NCBI GenBank assembly: GCA_946811185.2
Contig: OX328103.1
Location: 28,068,172 to 28,132,171 of the forward strand
Length of the DNA stretch: 64,000 nucleotides
Reading direction: 5' to 3'
Origin: Hippopus hippopus
Taxonomy: Eukaryota > Mollusca > Bivalvia > Cardiida > Cardiidae
The notes below the pieces were generated by a model that made no database searches, had not been told where the DNA came from, and was given only the letters and a program-made list of their open reading frames with translations. A program made the translations under genes and the position numbers. The first letter of the stretch is position 1. Every line of letters starts with the position of its first letter. Shown in pieces: positions 1 to 64,000 of this stretch.

Positions 1-116
1 TGTGTAGAACCTTCATTAGAGCAATGGGGATGCCTTGATCAGTTGCTAAAAATACAGATGATTTTGTCCCCAAACTATGCCGCTTTTTATTCGATGACTC
101 GGCATTAAAAATTTGT

Positions 117-690
117 TTTCTTACGAACAAAGTCCGTAACAAAGAAACAAATGAGCAAATGCATAGCTCAAATTCAAACTGCATCTAGCGGGATTCGAAC
201 CCGTGCGGATAAATATCCTCGTTTTTCGAGGTTTAAAAGACCAATACCATAACCACTGAGCCAAAGAGAATTCTTTCTGACGCAGTTGTCAGGTATTGAT
301 TTTATACGGGAAAGCTATGGATTAAGGAAGGAGTGATCTCCCGTAACACACCCCTTCTTAAATGTCATCATTTTGATGACAAAAAGCCTTAGTAGGCAGA
401 AAGTCCGTTTTTGGACAACAAATGGGATTAATGGCTCAATCCCGGACGAGCCCCCCATCTTACGAACAAATTCCGTAACAAAGAAACAAATGAACAAATG
501 CATAGCTCAAATATAAACCGCATCTGGCGGGATTCGAACCCGTGCGGACAAATATCCTCGTTTTTCTAGGTTTAAAAGACCAATACCATAAACACTGAGC
601 CAAAGAGAATTCTCTCTGTCGCAGTTGTCAGGTATTGATTTTTTATACGGGAAACCCATGCAGTAAGGAAGGAGTGATCTCCCGTAACAG
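117..690. repeat. Duplicated tRNA-like (SINE-type) repeat, two copies
   Basis: Two diverged copies of a roughly 230-bp segment lie at about 117-345 and 459-690. Each holds an antisense tRNA-like core (about 183-265 and 525-607). Read on the minus strand it has an A-box-like GGCTCAGTGGTTATGG, an anticodon-loop-like CTTTTAA, a CCTCG/CGAGG hairpin where a long variable arm would sit, and a B-box GGGTTCGAATCCC. The 7-bp acceptor stem does not form, so I do not call a functional tRNA. A tRNA-derived SINE or repeat is more likely. The rest of each unit, ending at the motif GAGTGATCTCCCGTAACA, is also duplicated. Confidence 0.6.
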
Positions 691-1460
691 TTTTCTCAAA
701 GGAATATGTATAAACAGTTTCTTTATTCATATTTTCGAGAAAACATGTCAAGATTTGGTAACAAAGCCGACTACAATCGTACTTATTCTTCGTTTACAAT
801 GGCAAGTTGAGAAAAGAAATGTGTACAGTCACTTGTTTAGGAGTTGTACAGTCGCCTGATATCTAAAGTAGTTTATTTTTTACAGTGACTTGAAAAACCT
901 GTCTTTTATTACGAAAAATGAAAATGAAAATTCAACACAAAGCTGTTTTCAACATTGTTTCAATAATATCACAGCGACAGGTCATATATTCATGTATTTC
1001 CTTGGTTTCACCAGAACCAGGCTAGGGCTCTGAAGTGTCTTGCCCAAGGACACTCCCTCAAAAAAGAAGGGATATGCGACTTTGACTTGTTTGATTAGAT
1101 CTTAAGAAGATGGATTTGAGAGAAGCTTCCTTAAATGTTGGGTTCGGTAGCTGTAAATTCGAATACTTTACTAGATATTGAGACTTTCATTAAGGTTATA
1201 AGACTGTCAGGGCAACTTTAGAAGCAAATATCAAGTACTTAAAGTGACTGGTGCCGTAGTATGAAAGCTTGTACCCTGCTGCATAAAAACATACACTGAT
1301 ATAGATAGCCAAACTTCATTATGACATCACACACACCTAAACGAGAATAGCATTTGGTTGGTTTAAACTTAAACTTTAGACAATTCTAATACCATATTCA
1401 ACCTTATAAGCGCAAATGCCCTAATAAGCATGCCCTACTTTGTTAGAATATCAAAAATCC
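691..1460. other. No gene seen
   Basis: AT-rich sequence with no supportable coding region. About 1000-1078 resembles the segments near 21040 and 21240 (a run reading GGTTTCACCAG, then a tract of GACACTCCCTC), so it is probably a fragment of the same dispersed SINE-like repeat. Confidence 0.5.
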
Positions 1461-1512
1461 ATAGGCGTTCTTTTTCTGACGAACTTCGCCATCCATATAA
1501 TGTAATAATAAG
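1461..1512 (+). repeat. Unoccupied paralogue of the Polinton insertion site
   Basis: This stretch contains GACGAACTTCGCCATCCATA followed directly by TAATGTAAT. The same left part recurs at about 1902-1938, where it is cut at CATATA by the Polinton; the continuation ATGTAAT reappears at 19485. It therefore acts as a nearby empty-site copy that independently confirms the element boundaries. Confidence 0.75.
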
Positions 1513-1932
1513 ACAAGGTGTCCAACTCTATTCCATACCTAACACCTAGTACGTAGGACGATAGAAAAAAGTAAGTATTAGGAGAGTTACAGAGACCTGT
1601 CTGGAATTTTTAAGACGGACAATTTTTCTCTCTTGCCCCCGTGGGATGGAAAGTTCCATCGGGCTAAATACGAACCTCGTTCTTGATTTGCCATTGAGGA
1701 AATGACGAGGAGTAGTACTTAGAATACATAAAATACGTTAACTCCCTTGATTTAATTTTCCAATTATTCAATCTTTAACTATAGTAAAATAATTGCAAAT
1801 TTCGTTTGTATTTTAGTTTTATCATGCTTATTTTTACAGGGGAAAAAATCAAGTTTTTCGGCTATATGTAGAACTGAAAACACAACATCTTTTTCCGTCA
1901 CAGGCGTTCGTTTTGTGACGAACTTCGCCATC

Positions 1933-1938
1933 CATATA
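1933..1938. repeat. Left target-site duplication, CATATA
   Basis: Six bases CATATA immediately precede the 5'-AGTAGTAATTATGG terminus of the Polinton and are repeated exactly at 19479-19484. A 6-bp duplication is the usual length for Polinton/Maverick integrases. Confidence 0.9.
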
Positions 1939-3001
1939 AGTAGTAATTATGGCACTATGCAGGTCAAATTGCCTGCGGCCCTATAGGGGCCAGGCCTTTG
2001 TCTTTGACAGTTCAGACTATTGTTAGAGGCCTTTGTCTGTTGGAGGTCAGACTGTCTGTGGCAATATGACGTAATCTTGCATACCTTTTGTCTGGCTTTC
2101 GTTGCCTCCCACCTGCCGAGGCTAGATGACAATTCCAAGCGTGTTTTGGCGCGTTTTGACCGATCAGGCCGGCGCCCGATTGTATAGAACCGAAAATTCA
2201 GCCAAAGCATTCGCCATTGAAAATGCATGAGAACTTTCTCTCAAAGAGGTTGCTCTACTAAAAATGCTTTTGTCTGTGAACGCTTTTACCCCCCTTACCA
2301 TTCAAAGTCTAGGTTTTGTATTGACTTTAATGAATAAAATCGTATGGTGTTTAACGCCGTTTTCAACATTTTTGTTGCACTTAAGTCGCTGCGGCCAGTG
2401 CACCTATACATGCTTTCCAGCAGTATCTTTTACCAGGGCATCATTTTCTTTCCAAGTCACTGACTGCTGTCTCACATAACCATTATTACGGTCAGCTGTG
2501 GTAGAGAAATAAATGGTTTCACAATTTTCAGTCCTCGACCTAGCCAGGGATCGAAGCCACGACCCATCTCAAGTCCTGCACGCTAGCTATTTAAGAGCTC
2601 AGCTTTTAGGTCCTCGCTTCTACATGGAAAAGTTTGCGAAAAACTTACTACTATCCCCAAATAGCGGTGGCATAATATAAAATTCCCTGTTGGTTTGATC
2701 ATTAGCTTTCTTAGAAATTCTGATTTTTTTTTTTTTATAATTCATGAGACCTTTCGATACTCTCCTGACAGAGTCGCATATCAAAATGATTTAATGTTTG
2801 AGAAATGTCGACACTCTTCCACGTGATGTCTGGCGCGATTGTATAATATCGTCTGCAAAAATTCAGACAAAGCATTCGCCTCTCATTAAAAATGCATGAG
2901 AAAATGTCGATATTCTTACAAAATAGGTCGCTTTCCGCTGATTAAAATGCGTGATGTCTGGCGCGAATGTATAATATCGTCTGCAAAAATTCAGACAAAG
3001 C
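1939..3001 (+). repeat. Left terminal inverted repeat of Polinton
   Basis: About 1,063 bp that match the reverse complement of 18417-19478 nearly base for base. Identity ends after the CAAAGC at 2996-3001. It contains a GC-richer outer third, an embedded SINE (about 2332-2612), a poly-T tract and the start of a 128-bp subrepeat array. A 93-codon ORF at 1947-2228 (minus strand) exists in both TIRs only because the TIRs are copies; I see no domain in it and do not call it a gene. Confidence 0.93.
2332..2612 (-). mobile_element. tRNA-derived SINE inside the left TIR
   Basis: Read on the minus strand it has a tRNA-like head with B-box-like GCTTCGATCCC. A body follows that aligns with the SINE at 44678-45000 (shared GACTTGGAAAGAAAAT-like and GGTGCACTGGCCGC motifs). 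The 3' tail reads GTTGAAAACGGCGTTAAACA. The family is the tRNA-headed type widespread in molluscs; I do not assign a named family. The same insertion is present in the right TIR. Confidence 0.8.
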
Positions 3002-3150
3002 ATTCGCCTCTCATTAAAAATGCATGAGAAAATGTCGATATTCTTACAAAATAGGTCGCTTTCCGCTGATTAAAATGCGTGATGTCTGGCGCGATTGTAT
3101 AGAATCGTCTGCAGAAATTCAGACAAAGCATTCGCCTCTCATTAAAAATG
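2823..3150 (+). repeat. 128-bp tandem subrepeats at inner edge of left TIR
   Basis: The phrase GTGATGTCTGGCGCGA starts at 2823, 2951 and 3079, an exact 128-bp period, giving about 2.5 units. Each unit carries the short inverted motif GTCTG...CAGAC. Only about 1.6 units exist at the right inner edge, so the array is longer on the left and extends past the end of the TIR match. Inner TIR repeats could bind replication or integration proteins, but that is inference. Confidence 0.85.
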
Positions 3151-3219
3151 CATGGAATTTATAAACACTTTATCAAACGCTTTTGTCTGTTAACTATATA
3201 AAAGGCAAACGTTTTGTAG

Positions 3220-3564
3220 ATGAATGTACATTTTCGGAGGAATGTGAGAGTCTGTTATGTGATAGTTATTTTCAAAATGAACATTTTAATATCAGATCAT
3301 ACTTATGAAAAGCATTTGTATAACATATCCTATACAGGAGTTTCTTTTTTTTTCAGTAAAACTGTCTTGCTTAATGCAGTTCAGCTGTGTTTGGATTCTC
3401 CTGACAGGCAATATACTGTTGGAAGAAGAGTATATTTTCTAAAGCAATTTAGTTTTTACATAGGGGTTCTAGGTATCAATAAACAATTAAGTAATAAAGT
3501 AAAAGTTGTGTGCGTTAGAAATGGCACAAAGTTTATTGTTGTAACAGCGTTTCCAGATCATTGA
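3220..3564 (+). CDS. Small Polinton left-arm protein, BECR/RelE-like C-terminus (tentative)
   Basis: An intact 114-codon ORF just inside the left TIR. The first 45 residues are basic and hydrophobic. The C-terminal half has a pattern of alternating beta strands: a Leu-Asp-Ser-Pro-Asp segment, an Arg-Arg-Val-Tyr-Phe strand, an Ile-Gly-Val-Leu-Gly strand and a final NGTKFIVVTAFP strand. That order resembles the barnase/EndoU/colicin/RelE-like (BECR) nuclease fold, where a Thr-Ala-Phe/Tyr-Pro strand ends the domain, but this is judged by eye only. A 129-codon ORF on the other strand (3487-3876) overlaps the 3' end and has no recognisable features. An upstream exon is possible, because a T-rich tract followed by CAG occurs within the ORF. 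Function unknown; it may be a nuclease-like or toxin-like accessory protein. Confidence 0.45.
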   Translation: MNVHFRRNVRVCYVIVIFKMNILISDHTYEKHLYNISYTGVSFFFSKTVLLNAVQLCLDSPDRQYTVGRRVYFLKQFSFYIGVLGINKQLSNKVKVVCVRNGTKFIVVTAFPDH

Positions 3565-3963
3565 TGTTGGAACCTCGATTATAGAAAGGTAAGTCCGTTT
3601 TACTTCACTTGTTTGTAAACGCTTATAACTCGTTACCATACAAACCCTGGTTTTTACGGTAGTGAGGTAAAAGACTGAAAATTTAACCGGAACGGGGAGA
3701 AAATGAAAGCGTACAGGGGGAAAAGAAGAAAGGTTCTCAATGTGCACAATGAAAATCTGCAGTAAATATGATAGTAAAATATGAATCGACCTACCTTTAA
3801 AGCGTTGTAATCTATTCCTTTTTACAATATAAAAACATATACACAGTTTTCCCGACACACACCCACACAAACACACATAAACACTATTTTAGCGAATTAC
3901 AGGATTTTCTTTTTACATACATACATGTATTAACACAATTTCACATTTTGACCTACACTTGAA

Positions 3964-4602
3964 TTATTGTATATTTGATCCCGTGATTGAAACCACGGGC
4001 ATTTCTTTTGATCTATTTGTGACAAATAAGTTTGCAGCAGCCATGAGACATGCGGTTGTTGTGAACCAAAAATTGTTATGTCCATTCCCAATTGGCAATA
4101 TTGCATGTCCCATCTCGTGTATAATTGTTCCGGCACACTGTCTTTTTGAGTTCATATTGCCACAAAAAATGTGTATTTCATTAAATTCAGGACCAGCATA
4201 CTTTGTGAAGCCATTATCATTCGAATCTTTTTCAGAGTGTAAATAAATGTGTAATTGTTTTTTATCTGTACTTCTTGTATGTAGACAGAACATTAATTGA
4301 GCTATAAGTTCTTTGCTATATTTTACAAGCGCATCATAGGAGTTCTTTTCAATTAAAGCATCGAAAAAAGAATTAACCCTACAGATCATTACTTGGCATC
4401 GTTTATCAGTGAACTTGGGTGGTTGGTAGGTGATGTCTTCTTTCACCCATTGTGACCCTGAAAAGTGAAATAAAGAGACTCGCATCTCTTTGCACTTGAA
4501 TGGTCCTATCCCTGTTGTTAAAAGAAAACGTAAAGCTTCTATAAGGTTAATGTCTATCGCATGAAACATAACTATAATTTCCAGTAAATTTAGAATATCC
4601 AT
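3964..4602 (-). CDS. Putative zinc metalloprotease (HExxH) of the Polinton
   Basis: An intact 212-residue ORF in the left arm, transcribed toward the left TIR. It contains IIHEMGHAI, with HEMGH at residues 162-166: two metal-binding His and the catalytic Glu, flanked by hydrophobic residues as in true HExxH proteases. A further His lies at 175 in a Gly-Asn-Gly-His segment and could be a third ligand. The arrangement is loosely like M35 (aspzincin)-type peptidases, but I cannot place it in a family. The N-terminal 30 residues are hydrophobic without being a clear signal peptide; residues 35-160 are unrecognised. Its presence is notable because the element lacks the usual adenain-like cysteine protease. 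It could serve capsid maturation or host lysis; both are speculation. ATG 4602 is the first Met in the open frame. Confidence 0.6.
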   Translation of the reverse strand: MDILNLLEIIVMFHAIDINLIEALRFLLTTGIGPFKCKEMRVSLFHFSGSQWVKEDITYQPPKFTDKRCQVMICRVNSFFDALIEKNSYDALVKYSKELIAQLMFCLHTRSTDKKQLHIYLHSEKDSNDNGFTKYAGPEFNEIHIFCGNMNSKRQCAGTIIHEMGHAILPIGNGHNNFWFTTTACLMAAANLFVTNRSKEMPVVSITGSNIQ

Positions 4603-4904
4603 CCTTCAGTTTCAGTAAAAAGAAGAGGTGCCCAAAATTGAAATAAATATGCTGAAACAAACTTCGTCAATTTTTCTTTTCGAAATCCTCGATTTAACAA
4701 TGTGCTACTTTTGTGCAACCAGACACTGTTTGATATTAAATCTAAAGTGACTTTTCCGTTTTGAAAAATTTAAAACATCTGCAGAAAAACACCTGGCTTT
4801 TAATTTTTGCATATATATGAACGTGTAAGTCTAATTTGTAACAATTGTTTACCTAATGTTACAAATTGCAATCAAGTTTTGAGTGATAAAATCTTTTTGA
4901 ATTT

Positions 4905-6236
4905 ACGCCGAACGTCGATTTTCAACTTTTATCTCTATATGAGATAATTTGTCAGATAAAATGTCATTGAGCATGTTCTTATCATCTATGATCAAATTCT
5001 AACATGAATTTCGTTTAAAAAGCGAGAAAAACATCCATTTTTTGACCAAAGAAATGACTTTAGCGGATGCCTTTTACCCCGATTTCATATATTGCATTCC
5101 ATACAAGTGTTGCTGTATGTCATTTTAAATTAAGAAAAAAAAAATTAGGTATAAAGGTATTAGAGATCACTTGTCAGATAAAATGTCATTGAGCCTGTTC
5201 TTATCATCTATGATCAAATTCGAAAGTGAATTTCGTTTAAAACACGACAAAATCCATTTTCTGACTACAGAAATGACTTCAGCGGGTGTCTTTTACCCCG
5301 ATTTCATATATTACATTACATACTGCTGTCGCTATATTTCATTTTAAATCAAGAAATAAAAAAATTCAAATTAGGTATAAAGGTATTGGAGATCACTTGT
5401 CAGATAAAATGTCATTGAGCCTGTTCTTATCATCTATGATCAAATTCGAAAGTAAATTTCGTTTAAAACACGACAAAATCCATTTTCTGACTACAGAAAT
5501 GACTTCAGCTGATTTCTTTTACCCCGATTCCATATATTACATTACATACTGCTGTCGCTATATTTCATTTTAAATCAAGAAATAAAAATTTTCAAATTAA
5601 GTATAAAGGTATTGGAGATCACTTGTCAGATAAAATGTCATTGAGCCTGTTCTTATCATCTATGATCAAATTCGAAAGTGAATTTCGTTTAAAACACGAC
5701 AAAATCCATTTTCTGACTACAGAAATGACTTCAGCGGGTGCCTTTTACCCCGATTCCATATATTACATTACATACTACTGTCGCTATATTTCATTTTAAA
5801 TCAAGAAATAAAAATTTTCAAATTAGGTATAAAGGTATTGGAGATCACTTGTTAGATAAAATGTCATTGAGCCTGTTCTTATCATCTATGATCAAATTCG
5901 AAAGTAAATTTCGTTTAAAACACGACAAAATCCATTTTCTGACTACAGAAATGACTTCAGCGGATGTCTTTTACCCCGATTTCATATATTACATTACATA
6001 CTACTGTCGCTATATTTCATTTTAAATCAAGAAATAAAAATTTTCAAATTAGGTATGAAGGTATTGGAGATAACTTGTTAGATAAAATGTCATTGAGGCT
6101 GTTCTTATCATCTATGATCAAATTCGAAAGTAAATTTCACTTAAAACACGATAAAATCCATTTTCTGACTAAAGAAATGACTTCAGCGGGTGCCTTTTAC
6201 CCCGATTTCATATATTGTATGCCTGTATTAAATTAG
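4905..6236 (+). repeat. 226-bp satellite array upstream of polB
   Basis: About 5.7 tandem units. The anchor GAAATGACTT occurs at 5051, 5270, 5496, 5722, 5948 and 6174: spacing 219 once, then 226 four times. The inner units are nearly identical and the first is more diverged. Because 226 is not a multiple of three, the ORFs of about 95 codons that begin in each unit stop after one unit plus; they are not genes. The array lies directly before the polB promoter inside the Polinton, where an enhancer, origin-like or spacer role is possible. No function is shown by the sequence. Confidence 0.92.
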
Positions 6237-6280
6237 TATATCTAAAAATAGCTCTTTCTCAAAACGAGGCTAATGGAGAG

Positions 6281-6290
6281 TATATAAGAA
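6281..6290 (+). promoter_or_regulatory. Likely TATA box of polB
   Basis: TATATAAGAA lies 51-60 bases before the polB ATG at 6341, a suitable distance for a start site about 25-30 bases downstream of the box and a short leader. It sits about 45 bases after the last satellite unit. The same core, TATAAGAA, recurs before the small basic protein at 12421. Confidence 0.6.
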
Positions 6291-6340
6291 GACACACTCG
6301 GTAACATACCTATTCTGTTTTCAGATTTCAATCGAGCAAC

Positions 6341-9300
6341 ATGGACGCTGTGGCTGAAATAATGGACGTTATGATAAACTCTTATACGGATCCGGATGAG
6401 CTTATGGACTTTGCAACGACCATGGGGATCCAGGATTCCGTGTCTGTAAGACTTAGACTTTTCCAGCTGAGACAACAGGAATATGATAATGAGTTTATCG
6501 AAGAACAAATGGACTTGGTGCTGCAAACCCTAGGTGGACGTATCCAGACTCCGGTTACTTTTAACGAGGAGGACATGGTCGTATCGCTAGAGTATGTACA
6601 AATACAGGAGGAAATTGATGGAGCTGTCAAAGCCCTTCTTTTTGATGACGATATGAACGAGACAGCAAGGTTGTGTTTGGAAGATGGTGATTGGGACGAT
6701 CCATTTGTTCAGACAGGGGGAGGGGAAGAGCCACGGGCGGGACCCTCCGGTCTACAGAACGATCTTTTTGATGACGATATGAACGAGACAGCAAGGTTGT
6801 GTTTGGAAGATGGTGATTGGGACGATCCATTTGTTCAGACAGGGGAAGAGCCACGGGCGGGACCCTCCGGTCTACAGAACGACAACAAACTGAAATACAC
6901 AATGAGAAAGAAGGACACCCGCACATATGCCAAAAATGCAGCAATAGATACAACATATCAAGTAAAATTGGATGAGCGGTACAATGGTCAGCGGTTAATA
7001 GACGTGAGGCAGGGACTTCATGACATGATCCAGGCAGCCCTTAACGAGGCCCGAGGACACCTACAGGGGAATGATCTAGGTCGTGTCGTGATATATCACG
7101 ATGCTTTGCACAACCCTGTTGTCGTCCCTTTACAGAAGTGGGATACCCTTGACGCTAATAGAGTTATGGAGATCCTCGAAAAGGTACTCAATAGTAACCA
7201 GGAACTTTCGATCGATGAGACCTTTGATATAATAATAGGGACCATTGACCTACCTAAAGGAGGCAAGCGAAAACATATCATACGTATTAAAGGTGAAAAC
7301 ACTTCATTGGATTTAAAACGCTCGGTAGTGACTATTGAGAATGAAGATAAAATGTGTATGGCAAGGGCCATTGGAGTCAGCTGGGCAAAATTAAAGAGGT
7401 GTACCAAGGAAGAATGGGAGGAGGTAACGAAAAACAGACAGGGAAAAAGTAGCTTGGAGTTGGTTTTAGAATATCGAAAAGTCCCCTTGTCTTACTATAA
7501 CGACCTTGTCAAAAAGAAGAAGAAACACCAAGGACAGCTGGCAAGGGCTCTGTGTAAGATGGCAGGCGTACCCATAGATCGAACAGCTAGTCTCAACGAT
7601 GTGGAGGCATTTGAGGAAATCCTAGGAGTACGCGTGATGGTCATCAGCGCTCGCCTAGGTAATAAATTTATTACTGGTCCTAGCAGTGACGGGCGTCCCT
7701 GTATCTACGTGTACTTGGTGGACGACGACCACTTTCATGCCATAACAAACATCACTGGGTTTTTTAGCGACTCCTATTTTTGTGAAAAATGTCTCAAACA
7801 CTATAGTAATAGGGAATATCACCAGTGTGCAGAAAAATGTATAGTGTGCAAGAGGGACCACTGCCCTAAAACGAACAAGACTCTGAGGTGCACAGATTGT
7901 AACATGGACTGTAGGTCAGATGATTGTTACAAACAACACAAGAAAGTACCCTTACACAAAAATGGAAGGAGAAAAGGTCAACCCAGTGGGCCTTCCCAGT
8001 GTGAAAAGTGGTGGAGGTGTTTCAGGTGTTACAAGGTACTAAGGACGGACATAAGGAAGAAGGAGGACCATGTGTGTGGGGAATACTTTTGTAAGACTTG
8101 TAAAAAGTATGTGTTGGACGATCATCAGTGTTATTTAAGAGCGAAAGAATGTAAGGACAAGTTTATACCTAAATATATATTTTTTGATTTTGAGTGTAGT
8201 CAGGATGATATGAGTGAGTGCGAGAATGGATACATACCGCAAAAGAAAATAGAATGCGCAGATTGTCAACCATCACAGGTATGTAAGTCTTGTTCTAAGT
8301 GTAAAAACTGCAACACGTCATGGTGCGGTAGAACTACGCATCGTCCCAACTTTGTCTTAGCTCATTCGGTATGCCCAAAATGTATTGACAATGAATTGAC
8401 TGCCAAATCAGTATGTAAGAGATGCGGTAGCCGTTGTAAAAAATGTCAAAAAAATCTGGATGAGAAAGATTTGGGACCTTGTCCAGGGACATGTGGCTTT
8501 AGAGAAGTCACTTTCCAGGGACATGATACTGCTGAACAGTTTGGGCAATGGTTATTTACGGAACAACACGAGTACTGCAAGGTGGTTGCTCATAACATGA
8601 AAGGTTATGACGGTTACTTTCTGCTAGAGTACCTCGTTGATCAGTCATTACGGCCAGACAAAATTATTTACAACGGGTCCAAGATAATGTACATGACAGT
8701 AGAGCGAGACTTACATATCAAGGTAATAGACAGTCTTAACTTCTTACCCATGAAACTGTCAGCATTACCCAAAGCATTTGGTTTACATGAATTGAAAAAA
8801 GGGTGGTTCCCACATTATTTTAATACCAGAGAGAATCAAAATTATGTTTGGCCCTACCCTGATGCTAAAGATTATGGTTACGATTTCATGGGTGAGAAAG
8901 AAAGAAGCGAGTTAGTAGAGTGGTTGAAACAGAGACAGTGTGAAGTTTTTGATTTTAGAAAAGAGATGTTAGAATATTGTAGAAGTGATGTTGATATATT
9001 GAGACAAGCATGTTTGAAATTTAGATATTTGTTAATGAATGCAACGGGAGAAGAAAAAGAGGTCATAAATGGAAAGGGAAAGACTGAAAAAAGGTGGTTT
9101 GGGGCCGTAGATCCTTTCGACAGTGTTACGATTGCATCAGTATGCATGAATGTGTTTAGAAGTAAATTTCTAGAAGAAAAGTGGAAGGTACAATTGTATG
9201 ACACTGATGAATGGATCCCAGCCAAACTATGTGAGGGAGTATTGTATGTACTGGTGAAAGATGAATGGGTGAGTGCAGCAAAATTGAAAGTCAAGGGTAA

Positions 9301-11110
9301 AGAATTTGTAAGCACCCCGATAGCAAAGATTCCTCCCAGTGGATACAAAGAACAATACAGTAAGGTGTCAATTCAGTGGTTAGAGTGGCGAGCGCTTACA
9401 GACCATGTACACATTCAGCATGCACTGAATGAAGGTGAAAAAAAGATACCAGGAACACGATACAAATTAGATGGATATTGTGAAGAAACACACACAGCAT
9501 ACGAGTACCACGGATGTGTGTTTCACGGATGCCCTGTGTGTTTCCCAGACAAACGAGAGGACACGTATCACCCCCTCACCAATCAATCACTGAATGAATT
9601 GTATGCTCTGACTCTAAAAAAGAAAGCATACCTCGAGCAATTAGGCATGAAGTATGTGTGTATTTGGGACCATGACTTCAAAAAATTAAAGGACGAAAAT
9701 GAAGAACTCAAAGAATGCATTGCACAATTAGATGTAGCTGACCGATTAGATCCAAGAGAGAGTTTCTTCGGAGGGCGTACTAATGCCAGTCAACTCTATT
9801 ACAAAACCAAAGAACATGAACAGGTCAAATACGTAGACTTTACAAGTTTGTACCCTTGGGTGAACAAGTATTGTCGGTATCCCGTAGGTCACCCCAAAAT
9901 CTTGACCAAAGACTTCGGGAAGCTTGAGGAGTATTTTGGTATTGCCAAAATAAAGACATTACCCCCGAGAGGGCTGTATCATCCAGTCCTCCCCTATAGA
10001 TCAAATGGCAAACTGAAATTTCCTCTATGTCGTACCTGTGCGGATACCGAGAATCAAGATTCATGTACATGTTCTTCTGAAGACAGGGTTTTAATTGGCA
10101 CGTGGTGCATCCCCGAGATAAAAACGGCTCTAAGACTGGGTTACACACTAGAAAAAATATATGAAGTATACCACTGGGAGGAAACAACACAGTATAATCC
10201 TGAGACGGGTGATGGGGGGTTATTCGCCAAGTATATCAACACGTTTTTGAAATTTAAGCAAGAGGCGAGTGGCCCTCCTGATTGGGTCAAAACGAAACAA
10301 GACATGACAAAATACATGGAAGATTATCATAAAAAAGAGGGTGTATTGCTGGATCAAAACAGCATTGTAAAAAACCCTGGCAAAAGAGCTCTGGCCAAAC
10401 TTTGTCTCAATAGCTTTTGGGGTAAGTTTGGACAGAGACTCAATATGCGTCAAACCAAAATATATCACGAGAGTCAAGCAAACTTATTTTTTCAAGTATT
10501 TTCTGATCCTACAAAAGAGCCTCTGAACTTTCATATACTCTCAAATGATATGATACAAATAGAGTGGATTTATAAACATGACTTTCACCCCGAAGACAAC
10601 GAAACAAACATTTACTTGGCGACCTTTACAACATGTTGGGCCCGATTAAAATTGTACAGTGTGCTCGAAAAGTTGAATAAAAGAGTGTTGTACTACGACA
10701 CGGACTCTGTCATTTACGTGAGTAGACCCGGAGAGTTTGATCCTCCCTTAGGGGACTACTTGGGTGAGTTGACGGATGAACTGGAGCAAGGAGAGCATAT
10801 TGTAGAATTTATGTCAGGAGGTCCAAAGAATTACGCATATAAGACCAGTACCAACGAGGAAACATGTAAGGTCAGAGGGTTTACTTTGAACTACACTAAT
10901 AGCAAACTAATCAATTTTGAAGCCGTGAAAGCTATAGTAACAGATTCAAAAAGTAGTTCAAATATTGTTGTAACCAACCCATGTAAAATATGTAGAGACA
11001 AAAGAAAGAGGAAATTGTATAATAGAGAAGAAAAGAAAAGTTATCAAATGGTGTATACAAAGCGAAGGAAACTAGACAATTATGACACTGTACCATATGG
11101 ATATGACTGA
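6341..11110 (+). CDS. polB: Protein-primed DNA polymerase B of Polinton
   Basis: 1,589 residues, intact. The 3'-5' exonuclease motifs are visible: FFDFE near residue 615, AHNMKGYD near 750, YCRSDVDIL near 879. The polymerase motifs are DFTSLYP near 1166, NSFWGKFGQR near 1357 and YYDTDS near 1453. A segment with YEYHGCVFHGC, typical of Polinton polymerases, lies between the exonuclease and palm. Residues 480-720 hold many CxxC pairs (zinc-ribbon-like). The N-terminus has an OTU-protease-like signature: Cys339 in a DKMCMARAI context and His464/His466 in DDHFHAITN. An internal duplication covers about residues 100-181. It should replicate the element using a terminal protein primer. The start is the first Met after the TATA box. 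Confidence 0.97.
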   Translation: MDAVAEIMDVMINSYTDPDELMDFATTMGIQDSVSVRLRLFQLRQQEYDNEFIEEQMDLVLQTLGGRIQTPVTFNEEDMVVSLEYVQIQEEIDGAVKALLFDDDMNETARLCLEDGDWDDPFVQTGGGEEPRAGPSGLQNDLFDDDMNETARLCLEDGDWDDPFVQTGEEPRAGPSGLQNDNKLKYTMRKKDTRTYAKNAAIDTTYQVKLDERYNGQRLIDVRQGLHDMIQAALNEARGHLQGNDLGRVVIYHDALHNPVVVPLQKWDTLDANRVMEILEKVLNSNQELSIDETFDIIIGTIDLPKGGKRKHIIRIKGENTSLDLKRSVVTIENEDKMCMARAIGVSWAKLKRCTKEEWEEVTKNRQGKSSLELVLEYRKVPLSYYNDLVKKKKKHQGQLARALCKMAGVPIDRTASLNDVEAFEEILGVRVMVISARLGNKFITGPSSDGRPCIYVYLVDDDHFHAITNITGFFSDSYFCEKCLKHYSNREYHQCAEKCIVCKRDHCPKTNKTLRCTDCNMDCRSDDCYKQHKKVPLHKNGRRKGQPSGPSQCEKWWRCFRCYKVLRTDIRKKEDHVCGEYFCKTCKKYVLDDHQCYLRAKECKDKFIPKYIFFDFECSQDDMSECENGYIPQKKIECADCQPSQVCKSCSKCKNCNTSWCGRTTHRPNFVLAHSVCPKCIDNELTAKSVCKRCGSRCKKCQKNLDEKDLGPCPGTCGFREVTFQGHDTAEQFGQWLFTEQHEYCKVVAHNMKGYDGYFLLEYLVDQSLRPDKIIYNGSKIMYMTVERDLHIKVIDSLNFLPMKLSALPKAFGLHELKKGWFPHYFNTRENQNYVWPYPDAKDYGYDFMGEKERSELVEWLKQRQCEVFDFRKEMLEYCRSDVDILRQACLKFRYLLMNATGEEKEVINGKGKTEKRWFGAVDPFDSVTIASVCMNVFRSKFLEEKWKVQLYDTDEWIPAKLCEGVLYVLVKDEWVSAAKLKVKGKEFVSTPIAKIPPSGYKEQYSKVSIQWLEWRALTDHVHIQHALNEGEKKIPGTRYKLDGYCEETHTAYEYHGCVFHGCPVCFPDKREDTYHPLTNQSLNELYALTLKKKAYLEQLGMKYVCIWDHDFKKLKDENEELKECIAQLDVADRLDPRESFFGGRTNASQLYYKTKEHEQVKYVDFTSLYPWVNKYCRYPVGHPKILTKDFGKLEEYFGIAKIKTLPPRGLYHPVLPYRSNGKLKFPLCRTCADTENQDSCTCSSEDRVLIGTWCIPEIKTALRLGYTLEKIYEVYHWEETTQYNPETGDGGLFAKYINTFLKFKQEASGPPDWVKTKQDMTKYMEDYHKKEGVLLDQNSIVKNPGKRALAKLCLNSFWGKFGQRLNMRQTKIYHESQANLFFQVFSDPTKEPLNFHILSNDMIQIEWIYKHDFHPEDNETNIYLATFTTCWARLKLYSVLEKLNKRVLYYDTDSVIYVSRPGEFDPPLGDYLGELTDELEQGEHIVEFMSGGPKNYAYKTSTNEETCKVRGFTLNYTNSKLINFEAVKAIVTDSKSSSNIVVTNPCKICRDKRKRKLYNREEKKSYQMVYTKRRKLDNYDTVPYGYD
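6638..6883 (+). repeat. In-frame tandem duplication within polB
   Basis: Two near-identical units, 126 bp then about 120 bp, start at 6638 and 6764. They encode an acidic segment of about 40 residues (LFDDDMNETARLCLEDGDWD, then a Pro-Ser-Gly linker) twice in a row. The second unit lacks two codons of a Gly run. The high nucleotide identity points to recent slippage or unequal exchange. Both units stay in frame, so the protein tolerates them. Confidence 0.92.
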
Positions 11111-11474
11111 TGTAATTTTTTTTTTTTTTTTTTTTGTTCGTGGGTTGTTCAATGTCAATCATTTTTCAAAAAAAGGTGTTAGTCATTTTTCAAAAAGTGT
11201 CACTCATTTTTCAAAAAGTGTCACTCGTTTTTACGTTTTTATACTTTTACAGGTAAATTCCCATAGGGTCTGTTTCAAAAAGTGTCACTCATTTTCCTAA
11301 AAGTGTCACTCATTTTCAAAAAAGTGTCACTCATTTTCTTAAAAGTGTCGCTTATTTTTCTAGATACCAACTGTTGTTTATTTTATTTGTTAACGTGATA
11401 ATTGTATTGCTTATAAATAAAAAATTGTAAGAATGAGTTTCTTTTTGTGTTTTGAGTTAATCTAACGTAAGAAT
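11111..11474 (+). repeat. Post-polB spacer with 21-bp repeats
   Basis: A 19-base T run follows the polB stop, then about seven degenerate copies of a 21-base unit between 11158 and 11352, with core AAAAGTGTCACTCATTTT. They are in two clusters (about 11158-11230 and 11270-11352) separated by a non-repeat gap. A TATA-like TTATAAATAAAAA at 11411-11423 could serve the next gene at 11475. No coding sequence is supported here. Confidence 0.75.
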
Positions 11475-11735
11475 ATGACAGAAACTCCCGAAAAAGAAAC
11501 GTTTTTACGTTTCCCTAAACCTGACGAAGAAAGCCATAGTGACAAGTGGCATTTACTGGGCACCCGTGTCCCCCAAGCAGAGATTGTCTACTTTTGTCAG
11601 ATGATCATAGTGTACATCATTATTATTACGTCCATCATTAACCTATCAGTGCAAAACGGGTCGACCGAGCTTTGGGTATCACTCTTGAGTAGCAGTATCG
11701 GGTATGCTTTGCCTAACCCTAGACTTAAAAAATAA
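11475..11735 (+). CDS. Conserved small membrane protein of Polintons
   Basis: 86 residues. A polar N-terminal 35 residues is followed by a strong transmembrane segment (about 36-57: FCQMIIVYIIIITSIINLSV) and a second, weaker hydrophobic stretch (about 63-79) ending in a Leu-Pro-Asn-Pro motif. Short proteins of this layout are common beside the packaging ATPase in invertebrate Polintons; I know of no assigned function. A capsid-associated or membrane role is inference. The stop codon overlaps the next start in TAATG (11733-11737), so this gene and the ATPase are tightly coupled. The ATG lies three bases after an ACGTAAGAAT motif. Confidence 0.75.
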   Translation: MTETPEKETFLRFPKPDEESHSDKWHLLGTRVPQAEIVYFCQMIIVYIIIITSIINLSVQNGSTELWVSLLSSSIGYALPNPRLKK

Positions 11736-12388
11736 TGGCCGTCCCTCTTCCATTCGAACCATGTTCTAGTATGTGTATTAGCGGACAAACTGGTAGTGGT
11801 AAAACCCAATGGGTGTACCGCTTTTTGAAACAAGTAAACCTCATGTACGGACGGGACCCCCCTTCTCATATTCTCTATTGCAACGGTATCCACCAAGACT
11901 TGTTTGATGTCATGGAGAGTTCCATTCCAAACTTTGACAGTAAGCAAGGACTACCTACTGCAGAAGAATTGGATGACTTCACAAGAGACAAAAAACACAA
12001 GTTAATCATTTTAGACGACCTAATGCACGAGGTCATGCGGAGTAAAGAAATGGAGCTACTGTTCACCCAAGGCTGCCATCACAGAAAAGTATCGGTGATT
12101 ATGATCACACAAAACTTATACCCTGGGGGTAAACATGCCAGAACTATAGCTTTGAATACATGGTATCTGGTGCTTATGAAAAATATTCGTGACATATCTC
12201 AAGTAGGAGTGCTAGGACGGCAGCTTTATCCCGGTAAATCCGGAGTGTTTATGAAGGCTTACGAAGATGCCCTTAATACGAGACACGGTTATTTCATAGT
12301 GGACATGTCCCCTTACTCCGACGACAAGTACCGTTTAAGGACTCGTATATTTCCCAACGAAGATCCTATTGTGTACCGTTTGACGTAA
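11735..12388 (+). CDS. Genome-packaging ATPase (A32/FtsK-HerA type)
   Basis: 217 residues. The Walker A motif GQTGSGKT is at residues 17-24 and Walker B LIILDD is at about 90-95, with an acidic pair D94/D95. A downstream ITQNLYPGG segment matches the sensor-like Thr-Gln-Asn motif of this family. Length and motif spacing fit the compact packaging ATPases of Polintons and related viruses, which drive DNA into the capsid. It shares a TAATG junction with the upstream membrane protein. A CGTAAGAATG motif spans its stop codon. Confidence 0.95.
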   Translation: MAVPLPFEPCSSMCISGQTGSGKTQWVYRFLKQVNLMYGRDPPSHILYCNGIHQDLFDVMESSIPNFDSKQGLPTAEELDDFTRDKKHKLIILDDLMHEVMRSKEMELLFTQGCHHRKVSVIMITQNLYPGGKHARTIALNTWYLVLMKNIRDISQVGVLGRQLYPGKSGVFMKAYEDALNTRHGYFIVDMSPYSDDKYRLRTRIFPNEDPIVYRLT

Positions 12389-12420
12389 GAATGGAAATAA
12401 ATAGCTTATAAGAATACAAT

Positions 12421-12744
12421 ATGGTAGAACTAATTAAACAGCAACGTCACTTTTTATATTTAGTGGCCAACACTACAGCCGACCAGAGAAAAGCGCTTTT
12501 AAAAACTATTACCCGTCAACAGCTAAGGGCGCTTAGTCAAATTGCGTACAACATTATCCGGTTCAAAGGTAGATTGACACTTACGGAAAAAGCCACCTTA
12601 AAGAGGCAGAGACGCTTTATTTACTTGCTTGGAGATCGTAACACGGGGTTTGTTAAAAAGAAGGAAGCTATCCAACATAAACAACGTATTATCCATACAT
12701 TGGTGAAGATTGCTTCAGCCTACTTACAACCCGTATTACAGTAA
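12421..12744 (+). CDS. Small basic core-like protein (paralogue of the 15085-15456 gene)
   Basis: 107 residues, rich in Lys, Arg and Leu, mostly predicted helical by pattern. It has a block ITRQQLRALSQIAYNIIRFK, then a basic stretch and an RRFIYLL segment. The same order (LTNRQLKAIIEVAKRIL, then basic, then RRRLLLRTL) occurs in the minus-strand protein at 15085-15456, so the two are distant paralogues. Proteins of this type recur in invertebrate Polintons; a nucleoprotein/core role is likely from charge but unproven. A TTATAAGAAT motif lies just upstream of the ATG. The stop and the next start overlap in TAATG at 12742-12746. Confidence 0.7.
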   Translation: MVELIKQQRHFLYLVANTTADQRKALLKTITRQQLRALSQIAYNIIRFKGRLTLTEKATLKRQRRFIYLLGDRNTGFVKKKEAIQHKQRIIHTLVKIASAYLQPVLQ

Positions 12745-12932
12745 TGGAGAAATATGTATTAGTGCCTTTCGAAAAGTTTGAGCGATTGAAAAAACTATCT
12801 GGGAGACAAGATGATCAGCAGAGAGAGGAAAGGGAAGATACCTCGAAAAAGAAGAATAAGAAATTAACACTATTTCCTCCGGGACTTAGAGAGAAGAAAC
12901 GAAAGAAAGATATAGACTGGATTTCTTATTGA
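12744..12932 (+). CDS. Very basic 62-residue Polinton protein
   Basis: It begins MEKYVLVPFEKFERLKKL, then becomes highly charged (Lys/Arg/Glu/Asp) and ends DIDWISY. The opening Tyr-Val-Leu-Val-Pro-hydrophobic pattern is seen at the start of small proteins in related elements. Its C-terminal Asp-x-Asp-Trp end is echoed by the DPDWAF end of the minus-strand protein at 14331-14675. It starts inside the TAATG overlap with the preceding gene. Function unknown. Confidence 0.55.
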   Translation: MEKYVLVPFEKFERLKKLSGRQDDQQREEREDTSKKKNKKLTLFPPGLREKKRKKDIDWISY

Positions 12933-13058
12933 ATAACGACTCGACAATTTCATGATTTTATATTTTTATTAACAGAATAATACAATAAAAGTATAAAAGA
13001 AGGCATGAGTCATTGTGTGTGTGTGGTTTTTTTTTTTTTTTATTATTTCCCTCCGTAT
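12933..13058. terminator. Convergent gene junction with polyadenylation signals
   Basis: Plus- and minus-strand gene sets meet here. For the plus genes AATAAA lies at 12984-12989, followed by a GT-rich and T-rich tract (13014-13041). For the minus genes AATAAA (TTTATT at 13058-13063 on the plus strand) overlaps the major capsid stop codon. No ORF is supported within the spacer. Confidence 0.6.
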
Positions 13059-14321
13059 TTATTGTATATACACATTTCTCGCTTTATCGATTGTAAGTAT
13101 TTCTGGAAAGGTAGCGTACAGCAACAATGTCACACTCTCTGGTAAAGGTTTAGCAAATTTGATTTCCAAACGGCAAAGACCTCTTCTTTTTGTGTTGAAA
13201 GAATAGTAGGGATCGATATCCAGCACATATAGGCAGTATCCTTGCTTGTACTCTTTGTATGTGATGTTGATATCATTTCTACAGGAAGTGAGGGTCTGAT
13301 AACAGTCGGTGAAATGATTTCCTTCAAAATTAGGTTGCAAAGGTTGCGATGGTACGGATTGGCCATCAACGAAGAAACCGAGGTAACTGCAGTCGTAATG
13401 TTTCAGGTTGAATGGGTTTGTTTTGTAGTCTCCGTTATATGAAACGCTCGCAACCGTCCCTATGATGATTTTGTTTGGCACCCTACCTTGAAATATATCG
13501 TCTGCGTGAAAACTATATTGTCCTTGCGCTATCGAGGTTGTTTTTATCTCTGAGCGGAAATATGGGTACATAGCGGGAGTGTCCTGAATCATTTTGTCGT
13601 GAGCCAGAAGCAAATCGTTCTGTAACCGCTGAATACAGAGCTTGAAACGGGCGTCAACGATTTGCACCTTGTAATTCGGAGTAAACGCATCTGTAATGAT
13701 TCGAAAGGCATCGGATGCTTGCCAAAATTTAAGCCCCATTTGCACTCCGTTAATAAGCAACTTGGGTTGTTGAAACAAGTCCACCGGGATACTTCCTTCC
13801 AGATCTATAATTTTACCACCCTTGGTCTTTTCATATCTTTGGAATAAACCGGTATTTGATCCAGTTTTGGGGTCGCTATCGTCCAGATTCCGATAATCCT
13901 TGTAGAATAATTGACTGGTCAGAAAAGCTTCCTGTATAGATTGATTGGTATTTAATAAGGTGTCAATGTAGGTCTTAAACGGATGCGTGGTTCCGCTATT
14001 CGGGAGTGGTTTTTGTTGTAAATGAATGTCCAGCTGTCTGAAAATGGTGTGCAAAGGTAAATTGATAAGTCCCAGCGTATCATCTTCTGACACGGGTGTA
14101 CCGTCTTGTAAAGCGAGTCTCAATTTCACCCTCAATTTACATTCCTTCAAGTTGATGTAGGCGCTGGCCTGTGGCGGTATATTAAATTCCAAGCTCGATG
14201 AAGAATCGGTTACCGGATTAATGGGTCGGAATTCGATCCAATCTTTCGATAACAAGGACGAATCTTTTGGGATCGGATTAAATAACGATAATTCTTCACT
14301 GTGCTGAATTTTACTATTCAT
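13059..14321 (-). CDS. Major capsid protein (double jelly-roll)
   Basis: 420 residues, intact. It opens with a DWIEFRPINP segment, followed by LEFNIPPQASAYINL and then HTIFRQLDIHLQQKPLPNSG. This is the pattern of Polinton major capsid N-terminal jelly rolls, where an Ile-Pro-Pro strand is followed by a valine-asp strand and a Pro-phe/Tyr-lys/arg helix start (HPFKTYIDTLLN). In the second half the NKIIIGTVASVSYNGDYKTN segment matches the conserved second jelly roll. The same region is recognisable in the decayed copy at 45630-46560, but the two are clearly diverged. Nine bases separate it from the upstream gene on its strand. It should form the capsid hexons. Confidence 0.88.
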   Translation of the reverse strand: MNSKIQHSEELSLFNPIPKDSSLLSKDWIEFRPINPVTDSSSSLEFNIPPQASAYINLKECKLRVKLRLALQDGTPVSEDDTLGLINLPLHTIFRQLDIHLQQKPLPNSGTTHPFKTYIDTLLNTNQSIQEAFLTSQLFYKDYRNLDDSDPKTGSNTGLFQRYEKTKGGKIIDLEGSIPVDLFQQPKLLINGVQMGLKFWQASDAFRIITDAFTPNYKVQIVDARFKLCIQRLQNDLLLAHDKMIQDTPAMYPYFRSEIKTTSIAQGQYSFHADDIFQGRVPNKIIIGTVASVSYNGDYKTNPFNLKHYDCSYLGFFVDGQSVPSQPLQPNFEGNHFTDCYQTLTSCRNDINITYKEYKQGYCLYVLDIDPYYSFNTKRRGLCRLEIKFAKPLPESVTLLLYATFPEILTIDKARNVYIQ

Positions 14322-14330
14322 GCTAATTTT

Positions 14331-14675
14331 TCAAAACGCCCAGTCGGGATCTTTGCGATACGTTTTGTGAGTCTTCTTACGCTTGATATTCTTACGATCT
14401 TCGTCAACACCGTTCTTACGTTTTATTTGAGATTTTGCCCTATCAACTACTTCGGCTAATGGGCTCACCATTTTTACCTGAGGAGTTTTGACTTTTTCAA
14501 GTTTTTCTTCCATATCTCGCAGCAGTTTATTCTTTTCTTCTAGTATTTTCTCCAAATTCCTTATTTGATCTGGGATGTGGTCTTTCGGTTTAAAATAATC
14601 AATCCAATACTCCACATCTTCTTTGTACGGAACCCACTTCTGTAGTTTTGAATCAAAGACGTCTATGGAACCCAT
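14331..14675 (-). CDS. Basic coiled-coil Polinton protein
   Basis: 114 residues. The N-terminal 45 residues are hydrophobic and aromatic. A coiled coil follows (about 48-75: RNLEKILEEKNKLLRDMEEK), and a very basic tail ends in DPDWAF. Its start overlaps the minor capsid gene by 13 bases and its stop is 9 bases before the major capsid start, so it is part of the structural gene chain. Three CGTAAGAA motifs occur in its own basic tail and encode Arg-Lys. Probably a virion or scaffold component; family not recognised. Confidence 0.6.
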   Translation of the reverse strand: MGSIDVFDSKLQKWVPYKEDVEYWIDYFKPKDHIPDQIRNLEKILEEKNKLLRDMEEKLEKVKTPQVKMVSPLAEVVDRAKSQIKRKNGVDEDRKNIKRKKTHKTYRKDPDWAF

Positions 14676-15088
14676 GATTTCTTGAAATGAAGGACACAGT
14701 GAAAATCGTTCGAATTCAAATCAATCGGTTTTAAATCTTCGCCTTTTAACGACAGCCTAATAGTGTTAAATTTCTTGACACTCACGGGTCTATAACGTCG
14801 ATGAAGACATTCCGTAAATTTAAATTTCTTGTATCTTGTTTCGATTTCTATATTGGTGAGAACGGGTTGTAACTTATTCCTGACAAACGTTTCCTCTATA
14901 ATGTCACAATTCAAATACAACCGCTTACTTTGAGGTGTAAAGTCGCAGGTCAATGACGATTCTACCAGAGCACATAACCAACTTCCTTCTAAAATATAGT
15001 CCTTAGAAAACTGGAACAAGAAATCTGCGTTATTCTTACGTATATCGATAGATTCTGCGGAATTTAAATACAAGTAAAACTCTGTCAT
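14663..15088 (-). CDS. Minor capsid (penton) protein, single jelly-roll
   Basis: 141 residues, beginning MTEFYLYLNSAESIDIRKNN. It has a beta-rich pattern: ILEGSWLCALVESSL, then LYLNCDIIEETFVRNKLQPV, then RYRPVSVKKFNTIRLSLKG. This succession, with the Cys-Asp-Ile-(Val/Ile)-Glu-Glu strand before a Lys-Leu-(L/Q)-Pro turn, is the one seen in minor capsid proteins of invertebrate Polintons. It sits directly upstream of the coiled-coil and major capsid genes. The start shares ATGA with the stop of the gene before it (15085-15088). Confidence 0.82.
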   Translation of the reverse strand: MTEFYLYLNSAESIDIRKNNADFLFQFSKDYILEGSWLCALVESSLTCDFTPQSKRLYLNCDIIEETFVRNKLQPVLTNIEIETRYKKFKFTECLHRRYRPVSVKKFNTIRLSLKGEDLKPIDLNSNDFHCVLHFKKSWVP

Positions 15089-15456
15089 TCTTCTCTCCTT
15101 GTTCTCAATTGGTCTAGTATAGTAGGAATGAGATAAACTGGGCGTAATAAAATGGGTATAAATGAATGAAATCGTCGAAGTAAAGTCTTCTTACGGGTTG
15201 ATGAAACGTTATTTGAGCATAGTGTGCGTAACAATAGTCTCCTTCTTTCAAAAACTTGAACATCTCTTCTCATTGGATTAATGACTCCATTAAGTATACG
15301 TTTTGCCACCTCGATGATAGCCTTTAGTTGACGATTCGTTAAATTCTGCAGTAAATTCTTCCTTACCGTTGTTTCGGTCTCTTGTAGGTGAAGTAAATAA
15401 GCGATTTGTAAATAGACTGTAGAGTGTTCCATGATTGAATCGGTTAAAATACTCAT
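15085..15456 (-). CDS. Basic core-like protein (paralogue of the 12421-12744 gene)
   Basis: 123 residues. The block LTNRQLKAIIEVAKRILNG is followed by RRDVQVFERRRLLLRTL, then STRKKTLLRRF and a hydrophobic C-terminal region. Order and spacing match the plus-strand protein at 12421-12744, showing an ancient duplication within the element. Both ends use ATGA overlaps: with the TBP gene stop at 15453-15456 and with the minor capsid start at 15085-15088. A core or DNA-condensing role is suggested by charge alone. Confidence 0.68.
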   Translation of the reverse strand: MSILTDSIMEHSTVYLQIAYLLHLQETETTVRKNLLQNLTNRQLKAIIEVAKRILNGVINPMRRDVQVFERRRLLLRTLCSNNVSSTRKKTLLRRFHSFIPILLRPVYLIPTILDQLRTRREE

Positions 15457-16016
15457 TCCTTCTTACGCGTATAGAGTTCGAGTTCAATTAGTGTGGGACA
15501 AACAATCTCGTCCTCTTTTTGTGAAGAGGTTACACCCGTTATGACCACTTTCCCTGTATGAAAACAACAAAAATGCACCCCTTCCCTTTTAAAGTTAAGA
15601 GAAGGAAATAACTGGGGTTCGTATACGACATCTTTATCGACAGACAAACGCTTCAAATCCAAATCCGAACTGAGGGTATGGCTCATAGACATGGTTAAAA
15701 GTTTCACGTCCGATAAATTCACTGGATATCCACAATTCTGTATCAGTCTCGCATATTTCCGTATTCGTTCGTACCCCTCTCTTTTACTCGAAACTTTGCC
15801 GTTACAGTTGATAATACCGTTAGAAAACACTAAACAGTTTCCTCCAGCTTTTCTGTGTTGCCATATCAGTCCGGGAAATCGTGCTGGATCATACCGTACA
15901 TTCGTTATTTTGGAGCAGAGTTGTCTTAAATCAATAGGACAGTTGAGTTGAGCGCTGTAAAGCACGTTTGTGATGATCATGATCGTTTGACTGTCTAGAC
16001 ATAAATGATAGAACAT
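15453..16016 (-). CDS. TATA-binding protein homologue encoded by the Polinton
   Basis: 187 residues forming two direct TBP repeats (about 14-100 and 105-180). The second repeat has the clearest signature, VYEPQLFPSL then FHTGKVVITG; the first has ARFPGLIW then FSNGIINCNG. The four Phe that kink DNA in TBP are present at F47, F64, F137 and F152. A Tyr-Ala-Arg-helix (KYARLIQNCGYP) between the repeats also fits. The saddle is complete and no residue break is seen, so TATA binding is plausible. It lies between the integrase and core/capsid genes and ends in an ATGA overlap with the next gene. A TATA-like box just upstream could place transcription initiation inside the ORF, so Met13 (codon at 15978-15980) is an alternative start that keeps the entire fold. 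Origin from a host TBP or a viral lineage cannot be told here. Confidence 0.9.
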   Translation of the reverse strand: MFYHLCLDSQTIMIITNVLYSAQLNCPIDLRQLCSKITNVRYDPARFPGLIWQHRKAGGNCLVFSNGIINCNGKVSSKREGYERIRKYARLIQNCGYPVNLSDVKLLTMSMSHTLSSDLDLKRLSVDKDVVYEPQLFPSLNFKREGVHFCCFHTGKVVITGVTSSQKEDEIVCPTLIELELYTRKKE

Positions 16017-16032
16017 TGCTAGTTTTCAGCCT

Positions 16033-16041
16033 CTTTTTATA
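16033..16041 (-). promoter_or_regulatory. TATA-like box before the TBP gene
   Basis: TATAAAAAG on the minus strand lies only 17 bases before the first ATG (16016). If used at the normal distance of about 30 bases, transcription would start near 16005-16010 and the first usable Met would be Met13. It suggests the TBP gene itself has a TATA promoter. Confidence 0.45.
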
Positions 16042-16052
16042 TTCTCGGTTGT

Positions 16053-17165
16053 TTACGAGTATTGCTTAATATCAGTTTCCGGTATCCAGCTGTCATACTT
16101 TTTTGGCCAGTGTAACCAGCGCACCAGGACTTCCTGTTTCTTATTGCGTGTCCTTCTTTTCAAAATTTTTTCGATGCTAAAGTCGGTACCGTCGTCAACG
16201 TTTATGGCTTGTAATTCTTGTTCGTAAAATGTACCATCAATTTCATCGTTGTCCCAGTCTACTAATGTGTAAATTGGAAGTCCTTGTCTTTTGAAACGTG
16301 ATCTGATTTTGAAAATCTCCCTAGTCCATTTTTGCGAGTATTCTCTGTCAAATACGGACCTGATGTGTGACAATCGTACAGTCTGGCCGATTTTATATTT
16401 GAATTTTTTTATAACGGGCTTTTCCCCTTTGCTTCCTTTGGTTCTAATGAGATACTGTTGAAGACGACTTTCCCCTTCATTTTTCACGGAAATTGCTGCT
16501 GGGTTTTCTCCAAGACTCCTGTGGTGAGTGTGATTGTAACTATGTACAAAATCCTGTAAAATGTCAATGTATCTACTAGTTCTGTTTTTGAGCAGGTATC
16601 GAAAAATCTTGTGTTTTAGCGTTTTAATAACTCTTTCCGCGTAATTTGCTTTTGTTTCCGTATTATATGCGTACATATGATGTATACTTTGACTATTTAA
16701 ATATTTATTTACTTCTTTACTTCTAAATTCCATTCCTCTGTCCGTACGAATTGTGTTTGGCTTTTTGGGGCCTGTCAGTATACGTTTCAATGCCATGACT
16801 ACATCAGCGCCTCGCTTACTCTTAACAGGTTGAACATAAAGAAAACGAGAAAATACATCGATAACAATCAAAATGTATTTCACACCTTCGTTATGCTTCT
16901 GTAAATTGGCCATGTCCATAAGATCCATGTCCCATTGACTGTCGATGCCATTTACAATCACCCTGGAACGTTTAAAGCGGCGTCTAGCACCCCTGGTCAG
17001 AGAATACGCTTCTTGATTCTGCAACCATTGGCGTATTCTGTGCCTGCCAATTTTGTATTTACCCTCGTCTTTAACATGTTGATAGAGTTTTTCAGGACCA
17101 CCATAGCTAGCGGGAGATTTTAAGTCAAAATACAAAGAAGACAAATATTGTTGCCAGTCAGACAT
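16053..17165 (-). CDS. Polinton integrase (RVE family) with C-terminal chromodomain
   Basis: 370 residues. The N-terminal 75 residues form a zinc-less DNA-binding-like region (KIGRHRIRQWL). The RVE catalytic core has D81 (QWDMDLMDM), D142 (TDRGMEF) and E177 (NYAERVIKTLK), with the last two 35 residues apart. A C-terminal chromodomain spans about 325-368 (FSIEKILKRR ... VRWLHWPKKYDSWIPE), expected to guide insertion to methylated chromatin. This enzyme should make the 6-bp target duplication seen at the ends. It is followed after 36 bases by the TBP gene and preceded by a 212-bp spacer (17166-17377) without a gene. Confidence 0.95.
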   Translation of the reverse strand: MSDWQQYLSSLYFDLKSPASYGGPEKLYQHVKDEGKYKIGRHRIRQWLQNQEAYSLTRGARRRFKRSRVIVNGIDSQWDMDLMDMANLQKHNEGVKYILIVIDVFSRFLYVQPVKSKRGADVVMALKRILTGPKKPNTIRTDRGMEFRSKEVNKYLNSQSIHHMYAYNTETKANYAERVIKTLKHKIFRYLLKNRTSRYIDILQDFVHSYNHTHHRSLGENPAAISVKNEGESRLQQYLIRTKGSKGEKPVIKKFKYKIGQTVRLSHIRSVFDREYSQKWTREIFKIRSRFKRQGLPIYTLVDWDNDEIDGTFYEQELQAINVDDGTDFSIEKILKRRTRNKKQEVLVRWLHWPKKYDSWIPETDIKQYS

Positions 17166-17377
17166 GTTTATTTATTACATAGACATCCATACATTCTTAC
17201 TACATCAAATAGAAATAGTAAATAGAGAGGTTTCTTTCGTTTTCTATATACAAGCCAACGAGCCTTTCAACACCCTCCGCGGCGTCTCTTCGCAATTGTC
17301 TGTATTTCAACCACAATTCGAAGTCATTCATTGTTGTCACAAATATAAGAATGAGTCCGAACATGTTCACATCGGTT

Positions 17378-17767
17378 TTAGAAAAAGGCTGAATTCAAAG
17401 CACTCCAGTTATATGTAGAACCGTCACGGGACAATCTTCCATTGGTAACAGACGCGTTTCGTTGTGTATCACACCTTGAAGTGATTTGACTCGTGTATCC
17501 CGTCATTTTCAAATATATACAGGACGGAGACCATTTCTCGTGCTCTTCCCAAGGATCGTCCTTTTCCTCCCATGACATTATGTTGACACCACAGGCAAAA
17601 CACGTCACTTTATCCGCAGTACCGGTGTAAAAGAAGCCCGCTTTTGCTAATGACCATTTCTCAGGCTTTATTTGCTTCGACCAGTGCTCATACGTTTGTA
17701 GTCTATCTTCACATAACATCAAGGCTGGCTTCGAATATGCAGTCACTTTTGTAGAATCTTTGAACAT
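17378..17767 (-). CDS. BIR-domain protein (inhibitor-of-apoptosis like)
   Basis: 129 residues with a single BIR domain at about 21-90. The zinc ligands are in perfect order: C56-x2-C59-x16-H76-x6-C83. The entry motif is RLQTYEHW and the core is AKAGFFYTGTADKVTCFACG, as in type-2 BIRs that bind caspases or IAP antagonists. There is no RING or CARD; the tail of about 35 residues is Ser/Thr-rich. It lies between the PC4-like and integrase genes in the right arm. Such domains are used by animal DNA viruses to block host cell death; here that role is inferred. Probably captured from a host. Confidence 0.93.
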   Translation of the reverse strand: MFKDSTKVTAYSKPALMLCEDRLQTYEHWSKQIKPEKWSLAKAGFFYTGTADKVTCFACGVNIMSWEEKDDPWEEHEKWSPSCIYLKMTGYTSQITSRCDTQRNASVTNGRLSRDGSTYNWSALNSAFF

Positions 17768-17809
17768 GGTGCTTATTAATGTGATGTTAATTCTGTCAAT
17801 CGCGCCTAT

Positions 17810-18295
17810 TTACCAGTTTCCGTTATCGTTAGGGTTACATTCAGAACACCGCAACGCCCCTAACTGGTTCATATGATCACTTTGAAGGTAACAGGGAATG
17901 ACAGCGTCCAACTCGGGTAGATTCCTACCAATCTCTGACACGTGTTTTTTAAGAGAGTTATATTCAGCGGGTCTTAAGCAGATACCCTTTTTGGTCGGTA
18001 CCACTTCATTGTCTGGTTTCCAATACTGTCTTATATCTACACAAACGCTGTTTTCACCGATACTGCAATAAACGTTTCCTCCTAGGTGAGCGCTGTATGC
18101 TTTTTTACCGTGTAATGCTTGATCAACAAACTCAGAGGCATCTACCAAATTCTTCCATCTCATAAGCGTAAGACTAATGCCTTTCTTAGTAGGTATGTCT
18201 TCCTGCCATTCCCTGATATCGACTCTCAGTTCACCCCTCCATTCACTGACCTGTACGTAGCGTTCGTTACCGAGACTAAATTTACATCTAACCAT
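17810..18295 (-). CDS. Tandem PC4-domain (p15 coactivator/SUB1-like) protein
   Basis: 161 residues with two PC4-like single-stranded DNA-binding domains. The first (about 5-55) has ERYVQVSEWRGELRVDIREW then TKKGISLTLMRW. The second (about 68-123) has CSIGENSVCVDIRQYW then TKKGICLRPAEY. The Lys-Lys-Gly-Ile strand and the Asp-Ile-Arg strand are the PC4 hallmarks and occur in both. The C-terminal 30 residues hold Cys135, His141, Cys150 and Cys153, a possible zinc site. PC4 assists RNA polymerase II initiation with TFIID; its presence with a TBP homologue suggests one transcription module. It is the first gene inside the right TIR, 43 bases before the BIR gene. Confidence 0.85.
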   Translation of the reverse strand: MVRCKFSLGNERYVQVSEWRGELRVDIREWQEDIPTKKGISLTLMRWKNLVDASEFVDQALHGKKAYSAHLGGNVYCSIGENSVCVDIRQYWKPDNEVVPTKKGICLRPAEYNSLKKHVSEIGRNLPELDAVIPCYLQSDHMNQLGALRCSECNPNDNGNW

Positions 18296-18416
18296 GTTGC
18301 TGATTCGAGTGTCAAAACTCTTATGACTCCAAACACGAAATTCAGCTTTCTAATATAGTCACAAAGTCTCTTCTGATTGGTCAGTTTGTTTTTTCCATCT
18401 GACCAATTGATTATTC
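18296..18416 (-). promoter_or_regulatory. Putative right-arm promoter: TATA-like and paired CCAAT motifs
   Basis: On the minus strand TATATTA lies at 18357-18351, 56 bases before the PC4 gene ATG. Farther out an imperfect inverted repeat (about 18373-18410) holds two oppositely oriented CCAAT pentamers (ATTGG at 18376-18380 and CCAAT at 18403-18407). The layout looks like a polymerase II promoter. This spacer is unique sequence between the gene and the right TIR. Confidence 0.45.
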
Positions 18417-19478
18417 GCTTTGTCTGAATTTTTGCAGACGATATTATACAATCGCGCCAGACATCACGCATTTTAATCAGCGGAAAGCGACCTATTTTGT
18501 AAGAATATCGACATTTTCTCATGCATTTTTAATGAGAGGCGAATGCTTTGTCTGAATTTTTGCAGACGATATTATACAATCGCGCCAGACATCACGTGGA
18601 AGAGTGTCGACATTTCTCAAACATTAAATCATTTTGATATGCGACTCTGTCAGGAGAGTATCGAAAGGTCTCATGAATTATAAAAAAAAAAAATCAGAAT
18701 TTCTAAGAAAGCTAATGATCAAACCAACAGGGAATTTTATATTATGCCACCGCTATTTGGGGATCGTAGTAAGTTTTTCGCAAACTTTTCCATGTAGAAG
18801 CGAGGACCTAAAAGCTGAGCTCTTAAATAGCTAGCGTGCAGGACTTGAGATGGGTCGTGGCTTCGATCCCTGGCTAGGTCGAGGACTGAAAATTGTGAAA
18901 CCATTTATTTCTCTACCACAGCTGACCGTAATAATGGTTATGTGAGACAGCAGTCAGTGACTTGGAAAGAAAATGATGCCCTGGTAAAAGATACTGCTGG
19001 AAAGCATGTATAGGTGCACTGGCCGCAGCGACTTAAGTGCAACAAAAATGTTGAAAACGGCGTTAAACACCATACGATTTTATTCATTAAAGTCAATACA
19101 AAACCTAGACTTTGAATGGTAAGGGGGGTAAAAGCGTTCACAGACAAAAGCATTTTTAGTAGAGCAACCTCTTTGAGAGAAAGTTCTCATGCATTTTCAA
19201 TGGCGAATGCTTTGGCTGAATTTTCGGTTCTATACAATCGGGCGCCGGCCTGATCGGTCAAAACGCGCCAAAACACGCTTGGAATTGTCATCTAGCCTCG
19301 GCAGGTGGGAGGCAACGAAAGCCAGACAAAAGGTATGCAAGATTACGTCATATTGCCACAGACAGTCTGACCTCCAACAGACAAAGGCCTCTAACAATAG
19401 TCTGAACTGTCAAAGACAAAGGCCTGGCCCCTATAGGGCCGCAGGCAATTTGACCTGCATAGTGCCATAATTACTACT
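18417..19478 (-). repeat. Right terminal inverted repeat of Polinton
   Basis: 1,062 bp, the reverse complement of 1939-3001. It ends in CCATAATTACTACT-3' directly before CATATA. It carries the mirror-image SINE, poly-A tract and about 1.6 units of the 128-bp subrepeat. The 93-codon ORF at 19189-19470 is the mirror copy of 1947-2228 and is not called as a gene. Confidence 0.93.
18805..19085 (+). mobile_element. tRNA-derived SINE inside the right TIR
   Basis: Mirror copy of the SINE at 2332-2612. The head with GCTTCGATCCC is near 18860, the body motif GGTGCACTGGCCGC is near 19015 and the tail GTTGAAAACGGCGTTAAACA is near 19050. The first bases of the tRNA head are degenerate compared with the intact copy at 44678-45000. 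Confidence 0.8.
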
Positions 19479-19484
19479 CATATA
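19479..19484. repeat. Right target-site duplication, CATATA
   Basis: Exact copy of 1933-1938, immediately after the CT-3' end of the Polinton. Confidence 0.9.
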
Positions 19485-20250
19485 ATGTAATTTCTTCCAT
19501 TACATTATTCTACATGAGTATCCTTAATCTATGCCTCAAATATACAGCCTGAAAGAATACATAAATAATCTGAAAAAGATATCCTACGGAAATACAGCAT
19601 TCAATGAATCCTAACCGCAGATACGATCTTATTGAGTGTGTCTACGCTGCCTACGCGTACGCCACTCAGTTCTCGAAAACAGTGTTGAATTCTTTAATAT
19701 AAAATAGGTACAAGAAGGCTATTGACAGCCGACACTCTGAAGTACATGTATGTTTTGCTTTTCTTTTTAATGAAAAAGGTCCAGACGTTTCATGTGAATA
19801 TGTTGTAATGGCAAAGCCTCCTTCCCCCGTGCTCTCTCTCGGCTCCACATAAAAGAATAGAAAAATAACTCCTAAAGAGCTGGCTGCAGCAAGAGACAGA
19901 TAGTCGTCTCTCCAGCGCCCAAGAGGTTAAAAAAATGGACTCACGAACGCAATGGGACATATCTGTAAAAATAATACGTCGATGAAAACTACCCAGAAAG
20001 TCCCTGTAGGATGATTCGTGAATTTACCCTCGTAAATGAAAGCCGAGTTGCAATTTTTCTTAGCATTTACTCACAGGTTAAGTAATCCACGGTTTTCTGA
20101 CGAGACCTTCAATTCATTTTCTTAGCAAAACACGAGAATTGTAGACATGCATTAAAATGCTTCGACAAGGCGAAACAACAAATACCGGCCATGATTCGCA
20201 AATGCATTTATTGAAAGGCCGCCTCCACTTATGTCTTACTTAATGACCTT
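19485..20250. other. No gene seen
   Basis: AT-rich flank of the Polinton. A short palindrome (TAATGTAATTTC near 19484-19495 against CCATTACATTA near 19498-19508) lies directly outside the insertion. Nothing else is supportable. Confidence 0.4.
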
Positions 20251-22150
20251 GGCCCCGTTTTACTAAAGTAAAATTTTCGTAAGTTTTTACTTAACTCTAG
20301 AGAAAATGCATAAGTGGGTTTTACTAAAAAAAAGTTCGTAATTGATTCGAGCGTAAGTTATGCGTAAAATTACGAACAAAAAAACCTACCGTAACTTTTG
20401 CATAAGAGTTGCCAACATCAGAGGGGTTTGGTCTACTTAGAATACTTCAGCGAGAAACAATTGAAATAAAAATACAGATTGGTGAAGTATCGATTTGGTT
20501 GAATAAGATCGTCCTGGATGAGATCTAACTCTAAATAAGGCGTTTTATGCAGCTTTTGAACACTTTTTTTTTTTTCCTTACTGCTAATTAATGAATGTCA
20601 CGGCACACTTTTGAGGCTGTTTCAAGTGTTTCGTCAGTATTTAGGCCAGAGCGCAAAAATGCCTTCTGAAGGAAAATTTCACGTTAACGGTGATTCCACT
20701 AAAGGATCGAACCCAGAATCTCTCATTCAAAAAAGGAGCCTTGGACGACGCTTCCGATGTTGCTGGTCGACAATCACATCATTTTATAAGATAACAAATA
20801 TTTTTTTTAACGTTAAATCTTTAATATCACGAATAGGACAAGGCTAAGTTAGCCTTGGATTAAAGAAAAGACTAGCGATGCAGAAGGTCATTCGTTATTC
20901 TGGACTTACCTTCACACTTTAACAGACATGTCGCTAGAAGTAGCCTATATAGAACACATAATTATATTGTTAGATTGAACGATGCTTTACAACGCTATGA
21001 ACAACATCATTTCATTCATATACCCATATATGTCCTGGGTTTCACCAGTACTAGGCTTGGGATCTGAAATGACCTGCCCAAAGAAAAGACTAGCGATGCA
21101 AAAGGTCGTTAGTTATTCTCGAATTATCATTATATAGACATGTCGCTAGAAGTAGCCTATATAAAAATATTTCGATAGATAGGTTAAACGGTGTTTTACA
21201 ATCCTTCAACGTCATTTCAGTCATATCATACCCATGTATGTCCTGGGTTTCACCAGCACTAGGCTTGGGCTGTTAACTGTCCTGCCCAAGGACACTCCCT
21301 CGAAACACCCAGTGCTTCGATGAGGATCGAACTCGGAACTTTCAGGCTACGAGCTCTACACTCTACCAGTAAGCCACGCAGGAACTAGAACAATACTTAT
21401 TTGGAGAAGTGCTATATATAAATTAACGCTTATTTTAGAATCCATTTCTTTGACAGGATAGAAAACATTGTGGGAAAAATGGAAAATGTTGGTTACCAGC
21501 ATTTTCTACTTTTTCCGCAATGTTTTTAAAAGGACTCTAGGGTCAGGGTCGTTAAAACTCGGGGTTGTGTGGTATAGGGATAAAGACTGAGTGTATGTTT
21601 AAAAGTGGTCGATGGACCTAGAACAAAATATAAATGTGTTATTGAGGTGTCAGTTTTCATACTGATCTTTAATGGCATCGTAACCTGTATCCTCATACCA
21701 CTGTCGTATTTAGGTATGTTTCCAGTCGGCCGTGTTTCTAATCTTTCGAACATTGCAGTCACGATTGCAACAGTATTTACTATACTGGAACAAAATTCAT
21801 AAATATACATGTATATTCATGAGATCGCAGCTTTTTGACTGCTGTATTTACATGTCATTACCTAAAAGAGCGAACGCCGAAAGAAAAGTGAAGGACGAGG
21901 CTAGCGATAGGAGAAGGGGCTTCTTTTATTTCCGTACATGGATCTATATCATTACTGAATAAAGATAATTCAATTCCATTCTCAAGCCATATCAAGCACT
22001 GTGTATCAAGCTTTAGATAAAATATTCTTTCTAGTGACGCCAAAGAGAAATCAGAGTGTTTGATTTTCATACCACCTATTGGAGAGTTACGAAAACGCTC
22101 ATAACTTAATTACTAAAAGTCTTACGCAAGTCTTAGTAAAACGGGTCCCT
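20251..22150. mobile_element. Degenerate element with CCCGTTTTACTAA termini (tentative)
   Basis: The left end reads CCCCGTTTTACTAAAG (20253) and the right end is the inverted TTAGTAAAACGGG (about 22133-22145). The flanking inverted repeats continue imperfectly for about 35 bases. The interior holds no transposase. It includes a tandem duplication at 20860-21300 and a piggyBac-like MITE near 21430-21583. No target duplication could be fixed, so the boundary is a guess. Confidence 0.35.
20860..21390. repeat. Tandem duplication ending in a tRNA-like SINE remnant
   Basis: About 220 bp at 20860-21080 is repeated at 21081-21300: shared AAAGAAAAGACTAGCGATGC, ACATGTCGCTAGAAGTAGCC and TCCTGGGTTTCACCAG. 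The second copy runs into a minus-strand tRNA-like head at about 21315-21385 with B-box antisense GGATCGAACTC. The first copy is truncated before that head. Confidence 0.65.
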
Positions 22151-23546
22151 GGTACTTAAAAAAAAATGCTCAGCGGGCAATCCCAACAAATAACTATACG
22201 GGTAACTCACACCGATATAAGACAGGACCTCAACAGTATTCGCCCGATATGTACACACTAAAATTGCCATTATAAACCATGTGTCCTTTGCTTTCCATTA
22301 AAAGAGAAAAAGTTGTTGTCAACACAACCATGAAAAATGGCTCTCTCGATGGCCTGAAAAATATCATTTTCCTGATGAAAAATTTGGTTATTTCTTCTAC
22401 CACCGCTCGAAACACATTTAAGCGTTGCCCGACAGAACAGCATCAATTAGGCAGCCCTAACGAGCAACAAAAACCTATACCCGGATCACAAAATAAACTC
22501 ATATTCCAGCAAACCCATCTCACGCTATATGAAGTGGGTCTACAGGGGTCCTTATTGCATGGGTATGTTAACGCAATGGGAAATACTGAATAATATTGAA
22601 AAGCAAAGACCTAGACCTGCCTGCGAATCTGCTCAGCCCGGTCTTGGTCCCCGCCAGTTGCCATTTAGGCCTACGAAGCAAAAATTTGTCATATATTGTC
22701 AAGAGCAGACGACAGACGACATAGTTTTGAACTTAGCGATTCAATGCAGCCCCAAACAAAAAGAGAAAGAAACTAAAAACCAAAAAATTAAATAAAGTAA
22801 ATTTGCAACTATCGTTTTGAAATCGGTTGAGAAATAATGACATTGTTTCCAAATTCAGCTTTTAATAAGGACTCTCTGTATAATAAGTTCAAGAAAGGGA
22901 AGTAATTATTTTTCTGCCATTTTCTAAAATTCTTTATATTTAATCATGGGTGCTCATAATTAGCTCCAAATATCACCACAAAAAAAGAGAGGCCAAACTT
23001 TTGATTCCAGCCAACACTTGGCAGAGTTGAACGTTTCTGATCACGGAGCATTTTTAAAACAAAATGCCTCGACGTACACCTCAAATAATACCCCAATAAC
23101 CATGTAAGCAGTCATTAAGTATACATTAGGCCTAGTACTTTATTCAATGTGCAATTGGTACGGAGTATGAGGACCCACCACCGGATGGTGATCCAGAGAA
23201 CACAACAGAAATGCAATAAAACTTAATTATCGATTTTATTTCTTTGTGTTCATCATGTGGTAAGTTTGAAAACATGCTTCTAAAGTATAAACCGCATTTT
23301 ATACAGCGTTTAAAAGTAAAGAATAATTCTAACATGACACGTGAATTCAGCTCTATAAACACAGTGCAACGAAAGCGTGGTAAAATCTACGTTATTCTAT
23401 GTAGAGTGACGTAATTCTGTACAGAGTGACGTCATTCTGTATAAAGTAAGTAAGTAAGTTATTCAATGGAATATAATCTGTATCCGCGTTTTTACTCTAA
23501 GTATGAACTTGTTTTCCTTTGATTAAGAGTTGGTCATGTTAGAATC
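22151..23546. other. No gene seen
   Basis: Several short open frames (for example 22279-22593 and 22529-22795) show no domain and low-complexity composition. Nothing is supported. Confidence 0.4.
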
Positions 23547-23717
23547 GAAATAATCTTCTTTCTATCGTGGTTTATCGTTCAATAAACCACGTTGTGAGTT
23601 ATGAGGCGCAATGAATAATCCACTCGGGCTGTCGCCCTCGTGGATTATTTATTGTGCCTCATAACTCACAACTGTGGTTTATTGAACGATAAACCACGAT
23701 AGAAAGAAGATTATTTC
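23547..23717. repeat. 171-bp near-perfect palindrome
   Basis: The left arm from GAAATAATCTTCTTTCTATC mirrors the right arm ending GATAGAAAGAAGATTATTTC, with arms of about 75 bases and a short GC-rich centre (CGGGCTGTCGCCC). The arms hold TGGTTTATCGTTCAATAAAC, itself a local inverted repeat. A fold-back MITE is the best guess. Confidence 0.85.
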
Positions 23718-24646
23718 TTAAACAATACATGTATTTTACTATTATCTAGCATCAAAATTGAAACGAAATAATCTTAAATTTGAGATCATTCTTACTTCCC
23801 TTTTGGGCATGAATTGACGCATTTCTTGGACACGTTTTGGTTTGGGTACGTTTTGTCCGCGTCCTATGTCGGGGTATATGAAGAAGACTTTCGACTATTG
23901 CATCTGCGATACAATATTTAGACGAATTAACAGTGTGGTCTACTCCTAAAAGCATTAAATACAGTTCCAGCAAAGACAAAGCGTCTGCATAGTCATATTT
24001 TAAAATGAAGTAGAGGAAAGGCCAGACAGAAGAAACGGATCTTGCGGTCCAACGTTGGTTTTAGAGTAACCGATATATTGTGTGTTAACATGACCAAAAT
24101 AATTACTGAAGTAGAATACTAAGATCGTTATTATAGCTTAAAATACTGCATCCATTCCACCTTTTTTTTTTTTTTAGATAAAAAAGTTAGAAAAAAGAAA
24201 GAATTAACAAGATCCGTTATCCCTTTGAAAGCTATAGGCGCTAAAGAGGGCTTATTGGGCATCGTAAATAAATACCAGACTTCACAGGATAGATATTTAC
24301 CATCCGCTCATATATGCCAAGCCTACATCTTATATATAAGATAAAAAATATTTCTAAGTTTCAGTCGATTTTATTTTCAGCTGTCGAAAGGGGGCGAGCT
24401 TATACATAGTTTGCTTTGAAAATGTAAAAAAAATCTCAGGCTACCATTTTCATACATCGTTCAGTGTTTATCTAGATCTAGTTACATTTATAAGGTTCAA
24501 TTTTACATAGCATGGAAATTAATCAGGTCTAGTTTTGGATACAATTGACCTTTCTGTCGATTTTGATTGACAGGTCATATCAGCCAATCAAAACACAGTT
24601 TAGCGCGTCATGTAAAAAAATGGTCAGACAAAGTGACAGTGTAATT
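23718..24646. other. No supported gene
   Basis: A minus-strand open frame at 23752-23979 (75 codons, opening SLLELYLMLLGVD) looks protein-like for its first 40 residues and could be an isolated exon, but no partner exon or family is recognisable. The rest is AT-rich. Confidence 0.3.
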
Positions 24647-24840
24647 TATGAGGGCTGTTCGATATGTAATGTGTATTGTACCACAGCGCGATAACGCTTT
24701 CAACGATTTCGTGGATGATGATACACTTGAATAGCTTTATTCAATACCTTTCCAACGGTATAAACACGAGCCTTTAGCTCCACATAGTTTTAAACTTACA
24801 GTCATTTCAATAGAGCTAGTCGTTGACCACTGTTGTAAAA

Positions 24841-27021
24841 ATGGTTGGGAAACGGATTAAGAATATTGAAGAAATTACAGCTTATATAAAAGTTCGCACA
24901 AAACTCGGGTCATTCGGTAATGCAGATTTTTACTGAATTGGGGGAAGTTTATGGGTCTGATAAGGTATCTTATGAGACAGTTCGTAGGTGGAGAAAGAAA
25001 TTTCTGACTGGCACAGAGTCCGTCAAAGATGCAGCAAAATCTGGCCGACCTGTGACTTTAACAGGCAAGGCAAATGTCTCAAAAGTCAGGGAAATAATTG
25101 AAAGTGATGGCAGATACACGATTCGTGATATTGCCAACGCTGTTGGCATATCACTATCGCGGGTGCATTTCATTTTGAAGCGTATTTTGAAAGTACGAAA
25201 GATTTCTGCCAGATGGATACCGCATATATTGACAGATGACCAAAAACGGGTACGAGTACAAACCGCTAAGCAATTGCTCAAAATGTTTCCCAAATTCAAT
25301 CAAAGACAAGTTGCAAACGTTGTTACTGGTGACGAAACATGGGTTCACTATTTCGAACCAGTAAGAAAAATTGGAAACAAAATATGGCTAACTAAACACG
25401 GTAGAAGGCCTGTATTTGCCAAAAGAAGCATAAGCACAAAGAAGGTCCTTTATTGCATATTCTTCTCATGTGATGGTATAGCCGTAGTAATTCCGGTGCC
25501 GAAGGGCAAAATTGTTACAGGTCGGTATTACCGACATATTATACTAAAAAAGCTCAAGAAATATTATCTTAAACGACGCCCTGTGTCAGGATTTAGGCAT
25601 GTTCGTCTACTTCATGATAATGCTCCATCACATACATCTGAGCTGGTGAAGCAATTTTTGAAGTCGGAGAAGGTTACTGTCTTGCCACACCCACCATACT
25701 CTCCAGATCTATTCCCAGGGTTTTCCTTGACGCACGATTTTGTGCGTTTTGACGCATTCTTAAGGAAAATGACGCGCTATTTTTTCAACAGTGCGTCATT
25801 GTTGACGCACAAATACGGTAAGAGTTACTAACGATCGTATATACTACCGACAATGTGACACCGCGAGTAGATGAAAAATCTGGAGTACGAGTAAAATTGG
25901 GACGAAACACTGGACTGTGTATATCGATTTTTCCAGAAAACCGTCCGTCTTTACACGGCTCGAAACTAAACCAGTCGATCTCTAATGAAAACAATATGGC
26001 TCTGTCAAAATCGACGTCATTCTTGCTGTCTGCAAGGAAGAATAGTCCTTAAACAAAGATCAGACGATAAAACGCCTGGTAAGAGCACTTAGAAAACCCT
26101 TTCAAGGTCTCGAGGGTTTACCGTAAATTAACTTAAGAGATACACTTTTATATTCGTTAAAAACCGCGGCATGAATGCGACCCGTGTGTCAAACCAGAAT
26201 CGGCAGTTTAATTGATTAAAGTCGTGTATTTTCGGCCGAAATGGGTATCTCTATCAAGATAAACAATAGAGACTTCCCAATCCGGCGGACAACAAGCTAT
26301 TTTCACCAATAAAACGGTCAGTTCCTGTGATAAAAACAAAATAAAATAACACTTTACCACAGATAGAAGATGCACAAACTTCAAAATTCAACTCTTGTGC
26401 AAGATCAAAACACTAGCGGTCATGATGATACCCTTGCAAGATTAAAATCACTTTGAGATCTGACAGCTTGTCTGCAGCTATCTTGGGCATATTTGCTTGT
26501 TAAAAACAGGTGTACATAACGCATACTCCAGATACTCTTTATGAAAAAGGTACCATCTAGGCTGTAAGCTCCCTCTATATAGAGAATCTCTGGTGTTATT
26601 GTTTCTCTATCACCATGTAATAAAACATATAGGGTATAAAAAATATTTACAGTGCATAGAAAACAAAAATAAACACACATTATTTCACAAATAGTAGCTG
26701 TTGTCTAAGCCAATTACATTTTGTTGTGACCCCCGCAAATTCCAAAATGACCCCCATTGTTTTTGACTAGGGGGTCACAATGACCCCCTATTTTTGTTGT
26801 CAAGGGAAAACCCTGTAGCCCCATGCGACTTTTTTCTTTTTCCAAAACTTAAAATGTTCTTATCTGGTCGTCGTTACAAGTCCCGACAAGCCCTTGGCTC
26901 AGCCATCAGTCAGTGCCTCAGAGGTGTACCTAAATCAGCATACCGTGACGCATTTCAGAAATGGATTCAGAGATTGAAATTATGTATTTCAAACCGTGGA
27001 GAATATTTTGAAGGGATGTAA
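24841..27021 (+). pseudogene. Mariner transposase, broken
   Basis: The natural start is probably ATG 24841 (opening MVGKRIKNIEE). One extra G in a GGG run near 24905 shifts the frame, after which the open frame continues from about 24920. The helix-turn-helix region is followed by the catalytic VTGDETWVHYFEP, then LLHDNAPSH and PYSPDL. After PYSPDL the frame is cut at 25716 by an inserted element and resumes at about 26816 with APCDFFLFPKLK, which supplies the third Asp (mariner D,D34D spacing). The C-terminus ends at 27021. Function: cut-and-paste transposition at TA sites, lost here. Confidence 0.92.
25716..26815. mobile_element. 1.1-kb non-autonomous DNA element nested in the mariner
   Basis: The ends are CAGGGTTTTCCTTGAC and, inverted, GTCAAGGGAAAACCCTG. 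It interrupts the mariner transposase. The CAGGG/CCCTG termini resemble hAT elements, but the flanks TATTCC/TAGCCC do not give a clean 8-bp duplication, and a TA duplication is also possible. No transposase is inside. The left end is rich in TGACGCA motifs and the right end in TGACCCCC motifs. Confidence 0.8.
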
Positions 27022-27094
27022 TGTTCATTTCACTATTTGAGTCGAATGCTTTTGAGATATCGTACAATGCACATTACATATCGAACAACCCTCG

Positions 27095-27866
27095 TATGTA
27101 ATTCAGTTTTATTTTTCGTTTAGGCCAAAGACGATTGGAATATAAAATAATTATTTCAAAATGGATTAATGCTGCAGATAAGAATCGTGTGGCAAAGTAA
27201 TTGTATACATTATATACATGTACCCTGAAAGGAAATCTAAATTTATCCATTCCAAAAATCTAGATCCACGAAAATGTCATCGGTAGATTTAACCAGGATT
27301 TCGAAAAACCAGCCACTCTACCAAACAACAGAAAGGCAGTTGTTTTTTTTAATCTTTCGCGAAAGAAAAAATGTTTATGCTGCCTTTATTGAAATCTACT
27401 TGAACGACCACCTTTCAAATTCAAAACTAGTAATCGTAAACAGTCGTAAGCGTTGTAAGAAACGAACAACTGGAAGAAGTATACAGTATTTTATTGACAG
27501 CCACTCGTCATCCCATTTTATAAATAGGTTGACATTACGAACGTCATCCTATGGTTCTTTATGTAATACTTTAAGGAGCATTTATATTTTAATTTTTACT
27601 CCTGTTTCATTAAGACGATTACATACGACTGTTAATGGCACTTTCGTCTGATTTGAACGATTGTTTGTTTTCCCCATGATCGTCGCATGATTGATAAATG
27701 CACGTCCATTCTAAATCAGTATAACATTTATAATCACCTCAGGTGACCAAACATACACCCACGTTAAAAGTTTTTACAAAATACATCTGTTAAAAATACG
27801 GCAAACCACTGAATTGATTACTTACAACTAAGTGATTTCTACTCAAACAGGTAGTAGAGGTGTTAA
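27095..27866. other. No gene seen
   Basis: A 125-codon open frame at 27274-27651 has no recognisable domain and unlikely composition. Nothing is supported. Confidence 0.35.
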
Positions 27867-27870
27867 TTAA

Positions 27871-28056
27871 CTATTTACCAGACAACAAGACATTAGATTC
27901 GTCTATTTTGAAAACATTTGCTGTCGACAAATTAAACGTTGCTTTACTGGTGAGATTTGTCTTTGAAAGGGTAGAAAACAACCAAGAAAAAAGAGAAAAG
28001 TATTCAAAAATCTCCTTCTTTAAGGTCGTTAAAGAGCGGGATTGTGTGGTAAAGGG
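27871..28056. mobile_element. piggyBac-like MITE copy
   Basis: The left end, CTATTTACCAGACAAC, follows TTAA (27867-27870). The right end, GTGTGGTAAAGGG, precedes TTGA, a mutated TTAA. The inner part has GAAAACATTTGCTG and AGGGTAGAAAACA shared with the other copies, though the palindromic centre is decayed. Confidence 0.65.
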
Positions 28057-28279
28057 TTGAATTGTAAATCCTTGTCTTATATTGTTTACAGTAAAATTGA
28101 CATGTTATATACTGGCGAAACGTCTTAAAAACTTATGCCCCTATTAATAAGTATAGATGTTGCCGACAGTCAGCTACTCACAATGTATTTTTGTTTGAAA
28201 TACTGTGACCGAACATGGAATTACGAACATACATTGTATTTGCGCTATACGTGTATTTACTTCTCTATTTCTCGTAACT

Positions 28280-29712
28280 AGAGGCCCTTGAAGGCCTGAA
28301 ATTGCCCTACTGGCAGTGATTTTGCTTTTTCGCTAGCATACACTATGAATTCATGATGCAAAAAGAAAACAAAAAACAAAAACAAAAAAACACAAAAATG
28401 TGTTCTTGCATTCTTGCAACTGGACTCGAACCCACTTACACAGCACGAGTAGGCATAGTGAATTGAACTAACAGTGAAAAAAAAGGAAGTGCAATTTTCA
28501 AAAATAATTATTTGGAATCAAGCCAAAGAAATGTGACTGATGATGTGGACTTTGTTGAGTAAACGATACTAAGTCATCAAATGGCTGCTTTTACTGAACG
28601 GTTTAATAAATTTCCTTCACTTTTAATAAAGTTCAATCCCTTGATGAACCAAATAATCTTTTTCAAAAAAATTGGATCAACACTGTGGACTTCATTGCCA
28701 AGAAATGGAACTTTTCAACTTTAAATGGCTACTTTTCCCACACTGATTGTCAGATTTTTTTCAAAATCAATAGAGTTCAAGCTGTTTATGATACAAAGCA
28801 ACTGTGCAAGTTTCACAAAAATCTGATAACAAATGCAGACTTAATCATATAAGCAAGAAATGGAAATTTTCAACTTAAAATGGCTACTTTTCCCATATTA
28901 TTTGTTGGATTATTTTTAAAATCAACAGGGTTGAGGCTATTGATAAGGTAAACAAACTATGCAAGTGTCACGGAAATCTGACCACACATGCAGATTTTAT
29001 TGCGTAAACAAGAAATGGAACTTTTCAATTTGAAATGGCTACTTTTCCCATACTGTTTGTCAGATTTTTTTCAAAATCAATAGGGTTGATGCTATTGATA
29101 AGATAAAGAAACTGTGCAAGTTTCACGGAAATCTCACTACAAATGCAGACTTTATCATGTAAACAAGAAATAGAAATTTTTAACTTGAAATGGCTACTTT
29201 TCCCGTATTGTTTGTTGGATTTTTTTCAAAATCAATAGGGTTGATGCTATTGATAAGATAAAGAAACTGTGCAAGTTTCACGGAAATCTGACCACAAATG
29301 CAGACTTTACCGCGTAAACAAGAAATTGAAATTTTCAACTTGAAATGGCTACTTTTCCCATACTGTTGGTTGGATTTTTTTCAAAATCAATAGGGTTGAT
29401 GCTATTGATAAGATAAACAAACTGAAAGTTTCATTAAAATCTGACCACAAATGCAGACTTTATCGCGTAAACAAGAAATAGAAATTTTCAACTTGAAATG
29501 GCTACTTTTCCCATACTGTTTGTTTGGATTTTTTTCAAAATCAATAGGGTTGAAGCTATTGATGGGATAAACAAACTGTGCAAGTTTCACGAAAATCTGA
29601 CAACAAATGCAGACTTTATCGCGTAAACAAGAAAAAGACTAACGGTTGGACAGACGGACGACGGAAACCACGCCATGACATAAGCTCTGCTGGCTTTGAG
29701 CCAGTAGAGCTA
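28280..29712. repeat. Repeat element with 155-bp tandem array
   Basis: ATGGCTACTTTTCCC recurs at 28725, 28880, 29035, 29190, 29345 and 29499, a 155-bp period over about 6.5 units (about 28560-29635). The array sits in a larger unit that starts near AGAGGCCCTTGAAGGCC and ends with CTGGCTTTGAGCCAGTAGAG. A dispersed element type with internal tandem units is likely; no gene. Confidence 0.8.
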
Positions 29713-30091
29713 AAAATGGCATAATTTAAAGTATTTTTTCTTGTTACGTTACCGATTTAGTTCGAATTAATAAGAAAGTTGGGAAAAAGTTGGTGTGATT
29801 AATTTAGAGCGAAATATCAGCTAGAATAAAAATTGAAATAAGTTCTCTTTCTCCAAGTATTCGACGTCATTTTCTGGTTTGTTTGTCGGGCGTAGCAACC
29901 AAAATACCGCGTTACTAAGGTGGGCGTGCCAAACTCGCGTTTACAGAAAGGTCAATTAAATTCGAAAAATTGAAACTAGCTATACAAGTACGTGTTCAAT
30001 TTAAAAAAAAAAAAGGTATTTACGAAACTATTCGGCCTCATTCCATAACTGTCTCGATATCAGTTTATCTATAATCTTCTGTAAATTTCAG
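29713..30091. other. Intron or upstream sequence of the C1q exon
   Basis: AT-rich, no ORF. It ends in the T-rich acceptor CTGTAAATTTCAG at 30091. Confidence 0.4.
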
Positions 30092-30477
30092 ATACACTGG
30101 AAAAGCCCACATTTTCCGTCTGTCTAGGTCAGACACGGTTACACCAAGAAGGTTTTGAAAACGTCATAAAATTCGACACCGAAATTTCCAACACTGGTGG
30201 ACATTACAGCAAGTTAACAGGCCAGTTCACGGCCCCAGTGGAGGGCTTTTACATGTTTTCTGCATCTATCTTAGCCGACAACAGTGAGGAAATCTGGGGC
30301 TACATCAATGCAGGAGACAACAGTGTACGTATCTATGGTCGCGGGACGGACGGCCGACATGGACAAGGAAGTCAAACAATGGTAGTTGCCTTACGGGAAG
30401 GTGACCACGTAACTGTTCATGGCGGCCCAAAAATGTATGGCGACTGTTACACAGCATTCAGCGGATTTTTGATTTAG
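30092..30477 (+). CDS. C1q-domain protein, terminal exon (partial gene)
   Basis: The open frame begins after an intron acceptor (phase 2; first full codon 30094) and ends at a TAG at 30475-30477, about 127 residues. It covers nearly a full C1q domain. Conserved features in order: VIKFDTEISNTGGHYS, GQFTAPVEGFYMFSASI, a strand with GYINAGDN, LREGDHVTVHGG and the final FSGFLI. Such genes are massively expanded in bivalves and encode secreted lectin-like immune proteins. Signal peptide and upstream exons are not visible in the window on this strand, so it may be the end of a gene whose 5' exons lie far away, or an isolated pseudogene exon. The frame itself is intact. Confidence 0.88.
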
Positions 30478-31342
30478 TAAAACTGATCCGTAGAGAGGCT
30501 TGTCGCTTTGGCCAAAAGAACCTAGACTAACTGAAGAATATCCAAAAGGACACTCTAGCAGCGCAATGGATACAAAGAACCATATTTGACAATTCGTCTA
30601 ACACAACTATACCTTGATGTACTGAATGTCTTAACTTCTTCCTTGCACTTGTTATTCTCTAATCAAAATGGCTTGATTTTGGTTATACTTTTCTGTGTAT
30701 CTAAGTATACCTATATATATGAAACGTAAAACAACATTTTGATTTTTCTTTTTTGAAAGAGAAGATCAAGTTTACCCTTTATCTCACAAATCTGTTTCTA
30801 GTAACCCTAGAAAAAAATCTTCTGAACACATTGTGGGAAGGAGAGCAAGTGCCTATTGCCAGTATTCTTCCCTCTCCCACAAAATTTTCAACTCTTATGA
30901 AGACAAATCTCGGTATAGGGAACTCGACTTTTCGTCTGCAAATGATGTTTATTTGTATAATTCTTTGTTGTCTGATAAAGAGTTATGTATGAAGGACAAG
31001 CATTAAAATAAAAATGAAATGGAAATAAATGAGGTAAATGGAACAATATTGCTTGTGACAAGCAATTGCTGCTTTCCACACTGCTTTCCAAAGCTGCCAA
31101 AAGTAAGCGTGTCAAAATCTTGTTCTTTACAAAGAATGAGTTGAATTACCATTGTACGTGATAATGGATAAAGATGAAACATAAATGACAAAAGTTACAC
31201 CTCAATCATTTAACTCAGTACCAGATCCCAGTTCAGACTTGTCCACTTGTCTAAATTGAAAGCATTCGCAGACAACAAATGAATGAGAAGTTGTTTAAAC
31301 GGTAGGATTGTCTCTAAAGAGATAGAAAACTTTGTGAAAAGG
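30478..31342. other. 3' region and degenerate MITE sequence
   Basis: After the C1q stop no coding is supported. From about 30830 onward there are decayed pieces of the palindromic MITE family (ACATTGTGGGAAGGAGAGCA near 30829; GAAAGCATTCGCAGACAAC near 31259). The LINE below is inserted in one of them. Confidence 0.4.
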
Positions 31343-31576
31343 TATCAAAGCTGCTTTTTTTTTTTTTTTTTTTTACTTCCGGTCAGTTTGGTCAATACAC
31401 GGATTGCTCATCTCTCCACCGAAATTGGATTCAAGTATTATTTTACGGACCTTTTAAGGATAAACCTATGTTTGGACTCTGCCTTAATATCCGCTCTATA
31501 CGGTGGTTATATTGTAAAGCTTTTTTTTTATGTTAATAGTGGATATTTTGTCATTTTCCTTCTGACCTCTCGAAAA

Positions 31577-31981
31577 ATGGCTGACCCTGACCAAAATGGC
31601 GGTCTGAGTGATGTGTTTGGAACATCTGAGCAATGGACAGACCAACTATCCCACAGAAGGAGGAAGAAGCGAAAAGCTCAAAACAGTAAAGGGAGCAGTT
31701 ACGACAATAAAATGGACATAGATAAGATTAAAACGCTAAATACGGACGAGAAGCTATCAGCTCCATTCACAAAATTCGACAATAACAATCAACACTTAAC
31801 AGCGCTTGAAAGTAAAATGAACCAATGCTTACAAATAAGCTCGGATATAAGAAACACTAAAACACGCATTGACAATCATGAGACCAGGCTATTATTATTG
31901 GAATATAAATCCGTTGATCTTGAAGCGCGTAGCCGTCGCAAAAATCTCCTTTTCAGTGGATTTTACGGAGGAAAGGGATGA
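31577..31981 (+). pseudogene. LINE ORF1-like protein, frameshifted
   Basis: Opens MADPDQNGGLSDVFGTSEQW. A basic stretch (RRRKKRKAQ), a coiled-coil-like region (residues about 65-115) and the beginning of an RNA-binding domain (RRKNLLFSGF) follow. The frame then breaks near 31981; the continuation with ICIDRAHRLGRF is in another frame around 32040. This is typical of ORF1 of non-LTR elements. Confidence 0.7.
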
Positions 31982-34317
31982 AAACTGTGTCATGCAGATA
32001 AGTAACTTTTTACGAGAGTAATTAGGTATTCTATCTGAGATATGCATCGACCGAGCTCATAGACTTGGCCGATTTAAACGGGACCAGCATCGTCAGATTA
32101 TAGTAGCTTTCAGAGATTTTAATGACGTTTAACTAATTCCATCGAAGGCCTACAAGCTGAAAGGCACTAAATATAGCATAAACAAAGACTATCCCCACGA
32201 AATTGTCAATGCAAGCAAATCTCTATCTAGTGCAAAAGTCTAAAAAATAACAATTCTGATAAAAGAGTCAATCTAGTGTATCCTGCCAAAATTTTAATGG
32301 ACGGTCGAGTTATCAGTGATGCATTCCCGCTGTGGGGTGAAGTGATGAACGGACAACGCATAAATTGTAAACATCCCAATGTTGAACACCCTCAATACAC
32401 GTCCCGTGATCCCCGTGCAGCTGACCATCACAACACTCCTACACGTAGCACGAGTCGCTTATCTGCGTCGTCTGAAGAGGCTCTTCCAAGTAGCCAGCCG
32501 CTAACTCTACCCCGGCGCGAATCTCGATCTCCGACCCGACGTGGACGCGCCAGGAACCCTCATCGACATGATCATTATCAGCGTAACCAGAATATGAACT
32601 TTGACAAACCAGTACAGTCGCAATCCGAAACTGGTAACGATCCAAACATTCGCCGACCATGGGACTCCACTGGTGATGTTCAGACTACCACTAACGCATA
32701 GGACAGAAATGGGAATTTCCCAAACTCCGCGTCTCTAAAAATTGGAACTTTGAATGTCAGCGGTCTGAAGAAAAGACTTAACTATCCCGAATTTCTGGAA
32801 TTAATTTCCTCATATGATATTTTCTGTACTACAGAAACTCATATTGATTCATCAGATATAGTTGATATAGAACACTTTGATTTCATTTCATTACCAAGAC
32901 CTCGGGAATATTAAACGCATATCCGGAGGAATCGGTGTTTATATTCGATCATGTTTATCTAAGTTTATTAAGCTAGAACACTGCAGCACCGAATATATAT
33001 TGTGGGTATCTGTTGACAAGACAGTTACTGGCTTGCCAGACAAACTTATGTTAGGTACAATCTATATCCCCTCTGAAAACTCTAGATTCTTTTCGCAAGA
33101 TGAATTTGATCTCTTCGAAAACTCTGTCTCTGATATTTGTCACAATCACAAGTGTGTTGTTATCTCTGGTGATGCGAGCTCGAGGACTGCTCAGTTGCCC
33201 AATTTCGTCTGATCTGATCCGTTCCTTCTTGATATGTTCGATATTGATTCTGCAGACCAGTCCGAACTAAGTAAATACACAGAATTAGAAAATCTAAACT
33301 TACCATTAGATCGTAAATCTCAAGATAAAAAGACAAACTCTCATGACATACGATTTATAGACTTATGCAGAAACAACTATTTATTTATTTTGAATGGTCG
33401 CTTGTTTGACGATACCAACGGTAAATTCACGTTCAAACAATAATCTGTCATTGACTATGCAATCGCCACTTCTGACTGCTTTAAATACGTGTCAGGCTAT
33501 AACATTGTGGAAACGGATTTGATGCTATCCGATGTTCACTCGATTTTGCACACTGAACTTTGAGTTTCACAGCTACCAAAATATGAGCCTCAAAAATCGC
33601 AAAAGTCGAATTTCCCACGATGGCAGGAGAATCGAATCTCAGAATTTGTAGATAATTTCGATAGAATGCATATACAGTTAATCTCTGATCAATTAAATAC
33701 TTATCCCCAATCCCAAACGACAATTGAAAACATCACAAATGAAATATCGCTTTTGTTCAAAAATGCCAGTAACATGGCATTTAATACGAGTGCACGTGTG
33801 TTATACTCCTCTACCAACAATAACAAACTATAATTTGGGTCAAACTGCCATCGCGCTCGCAAAAAATATAATCGTGCTAAACGAAAGTATAATGAATCCC
33901 CTACAGATTATAACAAACGCATCTTGAACAAAACTAGTAAACAGTATAAATGCACCATTAATTTTCACGTGAAAAATCACAAATTCAATAAAGCGAAAAA
34001 GCTAAGATCAATATCAACAAAGCGACCTAAATATTATTGGAAATTTCTGAATGGGCTAAAGCCGAAAACACGTGATGATAACAGTCCAACTCTGCACGAT
34101 TTTTATGACTATTAAAAAACATCATCTGTAGTGATCTTGAGCAGAACCAAATAACGGACTTACCGTAATTAACCAAACAAATCTCGAATTAAATTCCCCG
34201 ATACTTCAATCTGAAATTGAAAAATGCATAAAAAGTTTAAAGAATGGAAACGCGTGCAGTCCCGTTGACAATATTATCAATGAGTATTTAAAACGTTCAA
34301 AAAATATTTTACTTCCT

Positions 34318-35740
34318 TTGTTTACTAACCTTTTTAATTGTGTCCTAGATACAGGATTCATACCCGAATCGTGGGTCAAAGGTGTCATAATCCCCTTTTT
34401 CAAAAATAAGGGAGACCCAGCCCAAACCCAAAACCATAAGCCTATCACTTTTCTGAGCTGTCTTGGGAAACTCTTTACGTCAGTTCTGAATAAACGCTTA
34501 ACAAATTACTTAGAAACAAATAATTTACTTAATCAAAATCAGGCTGGTTTCAGAAGTGGATTTAGCTGCCATGACCATATTTTTACACTTTATTCCCTTG
34601 TTGAAATTCTTAAAGCGCGAAGGAAAAGGTTATTTGTCTTAATGCCTTCCACAACTACTGTACAGAATGACAACTAAATGTGAACATTAATAAATCCAAA
34701 ATTATTGTTTTTGGAGCACGTAACCTTAATAGATACAGCTCTTATTTAGGTGACCAGCCTATAGACATTACAAGTACTTATCACTATTTAGGAGTGACAT
34801 TCTCATCAGTGATCAAGATATTTTATGGCTTAAACTTCTAATACTGCTATATGTCGATGACACCGTTATCCTTTCAGATAGAGCTGAAGACTTTCAATCT
34901 TGTCTTAATGCCTTCCACAACTACTGTACAGAATGACAACTAAATGTGAACATTAATAAATCCAAAATTATTGTTTTTGGAGCACGTAACCTTAATAGAT
35001 ACAGCTCTTATTTAGGTGACCAGCCTATAGACATTACAAGTACTTATCACTATTTAGGAGTGACATTCTCTGCAACCGGATCATTTCTACAGGCCCGTAA
35101 ACATATCTCTCAACAAGCTCGGAAAGCTACTTACCTCTTATTCGCAAAGGCCCACAATGCTGATCTCCCTGTTGATCTAACCCTCAAACTGTTTGATCAC
35201 ACTGTTCTGCCCATATTAACATATGGATCCGAAATTTTTGGTTTTGAAAATTTGGGAATCATTGAAAAGGTCCACAATGAATTACTCAGGCAACTTCTGA
35301 AAGTATGAAAAAGCACCCCCTTGTATATGATACACGGAGAACTGGGCCGTTATCCAATATCTGTAATTATTAAAAGTAGAATGATACAATTCTGGAGCAA
35401 ACTTTTTGTCAATAGAAATAAAATTTCATATAAAATATACAACTATATGCTAAATCAACAGTCAACACGGTTCAAATGGCTGTCAGAAATAAAATCTATC
35501 CTTGATTCTGTAGGACTCTCTTATGTCTGGCTACAAAACGCTACTGTTTAATCCTCACAAACTAGTAAAGCAAACACTCCTTGACCAATATAATCAACAT
35601 TGGAATACATCGGTGAAGTCGTCCAACAAAGGCAAATTTTACCACCTTTACAAAGAATCTATAGGATTCGAACCATACCTCAAACTCCTCCTTCTGTTTT
35701 CTTTACAGATGAAATGTCTTAAAATACAATGTTTAATTTG
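34318..35740 (+). pseudogene. LINE reverse transcriptase with internal rearrangement
   Basis: The fingers/palm part reads to LKARRKRLF. A copy of downstream sequence (about 34641-34806, matching 34900-35071) is then interposed and the fingers-to-palm stretch expected here is missing. The YVDD catalytic box follows near 34850. The copied piece is nearly identical at both sites, so the event is younger than the other decay. Stops interrupt the C-terminus. Confidence 0.75.
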
Positions 35741-35830
35741 TTAATCTGACTCTTCATTGTATTCTTTGCACTAGGGTTATATACATACCTTAAACAAACA
35801 TGATTTTCGTTAATAGTGAAGTCTGCAATA

Positions 35831-36520
35831 AAGAAAACAGTGTGGCAAAAGGAGAAAAAGCTGAAGACAGCGTCTTCTCCTTTTTCCACAATGTTTCTTT
35901 TGATTCTTAATGGTTAATCACTGTAGTCTGATCCATATCTATCCTGTGTTTACACGTGCCTCTAGATCTGTAAGTAGTCCGCATTTGTGAATGAATCCTT
36001 TCAATCTACTACGCACGATATGAATCATGTCGCCTTGTGCAACATTAAAGTCACCTGCTAAGCTATAATGTCCGATAGAAATATAGATGAAAAGATTATA
36101 CAAACCTAGTCTCGTGTAAGATAATGTATCCTCCTGCGTCTTACTGCCAGCATCTAACGCAGCTGCCAGGTTGATCTTCTCTCGCTATCCCGTGAAAGTT
36201 CATAGGATAGTTAGGATAAAATCAAAGTATGGTAACTACCGGCTATAGCATTGTTACTGTTACAACGATGAGAGACCGAACATGAATTTTTTTTTTACTT
36301 TTTCATTTGAAATTCCCATCCAACTAGAACTTCTTTACCAAACTGCACTATGTTAATATGAATACCTAACCCCATGTTTAATGTTATAACATTACTGGGT
36401 GAATAAAGATTATATTATGTTTATGTTATGACACGCCTTTTCTGCTTTCCCCATGTGTTTATATTTTTTAAAACGCTCTCATTCTCGGAGTCCCGGAAAT
36501 GGACTATTTGGAAAAGGTTC
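35831..36520. other. No gene; right half of a MITE, then AT-rich sequence
   Basis: 35845-35900 is the palindromic MITE core (AAAAGGAGAAAAAGCTG against CTTCTCCTTTTTCC). The rest has no supportable coding sequence. Confidence 0.4.
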
Positions 36521-36524
36521 ATTT

Positions 36525-36790
36525 GGGCGTTTGTGTGCATGATGTTAGACGCCGTTTCTAACATTGTTCAAACCTTATCGCTGAGGTAAGTTCACCATGC
36601 ATTCCTTGAGTATTTTCTAGCAGTACTTGACACAATACCCTTTCCCAAGGCACTGACTGCTTTCTCACTTAGCCGATCATCAGCGGTGAGAGAGGGGGTG
36701 AATCCTGTCGCAATGACTATCATCAGTCCTCAGAAAGGAGTTAGGAGGGCTGGGGAATCGAACCAGCGACCTCTTGGTTTCAAGAAGAGG
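36525..36790 (-). mobile_element. tRNA-derived SINE, degenerate
   Basis: On the minus strand a tRNA-like head with B-box GGTTCGATTCCCC (antisense near 36757) leads into a body related to the SINE at 44678-45000. It ends in GAAACGGCGTCTAACATCA, a decayed form of the family tail. It is older than the copies in the TIRs. Confidence 0.65.
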
Positions 36791-38865
36791 GTTAGATAGT
36801 TCCTTCTTTCTATTAATTTTCTTGTGTGCGTGTCTTGTAGCAGACCACACGGGACCAATTGAGAAACTCTACGTCACGAGCGATTTCTTGCTTTACTGGT
36901 AAAGTAAAGAAAAGCCGAATACTATTCTCCGAAAAAAAAAAACACCTTGTTTGTAAATGTAAGCAACTTCTCTTGACGTTACGTAAAATCAATCTCATAA
37001 GACAAAGAAGAAGAGAAAAAGGAGGGACTTAGTAATTCTTTGAATCAAGCTATGCGATTTTGTGGACGGCAAAGATCAAGACTGGACCACACAGGTTGTG
37101 CGCAGATCGGATCTATACAATAAGCTTGGCTGTAGTCAGGCCTGTGAGATAAGAATCTTGAGTTTCAGTATTCTGAACAGTCGAAAGTTGGAATTTATTT
37201 TTATATATGCCCGAGTCTAATTCTTCTAACTTATAAAAAGAAAAAAACCCGTCTCACCTACAGATTTCTGTCGCTTCGAAAGGTCTTCTTAAATTTTTGT
37301 TGTACAACCATTCTTAAAAACTAGAACTTTTGTGGCCACGGCAGCTGCCTGATTCTCGGGGCCAAAGTACCAAATATCTTCCAGAATTCCTTTTACCCAC
37401 GATAAAAGATCGTAATCACACGAACGTGCATTCCGGAAAACAGGAGAATCGCCAAAATATCGCATTTCGTATAGTTTAAGTCACAAGTAAGGTGCGTGCA
37501 GCGCAGAATGTAGATATAGAAATATTTGACCAGCTGATGAAAGCTTAAGACGTTTCTTATATTTAAAAGTAAAACTGCGTTTTGTAAAATTGTACCATTT
37601 ACAGTAGTAGACTCATTCTCAGACAACCTGGACAATTAATATCTCAACGTTTTAGTCAGCTATATGATGAAAATATTAATCAATAGCGGTTATGCGACTA
37701 AACCTAAATTTGGAACACACCTATTTGAATATCCCGAGCTTTAGTTAGCCTTTCTGGGACTTCATTTTACGATGTTATGTGTATTTGAAGTTGCTTGGGT
37801 GCTTGAAAACACCATGTCGCCAGAACAGTGACTGTTACTTTAGAACTGTATCGAACTACAAAAATGTTTCCTTCCTATAATTTTTTGCCTTTTTTTAAAC
37901 CAAGACGTCAGTTCTACAGGGTAGGAGAGTTTGAACTACGTGGCTACCATGTTTCTTTCATTTTGACGTCTTTTTCCCTGTCTCCGAAATCGAGTAACTT
38001 AAGGGACAACATTTGTTTGTGTTGTACTCGACAGCATAAAGCATATGAAAGTGCTTACATATAAAGAATTTTGTGACTACATGTCATAGCAATTGAACGA
38101 CCATTAGTTTCTTTTTTTGTAAATATGTGAAATTTTCCTCAGACGAACATCAACCCTTGATCAGTAAGCGTAATTTTTAATTATAACATACGGGACGATA
38201 ACTAACGCAGGTTTCATGTTCAAGTTTGTATGCCTATAGCAGCAGTACAACCGTTAAATGATGCCTTACGAGTTCGTTTTTTTTTTTTTTTTTCTATTAA
38301 TCAAATATGAATTTTTAACAATGTAAATAACTTAGGACAGCGGAATTAATGTGGCACTTTCTGTTGAACATGACATACGAATCCATAACATACGGGACTG
38401 ACGTATCCGAAAGACCGACAACTATAAAAGTTTCTTTCGGTTACTTAGTCTCATTGGGTACCTTCAACTGTCCATTGATGCCCGGATATGTAAATATATT
38501 CTTTAGCGCCATTTTTTACAAACGAAAGATTTCTGTCGGAATTCGTCAGTTGGTGGTCCTAAAGGTATGTCTCAAAATTTATTTTTTCAATAGATAAGAA
38601 GGTAAACTTTTATGTTATAGACCCGCAAAAAAGTCTGAAATATAAATTCTAGTTCTACCTTTACCATATATCCGTACCACGAATTATGAAATCGAAGAAA
38701 ACCTCCTGCCTCGTTTTGGCGTTGGAAGCAAGTTTTGACCAAATTGTGCCGGGTATGAATAAGTTTTAAATGAATATGATTTAACGATGTTGAACTTTTG
38801 TTTACTCGATCTGTATTATAGTTGAACATATATTTAAAGTTTGGATGACAAGGAATGAAAAAATC
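36791..38865. other. No gene seen
   Basis: Two kilobases of AT-rich sequence. Open frames at 37393-37635, 37828-38064 and 38349-38597 have no domains, and a T16 run occurs near 38278. Nothing is supported. Confidence 0.4.
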
Positions 38866-39490
38866 ATTTGGTATTATGTATCGGGATTTACTGTTTTTAA
38901 TATTTTCTATGTGCCTCGAAAGTAATCACCATCGCCGAACATTATCAACGCATTCAGTTGTCCCGTAGGTTATCCATGGTTTGTCCCATATGTTATCAAG
39001 AGTGTACCTACCTACACCCATATCTCATTACCAACTACAAATACTACGACCTTCCCAGTTGAAAACATGAGCAGACGATAAAACAAGCCTAGATTCAATG
39101 GGTCTTTTAAAGTAATATGGATATTGTCTGAAGATATTGTCTGAAAAGAAGGAACTGCTCGTGAAATTGAAATTTTCGTAGCTCGACAAATTATAGTTGA
39201 TCCTATAGCAAATGTTTTGGTGTTATGAACTTAGTAATGGTATGGAATTTAGTATCGGGATTTACCACGTTTTAAATGTTAACAGCGTGCCGTGTACATA
39301 ATCACCATCGCTGAACATCATGACGTAACCAGTTGTCCCGTAGGTAACCCATGGTTTGTCCAGTACGTTATCAAGAGTATAGCACTTAACCCATTACCAA
39401 AGCATTTATAAACAATTGGTCCTTAACTTAACACATGTGCAGACGACAAAATAAACATGGTTTAAATGAGCTTTTTAAAGTAATATGAAA
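38866..39490 (+). repeat. Tandem duplication of about 260 bp
   Basis: 38873-39130 and 39243-39490 share GTATCGGGATTTAC, AATCACCATCGC, CAGTTGTCCCGTAGGT, CATGGTTTGTCC, GTTATCAAGAGT and CTTTTTAAAGTAATATG in the same order, with moderate divergence. No coding. Confidence 0.75.
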
Positions 39491-39574
39491 GAAAATATTA
39501 CAGTAATAGATACATATAAACAGGGATTGTTTGACAAAGGCAAAACCAAGTCAGTTTTTTTTTTTTTTTTTAGA

Positions 39575-40786
39575 ATGGCAAAGTCAAAGGCCTAGAGAAT
39601 GGGGGAGTATCGTGAAAGGAAAAAGGAGAAACTCGGAAAAAGATGGTTGAAGAAAGAACGAGAGCGGGTACGAAGTTACTATGTTCCGATGTCTGAACTT
39701 AGCAAAACCATGCAAGAAAAGACGAGAGAGCAAAGTAGACTGAGACAGGCAAAATATAGGAGAAGGAAGAAGATAAGAGAACAGCAACAATGCACGGATG
39801 GGCAAACCAGTAGTAACGATGATAATCAAATGGCTGTACCAAGATACTGTTTCCAGTTCAACTGATACGCTAACTTTGAAAGTGTAAACTGTGAAACTGT
39901 CTTTCCCTTTTAAGTCAAAATCAGCAAGTAGTAAGAAGCGGGTGTCAAGAGCCCTCGCCAGAACATACAGGCGAATAGAAACTTTAGAAGACCAAAACGA
40001 GGATCTCAAAATAAAGCTGAAGAACGCACAAAAGCGACTGGGACGACTTGAGGCAAGGAAAAATACCAATCGCCTAAAACTAGCTAGAACAGACATTTTG
40101 TTAAGCAGTCCGGTTTAAAACCTGCACAAGTACCTGAAATTAGAAAAAAGTATTTGCAGAATGCTTGAGCGCTGAAATAGGATCAGGAAGAAGTGCCCAA
40201 GAGAGAAACTGTAAGAAGACTGAGATAGTCCACAGAGTAGCATCAGGAAAGCTGATCAAGAAATACAGATTTAAATCAACTCTGGAAAAGATGACATGCC
40301 TAAACAGAAGGAAAGCTTTTACTAATAAAAATGTAGTACAAGAGAAAAAGCTGCGACTCGAAATATACAGGAAACGTATCACTGAAGAGGTTGTCAGATT
40401 TTTAGAGAGGGATGATAATTCCAGACAATTGCCTGGAAAGACTGACGCCATTAAAGATGGAAGTGAAAAAGTTCAAAGAAGGGTGTTGAACGATTACCTG
40501 TACAACTTGCATCTAAAATTTCTGGCAGAGAATCCAATCAGTATTTCATGGGCATCCTTTTATCGTGTCACACCATGGAAAAATTGTTGAAGTCTGCATC
40601 ACTGACGATACCGTGTATGTCAACCTCTTGACCGAATGTGGAAAGCAGAAAGGGCGTTATAAATGGCTAAGTGTTGAAGATAACACAGAAGATATCATTC
40701 GTGTCATTGAGGATCCCGTGCCTACAAGTAAAACTGACAGAATGTTGTCCTTCCCAGAAGATGTTCTGAGGCTTGTACAAATTTGA
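39575..40786 (+). pseudogene. Broken copy of an unrecognised multi-copy-type gene
   Basis: A continuous set of coding-like blocks in shifting frames. ATG 39575 is followed six codons later by a stop, then RMGEYRERKKEKLGKRW opens a very basic N-terminal region (to 39860). After a shift comes a coiled coil (39891-40115: RTYRRIETLEDQNEDLKIKL). A further shift gives a block with a basic core, FLERDDNSRQLPGKTD and LNDYLYNLHLKFLAENP (40165-40560). A last shift gives KGRYKWLSVEDNTEDI (40600-40784). The FLERDDxSRxxPGK motif followed by a Leu-rich helix recurs in large invertebrate families that I cannot name, probably derived from mobile elements. A T17-AG tract directly before the start is acceptor-like. 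At least three frameshifts and one nonsense codon. Confidence 0.65.
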
Positions 40787-42290
40787 TATGATGGTTATCA
40801 TCTGCCGGCGATACCTAAAGGTTGCATGTGTGAAAGCATATCTTAGCCAAATCTGCGTTTTCATTATGCCTCTTTTTCTTCTTTTTCCATGGTAGGTGAA
40901 TTAGTAATATTTTCTTAAACAGTACCTTTTCAGCATGTTTCCTTGATTTTTATCGACGATTTCTGTCGATACTTATAAATACTAAGATGTATCTTTTTAT
41001 TTGATTCGAAAGTTTTATTTGATCGGCTCAGGTACCTTTGCACACATAATTTGTAGTTACGGGACATATGTAAAACAAGTCTTCCTCTGTGCACCGTTTC
41101 TTTCGTACATACTTCACCGTAATATTTTGTAACACCTGCCGAAAATTGTTATGATATAGTCGCAGTAATTGTTGTCGATTGGTTTATGTTTGTCAGTATT
41201 TCAATAAACAAGTTGGAAAAAATGCTTATCAAAATATAAAGTCAGCTGGTTATTATGAGCAGTTGTCCTGGAAGTCATATGATACAATATAATGATCGAA
41301 GATAGTTTGGTTTTCTGGTGTTCTGCTTTTAATGCACACAATTTATCATAAGATTGCCAAAATGCTGCTTTTCCATCAGTGTAATGAACGAGTCAAATAC
41401 GAGACAAAATAGCGTCACTTACGTGGCACTATGTATTTTCAATGTGGTGACGTTTTAATTAAACCTACCGTCGAGGCACTTTTGAATACATTTCTGTGTC
41501 GTAATGGTTGTCTGTTAAGTAAAGATAAAATGATGAGTCAGCCTCCATTGTTGAATTATGATTGAAATAAGACAACGGTTGTGGAAAAAACAACAAGTGC
41601 AATTTTTTTTTTATTTCTCCTTTATTGTTATATAACGCCAGAAAATCACACCAAATGTCACTGATATCGTCATTTTCGTCACAAGCTTTTATCACCTTAC
41701 TAAATCGTTTGTGTTTGAACAAGCCTTTTTTATTACTCTATAGTAAAATTGATAAAACCAGTCATTTTTTTGAAAACTTAAAAAATTCCAGCGCCCTTTA
41801 CCATATAACACCACATGAATAGAAGGTTGGTGGCTCCTAGCTGGTGAAACTCCTGAAATAAAGAGTTTACACATATACCGATACAAAGAAAGTGATCATG
41901 AAATGATTTGGCAATATGAAAAAAATGACATTTTCATATGCCACTTGTTCAAGTTGTCTGAGAATGAGTAAGTAGTATGTGAGGTGAGCTTCGCCACGTT
42001 TTGGCCAAAAACGTAGTTAAGCTAACCTCCCTGAGAAGAAAATGTAGCTATCCTCACCTCCCTGAGAAGAAATTTTGCCTCTTGGGAGGTCTCCCTGGCA
42101 ACAAAATTTGGAGTTACCTACCCCTAACTCTCCCCTATGATGGTGGATACAAGGGTTACGGAGGGTGGGGTAAGATAAAAAGGCACTGACAATAGTTTGG
42201 CAATAATCGGATAATAGCCTGACAACAACCGAACCTAGAATAGTATCCTTAAAAGGAATTCTTTCTCTGGCAAGCTAGCGTTGGACTTAA
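40787..42290. other. No gene seen
   Basis: No supportable coding region. Short frames lack domains. Confidence 0.4.
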
Positions 42291-42294
42291 AGAA

Positions 42295-42760
42295 ATTTTC
42301 AGTAATTTTGCTCTTCGGGGAAGTTGTAGCTAGTTTCTCCTCCCTGAGAGGGGTTTTGTATCTAGAATGGTTTCCTTGGAGGGAAAATTTGTCCCTAGTT
42401 GCTTGTTATTACAAGCAAAATACCATTTGACATAAAAAAAAAAAAACAGTGTTTTTGCTCTTCGGGGAAGTTGTAGCAAATTTCCCCTCCCTGAGACGGA
42501 TTTTGTACCTAGAATGGGCTCCTTGGAAGGGAAACTGGGGCTAGTTTCTTATTATCACAGGCAAAATGCCGTTGGACTTAGAGGTTTTTTGCTGCTTTAG
42601 CTACTTTCCCCTTCCCTGAGAAGGGTGCTGTACCTAGATTAGACTCTTTGGAAGAGAAGCTGAGGCTAGTTTCTTTTTATCACGGGTAAAATGCTTGTTG
42701 ACTTAGGTTTTTTCAGTTGTTGTGTTTTTCTCTTCGGGGAATCTGAGGCTAGTTTCCTTG
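42295..42760 (+). repeat. Degenerate repeat with CTCTTCGGGGAAG motif
   Basis: TTTGCTCTTCGGGGAAGTTG and the following TTTCCCCTCCCTGAGA recur near 42310, 42454 and (decayed) 42590 and 42725; another copy is at 43650-43700. Spacing is about 140-150 bp, diverged. Possibly a locally amplified repeat. Confidence 0.6.
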
Positions 42761-42784
42761 GGCAAAAATTGGGCGTGGGACTTT

Positions 42785-42860
42785 ATTAGTTGTACGGTCA
42801 GGTGGCAGGGGACTTGGAAAGTTGTTCACGGCTGTGGCAAATCATGTCGCCCCGAGCGGT
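42785..42860 (+). repeat. Half copy of the palindrome at 56059-56206
   Basis: TTGTACGGTCAGGTGGCAGG and TTCACGGCTGTGGCAAATCA match one arm of the palindrome at 56059-56206. The mirror arm is absent here. Confidence 0.65.
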
Positions 42861-42905
42861 GTATTCAGCGAAATTTTCCCGTTTATGTACTCGCGAACTG
42901 AGTAC

Positions 42906-43570
42906 GGACACGACATAGAATTTCCCTTCTGAGTGCCCCAATTCAATGAAAACTGACGTCACTGAGAAATGAAGTCACCGAAACCTTGGTAAAACGTGCA
43001 GTTTGGTGAATGAACTTGATGATGTCAGTGCTGCGATAGAAATTCGTTTTTTTTTTTAATTTAAAGATGGATTTAAACAATTTCGAGGTAAGTAATTATG
43101 CATTTCAATGATTTGTTGTCAAAAAGTAATTTTAAGACCATTAGTTACCACAAACGAAAATTTGGTTATCCTTTTACCGTTACAATGAATGAGTTTCGAC
43201 ACTTCACAGTTTGCTTACCTGACGAAGGGATGGCTCGTTTTAACCCCGCGTATTTGTTTGAGAATATCAACAAACGATAATTTTATAACTATATCCATTT
43301 ATTTTAAAAAAAATCCATTCTCTCCGCTTTAATGACAACCGTCATGGGAAACTAGAAAAAATACGGTGCAGGCTACTCAATATGTTTGTCTTGTAGGCGG
43401 CTTGTATCGATCGACGCCGCCATTTTGGATGTTGTGTTGAAAGTGTAGTAATGTATACGAGGCCTTCAAAAGGGAAACTGCTTTTACGTGGATTTTGCCA
43501 GTGTACATGACTTGTATGTACGGGGCATATTATCAAATCAGATCGCGAGAAATTTCTTTGCAGTATAATA
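42906..43570. repeat. Inverted dispersed copy of 54880-55165
   Basis: Two blocks here (about 42915-43020 and 43380-43570) match the reverse complement of 54880-55165. Shared words include GAAATTTCTTTGCAGTATAA and AATTTCCCTTCTGAGTGCCC. About 360 bp (43021-43380) are inserted between the blocks, including a 60-codon frame at 43098-43280 with no recognisable domain. Confidence 0.65.
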
Positions 43571-43954
43571 AAGTCTTTTTCTAGGTGTGTTTTGGAAGGA
43601 TTTGCTTTTTTTCAGGCAAATTTGCGTTGGTCTAAGAAACTTTCAGCAATTATGCTCTTCGGGGGAGCTGTAGCCAGTTTCCCCTCCCTGAGAGGGATTC
43701 TCTCTCAGGCGAAATTGGCGTGGGACTTCAGTCTTTTTTGCCATATGAAATTTGAAAAAAAACCAACGGTTTTTATTTTAACAGCGAACTTTTTATTTGA
43801 CCTTTACAAAAAATGAACAGTGAACATGAAACATGAACATATTTTACATGTTGAAGAAATGTTTTTTATGTCTTTTCACTGTTTGTGGGAAGTCTTTGAG
43901 ATTTTGTTATATAAAACTCCACTTTGCTGATTAAACCATGATGACACATCTCAC

Positions 43955-44340
43955 TCAATGTTTTCGGTGATGTTCCATTAAGAGGAATTTCTGCTGAAAA
44001 TATTTCAGTAAATTGTATCCACTTGCAGCAGCATCTAATATAAAGATACAGTAAAAACCGCTAACTTTGCCCCGCAGACTCTGAAGAGTTTGTCGATTGT
44101 GTTTCCACGATGAAGAATGATTATCTATAAAGTTAATGATTCCTGTCTCAAGTGGTGTAAGTCCGTATGAATCAAAGTATAGTGCATCACCACTATTGTT
44201 GAATATCACTAACACCCAATGTTCTCCCGGCTTGGTTGATCTACATGTATCTGTATTCACAACGTAGGCTTTCATATGTTTCGGTTTTTGTTGAGGTAGT
44301 TGATCTTTAGCACAGACTTATACCAGTAGATCTTTTATCC
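43955..44340 (-). pseudogene. Adenain-like cysteine protease of a second, decayed Polinton
   Basis: The open frame can be followed upstream to about 44312 and has the Polinton protease layout. AYVVNTD is followed by GEHWVLVIF (catalytic His), YFDSYG (Asp) and a C-terminal QSLRGKVSGFYCIFIL. In active relatives the last motif has Cys before Gly-x-Tyr-Cys; here that position is Ser (codon AGC), so the nucleophile is lost. Otherwise the frame is intact for 106 codons from the first Met. It is a capsid-maturation protease in this group. It lies downstream, on the same strand, of the capsid fragments at 45630-46560. Confidence 0.85.
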
Positions 44341-44663
44341 ATGTTCTATGTTCCTATATGTACTGAATTTCAAAAGTATACATCACTTTTTCTAGTCACT
44401 TTCTTCCCAGGATTGATTTGCTTTGTCACACCACTGTTGTAACCACGCATCTGTGAATTCAGATGAAATGTTTTGTTTTATATTTTGCCACATAGTCACT
44501 TTCATCGCGTTTCACCTCCATTAATTCAGGATACCATTTTTCCATGATTTGTATGGATTTAATTCCGTCATAGCTTTTACTATGAACATATCTGTATGTT
44601 CTTGTCTGTCCTTGAAGAAACACAGTTCGTGTTGTATTTGACCGGGATGATCCACCTGGCATC

Positions 44664-44677
44664 TTTAACACCGGTTG
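44664..44677. repeat. SINE target duplication, left
   Basis: TTTAACACCGGTTG, repeated exactly at 45001-45014 on the other side of the SINE. Confidence 0.92.
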
Positions 44678-45000
44678 CCGAGCCTCGGTAGCTCAGTCGG
44701 TAGCGTGGAGGACATGAGAACACGGGGTCCAGGGTTCGATCCCCTGCTACGACCCCTGGCTTGGCCAATTTCTTTCCGAGGATTGATGATAGTCGCCGCA
44801 AAAGGATTCATTCCTCTCCCACTGCTGACCATTGTTTTGACGATGATTATGTGGGAAAGCAACCAGTGGCTTGGAAAGAAAATTGTGCGAAGTACTGGTA
44901 AAAGAGACTCCAGGAACACATGGATAGGTGCACTGGCCGCCGCGATATAACTGAAATAATGTTGAAAACGGCGTTAAACACCATACAATCAATCAATCAA
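44678..45000 (+). mobile_element. Intact tRNA-derived SINE
   Basis: 323 bp flanked by 14-bp duplications. The head has A-box TAGCTCAGTCGG (44689) and B-box GGTTCGATCCC (44732). The body carries AGTGGCTTGGAAAGAAAAT and GGTGCACTGGCCGC. The tail is GTTGAAAACGGCGTTAAACA, ending in (CAAT)n. Same family as the copies in the Polinton TIRs, and younger than the decay of the second Polinton into which it inserted. Confidence 0.93.
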
Positions 45001-45014
45001 TTTAACACCGGTTG
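45001..45014. repeat. SINE target duplication, right
   Basis: TTTAACACCGGTTG, exact copy of 44664-44677. Confidence 0.92.
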
Positions 45015-45215
45015 AAAACTTCACTGGCAATAAGATTTTGTAATTCTTCAATCATATGTTTTTTCGAAACTATTGTGAATGTCATTTTCCGAGCAGAGAT
45101 GAACATTGAAGTTGAATGTTTCACTTTTTCTGCTTCTTCTCTCACAGATACGGCAAATCTGAGCCACAACATCGTTTGTTTGTTTGTTTGTTGTTTTTTT
45201 CGATGTAATCCCTAG

Positions 45216-45629
45216 TCCCGAAAAGGACTTTTTTTCTGAAAACTGTCTTTTCTGGGTGTTGAGTTAAAGAGATCTGTTTGGAGTCCTGAAGAGGACTGTT
45301 TTGTCTATTGATTCCGAGATTAGTAATCTGTGATGATTTATTTCAAGCTGTTTATTTCAATTTGTATTTCAAACTCAGCAAACACACGTTGATGACGTGT
45401 GCGAGAGCTCGGGCAAACTGAAGCTCAATTCGAAGACTTCCAGTTTTTATAGAATGAAGTTTTCTTTCTTAACCGCCAATATAATCTTCTTTAGCAATTT
45501 CAAGTCATTTATTGAGTTCTGAGGCTGACACAGCTAGATGAAATGACTAATATGATTTAAAATATAGCCCATGCTCAAAGTCAGGTTCAAAGGCTACGTT
45601 ATGAATACTGTGACCATTTTACGACACAT
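45216..45629. other. No gene seen
   Basis: AT-rich, between relics of the second Polinton. A TTTG microsatellite lies at about 45175-45190. Nothing is supported. Confidence 0.35.
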
Positions 45630-46560
45630 CTAATTTTGACAGGTTAAAATCTTGAAAAAAAAATGGGTTGACGTTTTAACACCATTATAAACAGCATTTG
45701 TTACAATTGAAATGAAAATACGTTTTCGAAGTTGTCCTTTATACAAATGATCTTCAACTTTAGACTGAAGTAGATTCCCGATTGTAAAAGTCTTTGCTTC
45801 TACTCTACGAATAGGAATTTTCATGTTATGTTGAGCAATAACATGATCTAAATCGTTTGCAACAATAGGCAACAATTCAGCATTCAACAAATTTTGCAGG
45901 TGGTGCACCAGTACCTCCTGTGAAACAAAAGTTTGTTGAAGCTCTGTTTAATCTAAGTCTGATTTTAATACCATTAGGTAAATATTCTTCTGTTGAAATA
46001 GATCAAGAAGCAATCGTCCAAGACGTTCTGTCGTTCTACTTTGTGTGATTTCTGCTTTTCACCCCATCATTAACCCCATCATGGTCCAATGAATTGAAAT
46101 AAGTACTGGTGCCTTCATTCCAAAGCACACTAGCTTTCAAATGTGTATATTTGCTGTCAGGATTATTTGACAGAAGATTTTCAATGTACGCTCTGTATGG
46201 ATAGGTGTCTGAACTACTGTCGATTAGTTTATTATTTAGATACAAATCGACGCTACTAAACATACTGTGCGGAAAGTGGTTTACAGATGCCACATTTGAA
46301 CCGGCTTCTAGATTTCTACCATCGGCTTTAGTGATTTTAAATTTGATATACAAATACGATTGTGCCAAATCACTCCAATGTTCAGTTTGAGGTGGTATGA
46401 TGAATTCTATCGGTACATTATTTGCTAAAGATGCTATTGGAAAATGTTCAATCCATTGACTTTCTTGCATGGTTATCATTGTAGATGGAACAGAAAAAAC
46501 ATTAAGTTCTAATTTACCACATTCGCAAGAACTTTTTGCATTATTTTCAAAAAAGAAAAG
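45630..46560 (-). pseudogene. Major capsid protein of a second, decayed Polinton
   Basis: Reading leftward, the frame is open from about 46560 and includes SCECGKLELNVFSVPSTM before the first listed Met at 46479. Then come SQWIEHFPIASL, IEFIIPPQTEHW, MFSSVDLYLNNKLIDSSS and YPYRAYIENLLS: the N-terminal jelly roll. After 46036 it shifts: YLPNGIKIRLRLNRA appears in another frame, then LLPIVANDLDHVIAQHN and IPIRRVEAKTFTIGN at 45908-45630. The middle is lost or shifted at least twice. The protein differs widely from the capsid at 13059-14321, so it belongs to another Polinton lineage. Confidence 0.88.
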
Positions 46561-47561
46561 ATGCGTTTTAATTTATTAATTAATTTATTTATTTTTTGCA
46601 ATCAAAAATATCAAAAGGTCTTGGTCTACTGTAATGTACTCGGGTCTGTCAAGATCAGGTGTCCATAGAACTTTGCACTTAGACACAAAAATTAAGTTTT
46701 AAGAAAACTATTAAAATTTTGAAAACTTTGTTTTTCAATACATCGAGCAGCTTTCCTGAAAATTTTATGACTTAGAAATTCAGTCTGTTCATCACAGTTT
46801 CCATTTGAATGTATACACTGCCTAACTGTCACTGACACTACTGAATGGTTTTATGTATAATTTCTGAGGGTTCAAAGCACCAAAGAAAAGTTAGCTTTAA
46901 AGATACCCATCTACTCATTTTAAAGGCGTTTCAGCGAGTTATTTCTAGCGCAGAGAATTTCGTGAAATTTGACACAGAAACACTTCAAAGTATGTTCTTT
47001 CAATATGCAAAGAGATAATTAGACGTTGCCTGATGAACCAAAAAGTTCTGAGCCCACGAAGAACAAACCCTTTTTTCAAATTACACAGAAAACCAATTAT
47101 TGCAGCATACGTCAGAATTTTGTGACTAAAATCTGTAATTTCAGTCAAATCATGTTCTCTTGTGTTTTAAATTCATAGTGAAACAATGGATCCTCTGACT
47201 TTGATGAGAAATTAACAGATATTTCAAATTAATGATACGCTATCTATGTTTCAATAAAATCCTTAGCCCACAAAATTGCTTATTTTATCACAGAAAATCA
47301 GGACATTAATTGACCCTCAAAAAAATCTAGCGCAAAGATTTTTCTCATTTTTCTCAGAAATATATATGATTATATCCTTTATCAAAAAATGCAAAAAAAA
47401 GATAGGTTGCCAGGCTACTTTTCCCAATTTTCGAACTCAATTACCTCCCTTGGAACAAAGAAAGTGACACAAAACACCCAAGATTTCAAATTACTTAGTA
47501 AGATGTATTATTTCTAGCACTAAATCATGTTTTTTTCACAATAAAGATTGTACTCTGTCAA
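46561..47561. other. No gene seen
   Basis: AT-rich with several short frames. No terminal repeats of the decayed Polinton were found here. Confidence 0.35.
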
Positions 47562-47777
47562 CCCTTTCCTTGATATAGTCTCGATTTAACATTGATATGG
47601 GACGGCTTTGGAAAACATTTTGGTAAAAGGGGTAATTGTTCATTACAAGCAATTGTTCCTTTCCCCACAACCTTTTCTGCACAAACCGTTCTTTTAGTCT
47701 CATTTAAACCTTGTTTAATTTGTCGCCTGCAGCTTCTTTCAATTTTGAAGTTCCAATTTAATTCATTTAGGAAAGGG
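47562..47777. mobile_element. piggyBac-like MITE copy
   Basis: Ends CCCTTTCCT and AGGAAAGGG, followed by TTAA at 47778-47781. The palindromic core is near 47640-47665 (ATTACAAGCAATTGTTCC). Confidence 0.7.
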
Positions 47778-49489
47778 TTAATACCAAATGCATGTGGTAT
47801 ATTTTAATAGATGGGAGAATGGAAGAACAATACAAGTAGAACTGTCCAGAATTACTCAAAGGCATAGATTACTTACGAACCTTATAGCAAAATGAATCAA
47901 ACGATCCTGATTTCTATCAATGCCCAGGAAAGAGGGTTAGAAAACGTTGAAAAGGAGAAAATACTTGTAATTTTCTCTTTTTACCACACTAAACTTACTA
48001 TCCGGATAAGTAATGTCCAACAAATGTATATGTTCCGTTTATCCTATTTAGAAATGATTTACACCTTCATAAACTGATCTTTAAAAAAAAATGTATCTAC
48101 CACTACTTTCTCCACGTCTTGCAGAAAAAATCAGTAGTGCAATAATAGTACTACAATCAGACAAAGTTACGCGCTAGAAAACAGAGAAGCGAAGAGACAT
48201 GCGCAAAAATGTTGCGCACTGACAACCCGACGAAACGTCGTTAAGCCAAATTTAACTAATTTCTTCAACATTTTATCGAACTATAGTCATTCTTGTGGCT
48301 TCATGAAAAATATTACACCTGGCAGTTACGAGATTGCATAGATTACGATGGATAGAAAATGTAATTTTGGACTTGGTTCCTATCCACTCGTTCAATCGAG
48401 GATGCCACATTATGCTTGTCAAGTGACTGTATACGACCTTGGCCTTGCATTCATGTTACAACTGGTAAGAAAGTGAAGCCGAGATACACTACACAGGCCT
48501 ACTGCCGCAACTATCTACATGTATGTCACAAGAACCCAACAGCAATTTACTCAAGAATGTCGGAATTTTATATCGAGAGTGCAGTGGAATGATTTTAACG
48601 ACACTTGAAATGTAAATTTCGTATGTGCACATTAATATTTAGCGATTTTGGATTGCTGAAAGAAGGGAAAAACCCATGCTCCTACAAAAAGACGAGTGTG
48701 CCATTTCCCGTGTTGAAACAACAAGTAGTCTAGCTTTCTATTTTTAGATGGGGGTGTTTAAATGACTGTAGTGATACACTCCCACATTGTTTACAATTTT
48801 TACCCGACGTAATTTTCTCCCGACCAAAATCTATTTCAAATAACAAATCTGAAACTTCTTTTCATTTTTTGGGCTATAGATATTGCTAATTTATTGATTT
48901 AAATAGATTTCTATATACGGCTAAAATGAGTAAATGGGTATCTTTAAGAATGTTTGAAAGTATGATTAAGACTACATGAAAATTTGGATGTTTTTTTAAC
49001 CGAGTCTAGCTTTTGGGCTATTTCAAAGAGTTAACAAAAATAAACAAAATCAGTCCTTTCATGCATTTTAGTGTTACCATATTCCAATTTTGGTTTTGTT
49101 GATAGCAGGAGGCTATGCTTTAAATCTTTGTTATTTTCCAAATATTTAGACATATAGTTACTAGTATCTATTTTGAAACTGCTTTCTCTTAGGTACTTGT
49201 GGCTCTGATATCTGTAACCAACACATTTTTCAACAAGCAGTCACGGACACTACAAGGACAGCTAGCAGTATCATTACATTAGTCTAAGCTCATTTTGAGG
49301 TCATTTTATTGTTTACAGCTTTCAGACTGAAAGGAATGGAACAAACTACAATAATAAGTCAATAAACCACAGCATTTAATGAACATTTCTACTCTGACTA
49401 GCTTTTCAAACTTGAATTCTTCCTACTTGGATGTAAAAAAAAATATGACTAGTGAAGACTAGAGAAAAAGAGAAACTCCAAACAGGTTT
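47778..49489. other. No gene seen
   Basis: AT-rich. The first copy of a recurring 16-base phrase (GTCACGGACACTACAA at 49240) lies in this stretch. Confidence 0.35.
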
Positions 49490-49819
49490 CTAAGTAAGAA
49501 CAAAAACATCAAAAGCAGTATTCGAATAAGCCTTTTGACTAGAATGGCTTTTAATGTAACCATGTCTTGATAATCGTGTCATAAGATTGTCACAGACACT
49601 ACAGCACCAGTACTGGTGCTTAGAACTTTTCATATAAATCTGTTTTAAAGCTTGGATGTACTTTACATGCTTCACAGAGGGGCTTAGACCTGTTTTTACC
49701 TCTGTTAGATCAAATCTGTTCTGTTCTCTTTCATTGAGAAACTCTGGATCTTGTAAGGAGTAGATGATGTCAGTACATGGATGCCAATAAATGTCAGCAT
49801 TTTCAGGCCAAACATACAA
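49490..49819 (-). CDS. Possible exon or gene fragment, unknown
   Basis: 109 codons. The residues NADIYWHPCTDIIYSLQDPE and YWCCSVCDNLMTRLSRHGYI look protein-like (a CxxC pair and His nearby could be a zinc finger). The end overlaps a GTCACAGACACTACAG phrase, which encodes the Cys-Cys-Ser-Val-Cys-Asp part; the same phrase occurs noncoding at 49240, 50297 and 50471. Family not recognised. It could be a transposase fragment. Confidence 0.35.
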   Translation of the reverse strand: MYVWPENADIYWHPCTDIIYSLQDPEFLNEREQNRFDLTEVKTGLSPSVKHVKYIQALKQIYMKSSKHQYWCCSVCDNLMTRLSRHGYIKSHSSQKAYSNTAFDVFVLT

Positions 49820-51108
49820 GTTACAAGTTAGCCTTTCTTTTTACTTGTTCTGGTTCTGTTTGTTGGCACTTTACCTGTTTTCTTCTCAACTGATAATCCA
49901 TGTTACTGTGTAAATCATTTTGTTACATAAAAATGAAAAGTTTGTATTTCTTGTAGTATCCGTCAGATAGCAGCATGCTTTATCAAATAACCATGTGTCT
50001 TCTCATATAGAGCTGTGAAATGCATCGCATTTATGTCCTAAACTAAATGTCAAGTGCAGCAACATAAATGTATATATTAAGGTCCACTTTGCACAATTAC
50101 TGATTTCCAGCTGCTGCCTGATTCCTTAATGTGGCACTGCACATCAGTAAATTGAGCTTTTATTCAGCTTGCACGCCAGTAAAATAACACAGAATGAGTC
50201 ATAAATGACAACCAAACTCTACATTATTTATAAGTTTATTTTTGATGCCTCAATCAAAATGTGTTTTAGCTATTTTTTGAAAATTTCATGGCCTTTGTCA
50301 CGGACACTACAGCTATCACGGACTCTACATTTTCATGTTTGAATGAAAAAGAAATAGTCGAACTGCACATAACTGACTTATCTTTGGCAACATAACAGAC
50401 AGCCAAAAGGATGTTTCAGTGATGAACTAGAGTTCACATATTTAGTGATAGGAAATAAGATATCTGGCCTGTCACGGACACTACAGAAATTTGTCTGAAT
50501 CTTTTGGCTTACGCTTGAGACTGTTCAGAATTTATGCTGAAGGGATGAGAGTTTTGATCAGTATTTATTTTAGTAACACCATGAAAGTTATCCTCAGAAA
50601 TGTAATTTTGCACATTTAAAATAAGCTTTTTGTATTTTAAATTTCTAACTCCTTCCTAGATATGGTTTAGATTTAAAAATTGATAACGAACATGTCAGTT
50701 TAATAAAATGGACATAACTTGAATATTTTCAACCCGATTTTGTTCATTTGAAAAGCCAATGACTCATCAGATATCTGCCTTTACCGCAAGGTTAAAGGGC
50801 AAATCCAAAAATATTTAAACTATGCTTTTTTTTCCCCATCAAACAGCTGCAAATGATGTCAGTAAAACATGTGTCCGTCATTTTTTTTATAAATTCCACC
50901 TGGTAGCATGCCATAAACCACGGCCCAATTGTCACGGTGATTTACGGCGCTAAAATGGTACATGGCTTACTTCCCCTGATTCGCTTACCTCCCGTGGTTG
51001 TGTGACGTCATAGTCGATGTAGTTTGTGTACCGTTAGTAGGCATTACATATGGATGCTGCTGATTGTACGCAGTTATCTAAGTGTTAAATGAGAACTGAG
51101 TCGAAAAA
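49820..51108. repeat. Non-genic stretch with a recurring 16-base phrase
   Basis: GTCACGGACACTACAG recurs at 50297 and 50471, and a variant (TATCACGGACTCTACA) at 50313. No gene is seen otherwise. Confidence 0.45.
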
Positions 51109-51409
51109 ATGGTAAATTGTGCAGCGTAGGGCTGCAACATCGATTCGGGAACTCATAGAATTAGTATGTTCAAATTTCCGAAAGAATTAAAAAGGAAGAA
51201 ACTATGGATTCAACGTTAAACCGGGGCCGGATAGTAATGACGGATTTTGTGCCATCGGTTTATTCGAAAGTGTGTCTGAGGACAGTCAGTTCTTAATAAG
51301 TCCAAAACTTGCAAAAGAAGTTGGTTATAGGAATTTTAGGCTCGGGTTAAAACCTGACGCTGTGCCGACATTATTCGAAACTCCGAGTCGGAAGGATATT
51401 GGCCTATAA
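51109..51409 (+). pseudogene. Degenerate THAP-domain exon
   Basis: ATG 51109 in a good context (AAAAAATGG) starts MVNCAA, a stop, then GCNIDSGTHRISMFKFPKEL and KKLWIQR, the THAP N-terminal Cys pair and helix. A frame change near 51216 then leads to SNDGFCAIGLFES and LKPDAVPTLFETP, the Ala-Val-Pro-Thr-hydrophobic end motif of THAP. The C-x2-H pair of the zinc site is not intact. THAP domains are DNA-binding and often come from P-element-like transposons. Confidence 0.75.
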
Positions 51410-52615
51410 CCGAAGGACAGACACTCCGCAACTGCAATTTCCCAAAAGAAACTCCAACATGAGGTAAAATTCTCTTTTTTCTTGAGATAAGAATACTTGA
51501 ATTGTTATTCGTACTCTTTTCTGCATTATCGCTTCATTCTGGACAAAGGAGAAGTTGCTGCTAACGTTTTCTCCCTTTTTCCAAATGCTTTCAACATTTA
51601 ACAAAATTATAGATTCATCCAAATTCATAACATAAATTTTGCAAACAACAAAGTCGGCTTTGTTCAAATGGTGTTATCTTTCAAGGGATAATAATCATTC
51701 TTCGAAAAGCAAACGTCATTTTCGTCCCACACTCTTTCTTTTGGTATTGGAAACTAGATCTAGGGTTTGTATGGTAAAGGGTTAAGTCAGTATCTGGCTA
51801 CCCCAAGTCACGGTCATAAATATAAATCCATCACCAACCAGTTAAAACAATACAGGAAATGATTACATAATATTTGCATATCTCATCCCTTTACACCGTT
51901 ATGTTTGTTTGTGACAGTGGTCTGTGACAGTAAACCCCTGTTCAAATAGCTTTTTATCCCATACACTACTTCTCTTTGACATTTCACTCTTAAAGATGAT
52001 TTATAAACTTACATGCATTTTGAACAAATTTTGAATTATCTGTATACAATTTTGATTTGTGCATATTATTTCCTTGTTCCTATCCATATTATGCCTTCTA
52101 GACAGGCTACTGAGACAAATCTTTTAAACATGTCAGTATGAAAATTCTGAAATGTCACATTTGACACAAGTGATTGTCTCTGATAATCAGAAAAAAGTGA
52201 GCAAATTAAAAATAATACATTTTTTCTGAAATTAAGAAACAGAATGTTTCTGACCAGGCTCACACACCAATTCTTTTACCTTTTACCTCACAATTCCGAC
52301 CTTCAACCACCCTTATTGAGAAGGCTTTTGAGGACATGGTGAAAAAATGGAATAAGTTCTGATAACCAGAATTATCTCCTTTTCCTACAATATTTTCTAC
52401 CCTCTATCAGACAAACCCATTCTCTAGGCCACATTTGGTCTGTGGTCTGCAAATACTTTCAGTGTGGAGTGGACAAGTGTAAAGTTTTGCCATCTGTGTA
52501 AGGGTTTAGCCTAACCCTAACCCAAATTATAAAATATTAGAATATTTCAAATCCACAGCATTTGAATATGACAGATAAAATGCAGATTGTTTATTGGAAT
52601 TTAAACTTAGTTTAA
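51410..52615. other. Non-genic, contains two decayed piggyBac-like MITEs
   Basis: A right end GTATGGTAAAGGG followed by TTAA at 51782, with a core near 51545-51590, and a further palindromic core near 52330-52400. No gene seen. Confidence 0.45.
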
Positions 52616-52817
52616 CCCTTTACCAAACAATCCCTTGTTTTAACGACCCTGGTGAAGAAGCCTTTTGAAAACATTGTGGGAAAAGGAGAAAATGCTGGTA
52701 ACCAGAATGTTTTCTATCCTATCAAAGACAAGTCCAAACATTTGAGTAAAATTTAATTTGTTGGCTCCAAATGCTTTCAATTTGGTTGAGTCAATAAAGT
52801 TGTCGTTTGGTAAGGAG
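52616..52817. mobile_element. piggyBac-like MITE copy
   Basis: TTAA (52612-52615), then CCCTTTACCAAACAA, the palindromic core near 52680-52730, then TTGTCGTTTGGTAAGGAG and TTAA (52818-52821). About 202 bp, both ends intact. Confidence 0.85.
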
Positions 52818-52821
52818 TTAA

Positions 52822-53874
52822 ACATATTTATTTTACATCAATTGAGAAACAAGTTCATACAACTTGTACTAAACTCTTTGGGTTCAGCTTCCTGGGAACT
52901 ACACCAGTACTCACGCCGAATGTGTGGGATTTGTACTTGAAAAATAGAAAATATTGTGAATAAGGGACAAATTAATAGTAACCAGCTCTTTCTATGTTTT
53001 TACAATGAATCTGAACTTGTCTATACTGCATTTTGACCTGAATGTAACTGTTAACCGCTCATTCCCTAGTAGAACAATTTGAGACTTACTCAAATTGAAA
53101 CCATTTGCAGAAGACAAACAAGATATACACGGACAATGTGTTGATCCAAGATCAGACAACACGTTCTTTGCAGTTTGATCTTGAGCTACATCGTCCGCGA
53201 AGGCGGTTGAGTTTCTTGTTAGAGAGCCAAGGGTTAGAGTTCTTTGCTTAGTCCCTGACAATAAATATTTATTGAAAGTGGACTGTTGACCGAGGTGAAT
53301 TTCTAATTAAACACTTTATAACTTAATTAAACAAAATAAATCATAGTTAAGCATACCACAATTTTATGTCCTTTCACGGACTATGTAGATCAAGATAAGA
53401 CTACACAGAAAATGCATTCTGATGTATATCCAGTCCGATCTTTTTGAGAGATATTGTAAGCGCAATTTAAACCTTGACTATGCAAAATAATTTAAGTACA
53501 TGCTTTTTTGATTGAATGAAAATGTACATTTCATTTGTTTTGGTCTAAACAGTCAAAGTACCTTGAGTTTTAATCATACATCGATTTACCCCGACCAGCT
53601 ATTAGTTGCTTTGTTTGGCAGTGCAGATCAAGATCAGTTTGCACAGAACTGCCTTTGGGTGCTACACATTTTGATACCTTACGAAAAATTCAGACAAACA
53701 CGGACTTTCCGTTGCTACGTTCGATGTCTTGTATGAGGTCTAAATTTCTCTCTCTTTTTTTTTTTCCAGTCTCTAAGGGTTAAGTCAGGCTTGGTCACAA
53801 ATATGTTAAAAAACGGAGTTTAGCGTAAACAGAGATATCTTACATGCACGTACCTTAACCTACCCTGACTCACT
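52822..53874. other. No gene seen; hairpin-like pieces
   Basis: Repeated short inverted phrases around AGATCAGAC...GTTTGATCT (53150-53190) and AGATCAAGATCAG (53625) link to a similar piece at 56265-56340. No coding is supported. Confidence 0.4.
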
Positions 53875-53878
53875 TTAA

Positions 53879-54094
53879 CTCTTTACCAAACGACAAAATT
53901 TTGGACTGGTCCAAATTCAAAGCACTTGCAGACGACAGAATAAACTCAAAAATTGAAATTTGTTTCAAGCAGGGTAGAAAACATTGTGGGAAAAGGAGAA
54001 AATGCTGGTTACCAGCATTTTCTCCTTTTCCCACAATGTTTTCAAAAGGGTTTTATCTCAGGGTCGCAAAAACCAGGGTTTGTTTGGTAAAGGG
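53879..54094. mobile_element. piggyBac-like MITE, best-preserved copy
   Basis: TTAA (53875-53878), CTCTTTACCAAACGAC, a nearly perfect central palindrome (53975-54045: ACATTGTGGGAAAAGG, then GAAAATGCTGG, mirrored), GTTTGGTAAAGGG and TTAA (54095-54098). TTAA duplication and CCCTTT ends point to the piggyBac superfamily; no transposase is present. Confidence 0.88.
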
Positions 54095-54584
54095 TTAAAT
54101 AACGTACAAGCTACTGTCGTAGCTTACCGTAGTTTAACCCAGAATAACTGTGGGAGAGCTGTGATTAACGATTAAACTTACAAAAAATGGTTTAAGACAA
54201 CTACGGCTATGTACCCTTTCTAACTTCAATCGTATTTCGGTAAAGTTCTTACTTCAGCGTACATCAACTTACACCGGTTGATGAGAATAATCAGTATGCA
54301 GTCAGTCTACAAAGCATTGGACCGGAAAAGTCCCTCTTCATGTACGGCTGGTTTTCTATGTGAAGGGTGTTGAAAGGGATGAATCAATTGTTTATTAAAT
54401 GATCCCATATTTTAGCTATATTTAGAATAAAGGTTTTTGAAAACATCGTCGGAAAAAAGAAAAATGCTCAAAACTAGGTTTCTTTTGGGGTTTTCTCCCA
54501 AGAATAAACAGTCAGGTCCGATGATTTCCCAACTTCTTGAAATGAAAATCTTCTTATCAAATTCGTTTAAATCAGCCATAACTC

Positions 54585-54796
54585 TTTCCCAAACAACTCC
54601 ATACGTTGACAATCTGGAGAAAGAACGCTTTTAAAACATTGTGGGAAAGGAGAAAATGCTGGTAACAATCATTTCTACATTTCCCACTGTGTTTTCTACT
54701 CCTTCAAAGATAATCCATGCCCTTAATTCACATTTAATTTGTTATCGGCAAATGCTTCGAATTTGGTCACGTCTAAATTTTTTTCGTGTGGCAGGG
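54585..54796. mobile_element. piggyBac-like MITE copy, decayed
   Basis: CTCTTTCCCAAACAAC at the left end, core AACATTGTGGGAAAGG, right end GTGTGGCAGGG. The TTAA flanks are mutated. Confidence 0.6.
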
Positions 54797-54879
54797 TAAA
54801 AAAAAAAGGGTTGGCGTTTTATTGGTACTTGCTCTTTTAACCCTTAACCTGTTACATAAGTTAAAACTTTACAGCCAAT

Positions 54880-55165
54880 ATTATTATACTGCAAAGAAAT
54901 TTCTCGTGATCTGATTGGATAATATGCCCCGAACATATATACGATGTATACTGGCAAAACCAACGTAAAAGCAGTTTCCCTTTCGGGAGCCCCGTATACA
55001 TGACTACACTTTCAACAAAACATCCAAAATGGCGGCGTCGATCAAGATTAACATCAAGATTATGCACCAAACTGCAAGTTTTACCAAGGTTTCAGTGACG
55101 TCAGTTACCAGTGACGTCAGTTTTCATTGAATTGGGGCACTCAGAAGGGAAATTCTACTTCGTCA
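54880..55165. repeat. Dispersed repeat, inverted copy of 42906-43570
   Basis: Contains TTATACTGCAAAGAAATTTC, AAAATGGCGGCGTCGATC and GGGGCACTCAGAAGGGAAAT in order, matching the other locus in reverse. This copy is continuous, so it shows the uninterrupted unit. Confidence 0.7.
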
Positions 55166-56058
55166 GCGTACTCAATTTTTGAAACCAAAAAACAGCTAAA
55201 TTTCGCTTAAAGTCCCAGTAAAGTCCAAAAACAGGTAATTTTCACCGTTTGTAAATCGAAAATAAATCGGATAACCCATCACAACACACATATATAAGAT
55301 CGGAGAAAACTCGAACGTGTCAGTTACTGCATTGGTTGCCATAATATACGTGAGCGAAAATGCATGGAGAAGCCCGTCGATTTCACGGACGCCATTGATC
55401 GAGACAACCTTCGTTATCGTTCGTATATATTCGAACTAGGTCTTCGAGAACGTCACGTGATAACATTGCATCTCATTAGTGCTATGACGTAGTAGACAGA
55501 ACTATTGTTTACAGTTCCAACATTATGTCATCGGAGAGTAAGATTGCTCATTCTGAACCTGTTTTTTTTATTTAGATGTAGTAAACTCGTCCTGTATTGA
55601 TGATAAATGAATAAGCGATGATCAGCCTGTGTCGTTGTTTCTGTTTACAATGTCGATAAACTTACGTTTTTTCAAGCCTAGAATGGGGACAAAACGATCA
55701 AGTGAATGAAGGGTTTGTTTCGACCCTTTGAATGATCACATGGTGTTTACGTCACTAACACGTCACTGCGAACATTTACGACGAAAAGTCGGCTAATCGT
55801 CGGCGATCATCGATGTAAACAAACAGATAATGCGGCATGGTAGGATCTGTTCTAGTTTCAAAATTCTTTTTCTGCCACTGACTGGAACTTTTGCGAACTG
55901 CACCTTTACATATCGTGAAAGTCATTATAAACGCCATATTTTTACATGGTAAAAATGAAATTTACTTTTATTTTATAAACAGTTTGTTTATTCAGTTGGA
56001 CGCTACTGAGACTTTAACACACGTTGGAATGGTAAAACTTTGCAGTACAATACATTCG
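55166..56058. other. No gene seen
   Basis: No supportable coding frame; ordinary composition. Confidence 0.4.
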
Positions 56059-56206
56059 TTGTACGGTCATGTGACAGGGAACTTGGAAACCTGTTCACGG
56101 CTGTGGTGAATCATGTCGCCACCTCGCCTTCGGCTCGGAGAGACATGATTCACCACAGCCGTGAACAAGTTTCCAAGTCCCCTGCCACCTGACCGTACAA
56201 CTAATA
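56059..56206. repeat. 148-bp palindrome
   Basis: Arms TTGTACGGTCATGTGACAGG ... and ... CCTGCCACCTGACCGTACAA, with a core of TTCACGGCTGTGGTGAATCA mirrored about a short GC-rich loop (CGCCTTCGGCTCGG). It is more diverged than the palindrome at 23547. One arm alone exists at 42785-42860. Confidence 0.85.
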
Positions 56207-56877
56207 GTGTACACCAAAGTAAATTATGGCTTTTGAATTTTTAGAAAAAATATCCCCTTGTCGGACAGTGTGGATCAAAGATCAGACTGCACGTTCTGTG
56301 TGGTCTGATATTGATCTACTCTGTCCGCAAAATGTCATTGAATCGCGCTTAGCAGTCTAAAGGTGGAGGACATCAAGCATAAAGAGGCGTTTTTATTTTT
56401 GTTTTATTTATAGCAACAATAAGCAAATTGGTTCCATAAAAGTCTTCATGTAACTCGACCCCAAAATCAAACAGTACTATCAGATAAGTAAAAGCATTTA
56501 GAAAAATAGACCTGTAAATGTTATTCGTTTTCTTTCAAAACTGTATTTAGAGCTATAACTTTATTCAGTTATTTTTGAATGACTGAAAAAAACACAAAAC
56601 GAATAGTATAAAGAAAAAAAAGGCAAATAATTTGCTAGTTCATTGCCATAGATATGTATATATTTCATGCCAAATAATGAAATAACAACATTTTGGTAAT
56701 CGGCATTTTCTCCTTTTCCATCAATATTTTTCTGGCTTTCCAAATTTAATTAATTTAAGAGGAATATCGCATTTTTTGACCTTCGGTCACAGTTAATTTG
56801 TCGTCTGAAATGCATTCAGTTCGAACAAGTCTAAGGGTTCGTGTCATACTTTTCGGTAGTTTATCGGGAAATAATGG
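56207..56877. other. No gene seen
   Basis: A hairpin-like CGGACAGTGTGGATCAAAG / GATCTACTCTGTCCG pair lies near 56265-56330, related to pieces near 53150. A decayed piggyBac-like MITE is near 56690-56860. No coding is supported. Confidence 0.4.
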
Positions 56878-57135
56878 TTGATTATAAGATTCGATAATTC
56901 GTGGGTACGACCAGTGAAATATACTAGTTACAAGTACTTAGGTAAAGAGTGCGCGCTATTAACCAGATGCGAATATGACGTAATTTACGAGCATTTCCCC
57001 TACATTTCTCGCTCTTTACGTGATATTGTAATACGTTGTTATGTGGAAGGGATACGCCTCGGGGAATTACCGAAAACGACTGTGCTGGATTTTGATGAAA
57101 ATCCCAATAAAACGGGGGCTAGAAGCATGAAATAA
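56878..57135 (+). CDS. Hypothetical 85-codon ORF
   Basis: Protein-like composition (LTRCEYDVIYEHFPYISRSL, then RCYVEGIRLGELPKTTVLDF) and balanced codons. It has no recognised domain, no visible introns around it and no clear promoter. It is followed within 15 bases by a palindrome. It may be a relic exon. Confidence 0.3.
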   Translation: MIIRFDNSWVRPVKYTSYKYLGKECALLTRCEYDVIYEHFPYISRSLRDIVIRCYVEGIRLGELPKTTVLDFDENPNKTGARSMK

Positions 57136-57149
57136 ATACAATATTTGTT

Positions 57150-57218
57150 TTTGAACGTCATCGGTAATATTTTCACGAGTGGCGCAGCCACTCGTGAAAA
57201 TATTACCAATGATGTTCA
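57150..57218. repeat. Short palindrome (about 69 bp)
   Basis: GGTAATATTTTCACGAGTGG and CCACTCGTGAAAATATTACC are exact mirrors around GCGCAG; outer arms are imperfect. Confidence 0.85.
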
Positions 57219-57309
57219 ATCGATGACATAAATTTCGATCTTTCACCGAAAAAAAAAAGTATCCTGTATGCTTATGGACAAGAATTGAATGCAGTGAAGC
57301 TTAACAAAA

Positions 57310-57570
57310 TTTATTCGAGCGGCGCTTTGGTACAAGGGGGTTTAATGCATCTCCATGATGCATTGTACCAAGCGAAGCATCACATAACTAGGGATCCAGA
57401 AAATCTATTTAGTCTGACAATTTAGGTAGAATGGTCCTTGGACATGCATAAAACTTACAAACCACAAAAAAGTTTGACCATGGTCACCTGCGCGGATTGT
57501 GCAGGCTGACTTGGGTTGATACTCTCTGAAGATGCATTAAACCCCTTTTTCACAGAGCATGGATCATTTG
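57310..57570. mobile_element. Decayed MITE of the GAGCATGG family
   Basis: The right end AAACCCCTTTTTCACAGAGC matches the MITE at 61791-62050 in order and orientation. Inner GATTGTGCAGGCTGACTTGG matches its GCGCAGGCTGACCTGGG. The left end carries an additional local palindrome (TGCATCTCCATGATGCA). Confidence 0.6.
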
Positions 57571-58392
57571 TTTGCTAGTGTGTATCATAATGTCGACGAG
57601 TCAGGGGGGTTATGAAGAGATAAACGTAATTATCTTCATGGTAAGTTCCACGGAGCCCCGTAGGTGGCGTGTGTGACATATTTCTATTTCATTGTAATAA
57701 AGTACGAATTCCATAAAATTGAAAATTAATTCTTTTTTTTTTTGAAAATATTGTTTCAGTAACACGAAATGACAATTCTTTTTTTTTTAACTAGTAGCTC
57801 GAAAAACGAAATTATTATTCGTACGGATAATAGGGATTCGTTGAAACGAAATGACAAATCTCTTTAACGAAATCCTATTTTGATAAAACGAAAACAAAAA
57901 TCACTTCACAAAACGGACGAAAACTAACGAACTTTCCGGAGAAATATATTTCGTTTTCTCAAAAGAGTATTTGAAATAATGAAAGTATTTAGTATTTTGA
58001 CATAGTCTATCCAATAAGCCCTTCGTTAAAACCAACTGTCGCACACAAAAAGTTGTTCCGCACAAGAAACATGGAATTTTTCCGAAGACATGCAATCGGC
58101 GTCATTCACTACTACATCTGGCATGCTAAATGAAACTGCAACTTCAAATTAAAAAAAAAAGAAAGTGCCCCCCCCCCCCAAAAAAAAAAAATGATTTTTT
58201 TTTAATCATTACATTATGAACACGACATTTTACACCCGTGCAGGAGATGGTTTTCGGGAAATTCGTGAAACAGTGATCGATGGTGTGTAGCAAAGAGTTG
58301 CTCCTTTTCCCACACAGTTTCTTCACTGTTAAAAAAAATCTTCGTCGTAACCGGTTACCAACCAATTTTTTGCAGTTTTTTCCCGTTCATCT
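57571..58392. other. No gene seen
   Basis: Runs of T and A, a C10 run near 58170 and no supportable frames. Confidence 0.4.
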
Positions 58393-58610
58393 TTGACTCC
58401 TTATCAAACAACGAGTTTTAACGATCTTGAGGAAGAATGCTTTAGATAACAATGTAGGAATCGGAGAAAATGCTGGTAACTAGCATTTTCTCCTTTTCCC
58501 ATAATGCTTTCTATTCTTCCACATGCAAATTTAATCATATGAGCCACTCTTCATTTGTCATCTACAGGTACATCAATTGATCGAGTCAAAAATTGCATTG
58601 TCTGGTTAAG
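58393..58610. mobile_element. piggyBac-like MITE copy, decayed
   Basis: Left end CTCCTTATCAAACAACGAG, palindromic core near 58455-58500 (GAAAATGCTGGTAACTAGC, mirrored), right end TTGTCTGGTTAAG. Confidence 0.65.
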
Positions 58611-58635
58611 CGTTGAAGAAGCATGCATGGGTTAG

Positions 58636-58837
58636 TCCTTTACCACAAAATTCCGGCTTTTAAAAACCATGAGGAAGAAAGAGTTTGAAAACATTGTGGG
58701 AAAAAGGAGAAAAGGCTGGTAACCAGCATTTTCTCCTTTTCCCACAATGTTTTCTACTCTATCAAGGGCTAATTTCTTGTCGTCTTCAAATGCTTTCAGT
58801 TTTGACTGATCTAAATTTTTTCTCGTTTCGTAAGGAG
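58636..58837. mobile_element. piggyBac-like MITE copy
   Basis: TTAG (mutated TTAA), then TCCTTTACCAC, a palindromic core near 58688-58755, right end TCTCGTTTCGTAAGGAG and TTAA (58838-58841). Confidence 0.8.
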
Positions 58838-58841
58838 TTAA

Positions 58842-60355
58842 ATTATAGTTTGTTGAAAGAAGGGTAATGCAAACAAAAATGACCGTCGTTAAACATATAT
58901 TAGGAGACTTGTAAAAAAATGTAAATTTGATTTACGGTTAATGCTAGGTGCAATATTGACATGGAAGTCTTGACCTGTGGTGTTTGTAGACAATAAATTC
59001 ATCAATAAACATGGCGAACTAGCCGACGAAAAACAAGGGTTCCGCTTAGAATTCAAATTAACTCTTTGTAAGAAGACAGAAGTTTTAATCATCTATATAA
59101 ATTCATTTGCAAACGACAAATCTAAACGTGGTTCATTTTTTAAAAGGATAGAAAATATATCAGGGAAAAAAATGCTGATTTTGCAGATTTTTGTCGTTTA
59201 CAACGATCTATTTTACCGATCGTGATACCGATCGTAAACCGAATGTTCAAAACAAAATACGCAAGAAGACGTGTACCCGGAAAGCTGCTACAGAGCCGGA
59301 TTTACTCACTGTTTTAGTTTGTTAAGAGACCGATTCGCGACAATACAGCATTAAAGTGCCGATTGTAAAGGGTAACATATTGCTGCTATTATAAGTAATC
59401 TATTTTACAAAATGTTTTATGATTATTTTTTTAACCTATTAATAAATGATTCCGAGATTAAACGACAATGGGAATAAAGGACTTTTGAAAGCAATGTGGA
59501 AACATGAGAAAAGGTTGTTACCCACCATTTTCTCATTTTAGCACAATGTTTTCAAGCATTAAAAGACAAATTTCATTATTTTAGCTTCATTCTATTTGTC
59601 GTATGTAACTTACTTTGAATTTGATAAAGTCTAAAATTTTTGCCTTTTGGGACAATAAACTTTATTTCATTCATATTGAAATTAATGAAATAATTTCAGG
59701 TTGTTTGCGCAGGAAAAACAAACAAAAAGGCATTGTGTTGGACAAAGCGGATACAAAATCAGACTGCATGTGCTGTGCTTGTTGAAAAACAACACCAACG
59801 ACAGCTACGACGACAACAATAACAAAAATAATGTTGATCATAATAATAATAACGATAATGATAATGCTAACAATTTTATGGAGTACATGTATATTCTTAA
59901 AAGTCTCAAATTTGTCACTAAAATGTTAAGAACGTTTTTTATTTGAAAGATTTGTAAAGTGTCTAATTCAAAGCTACTTCTTTAAACGAAAATTCGACCT
60001 TTCATTTGCTGTAGCAAATCCTGAGCAAATCAGGAGTCTGGTCTTGAAATTTTAGGACGAGCATTCTGTTAGGATTGGTATTTCAGTGCAAATTCAGATT
60101 CGTTCTAGGTCTTTAAAAGAAAAGTGGCAAACTTGTTTACAAATGCAGTGAAGATACAAGATTTCAAACACGAAGTTAATTAGAAGCACTTGCTGAGACC
60201 GAGAACAAAATAAAGAAGTATTTATAGTAATTTAACCCAACAATGAGATCTTCCACTGCAACGTTTTCTTGGAAAAATCGCGTTCAATCAGTATCTGGCA
60301 AAACTTTGATCCGACTTATACTTCATATGAAGATTTCACGACAAATTAAAGATTT
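58842..60355. other. No gene; more decayed MITE cores
   Basis: Palindromic MITE cores occur near 59130-59185 (half) and 59480-59555 (ACCCACCATTTTCTCATTTT). A GAC/AAT-rich simple tract lies at 59800-59880. No gene is supported. Confidence 0.4.
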
Positions 60356-60600
60356 AACTTATATCCGTTTCTTGACAATGTGGTAAACTATTAGACTCGT
60401 CATAGTTGAAAGCATTTGCATACGAAAAATTAAAGGTGTCTCAAAAATTGAATTTTCCTTTGAAAAGGTAACAAAACATTGTAGGAAAAAGTAGAAAATG
60501 CTTGTTATCGGCATGTTTTCCTTTTCCCAACTTTGTTTTCAAAATTTTTTCTTTTACTCCGTGTCGTTAAAGCACGGAATTGTTCGGAAAAGATTAGGTC
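60356..60600. mobile_element. piggyBac-like MITE, decayed, next to the transporter exon
   Basis: Palindromic core near 60468-60545 (GAAAATGCTTGTTATCGGCA, mirrored by TTTTCCTTTTCCC) and a right part CGTGTCGTTAAAGCACGG, as in other copies. It ends within 35 bases of the exon acceptor. Confidence 0.55.
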
Positions 60601-60650
60601 TAAAAGTAAACGTAGTTTTGTTGTATTTTCAGGTTCCTAAGCAAAAAAAT

Positions 60651-60992
60651 ATGGCTGACGGACCTGAATTTTCTTGGGTTGATTACCTAATTTTCATTTT
60701 AGTGCTTGTAATTTCGACTGCAATCGGAATATTTTTCGCATGGAAAGATAGGAGGAAACAGAATTCGGATGACTTCTTACTTGGTGGCAGACAAATGGGG
60801 ATTGTTCCAGTTACCTTGTCTCTCATGGCAACGCTTCTTTCCGCTGTCATGCTCCTTGGAGTCCCAGCGGAGGTGTACTATTTCGGTGCCACCTACTGGA
60901 TAATTTTGTTTTCGAATTTTATCACATATCCAGTAGCTGCGCACACATTCCTTCCGGTATACCACAACATGGAACTGACCAGCGCCTACGAA
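60651..60992 (+). CDS. SLC5 sodium-coupled transporter (SMCT-like), first coding exon
   Basis: ATG 60651 follows an acceptor (TTGTATTTTCAG at 60632), so an upstream noncoding exon exists. 114 codons end in phase 0 at GAA|GTAAGC. The sequence begins MADGPEFSWVDYLIFILVLV, giving a first membrane helix, then FLLGGRQMGIVPVTLSLMAT, LLGVPAEVYYFGATYWI and AHTFLPVY. These are the sodium:solute symporter motifs of helices 2-3. The Leu-Gly-Val-Pro-Ala-Glu-Val-Tyr segment fits the monocarboxylate/iodide (SLC5A5/A6/A8/A12) branch. The gene continues rightward through exons at 62098, 62757 and 63675 and leaves the window. Role: sodium-driven uptake across the plasma membrane. Confidence 0.93.
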
Positions 60993-61020
60993 GTAAGCTT
61001 TTCTCAAACTTGTGCACTTT

Positions 61021-61790
61021 AATAGAGTATTCGATCGTATTTACTCGCAGCAGGCCATACTTTTAAAACAAATTTCCTACAGGCATTTTTTCCATGTGTC
61101 AAATTTCATTTATACATGTAATAATTTATCAAACTTTTGATTCATGCTAATTCAACGGGCTCACACGGAAGTTTTATCTGCAGTTATATAGTTTCAAGGG
61201 TAATGATTTAAGTCTTACCTAGACCACATTTTTTGGAAACATTATTGTCGAAATCAGTATCATATGCAGACTACAGTGTAAACGTGATAAAAACCTGAAA
61301 CTTGTACTTTAAAGGGAAGGAAACATGTTGGGGATAAGGAGAAAACGGTAGTTACCAGCATTTTCTCCATTGAAATGTACCTGTATTAAGGAAGCACCTG
61401 ACTTGTGTAAGCACTTTCTGAAAATTCTCTGTGGTGCGGGCTCAGTACAAGTTGGACTGTAAACAGCTCGTCTAAGACCGATCAACAGAACATAAATCAC
61501 ATGTAAGAGAACTCAGTGAATTTAACTCAAGTTTGGTACTGATAGATTCCTTAGAAGTTTTAAGGGTGACCTTTACTTGCAAGGAACTCTTCTCTCATCG
61601 TCTGTTTATATCTGTGTCCTTGGGCCAGTGCATATTGTCCGGGGAATGAATATCTTATGAAAATTTAAGGGATGACACTAAACAAGCATGTCGAGGTACA
61701 ATAACAGCCATGAATGGGTCTTTAAAAAGTGTATTTTGTCTGAAAATGAGGAAAAACAATCAGCAACTCCTCTGAACCTGTTGAAATAAA
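61021..61790. other. Intron 1 of the SLC5 gene, first part
   Basis: AT-rich; a MITE core near 61320-61370 (GGAAACATGTTGGGGATAAG). No coding on either strand is supported. Confidence 0.5.
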
Positions 61791-62050
61791 AATGAGCCAT
61801 GCTTCGTGAAAAGGGTGCTTAATGCATCTGCGAAAAGTATCGACCCTGGTCAGCCTGCGCAGTCCGCGCAGGCTGACCTGGGCCGAAACGTTTCGCTATT
61901 GGTAAGTATGTCTTGGGACCAGTCTATCTCAGGATTAAGTCGTCTGTTAAAAAAGGTGGCTATTATGGATCCATAAGTATGTGATGGTTTACTTGGAACC
62001 ATGGATAACGAAGATGCATTAAGCCCCCTTTTCACAGAGCATGGTTCATT
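61791..62050. mobile_element. 260-bp MITE (AATGAGCCATGCT family) in intron 1
   Basis: Terminal repeats AATGAGCCATGCT...GTGAAAAGGG and, inverted, CCCTTTTCAC...AGCATGGTTCATT, about 30 bp each. A centre near 61860 holds CAGCCTGCGC/GCGCAGGCTG as an inverted repeat. It lies 47 bases before exon 2. A truncated relative is at 63870-63985. Confidence 0.85.
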
Positions 62051-62097
62051 TAATGATACTCGTCCTGTATTATGGGTCGAAACTCTTCACTTTTCAG

Positions 62098-62163
62098 TAC
62101 CTAGAGGCAAGGTTCAACACCCTGATTCGTGTGTTAGGATGTATTATTTTTCAAATACAGATG
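62098..62163 (+). CDS. SLC5 transporter, exon 2
   Basis: Between ACTTTTCAG and ATG|GTAAGTG, 22 codons in phase 0: YLEARFNTLIRVLGCIIFQI and two more. It continues the Ala-Tyr-Glu end of exon 1 to give the family motif Tyr-Glu-Tyr-Leu-Glu-x-Arg-Phe. Confidence 0.92.
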
Positions 62164-62189
62164 GTAAGTGACCCTAATACATGTACATA

Positions 62190-62512
62190 TTTTTTAAAAA
62201 CAGATGGTCGGTATGGCTGTGCCTATGTTTCAATAAACAGATGGTCGGTATGGCTGTGCCTATGTTTCAATAAACAGATTGTCGGTATGGCTGTGTCTAT
62301 GTTTCAATAAACAGATGGTCGGTATGGATGTGTCTATGTTTCAATAAACAGATGGTCGGTATGGCTGTGCCTATGTTTCAATAAACAGATGGTCGGTATG
62401 GCTGTGCCTATGTTTCAATAAACAGATGGTCGGTATGGCTGTGTCTATGTTTCAAAAACAGATGGTCGGTATGGATGTGTCTATGTTTCAAAATCATATG
62501 GTCGGTAAGCTT
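62190..62512 (+). repeat. 37-bp minisatellite in intron 2
   Basis: About eight or nine units of ACAGATGGTCGGTATGGCTG... with period 37 (later 33-35 where CAAT is lost). Each starts with ACAGATGGT, resembling the ACAGATG|GT at the exon 2 donor (62157-62165). Confidence 0.92.
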
Positions 62513-62756
62513 GTTTATGTGGGAGAGCAGCAAGTGTCTTCGGGCAAATATCGTTAAAAATCATACCAACAAACAAATAAGGTTGATGTATTTTCCTTTT
62601 CTTTTTCTTTTAAACGTGTAACAATTCCAATAGAGCCCCTCACAAGAACTATTTAAGTGAAAGAATAAATGATTCGGCAACAGGTGCTTTATTGGTGCAG
62701 TTCTCTGTCTATATGGCAAATACATAATTAGAACTTAATTCTAATTTTCTTTTCAG

Positions 62757-62808
62757 ACGCTGAGTATGGCTTTAGCATTGTACGCCCCTGCAATTGCTTT
62801 AAATCAAG
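62757..62808 (+). CDS. SLC5 transporter, exon 3
   Basis: Between TTTTCAG and CAAG|GTTAGT, 52 bases, 17 codons plus one base. It encodes TLSMALALYAPAIALNQ, matching the family's Tyr-Ala-Pro-Ala-(hydrophobic)-Ala-Leu-Asn helix. The ending phase fits exon 4. Confidence 0.9.
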
Positions 62809-63420
62809 GTTAGTTCACAGGCTTAATCGTACTGACGAGCCATACAATTAGAAACGCTTTTACTGTTTTAGTAATGATCTTGTCTTAAACTATATGTGAG
62901 AAAATAATGAATTTGGGATTAGTATAATCAAACAGTGTCTGTATGTTCCTATATTTGCTTTCAATCAAGGTACATGTAAATTTCATATTTCATTGTCCTG
63001 ACGATTCTTATAATCAAATACACCTTTGGTAATGAACTTGTCAAATAGACTTGTCTAAAACTATATGTGCGAAAACAAAAAAAAAAAAAAAAAATGGATC
63101 AGTGATTTGTATATACGAATAGTGGTAAACTTCAGCTCTCTATGCCCCGACAATTGTTTTGAGTCAATGCAAGTTCACATACTTCATAATACTGACGATC
63201 CATATATACAGACACGCTTTTACTGTTTTTAGTGACAAATTTGTCTAAATCTAAAGGTGTGTAAAAGTGAATTATTGATTTGTATATGAATAATGATTTA
63301 GCTTGAGCTCTGTATGCCCCTATACATATAATTGCTTTGAATCAAGGTATGATCGCATATTTTATTGTACTGACGATCCATAATAATGATCATATGCTGT
63401 TAGGGAAAAAAGCTTGACAA
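62809..63420 (+). repeat. Decayed tandem copies of the exon-3 segment in intron 3
   Basis: Copies of the exon-3 end plus following intron recur near 62941, 63140 and 63311. Each has a version of CAATTGCTTTAAATCAAGGT followed by a stretch ending CTGACGATCC or similar. Spacing is about 160-200 bp. None keeps the exon-3 acceptor and reading frame, so they are not called exons. Confidence 0.75.
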
Positions 63421-63674
63421 CAACTATATGTGTGAAAAAAAAATGAAAGAAAAAAAGAAGGAAACGTTTATTTGTATCTATGAACATTGTTTTACGCCGT
63501 TTTCAATCGCATTTTAGTTATGTTATTGCCACAGTCCACTTACTGTGTTTTATGAGATAAGTAAACCTGGTGGCGTGTGTATGGTACTCTTGTTTTTTCC
63601 TTGAAGTTCGTTAAAGCTCGAGATTGTGTGGTAAATATACAGCTAACCATTTTTTTTTTTAATTTTTGTACCAG

Positions 63675-63742
63675 TGATGAACATAGACTTGCTAGTCTCA
63701 ATCCTTGTTATTGGCGCCGTTTGTACATTCTACACGGCTATT
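63675..63742 (+). CDS. SLC5 transporter, exon 4 (last in window)
   Basis: Between TTGTACCAG and ATT|GTAAGT, 68 bases. With the base from exon 3 it encodes VMNIDLLVSILVIGAVCTFY and three more residues, the next membrane helix. The gene continues beyond 64000. Confidence 0.9.
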
Positions 63743-63744
63743 GT

Positions 63745-63795
63745 AAGTATCATTATTATTTTATTGTTGTTGTTATTATTATTATTATTATTTCA
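63745..63795 (+). repeat. ATT microsatellite
   Basis: A tract of (ATT)n with TTG interruptions directly after the exon 4 donor. Confidence 0.9.
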
Positions 63796-63869
63796 TTCAA
63801 CTTTTCCCTCTCAAATACATGCTTGGAACGCGACTAAAGTCTGCCAAGACGAAAAGTATACGTATCTGA

Positions 63870-63985
63870 GCATATCAAATGGCCTGCAACACGCGAAAAG
63901 GGGCATTCAGACATTTGCGTAAAGTGTCATCTCGGATCAGCCTGCGTACTCCGCGTAGGCTGATCCGAAACGACCTTTTTCATTT
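63870..63985. repeat. Fragment of the GCGTAGGCTGA MITE family
   Basis: GATCAGCCTGCGTACTCCGC and its mirror GCGTAGGCTGATC form the family's central inverted repeat. It is truncated by the end of the window. Confidence 0.55.
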
Positions 63986-64000
63986 TTATGTATTTTTTCT

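Follow-up and report, generated by a model that had tools for sequence, protein, structure and literature searches.

A Polinton lineage in the bivalve Hippopus hippopus that encodes a TATA-binding protein

How do Polintons activate their genes in animal cells? The question takes a particular form in a 64,000-nucleotide stretch of the Hippopus hippopus genome (the window), where a minus-strand reading frame resembling the TATA-binding protein (TBP) lies among Polinton genes. Does the element own this gene, and what might it use it for? An earlier note on this DNA had proposed that the frame encodes a two-repeat TBP with all four intercalating phenylalanines, that it sits in an intact Polinton between the integrase and capsid genes, and that, if functional, it would let the element choose its own promoters in the host nucleus.

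The TBP gene and the element around it

The gene and the limits of the element are:

15453..16016, minus strand: TBP gene, 187 aa as listed; a probable start ATG at 15980 gives 175 aa
1939..19478, unstranded: Polinton element, 17,540 bp, with ends AGTAGTAATT...AATTACTACT
1933..1938, unstranded: left target-site duplication, CATATA
19479..19484, unstranded: right target-site duplication, CATATA
1939..3154, plus strand: left terminal inverted repeat (inner boundary approximate), taking in 128-bp tandem units
18417..19478, minus strand: right terminal inverted repeat (inner boundary approximate)

The reading frame matches the TBP family (PF00352) at 92.1 bits against a curated cut-off of 22.9, in two stretches that are the two lobes; a profile of the element TBP's own family scores human TBP at 107 bits, plant TBP at 106, yeast TBP at 101 and archaeal TBPs at 90-97. 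The predicted structure is the saddle, and the window copy keeps all four intercalating phenylalanines and the YEPxL motif. The proposed two-repeat TBP was thus confirmed by sequence, Pfam match and predicted fold; the saddle is predicted confidently, and no non-TBP family fits the frame better. A chance reading frame was rejected on the TBP family, sequence and profile matches. Judged from its sequence, the protein is of the eukaryotic type. Cellular eukaryotic TBPs are its best sequence and fold matches and share the two-lobe saddle, the four phenylalanine positions and the TFIIB stirrup motif. Unlike them, the element TBP (23-29% identical in the TBP rows compared) is without a long N-terminal region, has a polar groove face and a reversed putative TFIIA contact, and is encoded by a mobile element. 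The TBPs of giant DNA viruses (Heterosigma akashiwo virus 01 and EsV-1-53 in the viral model library) are also virus-encoded proteins of this fold, but they match the element TBP more weakly (the best named one with E 1.6e-11 and 20% identity).

The element is bounded as a Polinton/Maverick is: its inverted repeats have AG...CT termini and are flanked by a 6-bp target duplication, which is the length of Polinton target duplications. The termini read AGTAGT...ACTACT, the CATATA duplication is perfect on both sides, and the two repeats differ by one mismatch over their first 797 bases, beyond which the register is lost. Between them lie the following genes:

17810..18295, minus strand: PC4/p15 transcriptional coactivator, a single protein of 161 aa with two PC4 stretches
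17378..17767, minus strand: BIR (inhibitor-of-apoptosis domain) protein, by family match
16053..17165, minus strand: integrase, rve core plus chromodomain, by family match
15085..15456, minus strand: p123, 123 aa; its start overlaps the TBP stop
14663..15088, minus strand: p141, 141 aa, conserved; its start overlaps the p123 stop
14331..14675, minus strand: p114, 114 aa, with a basic tail
13059..14321, minus strand: major capsid protein, 420 aa, double jelly-roll by predicted fold
6341..11110, plus strand: DNA polymerase B (PolB), viral/organellar type, by family match
11475..11735, plus strand: p86, 86 aa, ending at the ATPase start
11735..12388, plus strand: A32-like packaging ATPase, by family match
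12421..12744, plus strand: p107, 107 aa

A Pfam scan of 10 of the window's ORFs identified PolB (PF03175, 1.5e-45), the rve integrase (PF00665, 8.4e-13) and the packaging ATPase (Pox_A32, 1.7e-06), and gave no match to an adenovirus-type maturation protease or a minor capsid protein among these 10. The capsid model (pLDDT 81.8) matches the major capsid proteins of virophages and giant viruses. The minus-strand order is PC4, BIR, integrase, TBP, p123, p141, p114 and capsid, and from TBP to capsid the neighbouring genes overlap or almost touch; the position claimed for the TBP gene, inside a Polinton with intact ends and between integrase and capsid genes, was borne out. This layout is like that of vertebrate Polinton/Mavericks as described in PMC8097293, with two inward-pointing modules on opposite strands, PolB, ATPase, integrase, capsid and AGT-repeat ends of the kind found here. 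The core gene list given there contains no TBP, and TATA, transcription and inhibitor of apoptosis are absent from the available text of that source.

Several further features of the locus were recorded. The TBP/p123 (15453-15456) and p123/p141 (15085-15088) junctions on the minus strand are 4-base stop-start overlaps, and reinitiation on one shared mRNA could be the mode of translation. Although encoded on opposite strands, p123 (minus) and p107 (plus) resemble each other (24% identity, E 6e-5) as distant duplicates of a single gene would. With PC4, the element carries a general transcription factor besides TBP; a relative in another subfamily is 80% identical over 64 aa. A tandem array (4941-6216, 5.7 copies of a 226-bp unit) lies immediately before PolB, and two arrays of a 21-bp repeat (AAAAGTGTCACTCATTTTCC-like; 3.7 and 4 copies) at 11153-11362 lie immediately before the p86/ATPase promoter. 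At 3964-4602 the minus strand encodes a 212-aa protein with an HExxH motif and weak family matches only, and outside the element (24920-25831, plus strand) lies a Mariner-like DDE transposase ORF. The Cotesia bracovirus protein R9XLG5 shares 28% identity with the capsid protein, a hint that a locus of a wasp virus may contain a capsid gene of Polinton origin.

Copies, selection and relatives

When the 1.07-Gb genome (34 contigs) was searched with the TBP, 150 of 217 candidates were scored, giving at least 150 copies of the gene in one animal genome. These are 89-100% identical, 76 of them (the window's included) at 100%, and four carry one stop. Neighbouring genes were examined in 34 of the 150 scored copies, namely the 20 top-ranked and 14 chosen to span lower identities. 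Integrase, TBP, p123 and p141 were found in all 34, and part of the capsid gene also lay in the stretch taken of 33. The TBP frame is present and open in related copies, against the outcome (absent or interrupted) that the earlier note had named as refuting. Element ends, copies and neighbour genes likewise led us to reject a stray host TBP pseudogene. BIR was found in 23 of the 34 copies, while the stretches taken of the remaining 11 showed none; the difference probably reflects a gain or loss specific to a subfamily.

Selection was compared in 10 of the 34 copies, which also served to compare the TATA box of TBP and the GTAAGAA motif of integrase. For TBP, dN/dS of the window against L021, L029, L030 and L031 was 0.224, 0.182, 0.201 and 0.238, with no stops; closer copies, with few changes, gave 0.45 (L032), 0.27 (L033) and 0.19 (L034). 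Against L021, L030 and L031, the corresponding values were 0.08, 0.07 and 0.16 for p141, 0.11, 0.17 and 0.21 for the capsid gene, 0.12, 0.16 and 0.16 for integrase, and a looser 0.67, 0.58 and 0.38 for p123. The TBP gene is under purifying selection, and it is a fixed, element-owned part of one Polinton lineage. In the diverged copies L029 and L030, read without gaps, integrase and capsid genes contain stops and TBP is open; two cases are too few for an argument of host use.

In the protein database, the window TBP has 111 matches, one of which is a worm TBP, and a profile of distant members has 305, of which 120 were listed. Combined, these comprise 169 distinct relatives among the matches listed, most of them without a name. 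The named TBP relatives include two from Mercenaria mercenaria, one of them called TATA-box-binding protein-like 1 (P0039), and the capsid relatives named among the matches listed come from Mercenaria, Ruditapes, Saccostrea and symbiont MAGs; the nearest named relatives are from these three bivalve genera. One TBP relative is filed under a MAG of Candidatus Thiodiazotropha, which we take to be a clam symbiont, and capsid or TBP genes also appear under Sedimenticola and Solemya symbiont MAGs or records; host DNA contamination is the probable source of these. Six contig sizes, with the same source tags, occur identically in the TBP list (111) and among the 120 of 165 capsid relatives that were listed; over 5000 trials, control lists with jittered sizes gave a mean of 0.5 coincidences and never more than 4. 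Because these sizes coincide, the two genes are probably on shared contigs, and TBP and capsid are probably linked in relatives down to ~49% TBP identity.

The worm protein P0111 (Caenorhabditis nigoni B9Z55_011165) is a gene model in which a TBP core (Pfam 3.6e-49) is joined to a part like the C-terminal portion of the Polinton's capsid protein (24% identity, E 8e-14); it is a chimera, an insertion or an annotation artefact. IMG/VR was scanned with the TBP and its alignments A1 and A3 and with the capsid protein and its alignment A2, and prokaryote genomes with A1 and A2; none of these scans found a relative, and a phage-family library gave no match for TBP or capsid.

The DNA-reading face and the promoters

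Residues were counted in 149 rows, comprising the window and 148 of the 169 listed relatives; 21 relatives shorter than 160 aa or containing X were dropped, and the worm protein P0111 had been excluded beforehand. Rows were aligned to human TBP, yeast numbering was fixed by the four phenylalanines, and n varies with gaps. The phenylalanines of the N-lobe are almost invariant (position 99 in 145/146, 116 in 146/147), and those of the C-lobe are found in 112/148 (190) and 125/149 (207). The groove-reading positions are altered alike in nearly all relatives: V122 is N/Q in 123/147 and T124 in 134/147, N159 is T in 144/148, V161 is S/T in 147/148, V203 is H/N/T in 145/149, and L205 is C/N/S/T in 139/149. 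This shared alteration of the predicted DNA-reading surface suggests that the element uses its TBP to activate some of its own genes. E93, presumably a TFIIA contact, is reversed to R/K in 129/146. Position 186, which we take to be a TFIIB contact, is acidic (E/D) in 129/148. Position 188, a TFIIB contact according to PMC12529657, is E/D in 144/148 and Q in the window copy, whereas in the viral TBPs of one survey the host TFIIB contact has diverged (PMC7221094).

The promoter elements found in the window are:

16035..16041, minus strand: TATAAAA, the TBP gene's TATA box, located in the spacer that follows the integrase stop and 61 nt 5' of codon 13
6281..6287, plus strand: TATA box TATATAA, 60 nt 5' of PolB
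17194..17200, minus strand: GTAAGAA of integrase, 35 nt 5' of the start; in 33/33 readable copies
11412..11433, plus strand: p86 promoter region, with GTAAGAA at 11427 and, at 11412, TATAAA where four other subfamilies have TGTAAA
12385..12391, plus strand: GTAAGAA of p107, 36 nt 5' of the start; it overlaps the ATPase stop

Of the 12 window starts tested, three (PolB, TBP and integrase) have TATAWAD 30-100 nt upstream and nine do not; a random 70-nt stretch of the element contains it in 4.6% of cases. With p86, which lies outside the 12 starts and has TATAAA too, the window lineage has TATA boxes before PolB, TBP, integrase and p86. Among five subfamilies, an exact TATAWA lies ~60 nt 5' of PolB in three (the window's included), the other two having a TATA-like sequence or TATTTAA, and TATA is found in four at TBP and in four at PC4, where the window is the one without it. 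TATTWAA was found between -100 and -30 at 0/12 window starts, and a herpesvirus-type TATT reading was rejected on this count.

An unguided k-mer count gave GTAAGAA as the top upstream 7-mer (6/14 starts, all sense; a count reached by any 7-mer in 2/400 shuffles) and CGTAAGAA as the top 8-mer (5/14 starts; 0/400 shuffles); the 6-mer and 9-mer counts were unexceptional (P 0.105 and 0.09). On both strands together, GTAAGAA occurs 14 times in the 17.5-kb element versus 11 times in the remaining 46.5 kb of the window, and it is also present within the inverted repeats (2913, 3041 and 18499). Its position is held in all five subfamilies at integrase (-33 to -35), p86 (-45 to -48) and p107 (-36). It also occurs in all five at p123, p141 and capsid, where it sits within overlapping coding sequence (Arg-Lys codons), so that integrase, p86 and p107 are the clearest sites. 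GTAAGA is similar to a 5' splice site; with a splice-donor reading in mind, we found no AG between GTAAGAA and the integrase start in the window.

In four of the five subfamilies, integrase and p86 both have TGTAA(A/T) 16-18 nt ahead of GTAAGAA; in the window's lineage, an abundant one, the p86 box is TATAAA, not TGTAAA, and integrase is without a TGTAA box before GTAAGAA. Integrase has TATA elsewhere (TATATAG at -85 in the window, TATAAA at -131 to -136 in three other subfamilies), two subfamilies carry GTAAGAA before PC4 (at -98), and the two promoter sets are not clean. Further stretches (8, 4 and 10) entered the promoter comparison, L049 being without a p86 start and L029 without an integrase start. 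In this wider set, in which copies within one subfamily are not independent, GTAAGAA precedes integrase at 33/33 readable starts and p86 at 13/13, the p86 box is TGTAAA in 8/13 and TATAAA in 5/13 (window-type lineage), and TGTAAT precedes integrase in 10/33. The classic TGTAAA-reading TBP mutant is said to carry changes at 194, 203 and 205; because these positions are identical across five subfamily sequences while the p86 and integrase boxes differ, box and TBP show no visible co-variation. Plant TBP repeat-2 mutants and a mutant human TBP also work with TGTAAA (PMC10005294).

How the element may use its TBP

The account toward which we lean, by a small degree, is one in which the element TBP, made early and helped by PC4, would act together with host TFIIB and RNA polymerase II (Pol II) at non-canonical late boxes and produce an early-to-late switch. 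Early, host TBP would read the TATA boxes of PolB, TBP and PC4, and the TBP gene would be expressed from a canonical TATA promoter; from ordinary knowledge, this step is plausible. The element TBP would then bend DNA through its kept phenylalanines, while its kept stirrup residues would recruit host TFIIB and Pol II, whose use we infer because the scan of element ORFs turned up neither an RNA polymerase gene nor one for TFIIB. Its polar groove-reading face may accept non-canonical boxes, favouring the integrase, packaging and capsid promoters, so that late in the cycle it would start these genes with the host factors at non-TATA boxes. The switch would result from this box preference, and the two-domain PC4 next door may aid the same step. 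The late step is proposed from residues and motifs. Since the window lineage has TATAAA at p86, the late code may be a loose one that does not exclude TATA, and host factors may be engaged less than this account assumes, given the reversed putative TFIIA contact. The earlier note's proposal that the element chooses its own promoters is supported, as an inference, by the residue pattern and the promoter motifs. A tentative idea, which we consider doubtful, is that this lineage uses two tiers of promoters in the animal nucleus: TATA would mark the polymerase, TBP and PC4 genes, and TGTAA(A/T)-N10-GTAAGAATG would mark integrase and packaging, the second set being read by an altered-specificity element TBP with host TFIIB and Pol II; if true, it would be a natural counterpart of the laboratory TGTAAA-reading mutants.

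Other uses of the protein have to be weighed against this switch. The element TBP could bind ordinary TATA boxes and add to or replace limiting host TBP, with autoregulation at its own promoter, as the kept phenylalanines and YEPxL of the window copy and the four TATA boxes of its lineage would allow; with the groove-reading positions altered in nearly all relatives and TATAWAD missing at 9/12 starts, we consider this unlikely. It is less probable still that the protein is directed at the host, competing for TFIIB or promoters and dampening host transcription while BIR helps against cell death. Kept TFIIB contacts with a reversed putative TFIIA contact are what a competitor might have, and a BIR gene is nearby, but the N-lobe phenylalanines are almost invariant and BIR was not found in the stretch taken of 11/34 copies.

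The fold might instead bend DNA outside transcription, for example at the element ends in replication, integration or packaging, and both the place of the gene between integrase and capsid and the GTAAGAA copies in the inverted repeats fit such a role. We think this very improbable: most relatives keep the TFIIB-contact residues, PC4 is a companion gene, and the herpesvirus TBP mimic acts in transcription (PMC12529657). That the gene is a recently captured host passenger, now drifting, is hardly credible, even though one host genome was searched and most scored copies there are nearly identical; TBP dN/dS is ~0.2, the family is diverged with shared fixed changes, and the gene is probably linked to the capsid gene on separate contigs.

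The element TBP has a partial parallel in the TBP mimics of beta- and gamma-herpesvirus late genes. KSHV ORF24 and EBV BcRF1 keep the phenylalanines, have a polar interface and use host Pol II, and ORF24 has Asn at 122 and 124, Ser at 205 and a kept N159, as described in PMC12529657. According to the same source, ORF24 is without TFIIB contacts, has additional domains at both termini and a chain that extends to residue 752, and binds late promoters with a TATT motif, whereas the element TBP has 175-187 aa, no extra domains, kept TFIIB contacts and no TATTWAA at the 12 starts. Unlike TRF2, a TBP paralogue that lost an intercalating phenylalanine (PMC10005294), the window TBP keeps all four.

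In the open-access literature we found no animal Polinton described as encoding a TBP, and on that basis the absence of such a description from print is likely. In the available texts, Polinton and TATA-binding protein occur together in a paper on an algal genome, where TBP is sporadic in integrated viral elements of Cymbomonas (PMC10675990), in one on mirusviruses, 59% of whose genomes have TBP (PMC10132985), and in a review with an unrelated use; no word beginning TATA occurs in the available texts of PMC8097293, PMC11071308 and PMC3671162. Sequence, predicted fold, neighbourhood and copies together support a TBP encoded by an animal Polinton. In practical terms, at least one bivalve gene set labels such a gene (P0039) as a TATA-box-binding protein-like 1 of the host. 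Many eukaryotic DNA viruses are commonly considered to have Polintons as ancient relatives or ancestors (PMC7805220), and this element would join giant viruses, mirusviruses and herpesviruses as a small, self-integrating carrier of TBP, one that seems to keep the host TFIIB contact. A Polinton lineage whose general transcription factor has a re-tooled reading face makes the activation of Polinton genes in animal cells directly testable.
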